DNA from: Sulfurimonas hongkongensis
GTDB taxonomy: Bacteria; Campylobacterota; Campylobacteria; Campylobacterales; Sulfurimonadaceae
Length of the DNA: 53,242 bases
Direction of reading: 5' to 3'
NCBI RefSeq assembly: GCF_000445475.1
Contig: NZ_AUPZ01000014.1
Coordinates: 1-53,242 of the forward strand
The notes beneath the pieces were generated by a model, which worked only from the letters and a program-made list of their open reading frames with translations, had not been told where the DNA came from and ran no database searches. Shown piece by piece: positions 1 to 53,242 of the stretch. Both the position numbers and the translations under genes were made by a program. Every line of letters starts with the position of its first letter. Positions within the stretch are counted from its first letter, which is position 1.

Positions 1-163
1 GTATTTTATCAAACTGACACGAAATTTCTAACACTCCCATTGCGCTTGACAATTATCTAGCATTATAGTTGTATCTCTATCAAACTTTGTCTATGGACTC
101 ATAAATTTTACTAGTGCCTTAGAGATTATCGTTTTATCCCTTAGTTATGCCCTTGTCCTTTTT

Positions 164-928
164 ATGTGGATTAGTATTAGTCTCTACATAAAAGGTGATA
201 AACTCATAAAAATATTTCTATTTGCTCATACATTTTATTTGATTTTTAGTGTTTATGCTCTTTTATATTTCATTGGCTTTGTAGGCTATAACTATGTATC
301 TTCTCATGGCACAAGTATTGGGCTTATCATAGAAGCACTACTTCTTTCTTATTTGGTTGCATATAAATTTAAAATAATGGAACAAGAAAAAGAAGAAGAA
401 AAACTCAAACAAATTGAGTTGAAACTCTTAGCCTCAACTGATCCTATGACTAAATTATACAATAGAAGATACTTTACTGAGATATCTCAAGAAGTGCTAT
501 ATATCTCCAAAAGAGAGAAGAAGAACCTCTCTATTCTTATGATAGATATCGATAGATTTAAAAGAGTAAACGATACTTTTGGACATCAGTTTGGTGATGA
601 AGTACTGATAAATCTATCACGGCTTCTACTTGATAGTCAAAGAAAAAGTGACATAGTTTGTAGATACGGAGGCGAAGAATTTGTGATACTTCTACCAAAT
701 ACAGCACTCCAAGACGCTACTCTCTTAGCTGAGAAGTTGCGAAAACAAGTAGAGTCTTTTACTCTTATCTCTCCAAAAGATGAAGATTTCAACTTTACAG
801 TAAGTATAGGTGTAGCTCAAATAGATGTAGAAAATGAACCAGATATCGAAAAAGCTTTAAAAAGGGCCGATGATGCCCTTTATATCGCAAAAAACAGCGG
901 TAGAAATAGAGTCAGTGCTAAAGAGTAG
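164..928 (+). CDS. GGDEF diguanylate cyclase, C-terminal part of a 7TM sensor
   Basis: Predicted membrane diguanylate cyclase making c-di-GMP. Residues 1-68 are hydrophobic helices of the 7TMR-DISM kind, residues 70-88 a charged coiled linker, and the GGDEF domain follows. It has [10 protein letters not shown] near 93, an RKSD inhibitory site at 160-163 and the active-site GGEEF at 169-173. The listed start is only the first in-frame ATG: the same frame stays open back to base 50 and still encodes membrane helices, while bases 1-57 encode similar residues in another frame before a TAG. The gene therefore starts outside the window and appears to carry a frameshift near base 50. The GGDEF half is intact. 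Its end overlaps the convergent mnmH by 11 bases. Confidence 0.85.
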
Positions 929-1982
929 CTAAATATTCCAAAACTTCTTGGTATGAACCTCTAAACTCTACTTGTTTAGCTCGTTTTTTGATTTGATAGT
1001 CATACATAGGGTCATAATACTCAACTAGCAGAGTCTCTATCCACTCTTTATGCACTTCTAATGAGCCACTTCGCATCTGCTCTGCAAAAGCGTCTTCAAA
1101 GCTCTTACAGACCTCTCTATGTCTTTGGCTACCGAGCCTTCTCTCTATTCTATGCATAGCTCCTAGCATCTCTCTCTTCCACTGCTCTAAATCACTAGCA
1201 TACATTTTTTGAGCTTCAATGACATACTCATCAAAAGTTATCTCTATCCTCTTCTTTATGGGAGTTTGAAGTATGATAAGAGGTGCTTGTGAGACATAGT
1301 TTGCAATATTTTTTGGGATAAATAGGCTTCCCACTCGATTACCTTCATCTTCAAAAACTAGATTTTTAAAACCCTTTTCAAGTTTTTGTATAAGATCATA
1401 AGCCAAATTATTTTCAAAATCTATCTGCGAAGGTTGAGGAGTAATTTTTTTGCCAAAGGATGAGCCTCTATGGTTTGCTAAACCTTCCAGGTCTATGGAG
1501 TTTTCTAAAGCCTTTAGCAGTATAGTCTTGCCTGAACCTGTATAACCCCCAAGTATGATGGGCTTAAACCTTGTACAAGACTCTTCTGTTTGCTCTAGAA
1601 GATAATTTCTAAAGGCTTTATATCCACCTTTGAGTCGCTTTATATTGCATCCTGCATCTTTTAGCCACTCTTGTGATATCTTAGAGCGCTCGCCACCTCT
1701 AAAGCAAAAAAGTCTAGCATCTGGGCTTTGTTTTATAAAATCCAACCAAGCTTTAATACGCTCCTCTTTTACAGCACCGCTAACAAGCTTATGCCCTAGT
1801 TTTATAGCTTCACTATTACCATGTTGTTTATAGCAGATGCCTACTATTTGTCTCTCTTTATCACTAATAAGTGGCAGATTTACAGCACTCTTAAATGTGC
1901 CTTTTTCAAACTCTATAGGAGCACGAACATCAATAAGCGGTGTAGAGTTTAAAACTATAGACTTAAAATCACTACTAGACAT
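918..1982 (-). CDS. mnmH: tRNA 2-selenouridine synthase
   Basis: MnmH (SelU/YbbB) exchanges sulfur for selenium on the wobble 2-thiouridine of tRNA-Lys, Glu and Gln, using selenophosphate. At 354 residues it has the family length. Residues 1-125 form a rhodanese domain with catalytic Cys93 in the loop [10 protein letters not shown]. Residues 145-153 (GGYTGSGKT) are a P-loop that opens the C-terminal half. It lies 11 bases downstream of selB on the same strand and is probably cotranscribed with selAB, a common association because all depend on SelD. The two tRNA families it modifies that occur here, Lys(UUU) and Glu(UUC), are both in the tRNA cluster at 40-41 kb. Confidence 0.95.
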
Positions 1983-1993
1983 TGTTTACATTT

Positions 1994-3862
1994 TTAAAAA
2001 AGATTTTTATTTTCATGTGATATTATATCTATATTTAAAAGCATCCTTTTATTTGCATCTCTTGTGATGTCTGAAAAATTGTCTAGATACTCTAAGTATG
2101 CTATTAGATACTTTCTACTTAGATCGTACTTCTCTTTTAGATTTGCGATATCTATATAACCCTCTTTTTTGATAATGCCCCTCATGGCATCTACCATCAT
2201 TGCTAGACTTTGGTGATGTATAAAAATATTGTGTTGCAGTCTTATGACCTGTTTTTTTGCACAAAGACTCTTTAGTATGTCATCACCCATCTTTCTATCT
2301 AAGTTTAAATCATCGTAAATGTTGTAAGGAGCTGTAGGAGCAAGGGACTCTTTTTCAAGTCGCTCTAAGACAATGTTTAAGAGTGAGCTAGTAAAGTCCT
2401 CTTTTATCTGGCTACTTCTATAAAGATTTGCATCTTTAATCAAAAAGCTCTCCTCTTCTAGCTCATCTAAAACCACTTGTATAAAGCCCTCACTTGCCCA
2501 CTTTAGGCGGAGTTTTATGGATGAGTTTGAGAGTAGTGCGTATTGGTTTTTTGTGTAGATTCCCTTTATATTTTTATAGATTATCTCTTTTGTAGAGAGT
2601 GGGTAGATAACAAGCTCTTTTTCATCAATGAAAGAGTTTTTTAGCTCTTTTGCGGTCTTTAATGCATTAGAGTGAGAGAGTGCAAATCTTTGAGCTGAAG
2701 AGATTAAACCCAAGCCTTTTTTATGTACTTCGGTTAAAATCTCATAAGCTTTTGCTATATCTTTTTTATAGAGCGCCTCAAGCAGAAGAAGTTTTTGCTG
2801 TTTTTTCATCGGATCATTGATAGGGTTTAACACAACTCCACCAGCCACACTCTCATTACCATCACGGATAATAATTTTTTCACCAAAGATGCTAAAGATA
2901 TCCTCATCACTCTTGATATTTGCATATCCGCTTTGAAGTGAGTCCTCTGAGCTAAAGAGTAAAACCTTAGCATTTAGTTTTTTTGAGCCTATAAAGATGG
3001 AGTAGGCTCTGTTGTGATGCAGTGCCTTGTCAGATATTGCGTTAAATGAGATATCTATGGATTTAAAACCTCTAAGATATCCTTTTTTACTTATGAGAAA
3101 ACCTCTTTGCACACTTTTAGCATCCAAACCACTTATATTTATAGCAGCTCTATTTGAGATACTTGCGACTTCTACATCTCTCTCGTGAACTTGTAGATTT
3201 TTTACCTTTATCTCTTTTTGCAGATCACAAATGAAGAGCTTCTCATCTACCGCTATAGGTTTACCCAAAATACTCCCAGTTACAACAGTTCCAGCACCCT
3301 TTAGGCTAAAGGCCCTATCAACATAGTATCTAAAGAAGTTCTCCTCTTGTTTTGAGCTAGCTTCAAGTTTAAAAAGTCTATCTCTTAACTCTTCTATTGT
3401 CTCCTCTTGAAATATAGAAGCGCCCATAGTAAACTTTATATCAAACTCATAAGATGCAACAAACCCCTCTATATCTATAAGTTTTATCTGCAATTCCTCT
3501 TTACTTATAAGGTCAGCTTTGCTTAAAACCAAAACAGCATCTCTAACACCAAGGAGTTTTAAAATCTCAAGATGCTCTATAGTTTGCGGTTTTATCCCCT
3601 CAGATGCACTCACAACAATGAGCACGCAGTCAAAGCCAAAAGCCCCAGCTATCATGTTTTTTACAAGTCTCTCATGACCTGGGACATCTATAAAGGCAAT
3701 GTTTTTCTCAAGCTTTGTGATATTTGAGAAGCTCAAATCTATAGTGATGCCTCTCTGTTTTTCCTCTTTTGTACTATCTCCATCAAAGCCGTTAAGTGCC
3801 TTAATGAGTGAGGTTTTACCATGATCTATATGTCCGCAAGTTCCTATGATTAAGTTAGACAT
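1994..3862 (-). CDS. selB: selenocysteine-specific elongation factor
   Basis: SelB delivers Sec-tRNA to UGA codons marked by a SECIS hairpin. The N-terminal GTPase shows G1 (GHIDHGKTS, residues 10-18), the G3 motif DVPGHE and an SKAD G4. EF-Tu-like beta-barrel domains follow, and the last 200 or so residues are the winged-helix repeats that bind SECIS RNA. About 622 residues is typical. I prefer the ATG at 3860-3862, giving MSNLIIGTCGHIDHGKT as in other SelB proteins; an in-frame ATG four codons earlier would give 626 residues. The gene overlaps the selA stop, indicating translational coupling. Its likely client in this window is selD. Confidence 0.96.
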   Translation of the reverse strand: MSNLIIGTCGHIDHGKTSLIKALNGFDGDSTKEEKQRGITIDLSFSNITKLEKNIAFIDVPGHERLVKNMIAGAFGFDCVLIVVSASEGIKPQTIEHLEILKLLGVRDAVLVLSKADLISKEELQIKLIDIEGFVASYEFDIKFTMGASIFQEETIEELRDRLFKLEASSKQEENFFRYYVDRAFSLKGAGTVVTGSILGKPIAVDEKLFICDLQKEIKVKNLQVHERDVEVASISNRAAINISGLDAKSVQRGFLISKKGYLRGFKSIDISFNAISDKALHHNRAYSIFIGSKKLNAKVLLFSSEDSLQSGYANIKSDEDIFSIFGEKIIIRDGNESVAGGVVLNPINDPMKKQQKLLLLEALYKKDIAKAYEILTEVHKKGLGLISSAQRFALSHSNALKTAKELKNSFIDEKELVIYPLSTKEIIYKNIKGIYTKNQYALLSNSSIKLRLKWASEGFIQVVLDELEEESFLIKDANLYRSSQIKEDFTSSLLNIVLERLEKESLAPTAPYNIYDDLNLDRKMGDDILKSLCAKKQVIRLQHNIFIHHQSLAMMVDAMRGIIKKEGYIDIANLKEKYDLSRKYLIAYLEYLDNFSDITRDANKRMLLNIDIISHENKNLF

Positions 3863-5198
3863 CTGTAATCTCATCTATAGCATCTACTACTTGTTGGAGC
3901 TGTGTTTTTTGTATGGTTCTAAAATCAAGCAAAAACTCATCATCTTCGATGCGGCCGATGATTGATTTTTGGCGAAAGAGTTTTTGAAGTTTTTTAACTT
4001 TTATATTTTTTGATTCTATAACTAAGGCTACACTTGGGATGGTTTTGTTTGGAGTAGTTCCACCACCGATAAGAGTTTTTGTATCTACTATATTAGTTTT
4101 TATATTTTTTTTAAGCTTTTGTTGAACTTGCATGGCATCTTCTCTTAGCTCATCGGTTGAGCGAAAGAGCATTCTTGCAGTTGGAATCTGCTCTTTATTA
4201 CCCAGTAAAATCGCTTTAAAACTCTCTTCTAGCAGTGCTAAAGTGAGTTTATCTACTCTTAACATTCTAAGGAGTTGATTCTTTTTCAACATATCTATAT
4301 ATTTTTTCTTACCAACTATAATGCCAGCTTGAACACTTCCTAAAAGCTTATCCCCTGAGAAACTTAGTAGTGATGGATTTAGCTTCATAAAGTCCAAAAC
4401 TGATGGCTCATCAAGCCCGTAAGGCAGGTCAAAAAGATGTCCACTTCCCATATCATAATAATCAATTAGACCTTTTTCACATGCTAGCTTTACAATCTCA
4501 CCAAACTCTACATCTGAGCTAAAACCCTCAATGCTATAGTTTGACTTGTGAACTTTCATAAGCATAGAGGTTTTTTTACCTATAGCATCTTCGTAGTCAT
4601 AGAGATGAGTTTTGTTTGTAGTTCCCACTTCAACAAGCTTTGCGCCGCTTTGTTTCATCACATCAGGGACTCTAAAACTACCACCAATCTCAACCAACTC
4701 CCCACGACTAACTACTACCTCTTTTTTCCTTGCAAAGGTGTTTAAGATAAGAAAAACTGCACTTGCGTTGTTATTTACAATAAGTACATCTTCGCATCCT
4801 AAAAGGGAGCAAACACTCTTTGAGATAAGAGAGTATCTCTCCCCTCGTTTACCGCTCTCTAAGTTAAATTCAAGGTTATTGTAGTTTGTCATAAGCTCTT
4901 TTACTCTATCAAAGGCATCTGCATCTATAAGACTTCTTCCAAGGTTTGTATGGACTATGATGCCAGTTGCGTTGATTAGTGTTTGAAGTGATGGCTTGGT
5001 AAGTTCTGTGTATCTCTGTAGAAGTTCTTTTACTAGCTCATCTTCACTAAAAGTAGTGACTCTCCCATTTAGTATATTTTCTCTTAACTCACTAAGCAAC
5101 TCTTTGGTCAAACTCATAACTAAAGCGCTTCCTAGTGTTTTAAACTCTTTCTTAGCTATAAATTTGTCAACTTTAGGGATTGATTTTAGTAAAAACAT
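3855..5198 (-). CDS. selA: L-seryl-tRNA(Sec) selenium transferase
   Basis: SelA is the PLP enzyme that converts Ser-tRNA(Sec) to Sec-tRNA(Sec) using selenophosphate from SelD. It has 447 residues, close to the usual 460. The PLP-binding lysine is Lys284 in LSFSGDKLLGSVQAG, and the N-terminus (MFLLKSIPKVDKFI) has the family's usual SIPKVDK motif. It is the first gene of the selA-selB-mnmH transcript and overlaps selB. Only 55 bases separate its start from the divergent selC, so both promoters must lie in that gap. Confidence 0.96.
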   Translation of the reverse strand: MFLLKSIPKVDKFIAKKEFKTLGSALVMSLTKELLSELRENILNGRVTTFSEDELVKELLQRYTELTKPSLQTLINATGIIVHTNLGRSLIDADAFDRVKELMTNYNNLEFNLESGKRGERYSLISKSVCSLLGCEDVLIVNNNASAVFLILNTFARKKEVVVSRGELVEIGGSFRVPDVMKQSGAKLVEVGTTNKTHLYDYEDAIGKKTSMLMKVHKSNYSIEGFSSDVEFGEIVKLACEKGLIDYYDMGSGHLFDLPYGLDEPSVLDFMKLNPSLLSFSGDKLLGSVQAGIIVGKKKYIDMLKKNQLLRMLRVDKLTLALLEESFKAILLGNKEQIPTARMLFRSTDELREDAMQVQQKLKKNIKTNIVDTKTLIGGGTTPNKTIPSVALVIESKNIKVKKLQKLFRQKSIIGRIEDDEFLLDFRTIQKTQLQQVVDAIDEITDV

Positions 5199-5253
5199 TT
5201 TTACCCTTTTATCTTGGTTTTATACTTTGTGATGTAAGCTTCACTTCTACTTT

Positions 5254-5351
5254 GGGGGGCATGTGATCCTGGTGGACGCCACAGGCTTCAACCCTGATGG
5301 AGGTTTTGCTGACAAAGCCTCGGGAGGTTCGATTCCTTCGCCTTCTCACCA
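5254..5351 (+). tRNA. selC: tRNA-Sec(UCA)
   Basis: The anticodon arm reads CAGG-CTTCAAC-CCTG, so the anticodon is UCA and it reads UGA. The molecule is about 98 nt, has the long extra arm of tRNA-Sec, a T-arm GGAGG-TTCGATT-CCTTC and an encoded CCA. The acceptor stem (G-run against a CCTTCTC strand) relies on several G-U pairs, so the exact 5' end is uncertain by a base. It is divergent from selA and convergent with selD, whose stop codon lies three bases past the CCA. Confidence 0.92.
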
Positions 5352-5354
5352 AAG

Positions 5355-6389
5355 TTAAAAAACTTCAATAGCTCTATCGCCTCTTGGCTCTACACTTCCA
5401 ATGATTCTCGCATATCCAAAACTATACTCTTCTATCATCTTTATATACTCTTTTGCATCTCGCTCATCCATCGAGACTAAAAGACCGCCAGAAGTCTGCG
5501 CATCACAGAGCATCAAGCGAAGATGCTCTGCACTCTTAGCAAATGTGACTTTGTCTTGTAAGTAAGCCATGTTTTTCTTAGTTCCACCAGGCACTACACC
5601 CTCAAGTGACAAGGCAATTGCATCAGCCATTATTGGAACCTCTCTTGCATCTATCTTTATAGCAACTCCATCGTTTGTAGATTCCAAAGCATGACCTAAA
5701 AGCCCAAAACCTGTCACATCAGTACAAGCACTCACATTAAATCCACGAAGAAGCTTTGACGCTTTATAGTTTAACTCTTGCATCACCTTTATAGCCTCAA
5801 GCATGGTTGGCTCACTTAGCAAATCTCTCTTTATAGCTGTAGTTAAAATCCCCATACCGATGGGCTTTGTAAGAACTAAAACATGCCCTATCTTTGGAGT
5901 GTTGTTTCTTAAAATCTTATCTGGATGAATCAGCCCAGTTACACTAAGTCCGTAGTACATCTCAGGCGACTCTATCGTGTGACCACCCATAAGGACTCCA
6001 CCACACTCTTTTATCTTCTCATTTCCACCTTTTAATATCTCTACTAAGACTTCTTTAGTGTGATTTGTACTATCAAAACCTACTATATTTAGAGCCGTTT
6101 TAACCTCAGCTCCCATTGCAAAGATATCTGAGAGCGAGTTTGCAGCAGCTATCTTGCCATAGATAAATGGGTCATCCACCACAGGCGTTATAAAGTCGAG
6201 AGTCTGCACAAGAGCCTCGTCGTCGTGCAGTTTATATACACAAGCATCTTCAGAGTTTTCAAAACCTACAAGAACATTTTTATCATCTGGAATGAGTGAA
6301 CAAACACTATGTTTTAGATCCCCCGGACCCATCTTTGCTGCTCAACCAGCTGCTTGAACGAACTTGGTCAATCTATATTGATTGTTCAT
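5355..6389 (-). CDS. selD: selenide, water dikinase, itself a selenoprotein (Sec16)
   Basis: SelD makes selenophosphate from selenide and ATP for SelA and MnmH. A standard ORF call would start at the ATG at 6330-6332, but the frame continues upstream through a TGA at 6342-6344 to an ATG at 6387-6389 with AAGG in front. This gives MNNQYRLTKFVQAAG-U-AAK followed by MGPGDLKHS. The UGA sits exactly at the catalytic Cys/Sec position of SelD, followed by the conserved AAK lysine, so it is read as selenocysteine. The full protein has 344 residues and carries the AIRS-family kinase folds. Missing the Sec codon would remove the active site. Confidence 0.95.
6300..6344 (-). promoter_or_regulatory. bacterial SECIS element of selD
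   Basis: Starting at the UGA (6344 downwards) the mRNA can fold a short stem-loop in which AGAT (6328-6331 side) pairs with ATCT across a G-rich loop containing GGTCC and GGGGG. Position, size and G-rich apex fit a bacterial SECIS bound by SelB. The fold was judged by eye only. Confidence 0.7.
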
Positions 6390-6579
6390 TTAGTAACCTT
6401 AAAATTATTTATGAAATGAGAGGTTCAAAGAGTGCGTAAAAAAAGAGTTCGGCATCTATGTACACCTATTCCATAGGCTAATGTCTAAGAAGCATTTTAC
6501 TTACAATAATGTTAAAGTAATATTAATAGAGTAAAAAATATTTTACCTTATTTGTAAAAAAATGATTATGCTTTTTAAT

Positions 6580-8499
6580 TTAGCATCTCTTAAAATAACT
6601 AACACTCAGTGATGCAAGGTTGATTTTTATCATGTTTTCTCTTCCATGACAACTCTCTTTTCGTGATTTTATAGGAGTTGTATTTGCTGAACCATAGCCA
6701 CCAAACTCTTCATTGTTTGAGCTAAAGACCTCTTTGTATGTCCCTTTTGTTGGTACGCCTAAGTTGTAACCTATGTGCTCTTTGTCTGAAAAATTACATA
6801 CTATGATGATAGGTTTTGTTTTTTTTGTACCAAACCTGATAAATGAGATAACGTTGGCCTGATAGTCATTCTCATCTATCCACTCAAAACCATTTTCTTC
6901 AACATCATTAAGATGCAGTGATGACTCTATTTTATAGAGCCTATTTAACTCTTTTACAGTGTTTTGCACCCCCTTATGCTCTTTATACTCTAGTAGATGC
7001 CAATCTAGGCTTCTCTCATAATCCCACTCCGCAAACTGTGCAAACTCTCCACCCATAAAGAGTAGTTTTTTCCCAGGATGAGACATCATCAAAGAGTAAA
7101 GTGCTCTTAGGTTTGCAAACTTTTTATAGTTATCTCCGGGCATCTTGTTTATCAAAGAACCTTTCATATGAACAACTTCATCGTGGCTAAGTGGAAGTAC
7201 ATAGTTTTCATTGAACATATAGACAAAACTAAATGTCAAATCTTTATGATGATGCTCTCTATAGATAGGGTCAAGCTTCATGTATTTTAAAATATCATGC
7301 ATCCAGCCCATATTCCACTTGTAACCAAACCCTAGCCCGCCATCACTCACAGCTCCGCATACTTTTGAGTAGTTTGTAGACTCTTCTGCAATCATCATAA
7401 TATCGCTAAACTCTCCATAAGCTCTCACATTTAACTGCTCTAAAAACTTAACTGCTCCACGATTTACATTACTACCATCTTCATTTGGCACCCACTCTCC
7501 ATCTTTTCTTGCATAGTTTAAGTAGAGCATAGAAGCAACCGCATCTACTCTTATGCCATCTATGTGGTATTTCTCAAGCCAAAATATTGCCGAACTTATC
7601 AAAAAAGCACGAACCTCGTTTCTATCGTAGTTAAAGATAGCACTCTTCCACTCAGGATGATAACCCTTTCTAGGGTCTTCATGTTCATAAAGACAAGTTC
7701 CATCGAAGTTCATAAGACCATGCCCATCTGTCACAAAGTGTGATGGCACCCAGTCTAAGATAACCCCGATATCATGCTCATGCATAATATCTACAAGCTG
7801 CATAAACTCATGAGGTGTGCCAAATCTAGCTGTTGGTGCAAAGTAGCCTGTTACTTGATAACCCCAAGAGCCTTTAAATGGAAACTCTGTAATTGGTAGA
7901 AGTTCCACATGAGTAAAATTCATCTCTTTTAAATAAAGTGCTAACTCTTTTGCGGACTCTACATAAGTTAAGTAGCGATTATCCTCTTGTACTTTTCTTC
8001 TCCAAGAACCTAAATGAACCTCGTAGATAGAGATAGGTGCTTTATGAGAGTTGTTTTTTGCTCTTTTTTTCATCCATTTTTTATCATCCCACTTATATCC
8101 ATCAAGCTCATAAACCTTTGAAGCTGAGGCAGGTGCTACCTCAGAGCAAAAAGCAAAGGGGTCAGCTTTGTCTGGATTTGCATTTTCAGAACCTGAGCTT
8201 ATATGGTACTTATATGTCATGTCCTCTTCAACATTAGAGATAAATCCCTCCCAGATCCCAGACTCATCATCTCTTTGTTTTAGTGGATGAGAGTGTATAT
8301 CATAAGAGTTAAAATCCCCTCTAACTGAGACACTATTTGCATTTGGAGCCCAGAGAGAGAAGTATGTGCCTTCTACTCCATCTCTTGTATATAGATGCGC
8401 ACCTAGATGATTGTAGAGTTTTGAGTGAGTTCCCTCTTTAAAGAGATAAATATCCAAGTCACTAAAGAGAGTCACATCGTAAAACATATCATAGTTCAT
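6580..8499 (-). CDS. glgB: 1,4-alpha-glucan branching enzyme
   Basis: GlgB adds alpha-1,6 branches to glycogen. Of 639 residues, the first 130 contain a CBM48 domain (GTYFSLWAPNANSVSVRGDF). A GH13 barrel follows, with the catalytic Asp in GIRVDAVASM, the Glu in MMIAEEST and the stabilising Asp in LPLSHDEVVH. It is the last gene of the minus-strand glucan operon and starts one base after the glgA1 stop. A 190-bp gap without a gene separates it from selD and contains a small A/T hairpin that could end the operon. Confidence 0.97.
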   Translation of the reverse strand: MNYDMFYDVTLFSDLDIYLFKEGTHSKLYNHLGAHLYTRDGVEGTYFSLWAPNANSVSVRGDFNSYDIHSHPLKQRDDESGIWEGFISNVEEDMTYKYHISSGSENANPDKADPFAFCSEVAPASASKVYELDGYKWDDKKWMKKRAKNNSHKAPISIYEVHLGSWRRKVQEDNRYLTYVESAKELALYLKEMNFTHVELLPITEFPFKGSWGYQVTGYFAPTARFGTPHEFMQLVDIMHEHDIGVILDWVPSHFVTDGHGLMNFDGTCLYEHEDPRKGYHPEWKSAIFNYDRNEVRAFLISSAIFWLEKYHIDGIRVDAVASMLYLNYARKDGEWVPNEDGSNVNRGAVKFLEQLNVRAYGEFSDIMMIAEESTNYSKVCGAVSDGGLGFGYKWNMGWMHDILKYMKLDPIYREHHHKDLTFSFVYMFNENYVLPLSHDEVVHMKGSLINKMPGDNYKKFANLRALYSLMMSHPGKKLLFMGGEFAQFAEWDYERSLDWHLLEYKEHKGVQNTVKELNRLYKIESSLHLNDVEENGFEWIDENDYQANVISFIRFGTKKTKPIIIVCNFSDKEHIGYNLGVPTKGTYKEVFSSNNEEFGGYGSANTTPIKSRKESCHGRENMIKINLASLSVSYFKRC

Positions 8500-8500
8500 C

Positions 8501-9961
8501 TTATCTTCCTAGTATATTTTTATAAATATCTACATACTCTAAAGCCGCACTATCCCAACCAAAATACTCTCTCATAGCTCTCTTTTGCATAGCAAGAAAT
8601 GAGTCAGAAGAGTTATAGTAAACATCTAATGCCCATTTTATAGTGTGATAAAGTGCGTCATTAGATGCTTCGTAAAACTTAAAGCCGTTCCCACTCTCAT
8701 GAAACTCATCATAGTTATGGATAGTATCATCCAAACCACCTGTAGCTCTGACTATCGGCAAGGTTCCATATCTAAGACTATAGATTTGGTTTAATCCACA
8801 TGGCTCAAAGAGTGAGGGCATCAAAAACATATCACTTGCCGCTTCTATCTTGTGAGCTAGTGCATCTGAATAGCCAACATGCACAGCAAAGTTTGGACGA
8901 TAATAAGAAGTCGTGCTAAAGAAGTCTTCTGCCCACTTCTCACCAGTTCCAAGCACAACTATTTGAACATCAAAATCTAGTATAGAGTTAAGGATGGAAG
9001 CTATCATAGCTATACCTTTTTGCTCTACAAATCTTCCAACAAAACCTATCAAAGCTACATCTTCTCTAAGTTCAAATCCAAAGTGCTTTTGAATATCTCG
9101 CTTGCACACAGCCTTGCCACTCATATCATCCACGTCATACTTCTTAGCAATGAGTTTATCTACAGCTGGATTCCACTCATCATAATCCACACCATTTAAG
9201 ATGCCATATATCTTATGTGCGTGAGCTTGCATATGATGTTCAAGTCCAAAACCAAACTCTTGAGTTTGAATCTCTTGTGCATATTTTTTAGAAACAGTTG
9301 TCACTGCATCTGCTCTTGATATTCCGCCTTTTAAGAAGTTTACTCCATCATTACTCTCTAAATCATGTGCATTAAAATACTCCCAACCAACCTCTAAAAC
9401 ATCTACAGCGCCTTTAAAAAAGTGACCTTGATGCTGTAGATTGTGTATAGTTAGAACTGATTTAGTATGTGCAAAATCATGAACAAACCTAGTTCTCATA
9501 AGAAGTGGAATAGTTGCAGTGTGCCAATCATTTGCATGAACTATATCTGGAGCAAAGTTTAGCATCTTAGAGAGTTGAAGAACTGCTTTAGAGAAAAATA
9601 TAAAACGGTTGTCATTATCTTTATATGCATTTCCGTCCCCATCCTCATAAAGCTTACTTCTACCAAAATACTCTTCATAGTCTATAAAATATATTGGCAC
9701 CTTGCTATTGGGCATCATAGTTGTATAAACGCCCGCCCAAAACTCACCCATCACACCCATAGGAACACCCAAAGGCTCTTGTAGTTTTGTTAGATTTGCT
9801 GTGTCTATTTGGTAATATCTTGGCATCACAACTATGATGTTATGTCCCAACTCTTTTATAGCTTTTGGAAGTGCTCCTGCAACATCTGCTAGGCCACCAG
9901 TTTTAGCGTATGGGACAACCTCTGATGCTACAAATAGTATATTTAAATTTTTATTACTCAT
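8501..9961 (-). CDS. glgA: glycogen synthase (first copy)
   Basis: GT5 glycogen synthase that transfers glucose from a nucleotide sugar to the growing glucan. It has 486 residues. The N-terminal KTGGLADVAGALPKA binds the sugar nucleotide, HANDWHTA follows, and the C-terminal GT-B half has PSLFEPCGLNQ and the RATGGLDDT motif. The start overlaps the end of the ROK kinase by 4 bases. A second, divergent GT5 copy lies two genes upstream, so the pair may differ in donor (ADP- or UDP-glucose) or in priming role. No glgC was seen in the window. Confidence 0.95.
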   Translation of the reverse strand: MSNKNLNILFVASEVVPYAKTGGLADVAGALPKAIKELGHNIIVVMPRYYQIDTANLTKLQEPLGVPMGVMGEFWAGVYTTMMPNSKVPIYFIDYEEYFGRSKLYEDGDGNAYKDNDNRFIFFSKAVLQLSKMLNFAPDIVHANDWHTATIPLLMRTRFVHDFAHTKSVLTIHNLQHQGHFFKGAVDVLEVGWEYFNAHDLESNDGVNFLKGGISRADAVTTVSKKYAQEIQTQEFGFGLEHHMQAHAHKIYGILNGVDYDEWNPAVDKLIAKKYDVDDMSGKAVCKRDIQKHFGFELREDVALIGFVGRFVEQKGIAMIASILNSILDFDVQIVVLGTGEKWAEDFFSTTSYYRPNFAVHVGYSDALAHKIEAASDMFLMPSLFEPCGLNQIYSLRYGTLPIVRATGGLDDTIHNYDEFHESGNGFKFYEASNDALYHTIKWALDVYYNSSDSFLAMQKRAMREYFGWDSAALEYVDIYKNILGR

Positions 9962-10791
9962 TTTGAATCCCTTAGCATTAAAGCACCGATAGTTGGTGCA
10001 TTTTTTAGTTTTGTTGTCATTATCTTCACACCATCAAGTGCAACTGGCATAGCATAGTTTTTTATCTTTGAAGCTATTATACTCTCAAGTTTTGGATTTG
10101 ACTCTATGATTCCACCACCTAAAACTACAACTTTTGGATTAAAAAGTGTTATGGCAGTTGAGATTGCATAAAGCAGTGCAAGTTCAAACTCTTCGTATAT
10201 TTCACTAAACTCTGGAGTTTCTTTTAACTCTTGTAGAGTTAGTTTACTATCTATATTTTTATGTTTTTTCCATTTAGCTAAAGCTGAACCTGATGCAAAG
10301 AGTTCAATGCAGTTGTCTTTACCGCATCCACATTCAAAAGGAGCTTCTTTATATGGTATATGTCCTAACTCTGTTGCCACTCCACTAAAGCCCGTTATGA
10401 GATTTCCTGAACTAACAACTCCAAGGCCAAGACCAGTTCCAACGTAGACGGCACAAATATCTTCTTCTTTAAGATAAGTACCCTCCGCTAGAACTGCACA
10501 ATTTAAATCATTCTCTATAAAAAGTCCAATCTCATACTTCTCTTTAAAATACTCTTTTATCTCATGTATATCTACTTTGATATTTGGAGCAGAAATTATA
10601 ACTCCATTTTTTACTTGACCTGCATAAGAGATGCAAATAGTTTTTACATCACTATACTCTTTGATTATTGTCTCAATCCACGATGCTAATCCTACAGCCG
10701 AACTTTTTTCATTTAACTTTTTGAGTAGTTTATCTTCTCTATAAATCTCAGCACGAAGGTGTGTACCACCTGCATCTATAACTAAAGTCAT
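9958..10791 (-). CDS. ROK-family glucokinase
   Basis: Phosphorylates glucose released from glucan breakdown to glucose-6-phosphate. The 277-residue ROK protein has the phosphate-binding loop DAGGTHLRAE at its N-terminus, ENDLNCAVLAEGTY, and the zinc site CGCGKDNCIE. There is no N-terminal helix-turn-helix, so it is a kinase and not a ROK repressor. It overlaps both synthase neighbours by 4 bases, which indicates tight coupling. Exact sugar specificity cannot be read from the sequence. Confidence 0.88.
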   Translation of the reverse strand: MTLVIDAGGTHLRAEIYREDKLLKKLNEKSSAVGLASWIETIIKEYSDVKTICISYAGQVKNGVIISAPNIKVDIHEIKEYFKEKYEIGLFIENDLNCAVLAEGTYLKEEDICAVYVGTGLGLGVVSSGNLITGFSGVATELGHIPYKEAPFECGCGKDNCIELFASGSALAKWKKHKNIDSKLTLQELKETPEFSEIYEEFELALLYAISTAITLFNPKVVVLGGGIIESNPKLESIIASKIKNYAMPVALDGVKIMTTKLKNAPTIGALMLRDSK

Positions 10792-12164
10792 CCTAAAGTC
10801 TTTTTATAAAGCTCTATATACTTAAGTGTACTCTTAGTAAATGAGAGATCTTTTTTCATAGCAGTTATTCTCATGGAGTCAAATTTTTCACTATTTTTTT
10901 TGAGTTTTATGGCTCTTTTGACAGCTCTTAGTAAATCTTTTTTACTCTCCTCTTTAAATATAATCCCATCAACTCCATCCTTAACACTATCTTTTAGTCC
11001 GCCTATTTCATGAACAATAGGCAGGGTTCCATAACTCATTGAAATCATTTGGCTTAGTCCACATGGCTCAAATCTTGATGGCATTAGTAAAAAATCTGCA
11101 GCAGCATAAATCCTGTGAGACAACTCCTCATTATAGATATTGGTAAACTCAAAGTTTTCATACTTACTTGAAAACTTCTCAAGCTTGACTGCAAACTCTG
11201 CACTTCCCTCTCCCACTACAAATAGATTTAACTCTTTTGACAATATTTTTTTTAGCGACTCTATGACTAAATCTATACCTTTTTGCTCAACCAGACGGGT
11301 TACCATAACAAAAAGTGGGAGTTTTGGATTTTTTAAAGAGGAGTTTTTTAAAAAAGCTTTTTTATTTTCTTCTTTTTTATCTAAGCTACTATAATCATAT
11401 TTTTTATACAGACTCTCATCAGTTTTTGGATTAAACAGAGTCTTATCTATGCCATTTAATATTCCATAGAGTTTATCTTTATGAAGTTCTAAAAAACCTT
11501 CAAGACCGCATCCAAACTCTTGTGTTAAAATCTCTTTTGCATAAGTTGGACTAACAGTCGTGATAGCATCACTATAGGCTATACCAGCTTTTAAAAAATT
11601 AACCTTGTCATAAAACTCTACTCCATCAACATTAAAGTATTTTTTATCTATAGAGAGTTTTTTTAATGAACTTTTACTGTAAATTCCTTGATATGCAAGG
11701 TTATGAATAGTTAACACAGTTTTGATTTTTGATTTTTTTTCTTTTAGATAAAGCGAGCTAAGAGCTGTGTGCCAATCATTTAGATGCAAGATATCTACAT
11801 CTAATTTTTTTGCTAAAACTACTATTGCTTTACAAAAAACACCAAAACGCAAATTATTGTTTGCATAATCTCCCGACTCATCTGCATAAAGATTTTGTGT
11901 ATCACTAAGTAGTGGAGCTTGCACAAAATATGTAGTTGTGTTATCTTTTTTATAAAATTTTAACCCATAAGAGACTCCGCCTAAGTTAATCTTATCACTA
12001 AACACAAGTACTAAGCCCTCTTTTTTCATAAAACCATAAAATGGTATAAGAGTCGATATATCTACAAACTCTGCTAGTGATTTTGGAAGTGAGGCGGCAA
12101 CATCTGCTAAACCACCGCTCTTAGCATAGGGAAACATCTCACTTGAAGCAAAAAGTATCTTCAT
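10788..12164 (-). CDS. glgA: glycogen synthase (second copy)
   Basis: A second GT5 synthase, 458 residues, with KSGGLADVAASLPKSL near the N-terminus, HLNDWHTA, and PSRFEPCGLSQMISMSYGTL in the donor-binding half. It is clearly diverged from the copy at 8501-9961 and richer in lysine. It is embedded between pgm (one-base overlap) and the ROK kinase. Duplicate glgA genes in one operon suggest division of labour, but which copy does bulk elongation is not visible. Confidence 0.93.
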   Translation of the reverse strand: MKILFASSEMFPYAKSGGLADVAASLPKSLAEFVDISTLIPFYGFMKKEGLVLVFSDKINLGGVSYGLKFYKKDNTTTYFVQAPLLSDTQNLYADESGDYANNNLRFGVFCKAIVVLAKKLDVDILHLNDWHTALSSLYLKEKKSKIKTVLTIHNLAYQGIYSKSSLKKLSIDKKYFNVDGVEFYDKVNFLKAGIAYSDAITTVSPTYAKEILTQEFGCGLEGFLELHKDKLYGILNGIDKTLFNPKTDESLYKKYDYSSLDKKEENKKAFLKNSSLKNPKLPLFVMVTRLVEQKGIDLVIESLKKILSKELNLFVVGEGSAEFAVKLEKFSSKYENFEFTNIYNEELSHRIYAAADFLLMPSRFEPCGLSQMISMSYGTLPIVHEIGGLKDSVKDGVDGIIFKEESKKDLLRAVKRAIKLKKNSEKFDSMRITAMKKDLSFTKSTLKYIELYKKTLG

Positions 12165-13804
12165 TATAGAGTCTTAAACAGCTCTTGCATAATAGCCTGA
12201 GCCTCTTTTTGAATTTGTGATAAATGCTCGCTTGAGATAAAACTCTCTGCATATATCTTATATATATCCTCGGTTCCAGATGGACGCATTGCCACCCAGC
12301 CATTTTTTGTAACAATTTTAAGTCCGCCAATCTCTGCATCGTTTCCAGGAGCACTACTTAAGACCTTCTGGATTTTCTCACCAGCGAGTGACTCTATATC
12401 TATAGACTCAGCCCTAAGAGTTTTTAGTATCTTTTTTTGCTCTAAGCTAGCAGGTGCATCTATTCGGTCATAGTAGGATTTGCCAAACTCCTCTTCAAAA
12501 TCCTCATAAATATCTGCTATATCTTTACCTGTTACTGCCATAATCTCAGCAGCTAAGAGCGCCATGATAATGCCATCCTTATCACTGCTCCAAACAATTC
12601 CATCAAAACGAAGAAAAGAAGCCCCTGCACTCTCTTCACCACCAAAGCCTAAAGAGCCATCATATAGTCCATCAACAAACCACTTAAATCCAACTGGGAC
12701 TTCATAGACTTCTCTATCTAAGCTTTTACAGACATGCTCTATCATAGAACTAGAAACTAATGTTTTTCCAACTTTTAAATCTTTTGTAAAATTTTCTCTA
12801 TATTTAAACAAGTACCAAATAGCAACACTAAGATAGTGATTTGGATTTATAAGTCCACCTTTTGGCGTAACTATTCCATGTCTATCGGCATCTGTATCGT
12901 TTGCAACGCACAAGTCATAGCTATCTTTTAGACTAAGTAGTGAAGCCATTGAGTAAGGGGAAGAACAATCCATACGAATCTTGCCATCATGATCAAGCGT
13001 CATAAATGAAAAAGTATAATCCACATATGGATTTATGACATCCATATCAAGATTATAATGAGATTTTATTTTCTCATATACAGCTATAGCTGTTCCACCA
13101 AGAGCATCAGCTGCTATTTTTAGATTTGATTTTTGAATAGAGTTCATATCTAGTATTTCGCCAAGCGCTTCCACATATGGCGTTATATAGTCATACTCGC
13201 TTAAAAAATTAGATGCTAAAGCTTCTTCATAACTAACTATTTTTACGTCTTTGAGATTGTTTTTTAGTATCTCATTTGCACGCATCTCTATAAATGAAGT
13301 CACATCAGTATCAGCTGGTCCACCATTTGGCGGGTTATACTTAAAACCACCATCTGAGGGAGGGTTATGTGATGGAGTTATAACAATCCCATCAGCCTTT
13401 TGTACGTTTTTTTTGTTGTGTTCTAAGATAGCAAAAGAGACTAAGGGCGTAGGTATATAGTTACCATCTTTAGATATAGCCACTGACACTTCATTTGCCA
13501 CGCAGACTCTCATAATTGTCATCTGTGCAACGGTGGAGAGTGCATGAGTATCTTTTGCTACAAAGATAACACCATCATAACTCATCTTCTTTTTAAACTC
13601 ACAAACTGCTTGAGTTATTGCCATCACATGAGCTTCATTAAAACTTCTCTTTAGCGCATCTCCTCGATGACCAGAAGTCCCAAAACTAACTCTCTGCGCC
13701 TCTTTACTAGAGTCTGGATTTAGTTCATAGTAAGAACCTACAAGCCGTGCAACATCTATAAGTTCACTTTTTGGAGCTACCTTACCCGCTAACACATTTA
13801 CCAT
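12164..13804 (-). CDS. pgm: phosphoglucomutase
   Basis: Interconverts glucose-1-phosphate and glucose-6-phosphate, linking the glucan pool to glycolysis. Its 546 residues match the E. coli Pgm type. The phosphoserine loop is TPSHNPPSDGGFKYN, the metal site DTDADRHGIV, the sugar loop GGEESAG and the phosphate site RPSGTED. It lies between galT and the second glgA within the operon. Annotation is secure at family level. Confidence 0.96.
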   Translation of the reverse strand: MVNVLAGKVAPKSELIDVARLVGSYYELNPDSSKEAQRVSFGTSGHRGDALKRSFNEAHVMAITQAVCEFKKKMSYDGVIFVAKDTHALSTVAQMTIMRVCVANEVSVAISKDGNYIPTPLVSFAILEHNKKNVQKADGIVITPSHNPPSDGGFKYNPPNGGPADTDVTSFIEMRANEILKNNLKDVKIVSYEEALASNFLSEYDYITPYVEALGEILDMNSIQKSNLKIAADALGGTAIAVYEKIKSHYNLDMDVINPYVDYTFSFMTLDHDGKIRMDCSSPYSMASLLSLKDSYDLCVANDTDADRHGIVTPKGGLINPNHYLSVAIWYLFKYRENFTKDLKVGKTLVSSSMIEHVCKSLDREVYEVPVGFKWFVDGLYDGSLGFGGEESAGASFLRFDGIVWSSDKDGIIMALLAAEIMAVTGKDIADIYEDFEEEFGKSYYDRIDAPASLEQKKILKTLRAESIDIESLAGEKIQKVLSSAPGNDAEIGGLKIVTKNGWVAMRPSGTEDIYKIYAESFISSEHLSQIQKEAQAIMQELFKTL

Positions 13805-13805
13805 T

Positions 13806-14819
13806 TTAATCTCCTCTTAATAGTCTTGCACAGTATTCTGGCTCAACACTATTTATATACATTCCAGTGGAGACTTCAAAACCACCCAGTCTATAGATTC
13901 TAGGAGTTATCCTTAAGGTAAAACGGTAATTTTTATCAATAGTTGACATATATTTCTCAGTCTCAAAGTTTAAGTTTAAGGGTGCTATATCAAAATATAA
14001 GTTGTAATCAAAATCTCCAAGCTGTTTATTTAATTTTATAAATGTCATTCTTATTATATTTGCCAAGTCGATGATATCTTCTCTCGAACACTTGTTTAGG
14101 CTCGATATATTTTTAGTAGGGGCTATCATAACTTCAAATGGATACTCACTTGCATAGGGACAAAAGGAGACAAAGTTTCCAACAATGTATAAAACTCTTT
14201 TCTTTGCCTTAATCTCATTATGAACTACATCTTCTATCTTTCCTCGTCCATGGCGGGCATAGTATTCTGCATTTCTATTTAAAAAAGCCAATTGTTTCTT
14301 AGGCATGATAGGAAGTGCTAGAAGTTGAGTATGAGGATGATCTTGCGTAGCTCCAGCATTTTGCCCAAAATTTTTGAAGATGCTTAAATATATAAGTCTT
14401 TTGTCATTTTTCAAATCTTCTATTCTTATGATCATACTACGTAACCAATTCTCAACATCAAGAGCACTTAAATCATAAATATCACAATCATGACAAGGAG
14501 AGTCTATCAAAATTTCATGAGCACCTACACCAGATTTATACTCAAATATTCCATCCCTTTGAGATATATCTTCAAGCTCAACTTGAACTGCTTTATAAAG
14601 ATTTGGTACTACTCTTGTTCTCCACATTCTTTTATTTGGTTCGTTATATCTCAGGGCATAGACCTCATTAGGAGTCATATATTCATTACCTTCACAAAAT
14701 GGACAATTTGGATTAAACTCTTTTCGCTTAGTATAGTTTTGTAAATTAGGTCTATGCAATCTCTCTGGTGCAATAATCACATATTTATTATTAATTGTAT
14801 CTAATCTTATTTCAGACAT
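13806..14819 (-). CDS. galT: galactose-1-phosphate uridylyltransferase family
   Basis: A HIT-superfamily GalT of 337 residues. It has the zinc motif NPNCPFCEG near residue 40 and the active-site HPHTQ near residue 180, where the second His forms the nucleotidyl intermediate. No galE or galK is next to it, so in this glucan operon it may act on glucose-1-phosphate and a nucleotide sugar and not in galactose use; that is an inference from context. It overlaps the GH57 gene upstream by 8 bases. Confidence 0.88.
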   Translation of the reverse strand: MSEIRLDTINNKYVIIAPERLHRPNLQNYTKRKEFNPNCPFCEGNEYMTPNEVYALRYNEPNKRMWRTRVVPNLYKAVQVELEDISQRDGIFEYKSGVGAHEILIDSPCHDCDIYDLSALDVENWLRSMIIRIEDLKNDKRLIYLSIFKNFGQNAGATQDHPHTQLLALPIMPKKQLAFLNRNAEYYARHGRGKIEDVVHNEIKAKKRVLYIVGNFVSFCPYASEYPFEVMIAPTKNISSLNKCSREDIIDLANIIRMTFIKLNKQLGDFDYNLYFDIAPLNLNFETEKYMSTIDKNYRFTLRITPRIYRLGGFEVSTGMYINSVEPEYCARLLRGD

Positions 14820-16845
14820 CTATCACCTCTAATGCAATATTTAAACTTAAGTTTGATTTATATGAAGTTGTAAATATAAAAGATATTTCTTGTGCTACTC
14901 TCTCAAAGCCACTCTCATTTTGAGATACTGTATTTAAGATATATCCATATATATTGCACTTCCTGTTTATTGTTAGTTTTAAGAGTCTGTTTGTAAAATC
15001 ATCAACAATAAGAAGTTCATTACAATCAATTTCACTAAAGCCATCACCCATCGTTTTAGAGTTAAAAGTCACTTTATATGGATGTGCAAAATGAAGATTA
15101 AACTCCATAGCGTAAAAGAGTTTTTGATCGTATTTGCTATCTACATCTAACTTTAACTCTATTTTATTTTTATCAAACAGATACTCTTTTGTTAAGGTTG
15201 TTGGATATGCTGCATCTAAATACAATCCGCCAACTCTTGTAAAAATATTTTTATTTTCCTCTTTTAAAAAGGCTTGATTTGCAAAATCACCAACTTCTCT
15301 AAAAGTAAGGTTTTTAAAATTTTCTAGTAAAAAATCCTCAAAACTAAAATGGTCTATAAATGAATATTTTGGATGCCAATCATATATAAGCTCATCTTTT
15401 AAACTCTCATCTATAACCGCTAAATCACTATGTATAGTCTCTATCTCATCTTCACTATGTTGCTCTGTTGTTTCTACTGTTTTTGGATTTAAAATTTTCT
15501 CATGATAAGCCTCTTCTCTTCTTGTAAGTGTATTTTGCCAATTAAAAAGAGTATCAAAAGAGCCAAATTCAATCATTTGAGCACCATGTTTTGTTGAAAA
15601 AACAACACTTAAATTTTGGGTCAATACTTTAAGTTCATCATATCCATCTTTATTTATATCTAAAACCTCATATACTGTATGATTTTTGGCTCTTGTTTTT
15701 TCTATCTCAAGAAGATATTTATAAGCATTATCTCTTAGGTTTGGAAGATAAAGACCTCCAAAAACTCCATGCCAAAAAACATCATTTGTTTGTAGTTTGT
15801 AGAGTGATTCTAAAGAATTTTCATCTAAGTCATATTGATTTAGGCTAAGATTTAACATCCGTTTATGAAGATAGTTACTCTCACTATACTTTATAAAAAA
15901 GTTCTTCCAAGTAGCACCTTTTACAAAGGCAACTGCCATCTCATTAAAATACTCATCTCCAAGAGCTCTTTTTAAACGCTCTAGGGCTATAGTTTGCTTT
16001 GGCTTTAAGCTCCACTCTCCCATCTCAAAATACGAAGTATTGTTCAAATATGCTAAACCTAAAGAACGATTTTGCTTCATATACTCACTGTAATGCTCTG
16101 TTTTTATCTGCTGATGATTTATGATTGTCTCTAAAAATTTCTCTAGCCATTTTTTCTCATATACCCACTCATGAGTTTTTGGCCATAAACCAAATTTCTC
16201 TGCATCATCAAATATTATAGCAGCAGAGTTTTCATTATCTGCACATTTTAGTATTGCATCGATAGAGCGCTCTACACTAAAAAATGGCAAGGCATATCTA
16301 AGAGACTGAGCAATCGGAAACAAGCCTATCTCTGCTCCACTCTCTTCAGTTTTATAGTATCCATTCATTTTATCTGCACTAAAACCACTACTTAAAAAAT
16401 GATAATCATCTACCATCACAAACTCATTCCCACAAGCTGCTATATCTGGAACTATTGATGACTCCCAAACGCGTTCAGTAAGCCACAAACCTTTTGGTTT
16501 TACGCCGAGATGCTTTTTTATATATTTGTTTAGTTTTTTTATCTGCGCTTGACGATCTGTTGATGTAATTGAGCTTAGAACTGGTTCATAATACCCTGCA
16601 CTTATCCACTCAATGGAGCCATTATCAGTTAATGTTTTCATATTTTTAAATATATCAGGGTTATTATTTCTGATTTTATCAAGTAACCAACCACTACAGT
16701 GAACGCTAAATTTAAACTCACTATACTTAAGCATTGTCTCAAAAAAAGGCTTATAACAAAGTTCTATTGCCTCATCGACTGCTTCATTAAAATTATCAAC
16801 TGGTTGATGCATATGTACACCAAACAACAAAGATACTTTATGCAT
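14812..16845 (-). CDS. GH57 4-alpha-glucanotransferase
   Basis: An amylomaltase-type GH57 enzyme expected to rearrange or debranch malto-oligosaccharides. The start MHKVSLLFGVHMHQP is set by the ribosome site AAGGAAAAT just upstream; a longer frame to 16887 would overlap the next gene without gain. The nucleophile region is WLTERVWESS and the acid region IIFDDAEKFG, as in Thermococcus-type transferases. The C-terminal 300 residues match the beta-sandwich domains (DUF1925/DUF1926) of that class. It is 10 bases downstream of a second GH57 gene. Confidence 0.87.
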   Translation of the reverse strand: MHKVSLLFGVHMHQPVDNFNEAVDEAIELCYKPFFETMLKYSEFKFSVHCSGWLLDKIRNNNPDIFKNMKTLTDNGSIEWISAGYYEPVLSSITSTDRQAQIKKLNKYIKKHLGVKPKGLWLTERVWESSIVPDIAACGNEFVMVDDYHFLSSGFSADKMNGYYKTEESGAEIGLFPIAQSLRYALPFFSVERSIDAILKCADNENSAAIIFDDAEKFGLWPKTHEWVYEKKWLEKFLETIINHQQIKTEHYSEYMKQNRSLGLAYLNNTSYFEMGEWSLKPKQTIALERLKRALGDEYFNEMAVAFVKGATWKNFFIKYSESNYLHKRMLNLSLNQYDLDENSLESLYKLQTNDVFWHGVFGGLYLPNLRDNAYKYLLEIEKTRAKNHTVYEVLDINKDGYDELKVLTQNLSVVFSTKHGAQMIEFGSFDTLFNWQNTLTRREEAYHEKILNPKTVETTEQHSEDEIETIHSDLAVIDESLKDELIYDWHPKYSFIDHFSFEDFLLENFKNLTFREVGDFANQAFLKEENKNIFTRVGGLYLDAAYPTTLTKEYLFDKNKIELKLDVDSKYDQKLFYAMEFNLHFAHPYKVTFNSKTMGDGFSEIDCNELLIVDDFTNRLLKLTINRKCNIYGYILNTVSQNESGFERVAQEISFIFTTSYKSNLSLNIALEVIDV

Positions 16846-16855
16846 ATTATTTTCC

Positions 16856-18877
16856 TTATACAAACCAGTTTTTACTATAATCATCACCTAGATCAATTTT
16901 GAGTTCACCAAAACCAGGAAGAGATTGAATAATCTTTTCATCATATTCAATTTCAAAGATTATAGATATTGAGTCGGTATCTATTGACTTTTTATCTATG
17001 CTTAGCTCAAATACATCATCAAAAGCTATTTCAACTTCAAGTGGTCCAATAGATGTTTTTTGTGATTTAAAGGCTAATTTTGACTTGATATTAAGAGGTT
17101 CAATTATTATATGGATAAAATAATCACTGTTAAATTTATCTCTTTTAGCTAAAAATGAGATATATATTTTTTCACTATCTTGACCATATAGTATCTTTCT
17201 TACTGGACCTCTTTGCCTATCCATCGTTGAGAAGAGTTTACTCTCATCAATAACACCACAGCCAATCCACTCAAAAAAAGAGTCATGTTTTCCATTGAGG
17301 TATGGAGATATATGAGATTGTGGTTTTAACCAAAAATGCATAACACTCTTATCTTCTAATATTGGTATAAAAATATCAGTCGGTGCTTTAAGATCCATCA
17401 AGTCATAAATTTCAATCAAATGATTCCTAAATAACTCATCAAACTCTACACCGAAGTCTGTGTAGTGATCATCTCCATACCACCAGAACCAATCTGAGCA
17501 CTCTGCAGCTAAAAAATGCTCACTTATTTTATCTTTTATCTCATCACTTAAACTATCTTTATGTCTTTGATAATCTCTTTTTGTGATATATATAAGCTCC
17601 CAAGCTCTAGTTTTTTCAATGTGACCAACCCAAGTATTAAACTCACCATTAATCCAGCTCCCAGGAGCTAAGTTTTCGAGTTTTACTTTATCTAACTCAT
17701 AAACCTCATCCATAGTTAAGGTTTTGCACCACTCTAGGTTGCCTAATCTGCTATAGAGTGCATCAAAAAAATCAAAGCCATTGTTTTTATAAAACTCCCA
17801 GGCATTCTCACCATCTAAAATGATAAAAACCGTGCTTTTATTGTTTTTATGTTCTATCTTTTGAAGCTCATTTATAAAACTGTTTGCAGCAGAGATGGCT
17901 TCTTGATGTCTATATGAAAAGCCTATCAAATCACTTAAATGATGATCTCTAAATCCCATACACATCTCATTGTATTGATAAACTTTATAGAGATTATCTC
18001 TATAGTGAGAATTTATAGACTTAAAGAGTATCTCTTCATCAGTCGCTATCCATTTTATACCGTGCTGGCTTAAAAGTGCTACTGTTTTTTCATCCACTGA
18101 TCCCTCAGCTGGCCAAAATCCATCAGGAGTAAACCCAAAAGTTTTAAAAAACAACTCTTTTGATTTTACAACTTGCAAGGCTGCATCATCGGCTAGTGAC
18201 ATGTGATCTTTAGGAATATTGGTGCTAGCGTTTGCATATATTGCATTTTTCATATCTAGTAGTAGTGGCAAAATCGGATGATTTAGAGGTGTTGTAGATA
18301 TGCTAATGACTCCCTCTTCATGTAGCTTTTTATAATAATCAAAGATGCCTGAGATAAACCCAGAGAGCTCCTTTAAAAGCAAAGCTTTATCTTCATAATC
18401 ATAGTCTCTTTGTTTTAAAATCAAATGTTTTACAACTTGAGAATTTTTTCTCAAATAAAAACCACACCAAGAGAGAATAAAAAGCACTTCAATATCTAAA
18501 AGTTCATTATTGTTAAAATGTTCTCTATGATATAACTCTTTATATCTCGGAAACTCTTTAACAACAGTGTCATACTGAGTGCTTTTACAAATTTTTAAAA
18601 TCCAAGCTCTTGATTTTTCATCTAAAAGAGTTGGGTCACTAAGCCAAAGAGCTAAAAACTTATCATGTTCATCCGCTCTGTTATAATATAGCTCAAGCTG
18701 TTCTATAAGCGGAGATGTTATGTTAAAAGTAGCCTTTAAGCCCTTATGCCTGTAGAGCATCCAAGGCATATCATAATAATCTTTTATTGCATGCAGAAAA
18801 ACCCATGGCATCTGCATAATACCGCTTACATCGCGATAATCAGGTTGATGCATATGCCATATAAAACTAAGATTCAC
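16856..18877 (-). CDS. GH57 alpha-amylase-like glycoside hydrolase
   Basis: A second, different GH57 protein of 673 residues. The N-terminal MNLSFIWHMHQPDYRD carries the His motif of the family. WPAEGSVDE holds the probable nucleophile Glu and LDGENAWE the acid Asp. It belongs to the large alpha-amylase/mannosidase-like GH57 subgroup often found beside glycogen genes. Whether it hydrolyses or transfers glucan chains is not determined. It follows the ManC/PMM fusion by 10 bases. Confidence 0.85.
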   Translation of the reverse strand: MNLSFIWHMHQPDYRDVSGIMQMPWVFLHAIKDYYDMPWMLYRHKGLKATFNITSPLIEQLELYYNRADEHDKFLALWLSDPTLLDEKSRAWILKICKSTQYDTVVKEFPRYKELYHREHFNNNELLDIEVLFILSWCGFYLRKNSQVVKHLILKQRDYDYEDKALLLKELSGFISGIFDYYKKLHEEGVISISTTPLNHPILPLLLDMKNAIYANASTNIPKDHMSLADDAALQVVKSKELFFKTFGFTPDGFWPAEGSVDEKTVALLSQHGIKWIATDEEILFKSINSHYRDNLYKVYQYNEMCMGFRDHHLSDLIGFSYRHQEAISAANSFINELQKIEHKNNKSTVFIILDGENAWEFYKNNGFDFFDALYSRLGNLEWCKTLTMDEVYELDKVKLENLAPGSWINGEFNTWVGHIEKTRAWELIYITKRDYQRHKDSLSDEIKDKISEHFLAAECSDWFWWYGDDHYTDFGVEFDELFRNHLIEIYDLMDLKAPTDIFIPILEDKSVMHFWLKPQSHISPYLNGKHDSFFEWIGCGVIDESKLFSTMDRQRGPVRKILYGQDSEKIYISFLAKRDKFNSDYFIHIIIEPLNIKSKLAFKSQKTSIGPLEVEIAFDDVFELSIDKKSIDTDSISIIFEIEYDEKIIQSLPGFGELKIDLGDDYSKNWFV

Positions 18878-18887
18878 TTTTCATCCT

Positions 18888-21389
18888 TTAGTCTTTTGAC
18901 CATTTTAAAATTTTATCACTATATTTTTCATAAATAGCATCACCAGAATCATCATCTTTTGCTTGAATATAGATATTAAGATGATCATTATATTGATCTG
19001 GAATCATTAAAATCCAGTCTGTATCATTTTCCCAGATTTTAACACCATCATCAGTAGATGATTTTTTATCTTTTGCATCTTCTAGAAACCTTCTCATCAT
19101 TTTACCCTTAAGTGATTGAACACAACCGACTTTAAAAGTTTTATAATAGAACTCTTCTATAGATCTAACAAGACTAGAGAGTTTAACTTTATGACAACTT
19201 AAAAGCTCCATTATCTTTAAAACTGAGTATATTGCATCACGAGTATAACTAAACTCAGTAAAAGCAAAATTTCCATCAACTGTAGCTATTAAATCATACT
19301 TCATAAGCTCCTTTGCTTTAAAGTTTGAGTAATTGCCTCGTTGTATATCTAGGTTTTCAAAGTACTTTATATCTGGTGACCAAGTTGGCAAAAAAACCCT
19401 TTTCTTTTTGCCAACAGCAGATAAATTTAGAAGTTCTAAGACACTATAGAGCAGTTCTACTTTACTTAACACTTTCCCATTTTCTGTTATCAAACTCAGT
19501 GTTTTGGCATTTTGATGAATGAGTACTCCCATATCAAAACCCAGACTTTTTACGATTGCAGATGTATTTGCTGCACTATTTTTTTCTAGGAGTGCGATAT
19601 TAGATAATTTATGTTCATCATAGTAAGTGTTTAAAACTATATTTTCCACTCCTATAGAGTTTAGTATTGAGGGCATTATTTCAGCTATGGTGCCGTGCAT
19701 CAGATCCACTACTACCTTAAAAGTACCACACTTAATGATGCCATTATTAATCTTACCCTCTATAGCATTTTTATATCTATGACACTCTTCATGGTGAGTA
19801 GTCTCACGGATACTACCAATTTGAGAATAATCCACTCTACGAAATTTTTCTGTAAAAAATGCTTTTTCAATAGTGTTTGATGAACTTGTACTTATTTTCA
19901 TACCCTCTTCATTAAAGAGAGTGATTTCAGAACTAAGTGTATCTAGCGTACATCTTTTAAAATTAGCTCCACCAACTATAGAGTCATTGTTAACAATTTC
20001 ATGTCTGATTACAGGTTGCGGGGCACCTTTTATATCGATAACATTAATACCAGAAGAGAGTAATCCTCCTAAAAATGCACGCTTTAGCATACGAGAACTT
20101 TTATCATGATCCCTACCTACTATAATGTTAGAGCCAATTGGAAACTGCGAAGCAAAGGCTTCAGCTAGTTTTGTAACCATTTCACATGAGAGTTCTACAT
20201 TACTTTTACCAAAAACACTTCCATCTTCAAATATAGAGTTTTTATACTTACTACCTAAGACAAGATTATTACTTACGATTGAAGCTGCCTCTATCTTTTT
20301 GTCAGGCCAAATTACAACATCTTGTTGAAATATTGTCAACTCTCCGACTTCACAACCCTCAGATAAGATCAAACCAGCTTTTGCTGTTACATTTATACCT
20401 ATCTCGTTACTGTTACAAATAATACAATTATCTAGCTTTGCACCTCTTGCTACACTGATATCTTCCCAAAAAACACTGTTTCTAATCTTGCAAGATGATT
20501 TAATAACTACATTATCTCCAATAATTACATTGTTTAATTTTACATTTTTACCTATTTTTACATTTTTACCTAAAAGAACTGTCCCTGTAATTTCAACAGA
20601 TTTATCAAGTTTATATATCTCATCACTATACAATACTCCATCGTAATATTTTTGCTCTTTACCATGAATCTTAAAATTTACTTTATGGTTTAAAATATCA
20701 TCATATACTTCTCTATAACTCTCAGGGTTTCCAACATCTCTCCAATACCCTTCTAAATTACAAGCCATCAAGTCTACGTTTTTTTTCATAAGCAGAGGAA
20801 ACAAATCTTTAGCAAAGTCAAAGTTTTCATTTGTAGGGATATAGTCTAAGATTTTTGGCTCTACTATATAGATGCCAGTGTTTATTGTGTCACTGAAGAC
20901 TTCTCCCCAACTTGGCTTTTCTAAAAATTTCTCAATTACACCATCTTTATTTGCTATAACTACACCAAATTGTAGGGGATTTTCAACAGAGGTTAAACCA
21001 ATAGAGAGTTTAGATTTTTTCTTTTTATGAAAATCAAAGAGTTTTTTAAAATCAAAATCAGTGACTAAATCGCCACTTATAATGATAAAGTTGTCATTCC
21101 CAATATGCTCTTGTGCTAATTTCACTGCACCAGCAGTACCATAATCTCCATCAGGAACTACATAAGTTATATTAATCCCAAAATCACTTCCATCTTTAAA
21201 GTAATCCTCAATAATTTCTGGTTTAAAATACAAAAGAACTATAAACTCTTTAATGCCCAAATCTTTGAGCATCATCATTGTATGTTCCATCATAGGTCTG
21301 TTCATTATTGGTAACATTGGTTTTGGCCTTGAGTGTGTCAAAGGTTGGATTCTAGTACCAAATCCACCTGCCATAACTACTGCTTTCAT
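18888..21389 (-). CDS. sugar nucleotidyltransferase fused to a phosphomannomutase-like domain
   Basis: The 833-residue fusion starts with a nucleotidyltransferase (MKAVVMAGGFGTRIQPLT, residues 1-230). A left-handed beta-helix follows (hexapeptide repeats such as GKNVKIGKNVKLNNVIIGDN, about 250-340). A phosphohexomutase-like domain fills 375-833. Such fusions are usually called mannose-1-phosphate guanylyltransferase/phosphomannomutase. The mutase part looks inactive: where active enzymes have TASHNP it reads VGGANFKRC, with no phosphoserine, so it may be structural or regulatory. Given its operon it could supply the nucleotide sugar for the synthases, an inference. Confidence 0.85.
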   Translation of the reverse strand: MKAVVMAGGFGTRIQPLTHSRPKPMLPIMNRPMMEHTMMMLKDLGIKEFIVLLYFKPEIIEDYFKDGSDFGINITYVVPDGDYGTAGAVKLAQEHIGNDNFIIISGDLVTDFDFKKLFDFHKKKKSKLSIGLTSVENPLQFGVVIANKDGVIEKFLEKPSWGEVFSDTINTGIYIVEPKILDYIPTNENFDFAKDLFPLLMKKNVDLMACNLEGYWRDVGNPESYREVYDDILNHKVNFKIHGKEQKYYDGVLYSDEIYKLDKSVEITGTVLLGKNVKIGKNVKLNNVIIGDNVVIKSSCKIRNSVFWEDISVARGAKLDNCIICNSNEIGINVTAKAGLILSEGCEVGELTIFQQDVVIWPDKKIEAASIVSNNLVLGSKYKNSIFEDGSVFGKSNVELSCEMVTKLAEAFASQFPIGSNIIVGRDHDKSSRMLKRAFLGGLLSSGINVIDIKGAPQPVIRHEIVNNDSIVGGANFKRCTLDTLSSEITLFNEEGMKISTSSSNTIEKAFFTEKFRRVDYSQIGSIRETTHHEECHRYKNAIEGKINNGIIKCGTFKVVVDLMHGTIAEIMPSILNSIGVENIVLNTYYDEHKLSNIALLEKNSAANTSAIVKSLGFDMGVLIHQNAKTLSLITENGKVLSKVELLYSVLELLNLSAVGKKKRVFLPTWSPDIKYFENLDIQRGNYSNFKAKELMKYDLIATVDGNFAFTEFSYTRDAIYSVLKIMELLSCHKVKLSSLVRSIEEFYYKTFKVGCVQSLKGKMMRRFLEDAKDKKSSTDDGVKIWENDTDWILMIPDQYNDHLNIYIQAKDDDSGDAIYEKYSDKILKWSKD

Positions 21390-21414
21390 GCTAAGCTCCT
21401 AAATTTATTTGTTT

Positions 21415-21690
21415 TTATAGTTTTAAAAGTGAGTTTTTTGATCCAAATGGCGACTCTACACTCTCTACTTGGCTATCACAACTCCATCTATTATCAACCT
21501 TATAACCAAACTCATAAGATTCATCACACTTTAAGACTTTTGTCAAATAATATTCACCACTCTTTTTTACTTTCATCTTTTCATCTTGCCAGCCATTCCA
21601 CTCTCCACACAAAAACACTTCACCCTTGGATTCTGGCAGAAATGAAAAGGTGACCCAGGCTTTATCACCTTTTTTAGTTATCTTTAGCAT
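21415..21690 (-). CDS. small CBM48 glycogen-binding protein
   Basis: A 91-residue protein made of a single CBM48 (isoamylase N-terminal/AMPK-beta-like) fold. AWVTFSFLPESKGEVFLCGE and EWNGWQDEKMKV contain the typical Trp that stacks on glucan, and the C-terminus ends in the usual VDNRWSCD strand. There is no catalytic domain, so it probably binds glycogen or tethers a partner. A strong ribosome site (AAGGAGG) precedes it. It sits between the phosphorylase homologue and the ManC fusion. Confidence 0.85.
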   Translation of the reverse strand: MLKITKKGDKAWVTFSFLPESKGEVFLCGEWNGWQDEKMKVKKSGEYYLTKVLKCDESYEFGYKVDNRWSCDSQVESVESPFGSKNSLLKL

Positions 21691-21773
21691 AATCTCCTCC
21701 TTAAAAATACAAGATTTCTATTTTCTATCTTACAAAGTAGTTGTGAAGTTATTGTGAAGTTATAACACTTTCT

Positions 21774-23429
21774 TTATTGTGTTTTATTATAATCAAACAT
21801 CTCTACATAGTACTCATCTGCCATTCTTCCAGAATGAAAATCCTGCTCTATTTCACCCATAGCATTTTTCATAATTTCTACCCATCTTTTTGGATTATCA
21901 TAATATGTTGGAATTATTTTATTTTCTAATATATCCATCATGTTTTTGTTATCTAATCTATCTTGTTCTTCTATACTTAACTTAGGGTCTACCTCAGGTA
22001 TAGTAAATGCATTTCTGCCATCTCTTGCAAACTCAGGATGCCAACCATCGTTTATAGAAAAATGTATGGAGCCGTTCATGCTAGCTGACATACCACTAGT
22101 ACCACTTGCTTCTCTTGTGATTCTAGGGGTATTTAGCCAAACATCGCTTCCCTGCTTTAAAAGCCTTGATAGGGAGAGTTCATAGCCAACAAGAACAGCA
22201 ATATTTTTATATTTATGACCAATCTTTATAAGCTCATTAAAAATATTTATAGCACCAAAGTCAGTTGGAAATGGTTTTCCTGCCCAGATTATCTGAACTG
22301 GTCTCTCCTCATTTGTTATGAGTTTTACAAATCTATAAAAATCATATTTTAAAAGTCCAGGACGCTTATACTCAGCAAATCTCCTTGCCCAAACAATAGT
22401 TAATACCTCTGGATCAAACATTTTTCCCGTTTGATTTGCAACTTCGGCAAAAAGAACTTTTTTAAGATGTTTTTTTCTAGCTTCAACCTGATAATCTTCA
22501 TGTTCATCTAGTGCTCGTATAAGAATCTTATCTGTCCAGTATTTTTTATCCTGAGAGTTTGTAATAGATATAATCTCACATATTCCATCTGTGTCTTTCC
22601 ACATCTCGTTTGCAACAATTCCGTGTATTTTAGAAACAGCATTTGATCTTTTAGCACTTCTTAGAGCTCCAACTGTTAAACTAAAGTTATCATCATGTTC
22701 ATAACCAGATATCTCTCTTATAGTTTTTAGATCAAGTCCTGCAAAAAAACCCATCTCATGTAAGAGATGTATATTATGCACTTCATTTCCTGCGGCCTCT
22801 GGAGTATGAGTAGTAAAAACAACGTGTTTTCTAAGCTCATTTATATCGTTAAAACGGCTATATAACTCATAAACTAAAGGAAGAGAGTGACCCTCATTCA
22901 TATGGTAAACATCTATATTTTGATTTATTGCTTCTAAAGCTTTCACACCACCAATACCCAAAACTATCTCTTGAGCTATACGTGTTTTTTCATTTCCATC
23001 ATAAAGCTTGTGTGTAATTGTTCGTGATAAAAAGTCATTTTCATCTACATCTGTTGATAATAGAATCATAGGGGCTGTTCCAAAGACATCAGGACGAAGT
23101 AAATAAGCTTTAACAACTACATCTTTATTATTGATTCTTACAGAGATTTTTGCAGGTAACTCTTCTAAAAAGTAATAAAACTTTCTCGTATATTTTGGGT
23201 TTAGTGTACGGTCCTCATTACGCTCTTGGTCGTAATAACCAAAACTCCACAATATTCCAACACCAACAACATTTTGTTTTAAGTCATATGCAGAACGCAT
23301 ATGTGAGCCTGCTAGAAAACCCAATCCGCCTGAATATATCTTTAGTGCTTGATCTATAGCGAACTCCATAGAGAAGTACGCAACTGAAGTTGTATATTTG
23401 TCTTTTATATGATAATTTTGTAGTTTCAT
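21774..23429 (-). CDS. GT35 alpha-glucan phosphorylase homologue without the PLP lysine
   Basis: The short (551-residue) alpha-glucan phosphorylase-like family. The N-terminus YFSMEFAIDQALKIYSGGLG is typical, and the C-terminal donor site contains EASGTSGM followed by SASMNG. In catalytic phosphorylases the residue after GTSGM or GTGNM is the lysine that binds PLP; here it is Ser448 (codon TCA). Either the enzyme uses a different mechanism or it no longer does phosphorolysis. It is next to pgi and the CBM48 protein, so a role on glucan remains likely. Confidence 0.8.
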   Translation of the reverse strand: MKLQNYHIKDKYTTSVAYFSMEFAIDQALKIYSGGLGFLAGSHMRSAYDLKQNVVGVGILWSFGYYDQERNEDRTLNPKYTRKFYYFLEELPAKISVRINNKDVVVKAYLLRPDVFGTAPMILLSTDVDENDFLSRTITHKLYDGNEKTRIAQEIVLGIGGVKALEAINQNIDVYHMNEGHSLPLVYELYSRFNDINELRKHVVFTTHTPEAAGNEVHNIHLLHEMGFFAGLDLKTIREISGYEHDDNFSLTVGALRSAKRSNAVSKIHGIVANEMWKDTDGICEIISITNSQDKKYWTDKILIRALDEHEDYQVEARKKHLKKVLFAEVANQTGKMFDPEVLTIVWARRFAEYKRPGLLKYDFYRFVKLITNEERPVQIIWAGKPFPTDFGAINIFNELIKIGHKYKNIAVLVGYELSLSRLLKQGSDVWLNTPRITREASGTSGMSASMNGSIHFSINDGWHPEFARDGRNAFTIPEVDPKLSIEEQDRLDNKNMMDILENKIIPTYYDNPKRWVEIMKNAMGEIEQDFHSGRMADEYYVEMFDYNKTQ

Positions 23430-23431
23430 AG

Positions 23432-24670
23432 TTATTTATTCCCTAAATTTTTATATAATATTTGTTTGCCTAGCTCTACACCTGGTTGATTATAAGTATT
23501 TATATGCAGAACTTTACCTATTAATGAAGTTAGCAGTTCATAATAAATTATCATGGCACCTATATTTTTTTCACTAATCTCATCTAATGTAATTATGTCC
23601 GAACTCACACCTGATTGTCTTACACTCTGCATTGTAGCTTTGCATTGCTCGTTTATCAGTTTGTTAAAGCTTTGTTTATTGATAAAGTCAGTTTGTTCTA
23701 TACCATGTAACGAAATATCTGGTATCTCTAAAGGGTTTTTAAAATCTTCTATATTGATAAAAGTGATACTTTTATCATTAGGTCCTTCAATTATTAGTTG
23801 CAAAAAAGAGTGCTGGTCAACTGCGCCAATAAGTCCTATAGGAGTTAAGCCAACATGATTTTTATCCCTGTCTAATTTGCCCAAAGATTCACCCCAAAGC
23901 TGGACATACCACTTTGTAAAATTCTCTAACCTATCTGCATATGAAAAAACTACATTTATATTCTCTTTTTTTGAGTTGGCATATATATAGTTAGCTTTTT
24001 CTAACAGATGGTTCTCATGTCCATTAAAAAAGCTCATCTCAAACTCTGCTGCACCTTCTAAGATAGCTTCAACATCATATCCTGCTATATAAAGCGGCAC
24101 AATACCCACAGCACTTAAAACTGAGAAACGCCCACCAACATTATGCGGGATATTAAACTCTTTTATATTGTGAAATGTAGCAAATTTTGAGAGATAAGAG
24201 TCCTTATCTGTTATGGCAAATATATTAGTTGCATTATCTAACTCAAGAGAAAAATGTTTTATCAGTGTTTTAAAGATGGAGGTTGTCTCAATTGTTGAGC
24301 CTGATTTTGAGACTATAAAAAAACAAGCTCTATCTTTATCAATTTTTGAGATATTTTCTGAGATAGTTAAAGGATCAGAGTTTTCAAAAAAAATCATCTC
24401 TTTTGCATCTTTAGTTATCGGTTTAAGGATCGAATTAATCGCTTTTATGCCAAGTGAAGAACCACCTATCCCAACAACAACTACTTGAGAAAATCTATCT
24501 ATATCCATAGGTTTTAACTCTTGTAGTAATTTTTTAGAGCTTTGAGGTAGTTTATAATAACCTACCTCATCTCCATCCATCTCCTTTTGCAAAGACTCAA
24601 GCATCTCATTTAGAAGATTTTTATCTTGATAAGGTAGCTTTTGTGAAAAATGGCTAGAGAATGTAAGCAT
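23432..24670 (-). CDS. pgi: glucose-6-phosphate isomerase
   Basis: Interconverts glucose-6-phosphate and fructose-6-phosphate. At 412 residues it is the short form common in Campylobacterota. Motifs: VVVGIGGSSLGIKAI, the phosphate-binding SKSGSTIET, GGRFSVLSAVG and QHSFLQL near the catalytic region. It starts one base into the gap stop codon, so the two are translationally coupled. Confidence 0.95.
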   Translation of the reverse strand: MLTFSSHFSQKLPYQDKNLLNEMLESLQKEMDGDEVGYYKLPQSSKKLLQELKPMDIDRFSQVVVVGIGGSSLGIKAINSILKPITKDAKEMIFFENSDPLTISENISKIDKDRACFFIVSKSGSTIETTSIFKTLIKHFSLELDNATNIFAITDKDSYLSKFATFHNIKEFNIPHNVGGRFSVLSAVGIVPLYIAGYDVEAILEGAAEFEMSFFNGHENHLLEKANYIYANSKKENINVVFSYADRLENFTKWYVQLWGESLGKLDRDKNHVGLTPIGLIGAVDQHSFLQLIIEGPNDKSITFINIEDFKNPLEIPDISLHGIEQTDFINKQSFNKLINEQCKATMQSVRQSGVSSDIITLDEISEKNIGAMIIYYELLTSLIGKVLHINTYNQPGVELGKQILYKNLGNK

Positions 24671-25665
24671 TAGTTACTTCCTACAAATACACACATATCT
24701 ACTAATCTTGAACTATACCCCCATTCATTGTCGTACCAGGCTAAAACTTTAACACTATTTTTATCTACAACACTTGTCATATCAGGGATATAAGTTGCAC
24801 TATATGTTGAGCCAATAAAATCAGAAGAGACTCTTTTGTCACTGTCTATCTCTAAAAGACCTGCAAAGTTTGTTTTAGAGGCTTTCTCAAATGCAGCATT
24901 AATCTCTTCAACCGTAACATCTTTTTTAAGGTTAACAGTTAAATCAACCACCGAGACATCAGGAGTTGGAACGCGCATAGCATAACCATTGAGCTTATCT
25001 TTAAGATTTGGCATAACAAGTGCAATAGCTTTTGCAGCACCAGTTGTTGTTGGTATCATGTTGATTGCTGCGGCACGTGCGCGACGCATATCTTTAGGAT
25101 GCTTCACATCAAGAATATTTTGATCATTTGTATATGAATGTATAGTTGTCATAAGTCCATTTTGGATGCCAAACTCATCATCTAAGACTCTACAAAGAGG
25201 AGCTAAACAGTTTGTAGTACAACTTGCATTTGAGATAATTGCTTCACCTTTGTACTCATTTGTGTTAATATTTAAAACATAAGTTGGAGTATCATCTTTT
25301 GCAGGAGCACTCATTACAACTTTTTTAACACCATCTTTTAGGTAAGCTTTAGCCTTGTCTGTAGTTAAAAAGACACCCGTACACTCTATAACAACCTCGG
25401 CACCATGCTTACCAAATTCTAACTCTTCAATGTTACGAGTAGAACTCATTGCAACTCTTTTGCCATTTATCTCTATAGTGTTTTCATCTATGATTTTTGC
25501 ATCCACGCCTTTATGGACACTATCATACTTAAAAAGATACTCCAGCATATCAGCTTTTGCAGTAGTGTTAATCGCCACTAACTCTACATCATCTCTACTT
25601 GTAACTATTTTAGCGACAATTATACCTATACGACCTGTTCCATTTATTGCTACTTTTATTGCCAT
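24670..25665 (-). CDS. gap: glyceraldehyde-3-phosphate dehydrogenase
   Basis: NAD(P)-dependent GAPDH of 331 residues. The N-terminal Rossmann fold is AINGTGRIGIIVAK, the catalytic cysteine is in SNASCTTNCLAPL, and the C-terminus has WYDNEWGYSSR. It is the first gene of the glucan operon, preceded by a 221-bp leader with a small hairpin. Leading the operon with gap couples triose metabolism to glycogen storage. Direction (glycolytic or gluconeogenic) cannot be told. Confidence 0.97.
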   Translation of the reverse strand: MAIKVAINGTGRIGIIVAKIVTSRDDVELVAINTTAKADMLEYLFKYDSVHKGVDAKIIDENTIEINGKRVAMSSTRNIEELEFGKHGAEVVIECTGVFLTTDKAKAYLKDGVKKVVMSAPAKDDTPTYVLNINTNEYKGEAIISNASCTTNCLAPLCRVLDDEFGIQNGLMTTIHSYTNDQNILDVKHPKDMRRARAAAINMIPTTTGAAKAIALVMPNLKDKLNGYAMRVPTPDVSVVDLTVNLKKDVTVEEINAAFEKASKTNFAGLLEIDSDKRVSSDFIGSTYSATYIPDMTSVVDKNSVKVLAWYDNEWGYSSRLVDMCVFVGSN

Positions 25666-25725
25666 CTTAAAATCCTTTTCTTTTTTGTATTTAACAAAGG
25701 GTTAATAGTTGCCATTACCACAAGG

Positions 25726-25742
25726 TTTCTCTAGCAGAGAAA
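25726..25742 (-). other. hairpin in the leader of the gap-glgB operon
   Basis: TTTCTCT and AGAGAAA pair around a three-base loop inside the 221-bp gene-free stretch upstream of gap. It may be part of the 5' leader or the end of an upstream transcript. There is no clear U-run on either side, so I do not call it a terminator. Confidence 0.35.
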
Positions 25743-25886
25743 ATCTTATGTGATAATGTATAGTAACACTATTTGTTTTTATAAATACTTTAATTAAAGA
25801 CTATAAGAGATAAAAAATAGCTTTTAATCCAAAAATATCAAGTATATATGAAGATGTTGACTTTTTAAAAAGATTCTAAAATCTCT

Positions 25887-26261
25887 TTATTTTATAAGTG
25901 CAACTGCATCTATCTCCACTAAAGCATTTTTTGGTAGAGTCTTAACTGCTACAGTTGAGCGAACAGGTTTATGAGAGCCAAAAGCCTCTTCATATATCTC
26001 ATTTATAGTAGCAAAGTCATCCATAGATGATATAAAAATAGTAGTCTTAATCACGCTTCCCATTGAACTGCCAGAGGCTTCTAAAACAGCTTTTAAGTTA
26101 GCTAAAACCTGTTTTGTCTGAAGAACAACATCAGCTTCACACATAACTCCATCAGAAGTAAGTGCAATCTGTCCAGAAGTAAAAACCATCCCATTTGCCA
26201 CAACTGCTTGTGAGTAAGGTCCTATAGCCGAAGGTGCTTTGTTTGTTTGTATAAATTTCAT
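25887..26261 (-). CDS. ridA: RidA enamine/imine deaminase
   Basis: A YjgF/YER057c/UK114 family protein of 124 residues that hydrolyses reactive 2-aminoacrylate formed by PLP enzymes. It has the family signature APSAIGPYSQAV at the N-terminus, FTSGQIAL, and the C-terminal VRSTVAVKTLPKNALVEID with the substrate-binding Arg. It is monocistronic or follows the small remnant upstream. Confidence 0.94.
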   Translation of the reverse strand: MKFIQTNKAPSAIGPYSQAVVANGMVFTSGQIALTSDGVMCEADVVLQTKQVLANLKAVLEASGSSMGSVIKTTIFISSMDDFATINEIYEEAFGSHKPVRSTVAVKTLPKNALVEIDAVALIK

Positions 26262-26295
26262 TTGTAAATTTTCCTTAATTTTATTTTATTTTATC

Positions 26296-26430
26296 TCACT
26301 TTTTTATCTTTACTGCTCTTTCTTTACCCACATCTCTTAGATATGACCTAAAGTCAAGCTCATCCTAGTAGAGTGCAAAAGTAAAGACTATCTTATCATT
26401 AGAAGTTACAAAGTAACTATTATATACTTC
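26296..26430 (-). pseudogene. possible decayed ORF between dapE and ridA
   Basis: The 174-bp gap between dapE and ridA has a minus-strand frame that reads like protein (HEVYNSYFVTSNDKIVF, then FALY, a TAG, and DELDFRSYLRDVGKER), ending in TGA at 26296-26298. It overlaps the end of dapE in another frame and has no clear start. It may be the remnant of a small gene broken by one amber codon. I do not recognise the family. Confidence 0.3.
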
Positions 26431-26435
26431 ATGCC

Positions 26436-27533
26436 CTATTTCCAAATATTTATAAGTTTTTTAAAGACTTCAAAAAGACCTTGCACTTCGCTAACACTAG
26501 TTCTCTCATTTACTGCATGAATAGTATCATTTATAACTCCAAACTCTACAACATCAACACCCTTAGCAGAGATAAATCTTGCATCTGAAGTCCCTCCAGC
26601 AGTTGAGTGTTTAGCTCTTTTACCAACTACGCTCTCTATCGCCTCATCTATTTTTTTTACAAGCTTTGTATCAGTATCTGTTTTAAATGGGTAAGAGCCT
26701 TGTGTAAGTTTTAGCTCATACTCTAAGCCATTTAAGTTTTTAGCTACAAAGTCACTTACCTCTTTTTGAGTTGTAAGAGTTGTATTTCTTACATTAAACA
26801 TCATCTTTAGCTCATTTGGAGTGACATTTGTTACTTGCATCCCTGAACGAATATCAGTTATAACAAACTTACTAGGAGAAAAAAACTCATCCCCTGCATC
26901 TAAATTTACCCCAGCCATACTTAAAAGCCTTGGAGCGATGTTGTGAATAGGGTTTATTGCCTTCTCTGGATAAGCAGCGTGACCTTGTTTTCCCTTTAAA
27001 GTGATGTAACCATTTATAGAGCCTCTTCGCCCTACTTTTATAGCATCTCCAAAACTCTTCTCACAAGTTGGCTCAGCGACTACCACAGCATCAGGAAGCA
27101 TTGAATTTTCTTTTAAATATTCTAAAACTTTTATAGTTCCATCTACGGCATCGCCCTCCTCATCAGAAGTTAGCAAAAGTGAGAGCGTTCCCTTAAACTC
27201 TTTTGTCTCTTTTACAGCCTGAGTAAATGCGGCTACACCACTCTTCATATCTTGGGTGCCACGACCGTAAATATAACCGTCTTTTTCTACTGCGACATAA
27301 GGGTTAGTATCCCATCCATCACCAGCAGGAACTACATCAACATGACCTGCAAAACAGAGATGCTCGCCCTCTCCAAATTTTTTATAGATAAAGAGATTTT
27401 TAACATCTTCAACATCCACACGCTTAGATGTAAACTCAGGCAAATAACTCTCTATAAAGTTTAAAAGTCCACCATCATCAGGAGTCTCACTCTTTTGAGC
27501 TATCATATATTTAAAAAGTTCTACTACATTCAT
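26436..27533 (-). CDS. dapE: succinyl-diaminopimelate desuccinylase
   Basis: M20 metallopeptidase-family enzyme of the succinylase branch of lysine/diaminopimelate synthesis. Its 365 residues contain the zinc ligands in FAGHVDVVPAGDGW and YGRGTQDMKSG, the catalytic TSDEEGDA, and the C-terminal HAVNERTSV ligand. It is divergent from the DUF302 gene, with 170 bp of shared upstream sequence. Confidence 0.95.
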   Translation of the reverse strand: MNVVELFKYMIAQKSETPDDGGLLNFIESYLPEFTSKRVDVEDVKNLFIYKKFGEGEHLCFAGHVDVVPAGDGWDTNPYVAVEKDGYIYGRGTQDMKSGVAAFTQAVKETKEFKGTLSLLLTSDEEGDAVDGTIKVLEYLKENSMLPDAVVVAEPTCEKSFGDAIKVGRRGSINGYITLKGKQGHAAYPEKAINPIHNIAPRLLSMAGVNLDAGDEFFSPSKFVITDIRSGMQVTNVTPNELKMMFNVRNTTLTTQKEVSDFVAKNLNGLEYELKLTQGSYPFKTDTDTKLVKKIDEAIESVVGKRAKHSTAGGTSDARFISAKGVDVVEFGVINDTIHAVNERTSVSEVQGLFEVFKKLINIWK

Positions 27534-27708
27534 AAAACACTCTTATTTCTAGTCTAAAAAACGCAATTATACACTTTTAAAATAATAAAGGTCTTTTGAT
27601 TTATTTTAATTTTAAAAGTAGAGATTCATTTGCAATGGCACGTAGATGTTAAGATGTTTTACATATTAATATAGTAAAATCTTATTTATGAAAATTTAAA
27701 GGATAGTG

Positions 27709-28614
27709 ATGAAAAAGATATATATGGCCTTTATAGGTTTAGTATTAAGTGCAGGTGTTAGTTTTGCAAGTGAGCAAAATCTTCAAATCTTTAGTGTTGA
27801 AAATAAAAATGGAGCAATCAGTGCTAAAACGATTCAAAAAGCATTTGGAGATGTTGGGCTAAAAGTTGACGTAAATAACAATATGAACTCGATTTTTTCT
27901 AAAAGATATGGCAAGGTTCATCATAAAAAGTACAACTTAGCAATATTTACAAATGATAAATTGTTAAAAAAACTTATGGACAAATATCCAAGTATTGGTG
28001 TAATAACGCCACTTACTATGTCAATCTATGTAGATGCTAAAGATAATATTAATATCTCTACTCTTTCATTACATGGAATGTCAAGAATCACAAATATTCC
28101 TCTTACAAATCCAGATTTAATAGCATACTCAAAGTTAGTAGATGTAGCACTTCACAAAGCACTCCCAAACGGTAAATACCTAAGTGTAAATCATGGGGCA
28201 AGTGAAGCTTTAGTAACTGAGTTTACAACAGAGTTTGAACTCGAAGATGGTGATACATATGAGTATGCAAAAGAGAGTTTTAAAGAAGAATTTGAAGCTG
28301 AAATAAGTCCAGTTGGATTTTTAGTTCCAAAGTCTTATGTCTTTGAGCATGACGCTTATGACTTCTTTGACACATACTCCATCATAAGATTTAATGCCAT
28401 CTACCCAGTATCCAAAAATCATCCAGATGCCGGTGCTTATGCTCCTTTTTCAGTAGTTATCTATAAGAAAAAAGGTGATGACACTGTGCATATAGCTTAT
28501 CCATCTATACAAAACTGGATCGGTGACTTAGATATCAAAGAAGATGCTACTATTAAAACAGTTCGCAAAACTCAAGATATGATTAAAAATATACTTAGTG
28601 AACTTACAGAGTAG
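27709..28614 (+). CDS. exported DUF302 protein
   Basis: A 301-residue protein with an N-terminal signal peptide (MKKIYMAFIGLVLSAGVSFA, cleavage probably after SFA) and a body matching DUF302 (KYNLAIFTNDKLLKKLMDKY to LHKALPNGKYLSVNHG). Probably periplasmic; the molecular function of the family is not settled. The start at ATG 27709 is favoured over the GTG one codon earlier by the spacing from AAAGGA. A weak -10-like TATAGTAAAAT lies upstream. A short hairpin (CCCATC/GATGGG) lies 30 bases after the stop. Confidence 0.82.
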   Translation: MKKIYMAFIGLVLSAGVSFASEQNLQIFSVENKNGAISAKTIQKAFGDVGLKVDVNNNMNSIFSKRYGKVHHKKYNLAIFTNDKLLKKLMDKYPSIGVITPLTMSIYVDAKDNINISTLSLHGMSRITNIPLTNPDLIAYSKLVDVALHKALPNGKYLSVNHGASEALVTEFTTEFELEDGDTYEYAKESFKEEFEAEISPVGFLVPKSYVFEHDAYDFFDTYSIIRFNAIYPVSKNHPDAGAYAPFSVVIYKKKGDDTVHIAYPSIQNWIGDLDIKEDATIKTVRKTQDMIKNILSELTE

Positions 28615-28686
28615 TTAGCTCAAAGTACTGTCTCTTCTTCCCATCATCTAGATGGGAGGTTAAAAAAACAAAAAGACACCCTCCCT

Positions 28687-29148
28687 TTACTCAATTCCTC
28701 TTTGTATAATAACATCATTATCAATACCTGCAGAATATTTGTAAACAAGCATTCCTCCGCTTCTGCCTTGATAGAGTGAAACTGTTACTAAAGTTACTAT
28801 CAATACAAAAGAGATATTCTCATAAAGAGCTGAATTTTTGGAAATAGCAAACCACTTTACTACAGAAGTTGCAATTAAGATAGCTACAACAACAAAGCCG
28901 AATATTTTATGAGTATTTAAAGCACTTATCCCTTCTTGAACAATATTTTGATTTTCTATAATCTTTTCTACATCATTTATTCCGCTGATTATTGCAAGAA
29001 ATGATACCAACATTGCAAAACCTACAATTCGAAATGCTGCTTTGGAATAGGCTTTATCTTTTGTAACAAAATATGTAAATTGGGAAAACAAAGCGATAAG
29101 GGGTAAGGCCACTACGAAATGTACAAACGGCGGATGTAATATATTCAT
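28687..29148 (-). CDS. DUF2231 inner-membrane protein
   Basis: A 153-residue protein with four predicted membrane helices. The N-terminal HPPFVHFVVALPLIAL is the DUF2231 signature. The family is often linked to heme or redox proteins, but nothing here shows a substrate. It is the last chromosomal gene before the first integron array and is transcribed away from it. Bases 29149-29394 upstream are very AT-rich and hold nothing I can name. Confidence 0.8.
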   Translation of the reverse strand: MNILHPPFVHFVVALPLIALFSQFTYFVTKDKAYSKAAFRIVGFAMLVSFLAIISGINDVEKIIENQNIVQEGISALNTHKIFGFVVVAILIATSVVKWFAISKNSALYENISFVLIVTLVTVSLYQGRSGGMLVYKYSAGIDNDVIIQRGIE

Positions 29149-29394
29149 TTTTTTTCCTTTTCTTTAGAGAATAGAAAGATTATAGTATCAAGAAAATTAA
29201 TTCAATATTAATTACAGTTAATAACTAACACCAAAAAGCAAAACAGTCATAAAGTGCCTATTTAGCATAAATACAAGTAAATTAACCTTCACTTTTTTCA
29301 CTTATTAATTTAGAAGTAAGCCCTTAAAAATCAAGCTAATATTAAATAAGCTAAAATTATTTTTCTGTTAATATTTTTTGATTTGTATTCATAA

Positions 29395-29638
29395 CTCAAG
29401 TAACATCTTGTGTGTTATGCAAGAAATCTGCCAATTAACGCACATAATGTTCTTTTATTTGAATATACAGCATTTAATATACGCTCAAAGCTTAAGAGTA
29501 ATATACACTTTTCATAATCTTTATCAACAATATGATAATTTTAACTGTTTTCAGATTTTTAACACACAAAAAATATATAAGTTATTTATGTTAATTAAGA
29601 TTGTTTTACATATAATGTGTTTGATTAAATAGTTATCC
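29395..29638 (+). other. attI-like site of array 1 (no integrase adjacent)
   Basis: This gene-free stretch ends in AATGTGTTTGATTAAATAG followed by the core GTTATCC (29632-29638), where the first cassette joins. It contains TGTGTGTTA (29409), TTAACGCACA (29435) and TTAACACACA (29559). The same repeats occur beside the integrase at 45-46 kb with identical spacing: 26 bases between the first two starts, and 73 from the last one to the core. A TATAAT at 29611-29616 could be the -10 of a cassette promoter. An 84-codon frame here is taken to be spurious. Confidence 0.8.
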
Positions 29639-29783
29639 GCTCACTGCGTGACCGGATAACGGGGGCGCGGGTTGAACACCCACTGGTCATCTGTCGCACA
29701 GCGCCAGATAACAAGCGGATGCACAGAGCACCCAAATGAAAAATTGAAATTTTTAATTCGGGAGTCCGTGACCCGCGCCCCCG
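29633..29783 (+). mobile_element. integron mini-cassette without an ORF, copy 1
   Basis: A 151-bp cassette that is almost entirely attC (29655-29789). GATAACGGGGGCGCGGGT pairs perfectly with ACCCGCGCCCCCGTTAT, leaving only about 22 bases outside the attC. It is visibly richer in G and C than everything around it. An almost identical copy lies at 32853-33003. It carries no reading frame of note, so it may serve as a recombination or promoter element or be a passenger. Confidence 0.85.
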
Positions 29784-29906
29784 TTATATCTAAAAGTCCA
29801 ACCTATCTGGAAGTTTGAATATGCCTATTTTGAAAAAAGTTGGTAAATATTTAAAAAGGAGGATTTAAAGCTTAAGTTCAAAAAGATTAAATTTGTAAGT
29901 TTTTCT

Positions 29907-30002
29907 ATGGAATTAAGAACATGTGAAAGATGCGAAGAAAGTGTTCGCGAAACAGAAATTTGCGACACATGTTATTGTTGTACAGCTTGTTGTGCATGCT
30001 AA
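29907..30002 (+). CDS. 31-residue Cys-rich microprotein
   Basis: A tiny ORF with nine cysteines among 31 residues: CERC near the start, then a C-terminal cluster CDTCYCCTACCAC. The spacing suggests a zinc knuckle or metallothionein-like metal site. No good ribosome site lies directly before the ATG; AAGGAGGA is about 40 bases upstream and could serve a coupled start. It shares cassette 2 with another small Cys protein 24 bases downstream and a toxin-antitoxin pair. I do not recognise the family. Confidence 0.6.
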   Translation: MELRTCERCEESVRETEICDTCYCCTACCAC

Positions 30003-30026
30003 CTTTTAACGATTATAGGAGCTCTT

Positions 30027-30146
30027 ATGGCAGAAGAAACTTGTAAGCCTAAATGTGAAAAAACTGATGGCAGTCATGACTATAGATGCAATTGTGGAAA
30101 TGACAGAACACCAGCTCAAAAAGAAGGCGACAAGAAAAAAGGTTAA
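30027..30146 (+). CDS. 39-residue Cys/Lys-rich microprotein
   Basis: ATG with ribosome site ATAGGAG seven bases upstream. The product is hydrophilic, has four cysteines as CKPKC and CNC, one central His, and a lysine-rich tail. The good ribosome site and the Cys pattern favour a real gene. It lies 24 bases after the 31-residue Cys-rich gene, so the two are probably cotranscribed. Metal binding is plausible but not shown. Confidence 0.6.
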   Translation: MAEETCKPKCEKTDGSHDYRCNCGNDRTPAQKEGDKKKG

Positions 30147-30176
30147 TAATCGCACCTTTTCTCTTGTTCAGTTAAA

Positions 30177-30211
30177 ATCAAAACTTAAGTGAAGCTCACC
30201 TAAGTTTTGAT
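30177..30211 (+). terminator. strong hairpin between microproteins and toxin-antitoxin pair
   Basis: ATCAAAACTTA pairs perfectly with TAAGTTTTGAT. After one mismatch an inner GTGA-AGC-TCAC helix follows. It ends in TTTTGAT, so it can act as an intrinsic terminator for the microproteins. Its last bases merge with the TATAAT at 30211-30216 that probably drives the next pair. Confidence 0.6.
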
Positions 30212-30243
30212 ATAATATATACAAAATTAGAGAAGGATGGGTT

Positions 30244-30462
30244 ATGCAACTTCAATTAAGTGTAAATGATATTAAAGCATCTATTTTTTTAGAGCTATTA
30301 GAAGTTTTTAAAAAAGATAATATTGTAGAAAACTATACAATAGTTGATGGTTACAATGATTATGAAAAAGAGCTTTTAAATGATTTACAAAACCTACACT
30401 CATCTATCAAAGAAGATGGACATAAAACTAATAAGTTTATAGAAATTGATAATTTGAAATGA
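30244..30462 (+). CDS. antitoxin of a type II pair
   Basis: A 72-residue acidic protein (LSVNDIKASIFLELLEVFKK at the start) whose stop overlaps the start of the next gene (ATGA). Size, charge and arrangement are those of small antitoxins that precede RelE-like toxins. It has its own promoter-like TATAAT at 30211-30216 and ribosome site AAGGA. The fold is not recognised beyond that. Confidence 0.7.
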   Translation: MQLQLSVNDIKASIFLELLEVFKKDNIVENYTIVDGYNDYEKELLNDLQNLHSSIKEDGHKTNKFIEIDNLK

Positions 30463-30788
30463 AATTTCAAGTTGTAGAAAAATTACTTTATAAAAAAGCA
30501 TACAAAAAGCTTTCTAAGCAATACAAACATATAGACAATGACATTGATAACTTTTTAAACTCCATAAGTTCCAAAGAAGATTTAGGAACTGAATTAAAAT
30601 CAAATATTTTCAAAACAAGAATCAAAAATAGTGATAAAAACAAAGGCAAAAGTGCAGGATATAGACTTATTAGCTATCTTGCAATTGTAAATAATGAACT
30701 TCAACTACTATATATTTATGACAAAAGTAAGCTAGAAAATTTAACGGAAAAAGAGATTGATAATTTAATTCTTCAAAAAATTGACTAG
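30459..30788 (+). CDS. RelE/ParE-superfamily toxin
   Basis: 109 residues, with the basic N-terminal helix hairpin (KKAYKKLSKQYKHIDNDIDNF) and the later strands (KGKSAGYRLISYL, LLYIYDKSKL) of RelE/ParE-type toxins. Probably an mRNA interferase; the catalytic residues cannot be assigned confidently. It is translationally coupled to the antitoxin and is the last gene before the attC at 30794, an arrangement that can stabilise cassette arrays. Confidence 0.75.
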   Translation: MKFQVVEKLLYKKAYKKLSKQYKHIDNDIDNFLNSISSKEDLGTELKSNIFKTRIKNSDKNKGKSAGYRLISYLAIVNNELQLLYIYDKSKLENLTEKEIDNLILQKID

Positions 30789-30793
30789 TAAAG

Positions 30794-30861
30794 ATATAAC
30801 AAAACAGAGTAGCCAATAAATTACCTAGCGGCAATTTATTGGCTATCTTCAGTCGTTATCC
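30794..30861 (+). other. attC site (end of cassette 2)
   Basis: R-type boxes ATATAAC and GTTATCC flank a palindrome of AGCCAATAAATT and AATTTATTGGCT. The inner ACCTAGCGG loop recurs in the attC sites at 32791, 36514 and 48856, so these form one host-like family. Confidence 0.88.
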
Positions 30862-30897
30862 GCTCACTGCGTGACCGGATAACGGGGGCGCGGGTTG
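30855..30897 (+). repeat. truncated mini-cassette, copy 2
   Basis: Identical to the first 43 bases of the mini-cassette (to GCGCGGGTTG), then joined directly to TATCTAAAG, which resembles the beginning of cassette 2 (TATCTAAAAG). The break falls on an internal GTTG that itself resembles a recombination core. Confidence 0.8.
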
Positions 30898-30975
30898 TAT
30901 CTAAAGTCATCACCTCTAAAGTGATTTTAAATAAGACTATTTTTTTGTAGTCGAAAAATCATAAGGAGGATTTTC

Positions 30976-31282
30976 ATGTCAGAAAATCAAGTTGAAGAAA
31001 AAAAAGGCTGGAGCTGGTTAGGCTTCTTTTTTGCACTGCGTTTTGGTACATTTTTGGATTGCGCTTGACAGTAACCTAAAAATAGGAATTATTATAGCTG
31101 TGATTGGCGGAATAATGCCATTGTTTTCAATATTTACTGGGATTTATGGAGGTATGAAAGCAAAAAAAGAATTACCAATTGGTGAACAAGAGTTTAAATG
31201 GGCAAATGTTGGTATTACAGTCGTAATAATTATCGTAGTATCTATTATTTCTCAAATGATAATAGCATCATTAAAAGGTTAG
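30976..31282 (+). pseudogene. small two-helix membrane protein, frameshifted
   Basis: Starts at ATG 30976 with a strong AAGGAGG. It reads MSENQVEEKKGWSWLGFFF and reaches a TGA in that frame. The downstream frame from 31031 continues a sensible protein with two membrane helices (IGIIIAVIGGIMPLFSIF and VGITVVIIIVVSIIS). The frames switch at the run TTCTTTTTT (31024-31032); one T fewer would restore a roughly 100-residue protein. It may be a real break, a slippage-prone tract or an assembly error. The lipoprotein starts five bases after its stop. Confidence 0.65.
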
Positions 31283-31286
31283 AATC

Positions 31287-31712
31287 ATGAAAAAATTAAA
31301 CTTTTTAGCTATTGGAGTATTCTTGTCTCTGATAATCACAGGTTGCTCCGAAACAAATGTTACTGATGAACAAGCAGGAAAACTTCCAGTTTGTGTTGAA
31401 ACTAGTGATAATATATATACTATGTCTCAAGGTGCCATAAGTGAAGTTGGGGATTATTACAATCAACTTCTTGGAAAAGGAACCTATGAAATGTATCCAA
31501 GAACAGGTGGAAAACAATTAATTTTTAAAGTTAATAATGAAACTATTTTAATGGATACTAATTATCAAGAGCTTGAAAAAGGTGCTTGTATGGAAATAGT
31601 CCATGTTGTAGTAAAGGATAAAAATGGCAAAAAAGAGTTAGAGGCAGATTCCTCAAATTCAACAGACTATAGAACTCTGACAAAAGTTGCAGAATATGTT
31701 TTTAAATTTTAA
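31287..31712 (+). CDS. cassette-encoded lipoprotein
   Basis: 141 residues with a lipoprotein signal peptide: MKKLNFLAIGVFLSLIITGC, with the lipobox LIITGC and Cys20 as the acylated residue. The mature part is a hydrophilic domain with two further Cys residues (LPVCVET and KGACMEI) that could form a disulfide. No family recognised. It follows the frameshifted membrane protein by five bases and is presumably in its operon. Confidence 0.75.
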   Translation: MKKLNFLAIGVFLSLIITGCSETNVTDEQAGKLPVCVETSDNIYTMSQGAISEVGDYYNQLLGKGTYEMYPRTGGKQLIFKVNNETILMDTNYQELEKGACMEIVHVVVKDKNGKKELEADSSNSTDYRTLTKVAEYVFKF

Positions 31713-31717
31713 CAACC

Positions 31718-31741
31718 CATGCTATCTTTACCGATAGCATG
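31718..31741 (+). terminator. hairpin after the lipoprotein gene
   Basis: CATGCTATC and GATAGCATG pair perfectly around TTTACC. No U-run follows, so termination would be weak. Because TTTTAAC precedes it, it could instead be a decayed attC that has lost its GTTA box. Confidence 0.5.
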
Positions 31742-31761
31742 AATTAATAGGAGTAAATATA

Positions 31762-32190
31762 ATGAGTAGGACAATAATTTTACAAGGAACCGCAAATTCA
31801 GGAAAAACAACAACTTTAAGAAAATTAGGAAAACTTTTAATAACAAAATATAAAAAATTTGAATTCTTACAAGGAACCTTAGAAGACTATGATTTTATTA
31901 TTAAAATTGAAGTTAACAATAAAACCATAGTCATAGTTAGTATGGGAGATAATGCTGATTTAAAAAATAAGTTAGACTTAGTCTATGACAAATACGATAC
32001 AATAGATTTACTTTACGGTGCTTCAAGAACAAAAGGTGAAACTGTAAAAATTCATAAGAATAAAGCAAAAGAAAATAATGCAAATATTATTTGGACTTCA
32101 ACATATAGAAACAAAAAAGACTCTAATAAGTTAAATATCTTAAAAGCAGAAGAGTTATATGAATTGGCATATAAATTAAAATTGATATAA
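31762..32190 (+). CDS. small P-loop NTPase
   Basis: 142 residues. The Walker A motif GTANSGKTTTL lies at residues 9-19, and a hydrophobic strand TIVIVSMGD (about 53-61) resembles Walker B. The rest looks like a compact single-domain kinase or ATPase; an Arg-rich stretch (TSTYRNKKDS) near the C-terminus may be a lid. It has a clear ribosome site (AATAGGAG). Function unknown; it lies between a lipoprotein and a toxin-antitoxin pair in the same cassette. Confidence 0.75.
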   Translation: MSRTIILQGTANSGKTTTLRKLGKLLITKYKKFEFLQGTLEDYDFIIKIEVNNKTIVIVSMGDNADLKNKLDLVYDKYDTIDLLYGASRTKGETVKIHKNKAKENNANIIWTSTYRNKKDSNKLNILKAEELYELAYKLKLI

Positions 32191-32258
32191 AAACAAGAGT
32201 AAACAACTCAATCTATTTTTATTTTAGTTCTGTTATAATGAGAAAAATAGGATTTTTT

Positions 32259-32504
32259 ATGCAAACATTAACAGTAAATATAGAAGATAATTTTGTACAA
32301 GATTTTTTAGCAATAATTGAGCATTATAAAGATAAAGTGCAAGTAACAAAAGATAAAAACTTAGAATATGATCCATTTTTCTATGAAAGAAAAAAACAAC
32401 TTCTACAAGATATTGATGATATTGACAATGGCAAAGTTAAAATGATTAGCAATGAAGATTTTTGGGATGATATAGATAACTTTACTCAATCATTACAAAA
32501 ATGA
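32259..32504 (+). CDS. antitoxin of a type II pair
   Basis: 81 residues starting MQTLTVNIEDNF. A longer frame begins at 32238, but that ATG lies inside the TATAAT promoter element at 32234-32239, so the ATG at 32259 with AGGA upstream is preferred. The acidic C-terminus (DDIDNGKVKMISNEDFWDDI) is typical of antitoxins paired with ParE toxins. Its stop overlaps the toxin start (ATGA). Confidence 0.78.
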   Translation: MQTLTVNIEDNFVQDFLAIIEHYKDKVQVTKDKNLEYDPFFYERKKQLLQDIDDIDNGKVKMISNEDFWDDIDNFTQSLQK

Positions 32505-32788
32505 AAATCATTCACAAGCCAACTTTTTCACAACAATTAAAACAAATAATAGAGTACATTGCACAAGATAAACCTAGTGCAAGTATGAATTTTAAAAATA
32601 AGCTAAAAGAAAATATAAACCTCATTCCAAATAATCCATATCAATATGAACAATCACAATATTTTGATAATAAAAATATTAGAAATATGACATTTAAAAA
32701 ATATACGATAGTTTACAGGGTAAGACCTATAAAACAAGAGATAGAAATTTTAAGAATTTTTAAACAAAACAAGCCACCACAGCAATAA
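32501..32788 (+). CDS. ParE/RelE-type toxin
   Basis: 95 residues with the typical ParE layout: FSQQLKQIIEYIAQDKPSAS helix, then IPNNPYQYEQSQYFD, IRNMTFKKYTIVYRV and a C-terminal IEILRIFKQNK strand. The target could be gyrase (ParE) or the ribosome (RelE). It is the last gene of cassette 3, immediately before the attC at 32791. Confidence 0.85.
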   Translation: MKIIHKPTFSQQLKQIIEYIAQDKPSASMNFKNKLKENINLIPNNPYQYEQSQYFDNKNIRNMTFKKYTIVYRVRPIKQEIEILRIFKQNKPPQQ

Positions 32789-32790
32789 AG

Positions 32791-32858
32791 ATACAACAAA
32801 ACATAGTAGCCAATAAATTACCTAGCGGAAATTTATTGGCTATATTCAACCGTTATCC
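32791..32858 (+). other. attC site (end of cassette 3)
   Basis: ATACAAC and GTTATCC boxes flank AGCCAATAAATT and AATTTATTGGCT arms with the ACCTAGCGG loop. It is nearly the same as the site at 30794, and it joins the second full mini-cassette. Confidence 0.88.
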
Positions 32859-33003
32859 GCTCACTGCGTGACCGGATAACGGGGGCGCGGGTTGAACACC
32901 CGCTAGTCATCTGTCGCACAGCGCCAGATAACAAGCGGATGCACAGAGCACCCAAATGAAAAATTAAAATTTTTAATTCGGGAGTCAGTGACCCGCGCCC
33001 CCG
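32853..33003 (+). mobile_element. integron mini-cassette without an ORF, copy 3
   Basis: 151 bp, almost base for base the cassette at 29633-29783, with attC at 32875-33009. The few differences (for example GCTAG for ACTGG, and GTCAG for GTCCG) show the copies are separate and recently related. It is followed by GTTATGC, where the ABM-methyltransferase cassette begins. Confidence 0.85.
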
Positions 33004-33030
33004 TTATGCACAAAAAAAAACTATTAAATA

Positions 33031-33912
33031 ATGACAAATATAATTGATACACCAAAACCACCATATTATGCAGTTATATTTACATCAAAAAAGATTGATG
33101 AAGATAAAAGTTATAGTAAAATGTCAGATAGAATGGTAAAGTTAGTATCTCAACAAAATGGATTCTTAGGATTTGATTCAGCAAGAGAAGAACTAGGAAT
33201 TACAGTTTCGTATTGGAAAGATGAAAAATCTATTTTAAATTGGAAATCAAATTTAGAACATCAAGAAGCACAAAAATTAGGTAAAGAACTTTGGTATAAA
33301 CAATATAAAATATTAGGTTGTGGAGATGGTCCATCAAGTTTTAATTTTGAAGTTTTAAAACTAAATGGGAATGTTACATCAATTGACCCAATTTATCAAT
33401 TTACAAAAAATGAAATACAAATAAGAATAGATGAAACATCATCAGTTGTTAGTGAAGAACTAAAGCAAAATCAAAATGATTATGTTTGGGAAAATATTAA
33501 ATCAGTTGATGAACTAATTGATATTAGATTAACAGCTATGAGTGACTTTATCAAAGATTATGAAAATGGAAAAGAAGAAAAAAGGTATATTTACAATGAA
33601 CTACCAAAACTATCATTTAAAGATGATAGTTTTGATTTAGTATTAAGTTCACATTTTTTATTTTTATACAGTGAACATTTTGATTTACAATTTCATGTTG
33701 ATTCAATATTAGAGATGTGTAGAGTATCAAAAAAAGAAGTTAAAATATTTCCACTTCTTGATTTAAAAAATAAAAAGTCACAATATTTAGAACCAATTCT
33801 AGAAATACTGAAAGAAAAAAGTTTTGAAACGAAAATAATTAAAACAAATTATGAGTTTCAAAAAGGAGCAAACGAGTTGTTAAGCATTAAGGCGCATAAC
33901 AAGTTCTCGTAG
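33031..33912 (+). CDS. ABM monooxygenase-like domain fused to a SAM methyltransferase
   Basis: 293 residues in two unrelated parts. Residues 10-93 match the antibiotic-biosynthesis-monooxygenase (ABM) fold (AVIFTSKK, FLGFDSAREELGITVSYW, HQEAQKLGKELWYKQYK). From residue 95 comes a class I methyltransferase motif (LGCGDGPSSFN, then SIDPIYQF) and SFDLVLSSHFLFLYS. The methyltransferase lacks its usual first helices and the ABM part lacks its usual tail, so the junction looks like an in-frame deletion fusion. The stop lies inside the following attC, and no clear ribosome site precedes the ATG. It may be nonfunctional. Confidence 0.7.
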   Translation: MTNIIDTPKPPYYAVIFTSKKIDEDKSYSKMSDRMVKLVSQQNGFLGFDSAREELGITVSYWKDEKSILNWKSNLEHQEAQKLGKELWYKQYKILGCGDGPSSFNFEVLKLNGNVTSIDPIYQFTKNEIQIRIDETSSVVSEELKQNQNDYVWENIKSVDELIDIRLTAMSDFIKDYENGKEEKRYIYNELPKLSFKDDSFDLVLSSHFLFLYSEHFDLQFHVDSILEMCRVSKKEVKIFPLLDLKNKKSQYLEPILEILKEKSFETKIIKTNYEFQKGANELLSIKAHNKFS

Positions 33913-33946
33913 AGAAATAGTTGACCCTGCAGGTTCAACGTTATAA
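33894..33946 (+). other. shortened attC site (end of cassette 5)
   Basis: GCATAAC and GTTATAA boxes with AGAGAAATAGTTGACC on the left arm but only GGTTCAAC on the right. Compared with the attC at 53142, which has both arms, about 15 bases of the right arm are missing. Confidence 0.6.
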
Positions 33947-33975
33947 ACCATTAATAAGGTAGGAATCTGAAGGTA

Positions 33976-34127
33976 ATGGAATTAGAAACAAGTCGAATTA
34001 TATTGCGACAATGGAGGGAGCAAGATTTACCAGTTTTCGCGGAACTAAATTCAGATCCTGATGTAATGAAATTTTTTCCTAAATTGTAAGCCGAGAAGAA
34101 AGCAATGGAATGGCACAAAAAGGCGGC
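33976..34127 (+). pseudogene. broken GNAT acetyltransferase fragment
   Basis: The ATG after GAAGGT opens a typical GNAT N-terminus (ETSRIILRQWREQDLPVF, then LNSDPDVMKFFPKL) that stops at TAA. Losing one base explains it: in the next frame the text continues LSREESNGMAQK, the normal sequel. The rest of the gene is absent. The fragment ends at GGCGGC-GTTATC (34128), which looks like a cassette junction with no attC left. Confidence 0.75.
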
Positions 34128-34182
34128 GTTATCTTTCTAATTCTCTACTAATAATAATTTAGATAAAATTATTCAAATTTAT

Positions 34183-34320
34183 TTCTCAGGGCAAGGTGAA
34201 ATTCCTTACTGGTGGTAACTATTTCAAAATAGAAGTCCACGAGCGCTTTATTTTATAAAGGTCAGCAGATTTGGTGTAAATCCAAAACCAACAGTTAAAG
34301 TCTGGATGGAAGAGAAAATA
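34183..34320 (+). promoter_or_regulatory. FMN riboswitch (RFN element) of ribB
   Basis: Shows the conserved RFN blocks in order: TCAGGGCAAGGTGAAATTCC, ACTGGTGGTAA, AGTCCACGAGCG, GGTCAGCAGATTTGGTG, and TCTGGATGGAAGAGAA. A -10-like TAAAAT lies just upstream. It controls the ribB gene that starts 95 bases further on. In the spacer, CCCTGATTC near 34373 resembles leaders of gammaproteobacterial ribB genes (from memory). Confidence 0.95.
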
Positions 34321-34414
34321 ATATATCTTTTTATTGTTAAATGATTAGGATAGTATTGCTTTTAGCATTAGCCCTGATTCAATAAGTTTTACTTAAATTA
34401 AAGGTATAACTAAA

Positions 34415-35032
34415 ATGAATCAAAAAATGATGAATGGCGATTTTAAATCGAGAGTAAATGGTGCGCTTCAAACTTTAAAAGAAGGTAAAGGCGTAATTGT
34501 TGTAGATGATTATAATAGAGAAAATGAAGCAGATATAATTTTTTCTGCGCAAAATTTAACAAAAGAACAAATGGCACTTTTAATAAGAGAGTGTAGCGGG
34601 ATAGTTTGTTTATGTTTAACTAAACAAAAAGTTGATGAACTTCAACTTCCAATGATGGTTCAGGATAACAACTCAAAATTTCAAACACCGTTTACTGTTT
34701 CAATAGAATCAAAAGATAATGTTACAACAGGTGTGTCAGCCCAAGATAGAGTTACAACAATTAAGTCTGCTATTTCTAGCGATGGAGCATTTAAAATTGT
34801 CTCTCCCGGACATATTTTTCCATTAAGGGCGAATGAAAACGGTGTCTTAGGTCGAGCCGGTCATACTGAAGCTAGTGTTGATTTGATGAAGTTAGCAAAG
34901 TTAGAACCTTTTGCAGTTTTATGTGAGATAACAAATCACGACGGAACAATGGCAAAAGAAGACGATATTAAACAATTTTCTGAAAAATACGCTATGCCTA
35001 TTATTAGTGTAGAAGATATAATTAACTATTGA
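34415..35032 (+). CDS. ribB: 3,4-dihydroxy-2-butanone-4-phosphate synthase
   Basis: Converts ribulose-5-phosphate to the four-carbon precursor of riboflavin. The 205-residue monofunctional RibB has DDYNRENEADI (acidic metal loop), IRECSGIVCLC, GVSAQDRVTTIK and GHTEASVDLMKLA, all diagnostic. There is no GTP cyclohydrolase domain. It is carried in an integron cassette together with its own promoter region and FMN riboswitch, so it is expressed without a cassette promoter. A chromosomal riboflavin gene set presumably exists elsewhere, which would make this a second, regulated copy. Confidence 0.95.
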   Translation: MNQKMMNGDFKSRVNGALQTLKEGKGVIVVDDYNRENEADIIFSAQNLTKEQMALLIRECSGIVCLCLTKQKVDELQLPMMVQDNNSKFQTPFTVSIESKDNVTTGVSAQDRVTTIKSAISSDGAFKIVSPGHIFPLRANENGVLGRAGHTEASVDLMKLAKLEPFAVLCEITNHDGTMAKEDDIKQFSEKYAMPIISVEDIINY

Positions 35033-35034
35033 AA

Positions 35035-35106
35035 AGATAATAAAACTTCATAGTCAATAAATGTTCTAATGGTTATTTATTGGCTAGTGTGATTATTTAG
35101 TTATTT
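35035..35106 (+). other. attC site after ribB (degenerate)
   Basis: AGTCAATAAAT and ATTTATTGGCT form the arms. The left box is degenerate (AATAAAAC) and the right box is GTTATTT at 35100. It is related to the AGCCAATAAATT family but has drifted. Confidence 0.7.
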
Positions 35107-35174
35107 AACAGTCTTATAGGAGCCAATATTTAACCCTAGTGCGGGTCAAATATTGCTCTCCTTAAAAGTTATGT
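35101..35174 (+). mobile_element. cassette consisting only of an attC site
   Basis: Between the cores GTTATTT (35100) and GTTATGT (35168) there are only 68 bases, and they form one attC: ATTTAAC, AGGAGCCAATATTTAACCC, GGGTCAAATATTGCTCTCC, GTTATGT. No gene fits. Probably an excision product that lost its cargo. Confidence 0.75.
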
Positions 35175-35201
35175 TCAGTCAAATTAAATTAAAGGATATC
35201 T

Positions 35202-35498
35202 TTGTTTTGTTCAAAATGCGGTAATGAAAATATTAAAGATGCAAATTTTTGTAATACTTGTGGCGAATCCTTAACTGTTGTTAATGCTTTTAGTACTATA
35301 AATGGAGACGGTAATTTAAACTTTGGTCAAAACAATACAATAGTTTCTGATAATATATCTGTAAACTATCAAAAGATTAGTGACCCTATTGCGTATATTA
35401 ATAGAGATAAAATTATTCCAATTAAACTTGGTGCAATACCAGTTACAAATAAACTAACCATTTTTGGGAATTTGATTTCACAATATTTGATGATATAA
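35202..35498 (+). CDS. zinc-ribbon protein, probably truncated
   Basis: 98 residues from a TTG start chosen because AAAGGA precedes it and no ATG is closer. The N-terminus CSKCGNENIKDANFCNTCGE is a double-CxxC zinc ribbon. A low-complexity Asn-rich stretch with NGDGNLNFGQNN follows, and then no recognisable domain. Zinc-ribbon proteins of this kind usually continue into a membrane or other domain, so the short tail before the attC suggests loss of the 3' part. Confidence 0.6.
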   Translation: MFCSKCGNENIKDANFCNTCGESLTVVNAFSTINGDGNLNFGQNNTIVSDNISVNYQKISDPIAYINRDKIIPIKLGAIPVTNKLTIFGNLISQYLMI

Positions 35499-35500
35499 AA

Positions 35501-35560
35501 ACATAACAAAAACGAGGAGACACAATAATTTAAAATTATCGATCAAGACAAACGTTAACT
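35501..35560 (+). other. attC site (end of the zinc-ribbon cassette)
   Basis: ACATAAC and GTTAACT boxes around the short palindrome AATAATTTAAAATTAT. Bases 35561-35709 after it hold no gene I can support. Confidence 0.65.
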
Positions 35561-35709
35561 GAATTTAGCTTGGAAAATCATTCCTAAAGGACAGGCATAC
35601 TTTTAAAGACATTTATTATTGGCTATTCATCGCAGGAGGCGAAGTGTTGAACGGGAATCTTCGCGTGAGGTATTTACAACGACATTTTGGACGCCGTAGA
35701 GGAAAACAG

Positions 35710-35978
35710 ATGAGTTTTTTTTCGGTGTCATTATTTTCTATACGATAGCCTGGTTTTCTTTACCCTGGATTGGACCAAAGGACATCTCCGAGTGTTTTAT
35801 CATAGGATTGATCTGGGTCTGCTCGATGACATTATTGGATATATATTTTGGAAAGGCAGTCTTCCGTTTGTCATGGACAAAGATTCTGGAGGACTTCAAT
35901 CCTAAAAAAGGCTATTTGCTAGGCATAGGAATGATATTGCTATTCTTTTGCCCAACATTGATTTTTCTACTAAGGTAA
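35710..35978 (+). pseudogene. small membrane protein, frameshifted in a T8 tract
   Basis: ATG at 35710 with GAGG upstream reads MSFF and then runs to a stop. The -1 frame, entered at the run of eight T (35713-35720), encodes GVIIFYTIAWFSLPWIGPKD and continues for about 85 residues with three hydrophobic segments to TAA at 35976. One extra T would make it whole. Codon use differs from its neighbours (more G and C), which suggests another source. The BrnT start is three bases after its stop. Confidence 0.6.
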
Positions 35979-35981
35979 AAT

Positions 35982-36275
35982 ATGATTTACCGTGCTAACA
36001 AACCAGAGGAGGCAATCAAAAGCCAAATCAATAAAGAAAAACATGGAATTGATTTCGTAGATGCGCAAAATCTATGGCGAGATGAAAATGCACTTATTAT
36101 TCCTGCAAATATTGTAGATGAAGAAATAAGATATGCTTTAATTTCAAAATTTCAAAATAAATGCTATATAGCTATTTTTACACTAAGAAGTGATATATAC
36201 AGAATTATTAGTGTTAGAAGATGCAGAAAAAATGAGGAAAAAAATTATGAAAAAGATAACGGCCCAAGAGTTTGA
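35982..36275 (+). CDS. brnT: BrnT-family toxin
   Basis: 97 residues with the BrnT signature KHGIDFVDAQNLWRDE, later strands YIAIFTLRSDIYRIISVRR, and an Arg/Lys-rich end. BrnT is a RelE-fold ribonuclease toxin neutralised by the DNA-binding BrnA. The gene overlaps the antitoxin gene by 29 bases, the usual toxin-first order of this family. A second BrnT/BrnA pair sits in array 2. Confidence 0.88.
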   Translation: MIYRANKPEEAIKSQINKEKHGIDFVDAQNLWRDENALIIPANIVDEEIRYALISKFQNKCYIAIFTLRSDIYRIISVRRCRKNEEKNYEKDNGPRV

Positions 36276-36519
36276 TAAAAAGTTTGATGATAGTGAAGAT
36301 ATTACTGAGTATTTAGATTTCTCATCTGCAATAAGACTTAAAGATATAAAAAAACTAAAAACGGAGACTAAAAAAGTCAATGTTGACTTCCCTGAATGGA
36401 TAATAAACTTACTTGATGAGGAAGCTAAGAAGATTGGAGTAACAAGACAATCAATTATTAAAGTTTGGATTGCTGAAAGATTAAAAGAAGAAACTGGGAG
36501 CTTTAAAAAAATAAGTTAA
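36247..36519 (+). CDS. brnA: BrnA-family antitoxin
   Basis: About 90 residues from the ATG at 36247 (MKKITAQEFDKKFDD); a frame starting at 36190 runs through the toxin gene and is not used. The C-terminal half is a ribbon-helix-helix: VNVDFPEWIINLLDEEAKKI, then GVTRQSIIKVWIAERL. It probably binds its own promoter with the toxin. Its stop codon overlaps the first box of the attC at 36514. Confidence 0.88.
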   Translation: MKKITAQEFDKKFDDSEDITEYLDFSSAIRLKDIKKLKTETKKVNVDFPEWIINLLDEEAKKIGVTRQSIIKVWIAERLKEETGSFKKIS

Positions 36520-36581
36520 CAAAACATAGGAGCCAATAAGTTACCTAGCGGTCACTCATTGGCTCTATTCAAACGTTATCC
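36514..36581 (+). other. attC site (last one with arms in array 1)
   Basis: AGTTAAC and GTTATCC boxes, arms GGAGCCAATAAGTTACC and GTCACTCATTGGCTC. It belongs to the AGCCAATAA family. Confidence 0.85.
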
Positions 36582-36597
36582 GCTCACTGCGTGACCG
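36575..36597 (+). repeat. 22-bp hairpin unit closing array 1
   Basis: GTTATCCGCTCACTGCGTGA and two more bases, then the core GTTAATC. The same unit starts the mini-cassettes and occurs at 53205. The TTA of the terminal core is the stop codon of mutS7 on the other strand, so the array ends exactly at that gene. Confidence 0.8.
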
Positions 36598-39500
36598 TTA
36601 ATCCCAATCATCCAAAACAAATTCATCAGAGTCATCTTGAGCTTTAGGATTATTAATTTCTGGCTCTTTTACTTCAACTTCTTTGGGTTTACTCATCTGC
36701 TCTTCAAACTTTAATTCTAAACCTTTTGAAGTCATTACAAAGCCATCAACCTTGAGTTTACCGTTGTGTATCTCGTTATGATGCTCTTTACAAAGAGGGA
36801 TAAGATTGTGTTTGTTGTCTTGGTGGAAGTGACCTATAAAACCAGCTTTATCTGCAAGTGAGCGTTGTGAGATGTGGTGGACATCTTCTGCCATGGCTCC
36901 ACAAATAACACACTTTGTCACATAAAGCTCTTTGTTATACTTGCTCGTTTTTTTCTTTACAAGTAGCTCTAACTCATCAAAGTCATTTGCAAGTCTTTTT
37001 CTTATCTTGTTTGCAATACTCAAAAAATCTTCATCCATATGTAGAGACTTTGCAAACTCTAAACCATAGATGCTACTTCCACTTCCAGCCTGTAGAACTC
37101 TGTTAAAGACAAGTGCATCTTTTAGCTCATCGTACTCAACACTTAGATGCAAGTTTACTACATTATCAAGCGTGCTTATCTCTTTCATGCTTGAGAGTTG
37201 ATGCAGGTGCGTTGCAAAGAGAAAAAGTGAACGAAGTTGTGAGAGTTTGATGATGGCAGATGAGACTATAGCTACGCCTGAGAGTGTCTCAGTTCCGTGA
37301 CTTATCTCATCTCCGAGTATAAGTGAGCGAACTGTTGCACGGTTAAATATATTTTTAAGCTCTAGCATCTCCACTGCAAAAGTTGAGAGTCCTTTTGCAA
37401 GATTGTCTTTTGAGACTATACGAGTAAAAAGAGAGTCAAAGAGAGAGAACTTCATAACAGATGCACTTACAAAAAAGCCAGCTTGTGCCATCAAAACAGC
37501 TATGGCGATACTCTTCATAAGTGAAGACTTTCCACTAGAGTTTATACCATACAAAAGCACACCATTTATGTCATGCCCATCATGCACACCAACATCAAGC
37601 ATTACAGTGTTTGGATGTGGTAAGTCCATATATGCGCGATTACCCATTACAATATCGTTTGGAACATAGATGCCAACTCTTTGCTGAGTCTCTATAAGTG
37701 GATGTCTTAGCTGCATAACTTGCATAAAGTTTTCATCCTCTTTAACGTCGATTATCATAGGTCGTGAGTGGTTATGTTCTTGTGCTACTTTTGATGAACT
37801 TACAGCTACATCTAAGTCCGAAATATAGGCTATAACTCTATCAAAAAGCAGAGAATATCTTCTCTCATAAAGAGCTTGAAGTTTTAAAAATCTATCTTTT
37901 ACTAAGACTACGATTTTTCTACGATTTTTCATGATATTGTCAGAGATGGTATCTGTAAAGGCAGAGGTTATTTTTACGCTATTTGTGAGCTTTTTAACAC
38001 TAAAATCTTTAAACTCTTCATGCTTTTTAAACTCACTCTCTATCATAGAAAAACGAGTCTTACTAAGAGAGATATAGTAACCCTCTTTTTCTAAAAGCCC
38101 CAAAGTTACAAAGCGACCAGATGTACTTGCATTTGTACTCTCTAGCATCTGCTCAATTTTAGCCATAATGTCCCCAAATGCTATAAGCATAGCTCTGTTT
38201 TGCTCGACTAAGATATCTACAGCCTCATCAACTCCTCTCATCAAAAAGTTTTCATCAACACTGTTGTTTGTAAAACGACGAGAGACATCTAAGTCTATGC
38301 TTTTTGTTATATCTCTTAAAAACTCATCAAGCTCACTCTCATGAAAAGGAGTTTTTTGAATTTTATGTTTTTTAGCATATAACATCAAATCTTTTACATT
38401 TAACATCGACTCATATATATGGTTCATCTCAAAAGGGTGAAGTCGCCCAAGATTTAGCCGCCTAGAGAGTCTCTCTAAGTCATAAATCCCTCTCATAGTC
38501 TCATCTAAAAACCTTGTATGGGATGAAACCCTCTCTATAAGGTTGTAACGACGTTCTAGCTCATCTTTTTCTATGATAGGGTTTAGAAGCCTCTCTTTTA
38601 AAAGCCTTCTACCAATAGCTGTTGAACTTTTGTCCATCATCTTTAAAAGTGTAAATTCATTTCTATCTTTTGAGATGACTCCAACTTGCTCTAGTGCATT
38701 ATTTCCAAGGTACATAAAGCGGCGGTTATCTATGAGTTTCGGAGTATTTAGTTTTTGAACTATATGTATATCATGCTCTATTACAAAGTGGATTAAAATA
38801 GCTAAAGCTTCCGTTATCATCGGGTTTCGCTCAAGGTCAAGGTGTTCTATGGGAGAGAGTAGTGACTCGATTTGATAGGCTTCTTTGAAGAGTTCATTTT
38901 GAAACTCTATGCGTGGTCGCTTATTGTTTATGCAGTAGTGATAATGTTCGGCAATTTCAAGATACTGTAAAACATGCCTCTGATCACTCACTCCATCTAA
39001 AAAAGTAAGCACTACTTCTGAGGTCCTATATATGTTTAAAAGATTAAAAACTTCATCTAGTGCATATGCTGGATCTTCACTTGTTCCATGTGTCTCATAG
39101 AGCCAAGTCTTTCCTGTGGTTACATCTATGGCAGAGTATCCAATATTGTAGATGCCTCTGTAGCAATCAACTAAGATAGAGACAATAAAGTTATCATCAT
39201 TGTCCACAATATGCTCAAAATTGGTCCCGGGTGAGACAATTTGTGAGATATATCTGCTAATTTTTGGTGGATTTCCTTTTTGCTTTACGATGATGATTGT
39301 GTATTTTTGCTCTTGGATAAGACGGTTTAAGTATCTCTCAAAAGAGACCGAGGGAACACCAGCTAAGAGTGGATTTCTAACTGAATTTTCAACTATGCTT
39401 TTGTTTTTTTTGGTAAGTTGGATATTTAAAAGCTCAGCCATCTCTTTTGCTTTACCAACTTGTAACTCATCGTTGTTAACTTCATAAACCTCAAAAAAAG

Positions 39501-39645
39501 TTCCAATCTCCATAAAAACAACGGTATTTTTGCCGTACTTTTTCTCAAAATGAGTTTGGAGTTCAAAATATGTTTGAGTTAATAAATTTTCTTTGTTGTT
39601 AAGTATAAAACTTACATCTGATGAGAGCATATAGTACTTTTCCAC
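36598..39645 (-). CDS. MutS7-type mismatch repair protein with C-terminal HNH nuclease
   Basis: 1015 residues. The N-terminal mismatch-recognition part reads [20 protein letters not shown] (the FxE-type site), the middle is the MutS core and clamp, and the ATPase has Walker [12 protein letters not shown] near residue 700 and [11 protein letters not shown]. Residues 912-962 form an HNH nuclease ([31 protein letters not shown]). A charged tail follows. MutS7 proteins with this HNH are known from Epsilonproteobacteria, octocoral mitochondria and some giant viruses. The stop codon coincides with an integron core site, so the 3' end may have been touched by integration. Confidence 0.93.
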
Positions 39646-39794
39646 TGTTAAATATGCGGCAATTATATCATATAAAAGTGCGTAAAACTAAGAGGAGCAA
39701 GATTTGTTTAGTAAGTTGATTTGTGATGTTAAAATTTGAGTGGTAAGGTGTTAATTGTTAGTTAACGTTTTGAACTTGAAGATGAAAAAACTTG

Positions 39795-39878
39795 TTTTTT
39801 GAATTAGTTGCGCTGAAGTTTTTAGTGAAGTGTACTGTAGTATGTGAGTTAAAAGTTTTGGTGCAAATAATCAAAAAT
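39795..39878 (+). repeat. tRNA-spacer hairpin element, copy 1
   Basis: An 84-bp imperfect palindrome: TTTTTTGAATTAGTTGCGC at one end, GTGCAAATAATCAAAAA at the other. The inner stem of 19 pairs is complete if G-U pairs are allowed on the plus strand. It lies in the 318-bp gene-free stretch between mutS7 and the tRNA cluster. Confidence 0.7.
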
Positions 39879-39880
39879 AA

Positions 39881-39963
39881 TTTTTGAATTAGTTGTGCCT
39901 AAAGTTCTAGCGAAGCATACTTAAGTATGTGAGTTAGAAGTTTGGGTGCAAATAATCAAAAAA
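39881..39963 (+). repeat. tRNA-spacer hairpin element, copy 2 (type 1)
   Basis: Same layout as copy 1 with apical helix CATAC-TTAA-GTATG. Its end abuts the CCA end of tRNA-Val without a gap. Identical in its body to copy 4. Confidence 0.8.
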
Positions 39964-40039
39964 TGGTGGGCATTACTGGACTCGAACCAGTGACATCTAC
40001 CTTGTAAGGGTAGCGCTCTACCAACTGAGCTAAACGCCC
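39964..40039 (-). tRNA. tRNA-Val(UAC), copy 1
   Basis: 76 nt with encoded CCA. The anticodon loop CTTACAA sits between CTACC and GGTAG. The T-arm has GGTTCGAGTCC. Identical to the copy at 40496-40571. Confidence 0.97.
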
Positions 40040-40072
40040 ATCTTTTAAACTATTTATTACACCAACAGTTTG

Positions 40073-40149
40073 TGGCGACCCCTAAAGGATTTGAACCTCT
40101 GTCTCTACCATGAAGTGATAGCGTCCTTGGCCAACTAGACGAAAGGGTC
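40073..40149 (-). tRNA. tRNA-Glu(UUC)
   Basis: 77 nt with encoded CCA. The anticodon loop ACTTCAT gives UUC, and the acceptor is GACCC against GGGTC. A likely substrate of the MnmH encoded at 918-1982. Confidence 0.96.
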
Positions 40150-40202
40150 ACTTTCATAAACATAAGGCTTATAAGTTTTTGTTTTGAAAATCTCAAAACT
40201 TG

Positions 40203-40286
40203 TTTTTTGAATTAGTTGTGCTTAAAGCTTTGGCGAAGTGTACTGTAGTACATGAGTCAAAGTTTTGAGTGCAAATAATCAAAAAA
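40203..40286 (+). repeat. tRNA-spacer hairpin element, copy 3 (type 2)
   Basis: Type 2 variant with apical helix TGTAC-TGTA-GTACA. The 19-pair stem is perfect with five G-U pairs on the plus strand; on the minus strand these would be A-C mismatches. It abuts the CCA end of tRNA-Asp copy 1. Confidence 0.8.
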
Positions 40287-40363
40287 TGGCGCGGTGGACG
40301 AGACTCGAACTCGCGACCCCCTGCGTGACAGGCAGGTATTCTAACCAACTGAACTACCACCGC
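40287..40363 (-). tRNA. tRNA-Asp(GUC), copy 1
   Basis: 77 nt with encoded CCA. The anticodon loop CTGTCAC gives GUC, and the acceptor is GCGGTGG against CCACCGC. Identical to the copy at 40818-40894. Confidence 0.97.
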
Positions 40364-40411
40364 TAATTTTTTTCTTGATTAAAACAAAAATCAAGAATTT
40401 ATCAATATTTG

Positions 40412-40495
40412 TTTTTTGAATTAGTTGTGCCTAAAGTTCTAGCGAAGCATACTTAAGTATGTGAGTTAGAAGTTTGGGTGCAAATAATCAAAAAA
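40412..40495 (+). repeat. tRNA-spacer hairpin element, copy 4 (type 1)
   Basis: Matches copy 2 and again abuts a tRNA-Val CCA. It is preceded by a 9-pair hairpin (TTCTTGATT/AATCAAGAA, 40372-40396 region) that is also repeated upstream of tRNA-Asp copy 2. Confidence 0.8.
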
Positions 40496-40571
40496 TGGTG
40501 GGCATTACTGGACTCGAACCAGTGACATCTACCTTGTAAGGGTAGCGCTCTACCAACTGAGCTAAACGCCC
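40496..40571 (-). tRNA. tRNA-Val(UAC), copy 2
   Basis: Same sequence as 39964-40039, 76 nt with encoded CCA and anticodon UAC. Confidence 0.97.
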
Positions 40572-40639
40572 ATTTTTTAAACAATATTTTAAAATATCAA
40601 AGAACTAAATTGTCACTTGTTTTTAAACAAGTTGCTAAT

Positions 40640-40730
40640 ACTAAAATCGAACAAGTTCGATGAGCCTTACGCTGAGTAAAACCTAGTGTTAACGTAGTGA
40701 AACGGACTTTGTTCGTTTCGCGTATAAAAT
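40640..40730 (+). repeat. second spacer repeat (type B), copy 1
   Basis: About 90 bp beginning with the near-palindrome TCGAACAAGTTCGA and ending in a hairpin GAAACGGAC-TTT-GTTCGTTTC (40699-40719). The other copy at 41031 keeps the pairing with different bases. Confidence 0.75.
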
Positions 40731-40733
40731 AGT

Positions 40734-40817
40734 TTTTTTGAATTAGTTGTGCTTAAAGCTTTGGCGAAGTGTACTGTAGTACATGAGTCAAAGTTTTGAG
40801 TGCAAATAATCAAAAAA
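40734..40817 (+). repeat. tRNA-spacer hairpin element, copy 5 (type 2)
   Basis: Matches copy 3 and abuts the CCA of tRNA-Asp copy 2. Type 2 is thus always linked to Asp and type 1 to Val, showing that tRNA and spacer were duplicated together. Confidence 0.8.
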
Positions 40818-40894
40818 TGGCGCGGTGGACGAGACTCGAACTCGCGACCCCCTGCGTGACAGGCAGGTATTCTAACCAACTGAACTACCACCGC
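40818..40894 (-). tRNA. tRNA-Asp(GUC), copy 2
   Basis: Same sequence as 40287-40363, 77 nt with encoded CCA and anticodon GUC. Confidence 0.97.
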
Positions 40895-40942
40895 TGATTT
40901 TTTTCTTGATTAAAACAAAAATCAAGAATTTATCAATATTTG

Positions 40943-41012
40943 TTTTTTGAATTAGTTGTGCTGAAGTTTTTGGCGAAGCAAAAACAAGCAGTTCAAATAA
41001 TCGCAATTTTGT
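40943..41012 (+). repeat. tRNA-spacer hairpin element, copy 6 (decayed)
   Basis: Retains TTTTTTGAATTAGTTGTGC at one end and CAAATAATCG at the other, but the middle is shortened and no longer pairs well. Confidence 0.6.
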
Positions 41013-41030
41013 ATACTATAACTAAAATCG

Positions 41031-41115
41031 AACTAGTTCGATGAGCCTTACGCTGAGTAAAACCTAGTGTTAACGTAGTGAAACGGGCTTTTGCTCGTTT
41101 CGCGTACAAAATAAA
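41031..41115 (+). repeat. second spacer repeat (type B), copy 2
   Basis: TCGAACTAGTTCGA (perfect palindrome, 41038-41051), the shared middle, and hairpin GAAACGGGC-TTTT-GCTCGTTTC (41090-41111). An A-T pair of copy 1 is a G-C pair here, a compensatory change. It abuts tRNA-Lys. Confidence 0.75.
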
Positions 41116-41191
41116 TGGTGTCCTGTGATGGATTCGAACCATCGGCCACATCATTAAAAGTGACGTGCTCTACCAGCTGAGCTAACAAGAC
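41116..41191 (-). tRNA. tRNA-Lys(UUU)
   Basis: 76 nt with encoded CCA. The anticodon loop TTTTAAT gives UUU. First gene of the minus-strand tRNA cluster Lys-Asp-Val-Asp-Glu-Val. Confidence 0.96.
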
Positions 41192-41265
41192 TTTACCCTC
41201 TTATAGTTAAGAGGTCGAAATTATAGACAAATAGATTTTAGAAGTCAAGATATTTGTGACTAAAT

Positions 41266-42354
41266 TTAAAAAAATATCTCTTTGTCTATTAAAATAAGCA
41301 TTTTTATCGCAAATAACACACTTTGTCTCTGTACATAGTTCCTATCTCCATCTAATCTTAAGTGCATATGAGCGTGATGGGTTTTTGAGCTAACTCCCAC
41401 ATAAACAGTTCCAACTGGCTTATATTCAGTTCCTCCAGTGTCTCCTGCTATACCGCTAACGGCTAGTGCATAGTCTGCACTACTTACATTTAGAGCACCC
41501 TCACACATCTCTTTTACTACCTTAGCACTTACAGCTCCATTTTTCTCTAAGATATTAGCATCTACTGCGAGCCAATTTTCTTTTATGGAGTTTGAGTAGG
41601 TAATCAGTGCACCATCAAGGATTTTAGAAGCTCCATTTTCTCTTGTAAAGTAGTAAGATAAAAGCCCACCTGTACAACTCTCTGCAAAAGTTACTCTTTT
41701 TTGAGCTCTTGAGAGTGTCTCTATGATGTAATGAGTCATATTTGAAGCGGCTATAAGGTTTTGGGGTAAAAGTTGTTTTGCTGATCTTATAAAATTTGAC
41801 ATCTCTCCAAACTTTTTACTCACAATATCCACTCTAAGCCAGCCATCTATAAGAGTTATGACATCTATATTGACATCAAATGTTTGAGCTATTGGATTTA
41901 AAATTCTACTTGCTTCATCCCCAGTTTTTTCAAAAATATGCACAACTGCACTATTTTCCTGTGCAGCTAATAAGACCTCTGGCATTTTTTGCATCTCATC
42001 TATATGAAGCACATTTATCATCGCATCTTTATACTCTAAAAGATAACTGTTATCTTCATAAGCTGAACTATTTGAGGGAATAAGCATATTATCTTTTAGA
42101 ATTTGGTTGTCACTTGTAACTGTGCAGATAAGCTTTCCTATGGTTGAGAAGTTTTGCTTTGTTGTTATGATGAGGAGCTTATTATTTGTATTTATCTCCT
42201 CTTCAAGGTACAAAAAAAGTGAGTTATCACTCTCTTTAAAGTAGGTTATGGAGTCTATAAAGTCACACTTTTGTCTCACTTTTCTTATAATATAGTCTTG
42301 GAGCGAGGTATTGTAAAAAAATTTATTGCCAATAAATATGAGATGCAGCTTCAT
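41266..42354 (-). CDS. cinA: CinA-family protein (NMN amidohydrolase-like)
   Basis: 362 residues. The C-terminal half is a clear CinA domain: VTFAESCTGGLLSYYF, GALITYSNSIKENW, GAVSAKVVKEM, and ALAVSGIAGDTGGTEYKPVGT. This domain deamidates nicotinamide mononucleotide to recycle pyridine nucleotides. The N-terminal half corresponds to the molybdopterin-binding-like (COG1058) domain but is strongly diverged. It is divergent from ileS, with 146 bases between them, and faces the tRNA cluster. Confidence 0.88.
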   Translation of the reverse strand: MKLHLIFIGNKFFYNTSLQDYIIRKVRQKCDFIDSITYFKESDNSLFLYLEEEINTNNKLLIITTKQNFSTIGKLICTVTSDNQILKDNMLIPSNSSAYEDNSYLLEYKDAMINVLHIDEMQKMPEVLLAAQENSAVVHIFEKTGDEASRILNPIAQTFDVNIDVITLIDGWLRVDIVSKKFGEMSNFIRSAKQLLPQNLIAASNMTHYIIETLSRAQKRVTFAESCTGGLLSYYFTRENGASKILDGALITYSNSIKENWLAVDANILEKNGAVSAKVVKEMCEGALNVSSADYALAVSGIAGDTGGTEYKPVGTVYVGVSSKTHHAHMHLRLDGDRNYVQRQSVLFAIKMLILIDKEIFF

Positions 42355-42500
42355 TAAATATAGCCTTTTTATCAGATTTTAATTCGGCTTATTATAGCAC
42401 CATTCTTTGCTTTAAAGAAGCTTTTAAAGACACAAAAGATATAATCCAAAAATTTTAATCTATTGGGCGCTTCTAGAGATGCCCTCTATATGGGATACAG

Positions 42501-45260
42501 ATGGACTACAAAGAGACACTACTTTTACCTACTACAAACTTTGCCATGAGAGGCAATCTGATAAACAATGAGCCTTTAAGATATGATGCTTGGGATGAAA
42601 ACAAAGTCTATGAAAAGATGAAAGCTAACCGCAAAGATGCACCTAGTTTTACTCTTCATGATGGACCTCCATATGCAAACGGAAACACTCATATAGGTCA
42701 TGCACTAAACAAGATTTTAAAAGATATCATTGTAAAACAACACTATTTTGCCGGCAAGTCTGTCCGTTTTACTCCGGGTTGGGATTGTCATGGTCTTCCA
42801 ATCGAGCAACAAGTTGAGAAAAAACTTGGTGGCAAAAAGAAAAAAGAGCTTTTAGAAGTCTCTAAAGTAAGAGAACTTTGTCGTGAGCATGCTAGAAAAT
42901 TTGTAGATATACAAAGAGATGAGTTTAAAAAACTCGGTATCTTGGCTGATTGGGAAAACCCTTATGTGACTATGGACTTTAAATTTGAGGCAAATATATA
43001 CAGAACTCTTTGCAGTGTTGCAAAAGCTGGACTTCTTATAGAGCGTAGCAAACCAGTCTACTGGTCATGGGCTGAAAGAACTGCACTTGCAGAGGCGGAA
43101 GTTGAGTACGAGGACAAAGAGTCTCACTCTATCTATGTAGCATTTAAGTTAAGCGATGAGGCAAAAGCAGAGACAGGACTAAGTGGCAAGGCTGCCCTTG
43201 TCATCTGGACAACTACACCGTGGACTCTTCCATCAAACACAGGCATCTCTTTAAACCCAGAGGAGAAGTACGCACTAACTACTGATGGCTTTATTGTAGC
43301 TCGTGATCTGCACGAATCACTACTAGAGTTAGGAGTTGTAAAAGGCGAAATAGCTAAAGAGATAGACCCTAAAACTCTAGAGAACAAAAAAGCAATCAAC
43401 CCACTAAACGGTAGAACTTCTACAGTAGTTTTAGGCGATCATGTAATGATGGACAGTGGAACTGGTTGTGTACACACTGCTCCAGGACACGGTGAAGATG
43501 ACTATAGAGTTGGACTAAAGTACGGCTTAGAAGTTCTTATGCCAGTTGATGAGACTGGATGCTTTGATGAGACCGTAGTAAAAGAGAAGCTTCTTCCAAA
43601 TCCCAAGGGGTTTGTAGGACAACTTATCTTTAAGTGTAACGATAAAATCCTAGAACTTTTAGGCGATGCGCTTCTTTATGAGTCAAAGTTTACTCACTCA
43701 TATCCACACTGCTGGAGAAGTCACACTCCTCTTATCTTTCGTGCAACTAAGCAGTGGTTTATATCTGTAGATGAAAAACCAAAGACACAAGACAAGACTC
43801 TAAGAGAGATAGCTCTTAGTGAAGTCCAAAAGACTCTTTTCTTTCCAAAAACAGGTAAAAAAAGACTAGAATCCATGGTAGCAAATCGCCCTGACTGGTG
43901 TATCTCTCGCCAAAGAGATTGGGGTGTGCCTATAGCATTTTTTAGAGTTAAATCCAGTGGTGAAGTTCTCTTTGATGAGAAGGTTTTAAACTTTGTAGCT
44001 ATGATATTTGAGATGCAAGGTAGTGATGCTTGGTACTCGATGTCTATAGAAGAGCTTTTATATCCTGGAAGCGGCTACAAGGCGGACGAGCTTGAAAAAG
44101 TAACAGATATTTTAGATGTTTGGTTTGATAGTGGTTCAACTTGGTATAGTGTTTTAAAGTCTCGCAACTACGATGCTGGCGATTACCCAGCTGATCTTTA
44201 TGTAGAGGGAAGTGACCAGCATCGTGGTTGGTTTCAATCTTCTATGTTTTTAAGTGCCGCGGTTGAACATCAAGCACCTTACAAAGGAGTCCTAACTCAC
44301 GGTTTCACAGTCGATGAAAAGGGCGAGAAGATGTCAAAATCAAAAGGCAATGTTGTCGCTCCTGAGAAAGTTTTAAAAGAGTATGGAAGTGAGATACTTC
44401 GCCTTTGGGTAGCATCTAGTGACTATCAAGGGGATTTGAAGATTTCTCAGGGTATTTTAAAACAAAACTCCGAAAACTATAGAAAGCTCAGAAATACTTT
44501 TAGAATCATGCTTGCAAACATCAACGACCTTGAAGTTCTAAGCCCGTACTCGGAGATGGGAGAGCTAGATAGATGGATACTAAGCGTTGCTAGAGAAGTT
44601 TTTAACAACTCTCATAAGTCATTTTCTGAGTACAACTATGTTCATGGAATGAGTCTGCTAAACAACTTTATAGTAAATGAGTTAAGCGGAATGTATATAG
44701 ACATGACAAAAGACTCACTCTACTGTAATGCAAAGAGTGACAAAAAGAGAAAAGCATCTCAAAGTGCGATGGCTATCATCACAAAGTCGATGCTACTTCT
44801 AATAGCTCCGATACTCACATATACAGCAGATGAGATAGTTGAGAATGCTCCTGCTATCATAAAAGGAGATGCATCGAGCATCTTTGATATGGTTTATGAA
44901 GAGATAAAAGAGATAGAGACTTCATTTGATGAAGAGTATATGGTAAAAGCAAGAGAGAGTTTTGCAACTATAGTAGATACACTTAAAAAAGAAAAAATCA
45001 TAAAAAACACTTTAGAGTTAGCCATCTCATGTAATTCTAAAGCAATCCTCGACATGGACTCAACCGATGCTGAGGACTGGTTTGTAGTCTCAAAAGTATC
45101 TGATGAAGAAGAAAAAGAGTCTCTAGGAAGCTTCAAAGTTGGTGATGACTCATTTACCATCACAAAAGCAACTGCTCACAAGTGCCCAAGATGCTGGAAG
45201 TACCAAGCAGCAAATGAAGATGAAACATGCGAGAGATGTGCAAGAGTTGTAAATGCCTAA
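42501..45260 (+). CDS. ileS: isoleucyl-tRNA synthetase
   Basis: 919 residues, the normal bacterial size. The class I motifs are the HIGH variant HIGH in PPYANGNTHIGHALNK and GEKMSKSKGNV. The editing domain has WTTTPWTLPSNTG. A C-terminal zinc finger (CPRCWKYQ, CERCARVV) is complete, as in bacterial type IleRS. Its last codons overlap the start of a small membrane protein gene. Confidence 0.97.
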   Translation: MDYKETLLLPTTNFAMRGNLINNEPLRYDAWDENKVYEKMKANRKDAPSFTLHDGPPYANGNTHIGHALNKILKDIIVKQHYFAGKSVRFTPGWDCHGLPIEQQVEKKLGGKKKKELLEVSKVRELCREHARKFVDIQRDEFKKLGILADWENPYVTMDFKFEANIYRTLCSVAKAGLLIERSKPVYWSWAERTALAEAEVEYEDKESHSIYVAFKLSDEAKAETGLSGKAALVIWTTTPWTLPSNTGISLNPEEKYALTTDGFIVARDLHESLLELGVVKGEIAKEIDPKTLENKKAINPLNGRTSTVVLGDHVMMDSGTGCVHTAPGHGEDDYRVGLKYGLEVLMPVDETGCFDETVVKEKLLPNPKGFVGQLIFKCNDKILELLGDALLYESKFTHSYPHCWRSHTPLIFRATKQWFISVDEKPKTQDKTLREIALSEVQKTLFFPKTGKKRLESMVANRPDWCISRQRDWGVPIAFFRVKSSGEVLFDEKVLNFVAMIFEMQGSDAWYSMSIEELLYPGSGYKADELEKVTDILDVWFDSGSTWYSVLKSRNYDAGDYPADLYVEGSDQHRGWFQSSMFLSAAVEHQAPYKGVLTHGFTVDEKGEKMSKSKGNVVAPEKVLKEYGSEILRLWVASSDYQGDLKISQGILKQNSENYRKLRNTFRIMLANINDLEVLSPYSEMGELDRWILSVAREVFNNSHKSFSEYNYVHGMSLLNNFIVNELSGMYIDMTKDSLYCNAKSDKKRKASQSAMAIITKSMLLLIAPILTYTADEIVENAPAIIKGDASSIFDMVYEEIKEIETSFDEEYMVKARESFATIVDTLKKEKIIKNTLELAISCNSKAILDMDSTDAEDWFVVSKVSDEEEKESLGSFKVGDDSFTITKATAHKCPRCWKYQAANEDETCERCARVVNA

Positions 45261-45384
45261 TTTTGCAGAGCCAGTTTCAGCTACATTTATCGCAGTTACA
45301 GTAGCTGTGATATTTGTAGGAATTGCTATTGCTATTGTGTTTGTTAAGATGGGGAAGAAGTCTAGAAATCCAAAGGGCTTATAA
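45253..45384 (+). CDS. small single-helix membrane protein after ileS
   Basis: 43 residues, MPNFAEPVSATFIAVTVAVI followed by more of one long hydrophobic helix and a basic tail (KMGKKSRNPKGL). The start overlaps the ileS end by 8 bases, and the tail overlaps the integrase end on the other strand by 23 bases. Coupled small membrane genes after ileS are plausible, but I do not recognise a family. The integron may have replaced its original 3' end. Confidence 0.5.
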   Translation: MPNFAEPVSATFIAVTVAVIFVGIAIAIVFVKMGKKSRNPKGL

Positions 45385-46330
45385 CTTTAGCCTTGTTCAT
45401 CTCACTCACTACATGAGTATATATCATGGTTGTCTCAACACTTTTATGACCTAAAAGCTCCTGTATACTCCTGAGATCTATCCCAGCTTGTAGTAGATGC
45501 GTAGCGTAAGAGTGTCTAAAAATATGTGAAGTTACACGCTTGTTTAGGTTTGCCTTTTGAGATGCTGCTTTTATGTTTCGTCCTAAAGTTTGCGGATGGA
45601 TGTGATGTCTTCTTTTTTCATGTGTTCTTGGGTCTTTAGATATGTTTTTCATAGGAAATAGGTACTGCCATTTGGTTTCATACTTTGCTGATGGGTATTT
45701 TTTTTCTAAAGAGTAAGGTAAATAAACACTTCCAAAACCATTGTCTATATCATTTTTATGCAGCTTTTCAACTAGCCTTACTTGAGCTAAGAGCTGCTCT
45801 TTTAGCTTTTTAGGAAGAGGGATAGTTCTGTCTGTTAAAGATTTTGAATCCCAAATATATATTTTTTCATATCCAAAATCAATATCTTTTATTCTGAGAT
45901 TTAAAGCCTCATTCATTCTTAACCCACATCCGTACATAAGATGTACTATAACACTATAGTCCATAGGTATATTTTGTAGTACTCTTTTCACTTCATCTTT
46001 TGTAAGCACAACTGGTATATGTTTTCTTTCTTGAGAACGAAATGCCTGAATATTCCACTCGCTTATATCAACACCAAGCACCTCTTTGTATAAAAATAAG
46101 ATAGCACTAAAAGCCTGGTTCTGAGTCGTTGGCGAAACTCTGTCTTTTACCGCTAACTTAGTAAGGTACTGTTCTATTTCTGCTTTACCCATTTCGATGG
46201 GATGTTTTTTGTGATGAAATAAGATGTAATGCTTAATCCAATGCACATAAGTTTTTTCAGTTGAGAAACTATAGTGTTTAAAACGAATCTTATCTCTTAC
46301 TATGTCCAACAATTTCTTTTTAACTTCCAT
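45362..46330 (-). CDS. intI: integron integrase (IntI family tyrosine recombinase)
   Basis: 322 residues. Catalytic residues are visible: Arg138 (GCGLRMNEAL), Lys163, His269, Arg272 (HIFRHSYATHLL), His295 (LLGHKSVETT) and Tyr304 (TMIYTHV). The insertion specific to IntI is present at about 203-245 (YLPYSLEKKYPSAKYETKW, then FPMKNISKDPRTHEKRRHH). It recombines folded single-stranded attC sites with attI. The ribosome site GGAGGGG precedes the ATG. It points away from its cassettes, the classical layout. It appears intact, so both arrays may still be mobile. No LexA box was recognised upstream. Confidence 0.95.
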   Translation of the reverse strand: MEVKKKLLDIVRDKIRFKHYSFSTEKTYVHWIKHYILFHHKKHPIEMGKAEIEQYLTKLAVKDRVSPTTQNQAFSAILFLYKEVLGVDISEWNIQAFRSQERKHIPVVLTKDEVKRVLQNIPMDYSVIVHLMYGCGLRMNEALNLRIKDIDFGYEKIYIWDSKSLTDRTIPLPKKLKEQLLAQVRLVEKLHKNDIDNGFGSVYLPYSLEKKYPSAKYETKWQYLFPMKNISKDPRTHEKRRHHIHPQTLGRNIKAASQKANLNKRVTSHIFRHSYATHLLQAGIDLRSIQELLGHKSVETTMIYTHVVSEMNKAKVISPLDF

Positions 46331-46339
46331 AAAAAACCC

Positions 46340-46598
46340 CTCCGCTTAAGCTACATTTTGTGTGTTAAGTACTATATGCAACATTTAACTCACAAAGTGT
46401 GTATTAAACTCTCTAAAATCTACTTAACACACATATAATATTTAAACACTTTATAGTATTTTTATCTTTTGACTAAAAAATATGACAAAATGACATACTT
46501 TTTGATAAATTTGCATTTTTAACACACATTAAATGTGATTGTTAATTGTTGTATTTAAGGTCGTTTTATATAGAATGTGTTTGATTAAATAGTTATGT
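46340..46598 (+). other. attI site of array 2
   Basis: Between intI and the first cassette. It contains TGTGTGTTAA (46359), TTAACTCACA (46385), TTAACACACA (46424 and 46519), probably integrase-binding repeats, then AATGTGTTTGATTAAATAG and core GTTATGT (46592). A TATAAT at 46434-46439 may belong to a cassette promoter. The last 63 bases before the core match the site at 29.6 kb at about 47 positions without a gap. Confidence 0.85.
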
Positions 46599-46612
46599 AA
46601 AAAAGATTGCCC

Positions 46613-48223
46613 ATGAATGAATATAATACAGATATTGTCAAACTTACTTGTTCTTGTCCTGACTGGAAAGAGACAAGATGGCAATATAAATTAAATGACC
46701 CAAGAAGATTATGTAAACATATTATCAATAAACTTGATATAAATAATTTACCAATTGGAATATCAAAATTTAAAGAGTCTATTGAATTTTATCAAGAAAA
46801 AGAATGGGGTTTTAAAAGAGACTTTGATGAAATCATTGAGATAGGTAATTTTACTTTACTAGGTAGTGTTAGCTGGATAGATGTTTTTGATGGAGATGGT
46901 ACGAGATATGGATATTTAAATGATAGCTATACTGGTGAAAATTGGTGGTCTAAACAAAACAAACCTATAGGATACGAAAAAATCGAAGCTTTTTTTAAAA
47001 AACGCTTTGACACTATTCCTTTACCCCTGCAAGGCAAAGAGAAACAAGATATAGCCAACTACATTAAAGAGGTTATTCCGAGTAAACAAAATATTCAATT
47101 TTCAATAGAAGATGACCAATATGAGCCGTCGCCTGACGGAATATATTATTGTCTTTATGAATCAACAAGTGATTATTCTTTGGAAGATGAAGTTAGACAT
47201 ATTATTGTAAAAAACGATGAAATAATCATTGAAATGTATTACGGAAAAATATTTAAATACACTAGAGATTATAAATATGCTAAATCATTTCTTGAAAACA
47301 AAAAACAAAAAGAACAAGAAAGATTAGATAATGAGAGGCAAAAGTATGAAGAAGAATTAAAACAAAAAAGAAAAATTGCTATAGAAAAAAGCTATATTTT
47401 GGTTCAGGATTATGAAGGTGATTTATATGATATTCAAAATATTTATAATCATCCCGACGGATTATCTTGGGACGAATACGAAAAAGTAAAAAACTCAATA
47501 CTTGGTAACTATAATACTCTTCAACATCTAATAAAAGAATTTTCAATAGATATTACAACTGCGAAATTCAATAAAGCATTAAAAAATTTAAATTTTGTTG
47601 TGAAAGAATCAACATTAAATCAAAATGATTGGATACTAAAAGGTGATGGATTGCAGTATGGAATTAATTTAATTAAAGATTCCAAATATATGCATGAAAA
47701 TATACCTGACTGGTATAAAGTACACATATTTGATAATACAAAAATGAAACTCATAAAATTAGAATCTAATTTCAATATTAAAATGACTTCTACTTTGTTT
47801 GAAAAAAATAAATTCAATGAACTTTATCAACTTGTTAAACAAGAGATTGAAAACAGTCAATTAAATAATAAAATCATAGATGAAACAACAAGTAATAAAA
47901 AACTTGAAAGAGCAAAATGGTTAAGACACGTAGAATGTCCAAATTGCGGAGAAAAAACAAATATACATAAAAAAGATAAAAGAAGACGTAAAAATGGATA
48001 CATTCAGAGGTTCTATTGTAATGCGTGTAATAGTATGTTTCAAATGGATATTGAAAAGTTGGAGCAGATGATGAAAGACTATGAAAAAGATGAACTAAAT
48101 AAAGAAAAATTGATTATTACACAAAAAGAAACGGATATTCAATCATTTGAAAAAGAAGTACAAGCAGTAAAAATATCTCAAGAAAAAAATTTATTCAAAA
48201 GGTTTTTTTCTTTTTTTGAGTAG
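46613..48223 (+). CDS. SWIM zinc-finger / zinc-ribbon protein
   Basis: About 536 residues from ATG 46613 (TTG at 46607 is an alternative). The N-terminus is a SWIM zinc finger (KLTCSCPDW to RLCKHII, CxCx(n)CxH) that begins almost at the first residue, so the start may be truncated by the cassette junction 20 bases upstream. A charged coiled-coil segment (ENKKQKEQERLDNERQKYEE) lies near residues 225-250. A C-terminal zinc ribbon (VECPNCGEKTN to FYCNACNSMF) precedes a Glu/Lys-rich tail. SWIM domains bind nucleic acid or protein. Role unknown. Confidence 0.75.
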   Translation: MNEYNTDIVKLTCSCPDWKETRWQYKLNDPRRLCKHIINKLDINNLPIGISKFKESIEFYQEKEWGFKRDFDEIIEIGNFTLLGSVSWIDVFDGDGTRYGYLNDSYTGENWWSKQNKPIGYEKIEAFFKKRFDTIPLPLQGKEKQDIANYIKEVIPSKQNIQFSIEDDQYEPSPDGIYYCLYESTSDYSLEDEVRHIIVKNDEIIIEMYYGKIFKYTRDYKYAKSFLENKKQKEQERLDNERQKYEEELKQKRKIAIEKSYILVQDYEGDLYDIQNIYNHPDGLSWDEYEKVKNSILGNYNTLQHLIKEFSIDITTAKFNKALKNLNFVVKESTLNQNDWILKGDGLQYGINLIKDSKYMHENIPDWYKVHIFDNTKMKLIKLESNFNIKMTSTLFEKNKFNELYQLVKQEIENSQLNNKIIDETTSNKKLERAKWLRHVECPNCGEKTNIHKKDKRRRKNGYIQRFYCNACNSMFQMDIEKLEQMMKDYEKDELNKEKLIITQKETDIQSFEKEVQAVKISQEKNLFKRFFSFFE

Positions 48224-48226
48224 ATT

Positions 48227-48297
48227 ACATAACAAACCAGAGGAGCCAATCAGTGACCCGCACGCGGGTTACTGATTGCTCATTTTAACCGTTATAC
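48227..48297 (+). other. attC site after the SWIM cassette
   Basis: ACATAAC and GTTATAC boxes, arms GGAGCCAATCAGTGACCCG and CGGGTTACTGATTGCTC, which are nearly perfect. Confidence 0.88.
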
Positions 48298-48362
48298 ATC
48301 CACAGTCACAGTAAATTTTCTCACAGTTTTACTATTTCATATAATAATGATATACTTCTTAT

Positions 48363-48623
48363 ATGAAATATAAATATGATAGTAACAAAAGCTTATCAAA
48401 TAAGCAAAAGCATGGAATTGATTTTGAAGATGCTAAACTTCTATGGAATGATGATAGGATGGTTGAAATTTTAACATCTTATGAAGATGAAGAAAGATTT
48501 ATTAACATTGGCAAAATTAACTCCAAGTTTTATACTGTTGTTTCAACAATTCGTGAAGATAAAATTAGAATTATCTCTGCACGAAGAGCAAGAAAAAAGG
48601 AGATTGAAATCTATGAAAGCTGA
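48363..48623 (+). CDS. brnT: BrnT-family toxin
   Basis: 86 residues with the signature KHGIDFEDAKLLWNDD and ISARRARKKE at the end. It has a promoter-like TATAAT at 48341-48346 inside the cassette, so expression does not depend on position. It is diverged from the BrnT of array 1 but has the same architecture and overlaps brnA by 11 bases. Confidence 0.9.
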   Translation: MKYKYDSNKSLSNKQKHGIDFEDAKLLWNDDRMVEILTSYEDEERFINIGKINSKFYTVVSTIREDKIRIISARRARKKEIEIYES

Positions 48624-48858
48624 AGAATTTGACAAAATCTTTGATGAAAATGAGAAAGATATAATAGATTATCTTGATTTATCAACGATTAAACGACCTA
48701 ACTTAGAACCAAAAAGAATTAATATTGACTTTCCTACATGGATGGTTAAAAAACTTGATGAAGAAGCACAACACATTGGAGTAAGTCGTCAAGCAATCAT
48801 AAAAACTTGGTTAGCTGACAAAATTATGCAAATTGAACATCACAAAGAAGCTGTATAA
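48613..48858 (+). CDS. brnA: BrnA-family antitoxin
   Basis: 81 residues from ATG 48613 (MKAEEFDKIFDENEKDIIDY); a longer frame from 48481 only runs through the toxin gene. The ribbon-helix-helix part reads INIDFPTWMVKKLDEEAQHI, then GVSRQAIIKTWLADKI, close to the array 1 BrnA. It ends at the attC. Confidence 0.9.
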   Translation: MKAEEFDKIFDENEKDIIDYLDLSTIKRPNLEPKRINIDFPTWMVKKLDEEAQHIGVSRQAIIKTWLADKIMQIEHHKEAV

Positions 48859-48920
48859 TAAAACATAGTAGCCAATAAATTACCTAGCGGCAACTTATTA
48901 GCTCACTATAGTCGTTATAG
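48856..48920 (+). other. attC site after BrnT/BrnA
   Basis: AGCCAATAAATTACCTAGCGG with GCAACTTATTAGCT and GTTATAG. Same family as the sites at 30794 and 32791, although the left box (AATAAAAC) is degenerate. Confidence 0.82.
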
Positions 48921-48938
48921 ATACAAAAGGAACTTATC

Positions 48939-51900
48939 TTGCAGAATGAATTAATAGAACAATTTACTCAATACAACAAAAAAGAGTTTTACCAATGGTT
49001 AATTGTTTCTATGGTTCATCCTTCAAATCAGAAATTTGGGATTAGATGTGAGTTACTTATTCATACCCTTATATCAATCAATGAAGAGAAATTTTCAAAT
49101 AAAATATTAATAAGAGAAGAGTTTGAAGAATTTATATCTTGGTTTGAGCAAAAATATTCTAATCATTTTTTAATGATGGAAGATTTTGAACCATTTAAAC
49201 AGGCTAAATTAATACCACTTTTTTTAGATGGGGAAAAGTATTATTTCTTTTATGGATCACTTGAACGACCTTACGAAGCTTTAAAACAATTTCATGAAAT
49301 TGTTTTTTCAGTAAATATTGAAGAATTAAATAATATTAAATCTGAATTTTTATTTTCGTTACAACGACAAACAGATATTTTAACTAAGTTGAGAAGTGAC
49401 TACGAGGCTCAGTCTGAAAATACTTCCATGTATATACCGAGCTTAGAGTTTTTTAATAAATATAAATCTTTTTTTGAAGTTGATTGTGTAGATATAAAGC
49501 ACCTGCATAACTCCAAAAAAATACCTCCTTTAACAGAAACAGAAAAAATGTTTGATTTTGGCATTGATGATAGTGTTAGCAATGCCAAAATTCCTCAATT
49601 AGAAACTGATGATACAGACTTAAAAGACTCAATATATTTTTATGAAATGGGTATAAATAATTTTAATGGATTATATACAAAGATTGACAATAAGTTTTTT
49701 ATTATTCCATTTGAATCGCACATAGAAACTATCTATAACTTAACATCAAAAATAATATATAATGAAAAATTTCAATACATGGATAGAATAAATGATTCTA
49801 TGTTTCAAAGAATGATGAAGATGCTTTCATATTTTTTTAGTCCTCCACATAGACTAGATGGATTAATGGATATGTCAAAAAATATTCATTCAAAATATTT
49901 TGATACGTTAGCTCAAATTGACTCAAATAAAGTTATTTTGTTTAAATTCATTCCTCATTCAAATAATTTACAAAATTCTATAGGTGATATTGCACAGAAA
50001 TCATTTGAAGAGTTAGAAAAAATGAAATTGGTAGATGAACTTTTTATGTTTCGTTTCGAGAGAAAAAAACATATGGTTAACATGAATCAAACACCTATTG
50101 ATATGTCTGAAATTAAAATTATGATTATTTTTGAAGAACTAACTTTAAACTATATGTTAGGTTTTGCAGAGGATTGGAAAGAAAAAAATATTTTTATTTA
50201 TAACTCTTTAGATATAAAACCTATTTTGCAGTTACTTAGTGAAAAAGAGACAGATAACAATACAACACTTTGGCAATATTTAGAAGCAGAAAAAAGACAA
50301 TCTTTGCACAATAATAACCCTATACAAATGGATGCACTTGATAGCTTTGCAGTTTATTACGAAAATGAATCATTTGCGATAATGGGTCAACAACCTGATT
50401 TGATGATGTTTGTTACTCATTCTTGGAGTGATTTTTACCATAAACACCTTTATGAAAAATATCAAGACAATATTTATGAATTAGTTGAATCTAGTTTTCC
50501 CAATAAATTTAATAGAATTGCTCATCTTGGTAATTCGACTTATGAATATATTGATACTTCAATGATAGATGGTGGTCGGTGTGTGAAACATCAAAACAAA
50601 CTTATATGGATAGTTTATCCCTCTAATGGATTTAATCTAAAAGATGAAGAGATAAGAGTATCTATGTTTATAGCAGAGTTTTTAAGTTTTTATATAGATA
50701 GATATAAAGAAAGTATTTTTGAATTTTTAAAGAATTTTAGTTTTGATATCAACACTCAAGATTTTATGATATCTATTTTCCCAGATAGTTTTGTGAAACA
50801 AAATGAAGATTTAGAACATTTATTACAATATGCGAATAAAATAGATGATAAAGAAAATATTGTTTTTTCTTCGCAAATTCGTAAATATATCTATAATGAA
50901 ATTTTTACAGCTGTTGTAATTACATCTAAATTGGAAAGACTAGAAAATACATTTGGATACAAAGAGCATATAAATCCAGAGAAATATATTTTTAAAAAAT
51001 TCATTGAATCTTTACTGCTTGCATTAAATATTCAATCTCAAAAAAACTCGGTATCTAAATTTATTGAAAATATTTGGGATATAAAAGAAAGAGCTTTTGT
51101 TTTAGAAAACAAACCTGTTGATAATGCTAGACTTGAAGGTTATCAGAAACCTTTATTGTTTCAACCATCATTTATCGCAAATGTTAACCAAGAGATGGTT
51201 AACTATCTTAAACAACTTAGTATTGAGTCTAAAGAGTATTGGGTAGAAGATGCCAAACAACTTAATAATTTAATTTTTGAATTTTTACAAAAAAAACTAG
51301 AAGATAGAATTAGTCAATTCGATAGTTCCATCTTAATATATGCTTATAAACAAATTGAATATATAGAAGGCAAAAGAGAAAAAGAAAAAAATCAAATGAA
51401 GTTTGATGTAGAAAAATATATAGAGTTTGATATTCATGAAAGATATTACAAAGAAAAAATTGAAACGTCTGAATTAGCAGTTTCAGCTAAACATATTTTG
51501 CATACTACTTTAAAAGTAACACCACAAGGTGCTAAAAGTATTTCTGAACATGATTGGTATTATCTAATGGCATGTTCAAAAATAATAAATGAAACAATCC
51601 AAAGAAGTGATCAATTACATTATCGTTTAGCGAAAACTGGTATTGAGATTACAAGTTCCTATGAATTGATAGATATAGATAAATCTTCAGATATTGATTT
51701 TAACGCACATTATAAGCAAACTACAAGTTCACAAATCATTTCAGCTAAAAATGAATCTACAATTACAGAATCATCAGAAGAAGAGGAAAATACAAAAGTA
51801 TCATCTCCTTTTAATGAACAATTAAATTCAGCATGGAATAGTGAGTATGGGTTTTATTTAGAGAATATGATAAAAGTCATGATGGCTCTAGGACGATTTG

Positions 51901-52745
51901 AGATTAAAAAAGACTCATATTTTCCATTATCTCTTTTATCAGTAGAAGAAATATTTGAACATTTAAAAAATATTTTTAAAGAAACGGTAGCACTTGGTGA
52001 AATAAAAAAAATATTAGCGTTTTTATCATTGGACTTTAAAACATATAGTAATTACAAATATATTGATTATAGTATCGATAGGCTGATGAGAAAAAAGGAA
52101 AGATTAAACTTATCTCCTTTTATAAGAATAGATGACAAATATCTTTTTGGACATCAATTACTTTTAAATGCTATAGATGGTTGGACTTTTCCATTATTTG
52201 AAGGGGATAGTCCTTTTAGTATTGATGATACAAATTTGGTAAAAAAAGAACTAACTAAAATTCATGATAAACTTGATAAAGATCTAGAAATTTTGACATG
52301 TAAGGAAGCTGTAAAGTCTTTAGGTGAAGAGTTTGTCAGATGCAATATAGATAAATTCCAAACACTTTCTAAAAAATTTCAACAGAAGCCATCTTGTGGA
52401 GAAATAGATTTACTTGTTATAAATCCCAATACCAAAATGGTATTTATAATGGATGCTAAAAATGTAAATAAGAAACTCCACATGTCAGCGATAGATAGAG
52501 AGTTGAATAAGTTTCTTAAAGGCAAAAAATCATATTTAATAAAGTTAAATAAAAAATTTGATTTTATTGAAGAAAATAAAGATGAAATACTAAAGCATTT
52601 CAAAATAGAAGATAAAAGTGGATGGAAAGTTAAAAAAGGCTTTGTTGTTAATACGCTATACATTTCTGCATTTTACAAAGAAAAAGTTGACTTTGTTTTG
52701 ATTGATGATTTAGGTAAGTTTTTACAACAAGATGAAAATTTATAA
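48939..52745 (+). CDS. 1268-residue protein with C-terminal PD-(D/E)XK nuclease signature
   Basis: A TTG start with AAAGGA upstream; the first ATG is 19 codons later. Residues 1-1100 match nothing I recognise: mostly helical, no signal peptide or membrane segment, with a Ser/Glu/Thr-rich linker near 945-965. The C-terminus has the pattern of a PD-(D/E)XK nuclease: Glu in SLGEEFVRCN (about 1130), CGEIDLLVINP with Asp1157, and IMDAKN with Asp1172 and Lys1174. It fills a 3.9-kb cassette alone, unusually large for an integron. Nuclease cassettes of this kind are often anti-phage defence genes; that role is an inference. Confidence 0.8.
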   Translation: MQNELIEQFTQYNKKEFYQWLIVSMVHPSNQKFGIRCELLIHTLISINEEKFSNKILIREEFEEFISWFEQKYSNHFLMMEDFEPFKQAKLIPLFLDGEKYYFFYGSLERPYEALKQFHEIVFSVNIEELNNIKSEFLFSLQRQTDILTKLRSDYEAQSENTSMYIPSLEFFNKYKSFFEVDCVDIKHLHNSKKIPPLTETEKMFDFGIDDSVSNAKIPQLETDDTDLKDSIYFYEMGINNFNGLYTKIDNKFFIIPFESHIETIYNLTSKIIYNEKFQYMDRINDSMFQRMMKMLSYFFSPPHRLDGLMDMSKNIHSKYFDTLAQIDSNKVILFKFIPHSNNLQNSIGDIAQKSFEELEKMKLVDELFMFRFERKKHMVNMNQTPIDMSEIKIMIIFEELTLNYMLGFAEDWKEKNIFIYNSLDIKPILQLLSEKETDNNTTLWQYLEAEKRQSLHNNNPIQMDALDSFAVYYENESFAIMGQQPDLMMFVTHSWSDFYHKHLYEKYQDNIYELVESSFPNKFNRIAHLGNSTYEYIDTSMIDGGRCVKHQNKLIWIVYPSNGFNLKDEEIRVSMFIAEFLSFYIDRYKESIFEFLKNFSFDINTQDFMISIFPDSFVKQNEDLEHLLQYANKIDDKENIVFSSQIRKYIYNEIFTAVVITSKLERLENTFGYKEHINPEKYIFKKFIESLLLALNIQSQKNSVSKFIENIWDIKERAFVLENKPVDNARLEGYQKPLLFQPSFIANVNQEMVNYLKQLSIESKEYWVEDAKQLNNLIFEFLQKKLEDRISQFDSSILIYAYKQIEYIEGKREKEKNQMKFDVEKYIEFDIHERYYKEKIETSELAVSAKHILHTTLKVTPQGAKSISEHDWYYLMACSKIINETIQRSDQLHYRLAKTGIEITSSYELIDIDKSSDIDFNAHYKQTTSSQIISAKNESTITESSEEEENTKVSSPFNEQLNSAWNSEYGFYLENMIKVMMALGRFEIKKDSYFPLSLLSVEEIFEHLKNIFKETVALGEIKKILAFLSLDFKTYSNYKYIDYSIDRLMRKKERLNLSPFIRIDDKYLFGHQLLLNAIDGWTFPLFEGDSPFSIDDTNLVKKELTKIHDKLDKDLEILTCKEAVKSLGEEFVRCNIDKFQTLSKKFQQKPSCGEIDLLVINPNTKMVFIMDAKNVNKKLHMSAIDRELNKFLKGKKSYLIKLNKKFDFIEENKDEILKHFKIEDKSGWKVKKGFVVNTLYISAFYKEKVDFVLIDDLGKFLQQDENL

Positions 52746-52796
52746 CAAATCCTTGCACCGAACAGGTTCCCCTGTCAGTGAAGTCAACCGTTATGT
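52740..52796 (+). other. attC site after the large nuclease cassette
   Basis: TTATAAC and GTTATGT boxes around CACCGAACAGG and CCTGTCAGTG arms. It is unrelated in sequence to the AGCCAATAA family, so the cassette probably came from another host. Confidence 0.8.
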
Positions 52797-52812
52797 ATAG
52801 GAAAAGGTAGTT

Positions 52813-53133
52813 ATGAAAAATAAATTTATAGAAAATATTGGTGTTTGGATATTAGTTGGCTTATTAATTTTTTCAATATATTCACACTATAAGACTGGTG
52901 AAGACCTTGAAAATATATGTATCAAAGTTCAAGCATTAAATGAAGGATATTTAGACATAGAATCGCATGAAAAATTTATGTCTAATGGCATAGAGTTAGA
53001 TTCGATTGCTATAACAATGAAAAAACATAATGATTTAATGAATTCTAACTCCTCAGAAGCTAAAGCATACAAATGGTTTCGTTCTAATGCTAATGAAATA
53101 AAACAAATATGTGATAAAAGAATAGATGAATAA
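52813..53133 (+). CDS. small membrane-anchored protein
   Basis: 106 residues with one N-terminal helix (IGVWILVGLLIFSIYSHY) and a soluble domain with two cysteines (LENICIK and IKQICDK) that could form a disulfide if exported. No family recognised. It has its own cassette and the ribosome site AGGAAAAGG. Confidence 0.65.
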   Translation: MKNKFIENIGVWILVGLLIFSIYSHYKTGEDLENICIKVQALNEGYLDIESHEKFMSNGIELDSIAITMKKHNDLMNSNSSEAKAYKWFRSNANEIKQICDKRIDE

Positions 53134-53141
53134 TCATAAAT

Positions 53142-53211
53142 ACATAACAAATCATTGGAGAGAAATATTTGACCCTTGCGGCTCAAATATTTCTCAACTC
53201 AAACGTTATCC
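53142..53211 (+). other. attC site after the small membrane protein
   Basis: ACATAAC and GTTATCC boxes, arms GGAGAGAAATATTTGACCC and GCTCAAATATTTCTC, complete. Its sequence is the intact relative of the shortened site at 33894. Confidence 0.87.
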
Positions 53212-53227
53212 GCTCACTGCGTGACCG
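53205..53227 (+). repeat. 22-bp hairpin unit in array 2
   Basis: The same unit as at 36575, again followed at once by a core (GTTATAC, 53227). The next cassette begins at 53228 and leaves the window after 15 bases. Confidence 0.8.
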
Positions 53228-53242
53228 TTATACTTACAAAAC

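Follow-up and report, generated by a model that had tools for sequence, protein, structure and literature searches.

A probable Upx-like single-protein anti-phage nuclease on an integron cassette of Sulfurimonas hongkongensis

Integron cassettes are usually short, which raises the question of what a single gene of 1268 codons contributes to one of them. The window analyzed here, a stretch of 53,242 nucleotides of Sulfurimonas hongkongensis (positions 1 to 53,242 of contig NZ_AUPZ01000014.1, assembly GCF_000445475.1), contains such a gene. The original prediction, made from the DNA letters without database searches, regarded it as a candidate for an undescribed single-gene defence system. The term ‘undescribed’ is not supported, since the encoded protein is related to Upx, although it has diverged from it; Upx is already named as a single-gene defence protein and has a PADLOC model (PDLC02221) and a cryo-EM structure (PDB entry 9wuf). 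Because this relation to Upx is distant, the gene would represent a new branch of a known immune protein and not a new kind of system. Upx is known as an anti-phage system and was reportedly first described by Gao et al. in 2020. The reading that we consider likely is that of a Upx-like single-protein anti-phage nuclease on an integron cassette, which forms, together with one planctomycete homologue, a deep Upx branch undetected by PADLOC.

The integron cassette that holds the gene is real: it is flanked by attC junctions, and an integrase gene accompanies the array (Table 1). The upstream junction (GTTATA, 48914) and the downstream one (GTTATG, 52790) are 3,876 bp apart and enclose this gene as the only one; the description as a 3.9-kb cassette with a single giant gene was correct. 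The bottom strand of the cassette’s own attC folds better than 200 out of 200 shuffles (z -3.38), and the top strand is unremarkable (z -1.51, with 19 of 200 shuffles as good). The cassette comes third in an array that lies next to a complete integron integrase gene, and this array is incomplete at its 3' end because the contig stops at 53242.

Table 1. Features of the integron array and of the Upx-like gene, in window coordinates.
Feature	Position	Strand	Basis
Integron integrase IntI, 322 aa, full-length	45362..46330	-	TIGR02249 1.3e-124, 415.6 bits (cut-off 265)
Cassette 1: 538-aa protein, zinc-ribbon and possible SWIM motif	46607..48223	+	matches below curated cut-offs
attC of cassette 1	48230..48295	+	sequence and folding
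Cassette 2: BrnT/BrnA-type toxin-antitoxin pair	48363..48858	+	BrnA by NF047399; BrnT only by position before BrnA
attC of cassette 2, variant left end; upstream border of Upx-like cassette	48863..48919	+	sequence and folding
Integron cassette, junction to junction, 3,876 bp	48914..52790	+	GTT of attC junctions
Likely ribosome-binding site AAAAGGA	48925..48931	+	7 nt before TTG, read from sequence
Upx-like gene, 1268 aa, TTG start, stop codon overlaps own attC	48939..52745	+	ORF and full-length homologue
Possible second PD-(D/E)XK-like fold, probably inactive, codons 280-477	49776..50369	+	low-confidence model
C-terminal half with predicted Upx fold, codons 580-1268	50676..52742	+	model pLDDT 72.5; 9wuf by Foldseek and VIA
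PD-(D/E)XK nuclease domain, codons 1084-1268	52188..52742	+	aligned to Can2, Cdn1, Card1, McrBC and restriction endonucleases
D1113, aligned motif-I acid	52275..52277	+	21-row alignment
G1154-E-I-D1157 motif	52398..52409	+	alignment
D1172-A-K1174 motif	52452..52460	+	alignment
attC of Upx-like cassette, TAACAAA...CGTTAT at 52743-52794, starts in the gene’s stop codon	52743..52798	+	sequence and folding
Cassette 4: 106-aa protein	52813..53133	+	no family above curated cut-off
attC of cassette 4	53145..53209	+	sequence

The open reading frame is present as originally described and does not arise by chance, since the longest stop-free run in 200 base-shuffled copies of the gene was 123 codons. 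One full-length homologue of its protein was found, encoded in a Sedimentisphaerales (planctomycete) MAG (L014:5929-9660, 1243 aa). Both proteins share 29% identity over 1,287 aligned positions (E 4e-159; 29-31% among alignments) and the same core motif including D-x-K, but the planctomycete gene lies outside any recognisable integron. The TTG start is supported by this homology, which begins at residue 4, and by the AAAAGGA motif 7 nt upstream.

The C-terminal nuclease fold that had been predicted was found in residues 1084-1268 by comparison of the model with solved nucleases, and no housekeeping fold emerged. The CRISPR ancillary nucleases Can2, Card1 and Cdn1 and type II restriction endonucleases share this PD-(D/E)XK fold (Z of about 6-8.7, which is middling), but they have other accessory domains and in most rows only the nuclease domain aligns. 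The C-terminus holds an intact-looking PD-(D/E)XK core consisting of D1157, D1172 and K1174. D1157 and K1174 are invariant in all 21 aligned rows, and position 1172 is Asp in two of these rows and Glu in 19. These three residues of the original pattern stand, but its ‘Glu about 1130’ does not: acidic residues are not the rule in the column of Glu 1130/1131 across these rows, and the aligned motif-I acid is D1113. The latter position, occupied by E (13 rows), N (six), D (one) or V (one), falls within a long helix (~1095-1128) of the predicted model.

Neither Pfam, NCBIfam, PHROGs nor the PADLOC models gave a match to the cassette protein at E<=1. The PADLOC Upx model matched neither this protein nor its planctomycete homologue, with 0 families even at E<=10, and the protein is therefore not filed under Upx proper. 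The proposed PADLOC scan was thus empty, and the kinship with Upx came from profile comparison. Aligned with hhalign to six Upx-type proteins (L009, L010, L013, L021, L023 and L024, all of which match PADLOC Upx with E 1.6e-29 to 8.5e-77), columns 1-1268 of the profile of both homologues fall onto 9-1219 with E 7.1e-42. Taken alone, residues 1-830 also align in collinear order with the N-terminus of the Upx-type proteins (E 2.8e-9, score 85.4, compared to a best E of 0.045 and a best score of 27.9 in 20 column shuffles and E 0.25 for a reversed copy). At the profile level, this shows collinear homology with Upx-type proteins over the whole length. The link rests on intermediates, because the same two-protein profile gives only E 0.0034, over 1133-1250, against a single Salmonella Upx sequence; the sequence of 9wuf, identical in residues 422-1272 to a Salmonella frame, was not found by this profile at E<=5.

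The cassette protein resembles Upx in being a single large protein (1268 versus 1272 aa) with a C-terminal PD-(D/E)XK domain that carries G-[DE]-I-D...[DE]-x-K. It differs in its low identity to four Upx-type rows (14-15% in the whole-length alignment, 7-15% in that of the N-terminal half and 13-17% in that of the C-terminal half), in its motif-I acid (Asp, not Glu) and in being carried by an integron cassette. In the tree, it forms a separate branch with the planctomycete protein (support 100/99), while nine Upx-type rows group apart (97/97); the eight rows scanned with PADLOC, all except L038, are Upx. A third group consists of actinobacterial proteins of ~1,210-1,310 aa (e.g., Streptomyces pFRL3 WP_181411640.1), which have a similar size and a GEIDLLV...[DE]xK tail but constitute a separate clade (100/100). 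Their 12-sequence profile failed to align over the full length with that of the two homologues (E 0.97), and the cassette protein alone aligns with six actinobacterial sequences only at 1053-1263 (E 2.6e-5), whereas the Upx-type profile does align with the actinobacterial profile (E 1.3e-27). The cassette protein and its planctomycete homologue are probably a new, deeply separated branch within the Upx superfamily, one that escapes the PADLOC model.

The predicted C-terminal half matches the solved Upx fold. A Foldseek search of the PDB retrieved 9wuf with E 4.3e-14 (next match 0.17), and VIA aligned 582 residues with Z 24.2 and an rmsd of 7.7 (next Z 8.7); model residues ~616-677 have a pLDDT under 50. 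The N-terminal half is poorly modelled (pLDDT 54.5) and also retrieved 9wuf (E 2.2e-6, next 0.12), with a superposition on this poor model that is no better than background (VIA Z 6.7, rmsd 25.5). For both half models, 9wuf (‘Cryo-EM structure of Upx’, 2026) is the sole PDB chain at E<=0.001. We should note that these models do not test the homology independently, because Upx-type relatives were among the AlphaFold inputs. The N-terminal thousand residues had been described as a region of unknown fold. This does not apply to 580-1084, which mostly align with solved Upx; residues 1-580 are poorly modelled.

In the low-confidence model, codons 280-477 resemble Nt.BspD6I (VIA Z 9.4, 164 residues). 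A catalytically active nuclease at this site was rejected: the acid of [DE]xK is absent (L334, two residues before K336) in this poorly aligned region, where K336 is kept only in the cassette protein and its planctomycete homologue among the 21 rows. A zincin/YbeY-like match at 551-715 was middling (Z 6.2) on a weak model. Two dipeptidases, the sole phmmer matches of the protein in the PDB (E 0.12 and 0.96), were taken as chance.

The genomic surroundings of the relatives differ. Upstream of the Upx-type gene of Paenibacillus (L023), with one 268-aa ORF in between, lie a type III methylase and a weak match to type III restriction; downstream, GajA/GajB of Gabija start after 66 nt. Scanning six neighbours at four other relatives revealed 0 clear defence genes. 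In the planctomycete MAG, an AAA/sigma-54-type regulator lies 744 nt upstream on the same strand and trp genes lie downstream on the other strand; no defence island was recognised among the translated neighbours. The actinobacterial branch occurs on Streptomyces plasmids and chromosomal contigs, and in one case the gene lies ahead of a set that includes a SNF2-type helicase. The profile of the two homologues matched, among 397 genomes of the phylum, the genome of origin and a 64-aa frame interrupted by two stops (E 2.9e-4; taken as chance), and, among 246 genomes of the planctomycete’s phylum, two genomes including its own. For the Paenibacillus strain, 299 genomes of its class gave three matches to the Upx-type profile, one being its own. 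The Upx profile gave 0 in 101 genomes from the class of Sulfurimonas, which is uninformative as the 14 control genomes also gave 0. A tblastn search of the phage collection gave no match, nor did three scans of viral contigs yield a relative.

A single-gene anti-phage role, as proposed originally, is probably the function of the cassette protein, judging from its homology to Upx, the defence island of one relative and reports of defence genes in integrons, which the accessible part of a review presents as stores of such genes (PMC12409362). The long N-terminal and middle part would act as sensor and scaffold, restraining the nuclease or recognising a feature of the infecting phage. Upon infection, the C-terminal domain would cut nucleic acid, more likely DNA than RNA, and this cleavage would then halt phage propagation or kill the infected cell. 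The cassette holds no partner gene and no methylase, and self/non-self discrimination would therefore come from the trigger and not from DNA modification; the planctomycete gene equally has no close same-strand partner. A bolder version is doubtful: both proteins would be the first-seen members of a separate, horizontally moved, cassette-borne Upx-like branch with its own trigger, and the Upx architecture would pair the active C-terminal PD-(D/E)XK domain with a second nuclease fold in the N-terminal half, catalytically dead and sensing phage nucleic acid. The searches of the open literature listed no study on the mechanism of Upx, no paper on Upx together with an integron and, from 2022 onward, none on Upx with cryo-EM and phage.

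Alternatively, the nuclease might be directed, exclusively or mainly, at invading DNA other than that of phages, such as plasmids or DNA entering by natural transformation or conjugation. An anti-plasmid or inter-element role is made plausible by the similarly sized actinobacterial relatives on large plasmids of Streptomyces (13 matching records, the query’s own included), and Upx-type members are also found on records filed as plasmids, the Salmonella record being 4 kb. However, Upx is listed among defence systems in the accessible parts of the literature and the Paenibacillus relative sits between restriction-modification and Gabija genes, so that we consider this reading unlikely. It is very unlikely that the resemblance to Upx is confined to the C-terminal third and that the first 700 residues are unrelated and serve another function. 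Direct BLAST does hit Upx-type proteins only within ~742-1264 and the N-terminal model is poor, but 1-830 scored far above its shuffles, the subsegments 1-300, 300-600 and 460-830 align at matching Upx-type places (E 1.3e-4, 9.6e-6 and 1.1e-4, without shuffles of their own), the planctomycete protein matches a Clostridia Upx-type protein (L024) from residue 405 onward and 9wuf is the only significant Foldseek match of the N-terminal half.

Expression of the gene is uncertain because it lies in the third cassette behind attI, and, according to the same accessible part of the review (PMC12409362), transcription is lower in cassettes at a distance from the integron promoter. Moreover, no plus-strand promoter-like site is listed after 48571 within 48200-49000. 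That the cassette is stored, silent or decayed and currently has no function nevertheless seems highly improbable, given 1268 open codons, preserved aligned core residues, a plausible ribosome-binding site and five plus-strand promoter-like sites (48318-48571, in or before cassette 2). Since no plus-strand terminator-like site is listed after the latter, read-through into the cassette is possible; all these sites are consensus matches only, numbering nine on both strands versus 4.1 expected.

Read as a Upx-like anti-phage nuclease, the cassette protein extends the reported cargo of integrons to a giant protein, encoded by a single gene and probably immune in function. The Upx superfamily stretches beyond the reach of the PADLOC model, which misses both the branch described here (2/2 proteins scanned) and the actinobacterial branch (4/4 scanned). 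The public Upx structure and the residues conserved across the branches may guide the question of what triggers the nuclease.

The giant gene is located in a chromosomal integron, where it starts with TTG and encodes P0001, a protein of 1268 residues. It is the only gene of a cassette measuring 3,876 bp from junction to junction, which bears out the original description of a single-gene cassette of about 3.9 kb. The integron integrase (TIGR02249, 415.6 bits versus a cut-off of 265) adjoins a class I aminoacyl-tRNA synthetase gene (tRNA-synt_1, E 4.6e-149), probably encoding the isoleucyl enzyme, and the cassette array is incomplete because the contig stops at 53242. The attC-type pattern TAACAAA...CGTTAT is found at three sites in this part of the window and matches 16 times in the whole genome, versus 5 times for the reversed control pattern; the site upstream of the giant gene has a variant left end. 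The bottom strands of four attC sites fold better than their shuffles (z -3.4 to -6.1; equalled in 0, 2, 0, and 0 of 200 shuffles), with none of 200 shuffles folding as well as the giant gene's own site. The G+C content is 26.0% in the giant gene, 25.5-28.6% in the neighbouring cassettes, 39.4% in the synthetase gene, and 33.2% in the window.

Positions of features in the window (no prefix), on another contig of the same genome (C7), and at related loci (L)
Feature	Position	Strand	Description
attC-like cluster	29700-36600		TAGCCAATAAATTACCTAGCGG at 30810 and 32807; two mismatches at 36530
MutS-type gene	36598-39645	-	Mismatch-repair ATPase, C-terminal HNH nuclease-like domain (MutS_V 6e-44, HNH_2 2.3e-4)
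Synthetase gene	42501-45260
Integron integrase	45362-46330	-
Cassette 1	46607-48223		538-aa protein; weak zinc-ribbon match (C-terminal), possible SWIM motif (N-terminal); all matches below curated cut-offs
attC site	48230-48295
Cassette 2			BrnT/BrnA-type pair (BrnA: NF047399, 117.6 bits)
attC right end	48913-48919		CGTTATA
Gene of cassette 3	48939-52745	+	Giant gene (P0001)
attC site	52743-52794
Cassette 4			106-aa protein
attC site	53145-53209
Second integrase frame	C7:5447-6430		One internal stop
Actinobacterial relative	L002:5848-9570		Same nuclease tail as P0001
Shorter proteins	L003:7858-9462; L017:7918-9606; L040:6811-8439	L040: -	534-563 aa, same C-terminal nuclease, N-terminus different or shorter
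Paenibacillus sp. A3 locus	L023:383-13636		Upx homologue between Gabija GajA/GajB and type III restriction-modification genes, the latter separated from it by a 268-aa ORF

The second cluster of attC-like repeats lies about 9 kb from the integron, on the other side of the MutS-type gene, among short ORFs, some of which look toxin-antitoxin-like. No integrase was seen beside it in the ORF list, and the array is CALIN-like. More attC-like sites are present at or near the ends of contigs C6, C7, C16, and C20 of the same genome; together with the second integrase frame, they suggest a scattered or broken second array. P0001 was found in its own genome only, both among 298 evenly drawn genomes of the class and among 397 of the phylum (besides a stop-containing 64-aa frame). 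Of 60 genomes of the genus drawn separately, 22, its own included, contain an integron integrase above the cut-off. The integrase is thus common in the genus, while the giant cassette was not seen elsewhere in these draws.

P0001 has no match at E<=1 among the Pfam, PADLOC, PHROGs, and NCBIfam models, and its sequence finds nothing among solved structures besides two chance-level matches. A tblastn search of plasmids gave C-terminal matches only (two records at E<=0.01; 10 records at E<=5 with the last 218 residues), leading to a Streptomyces family in which the pFRL3 protein is matched by 13 records. A match of only E 1 pointed to a Deinococcus protein (E 3e-6 when compared pairwise), and through it to another Deinococcus protein as well as proteins of Sinorhizobium, Salmonella, and Bosea. 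All five match the PADLOC model of Upx, a known single-protein anti-phage nuclease (E 1.6e-29 down to 0), as do relatives from Bacillus, Paenibacillus, and Clostridia (E 7e-49, 2e-44, and 2e-47). These last relatives came from a scan of a collection of 84,980 species genomes with a C-terminal alignment, which matched 133 stretches. Among the 14 confirmed is L014, from a Sedimentisphaerales (planctomycete) MAG, which is homologous to P0001 over the full length (1,287 aligned positions, 29% identical; E 4e-159). Blocks conserved between the two extend from HPSNQ, close to the N-terminus, as far as GKKSYL, close to the C-terminus.

Neither P0001 nor L014 matches PADLOC Upx, even at E<=10. At the level of profiles (E-values apply to single profile pairs), columns 1-1268 of the profile of P0001 and L014 align onto columns 9-1219 of six Upx-type proteins with E 7.1e-42. 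Each of the pieces 1-300, 300-600, 460-830, 740-1060, and 830-1268 aligns at the corresponding place, and the score for residues 1-830 by themselves is 85.4 (E 2.8e-9), whereas 20 column shuffles score 14.5-27.9 and the reversed profile 21.4. Compared with the single Salmonella sequence, the pair profile gets no further than E 0.0034; with two relatives added it reaches E 1.8e-8 over 718-1249 (best of 20 shuffles, 0.29). The alignment of the pair profile to a 12-sequence actinobacterial profile fails (E 0.97), and with P0001 alone the alignment to six of the actinobacterial proteins is confined to 1053-1263 (E 2.6e-5). The 12-sequence profile does align with five Upx-type rows, over their length (E 1.3e-27).

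AlphaFold2 models were built from 13-row alignments, drawn from 21 rows with the other eight left out. The model of residues 580-1268 has a pLDDT of 72.5 and a pTM of 0.65, while that of residues 1-800 is poor (54.5 and 0.36). At E<=0.001, either half finds a single match in the PDB copy searched: 9wuf, entitled 'Cryo-EM structure of Upx' and released on 2026-02-11, with 4.3e-14 for the C-half and 2.2e-6 for the poorly modelled N-half. By VIA-align, the C-half superposes on 9wuf with Z 24.2 over 582 residues (next row, Z 8.7). The N-half, in its poor model, reaches only Z 6.7 (rmsd 25.5), below entries of the Nt.BspD6I nickase (Z 9.4, 164 residues, model 280-477). This is a hint of another nuclease-like domain at 280-477; there, the acid before K336 is absent (L334) and K336 occurs only in P0001 and L014 among 21 proteins. 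By sequence, 9wuf is detected with the Upx-type profile (E 6.5e-107) but missed by the pair profile; residues 422-1272 of 9wuf are identical to the Salmonella frame over the printed alignment. Because Upx-type relatives are in the input alignment, the models are no independent test of this homology. Given the end-to-end profile match and the C-half match, the proposal of an undescribed defence system is not supported.

The predicted C-terminal PD-(D/E)XK pattern was correct apart from one residue: across 21 aligned proteins, D1157 and K1174 never vary, and an acidic residue occupies 1172 throughout (E in 19, D in P0001 and L014). Motif I falls in column 1113 (D in P0001; E in 13, N in six, V in one). 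The proposed catalytic Glu 1130/1131 was rejected; it is situated beyond the long helix that carries 1113 and is not conserved.

In a tree built on the C-terminal third (22 rows, 486 columns), whose root and deep branching are tentative, with several long branches and many rows deviating in composition, P0001 and L014 group together (100/99). A second group (97/97) comprises nine Upx-type rows, of which the eight scanned (all but L038) are PADLOC Upx, and includes a Salmonella, Sinorhizobium, and Bosea cluster (99/98). Ten actinobacterial rows form a third group (100/100), and L039, itself a long branch, joins none of these. P0001 is a new deep branch of the known Upx superfamily, not a new kind.

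The actinobacterial proteins, including those of Streptomyces plasmids, are about 1,210-1,310 aa long. PADLOC Upx matches none of the four scanned (L002, L004, L015, and L025), L002 having a weak unrelated match (E 0.011). In pFRL3, a SNF2/DUF3670 helicase gene lies downstream of the nuclease-tail gene, with one unknown gene between them and another after it. The shorter proteins look as if other sensors had acquired the nuclease tail.

Upx was reportedly described by Gao and colleagues in 2020 as a single-gene anti-phage protein. PADLOC was run on ten of the larger ORFs adjacent to five relatives. Next to the Paenibacillus homologue, the four scanned ORFs gave a type III methylase, GajA, GajB, and a weak match to type III restriction; of the six at other relatives, four lacked any match at E<=0.001, and the remaining two matched weakly, one to a transposition protein. 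Tmn and a PDC-S32 gene are found near the gene of a short Enterobacter protein that shares the nuclease tail. Two genome papers count Upx among defence systems (PMC12824646, PMC12629846), and a review describes defence genes in integrons of two Vibrio species, in one of them 9 of 57 tested cassettes (PMC12409362). Taken together, the homology to Upx, the defence genes beside the Paenibacillus relative, and the Vibrio integrons make a single-protein anti-phage nuclease the best reading for P0001. By inference, the N-terminal part would be the sensor, DNA the substrate of the nuclease, and a halt to phage propagation or death of the infected cell the outcome. The giant gene is probably an immune gene.
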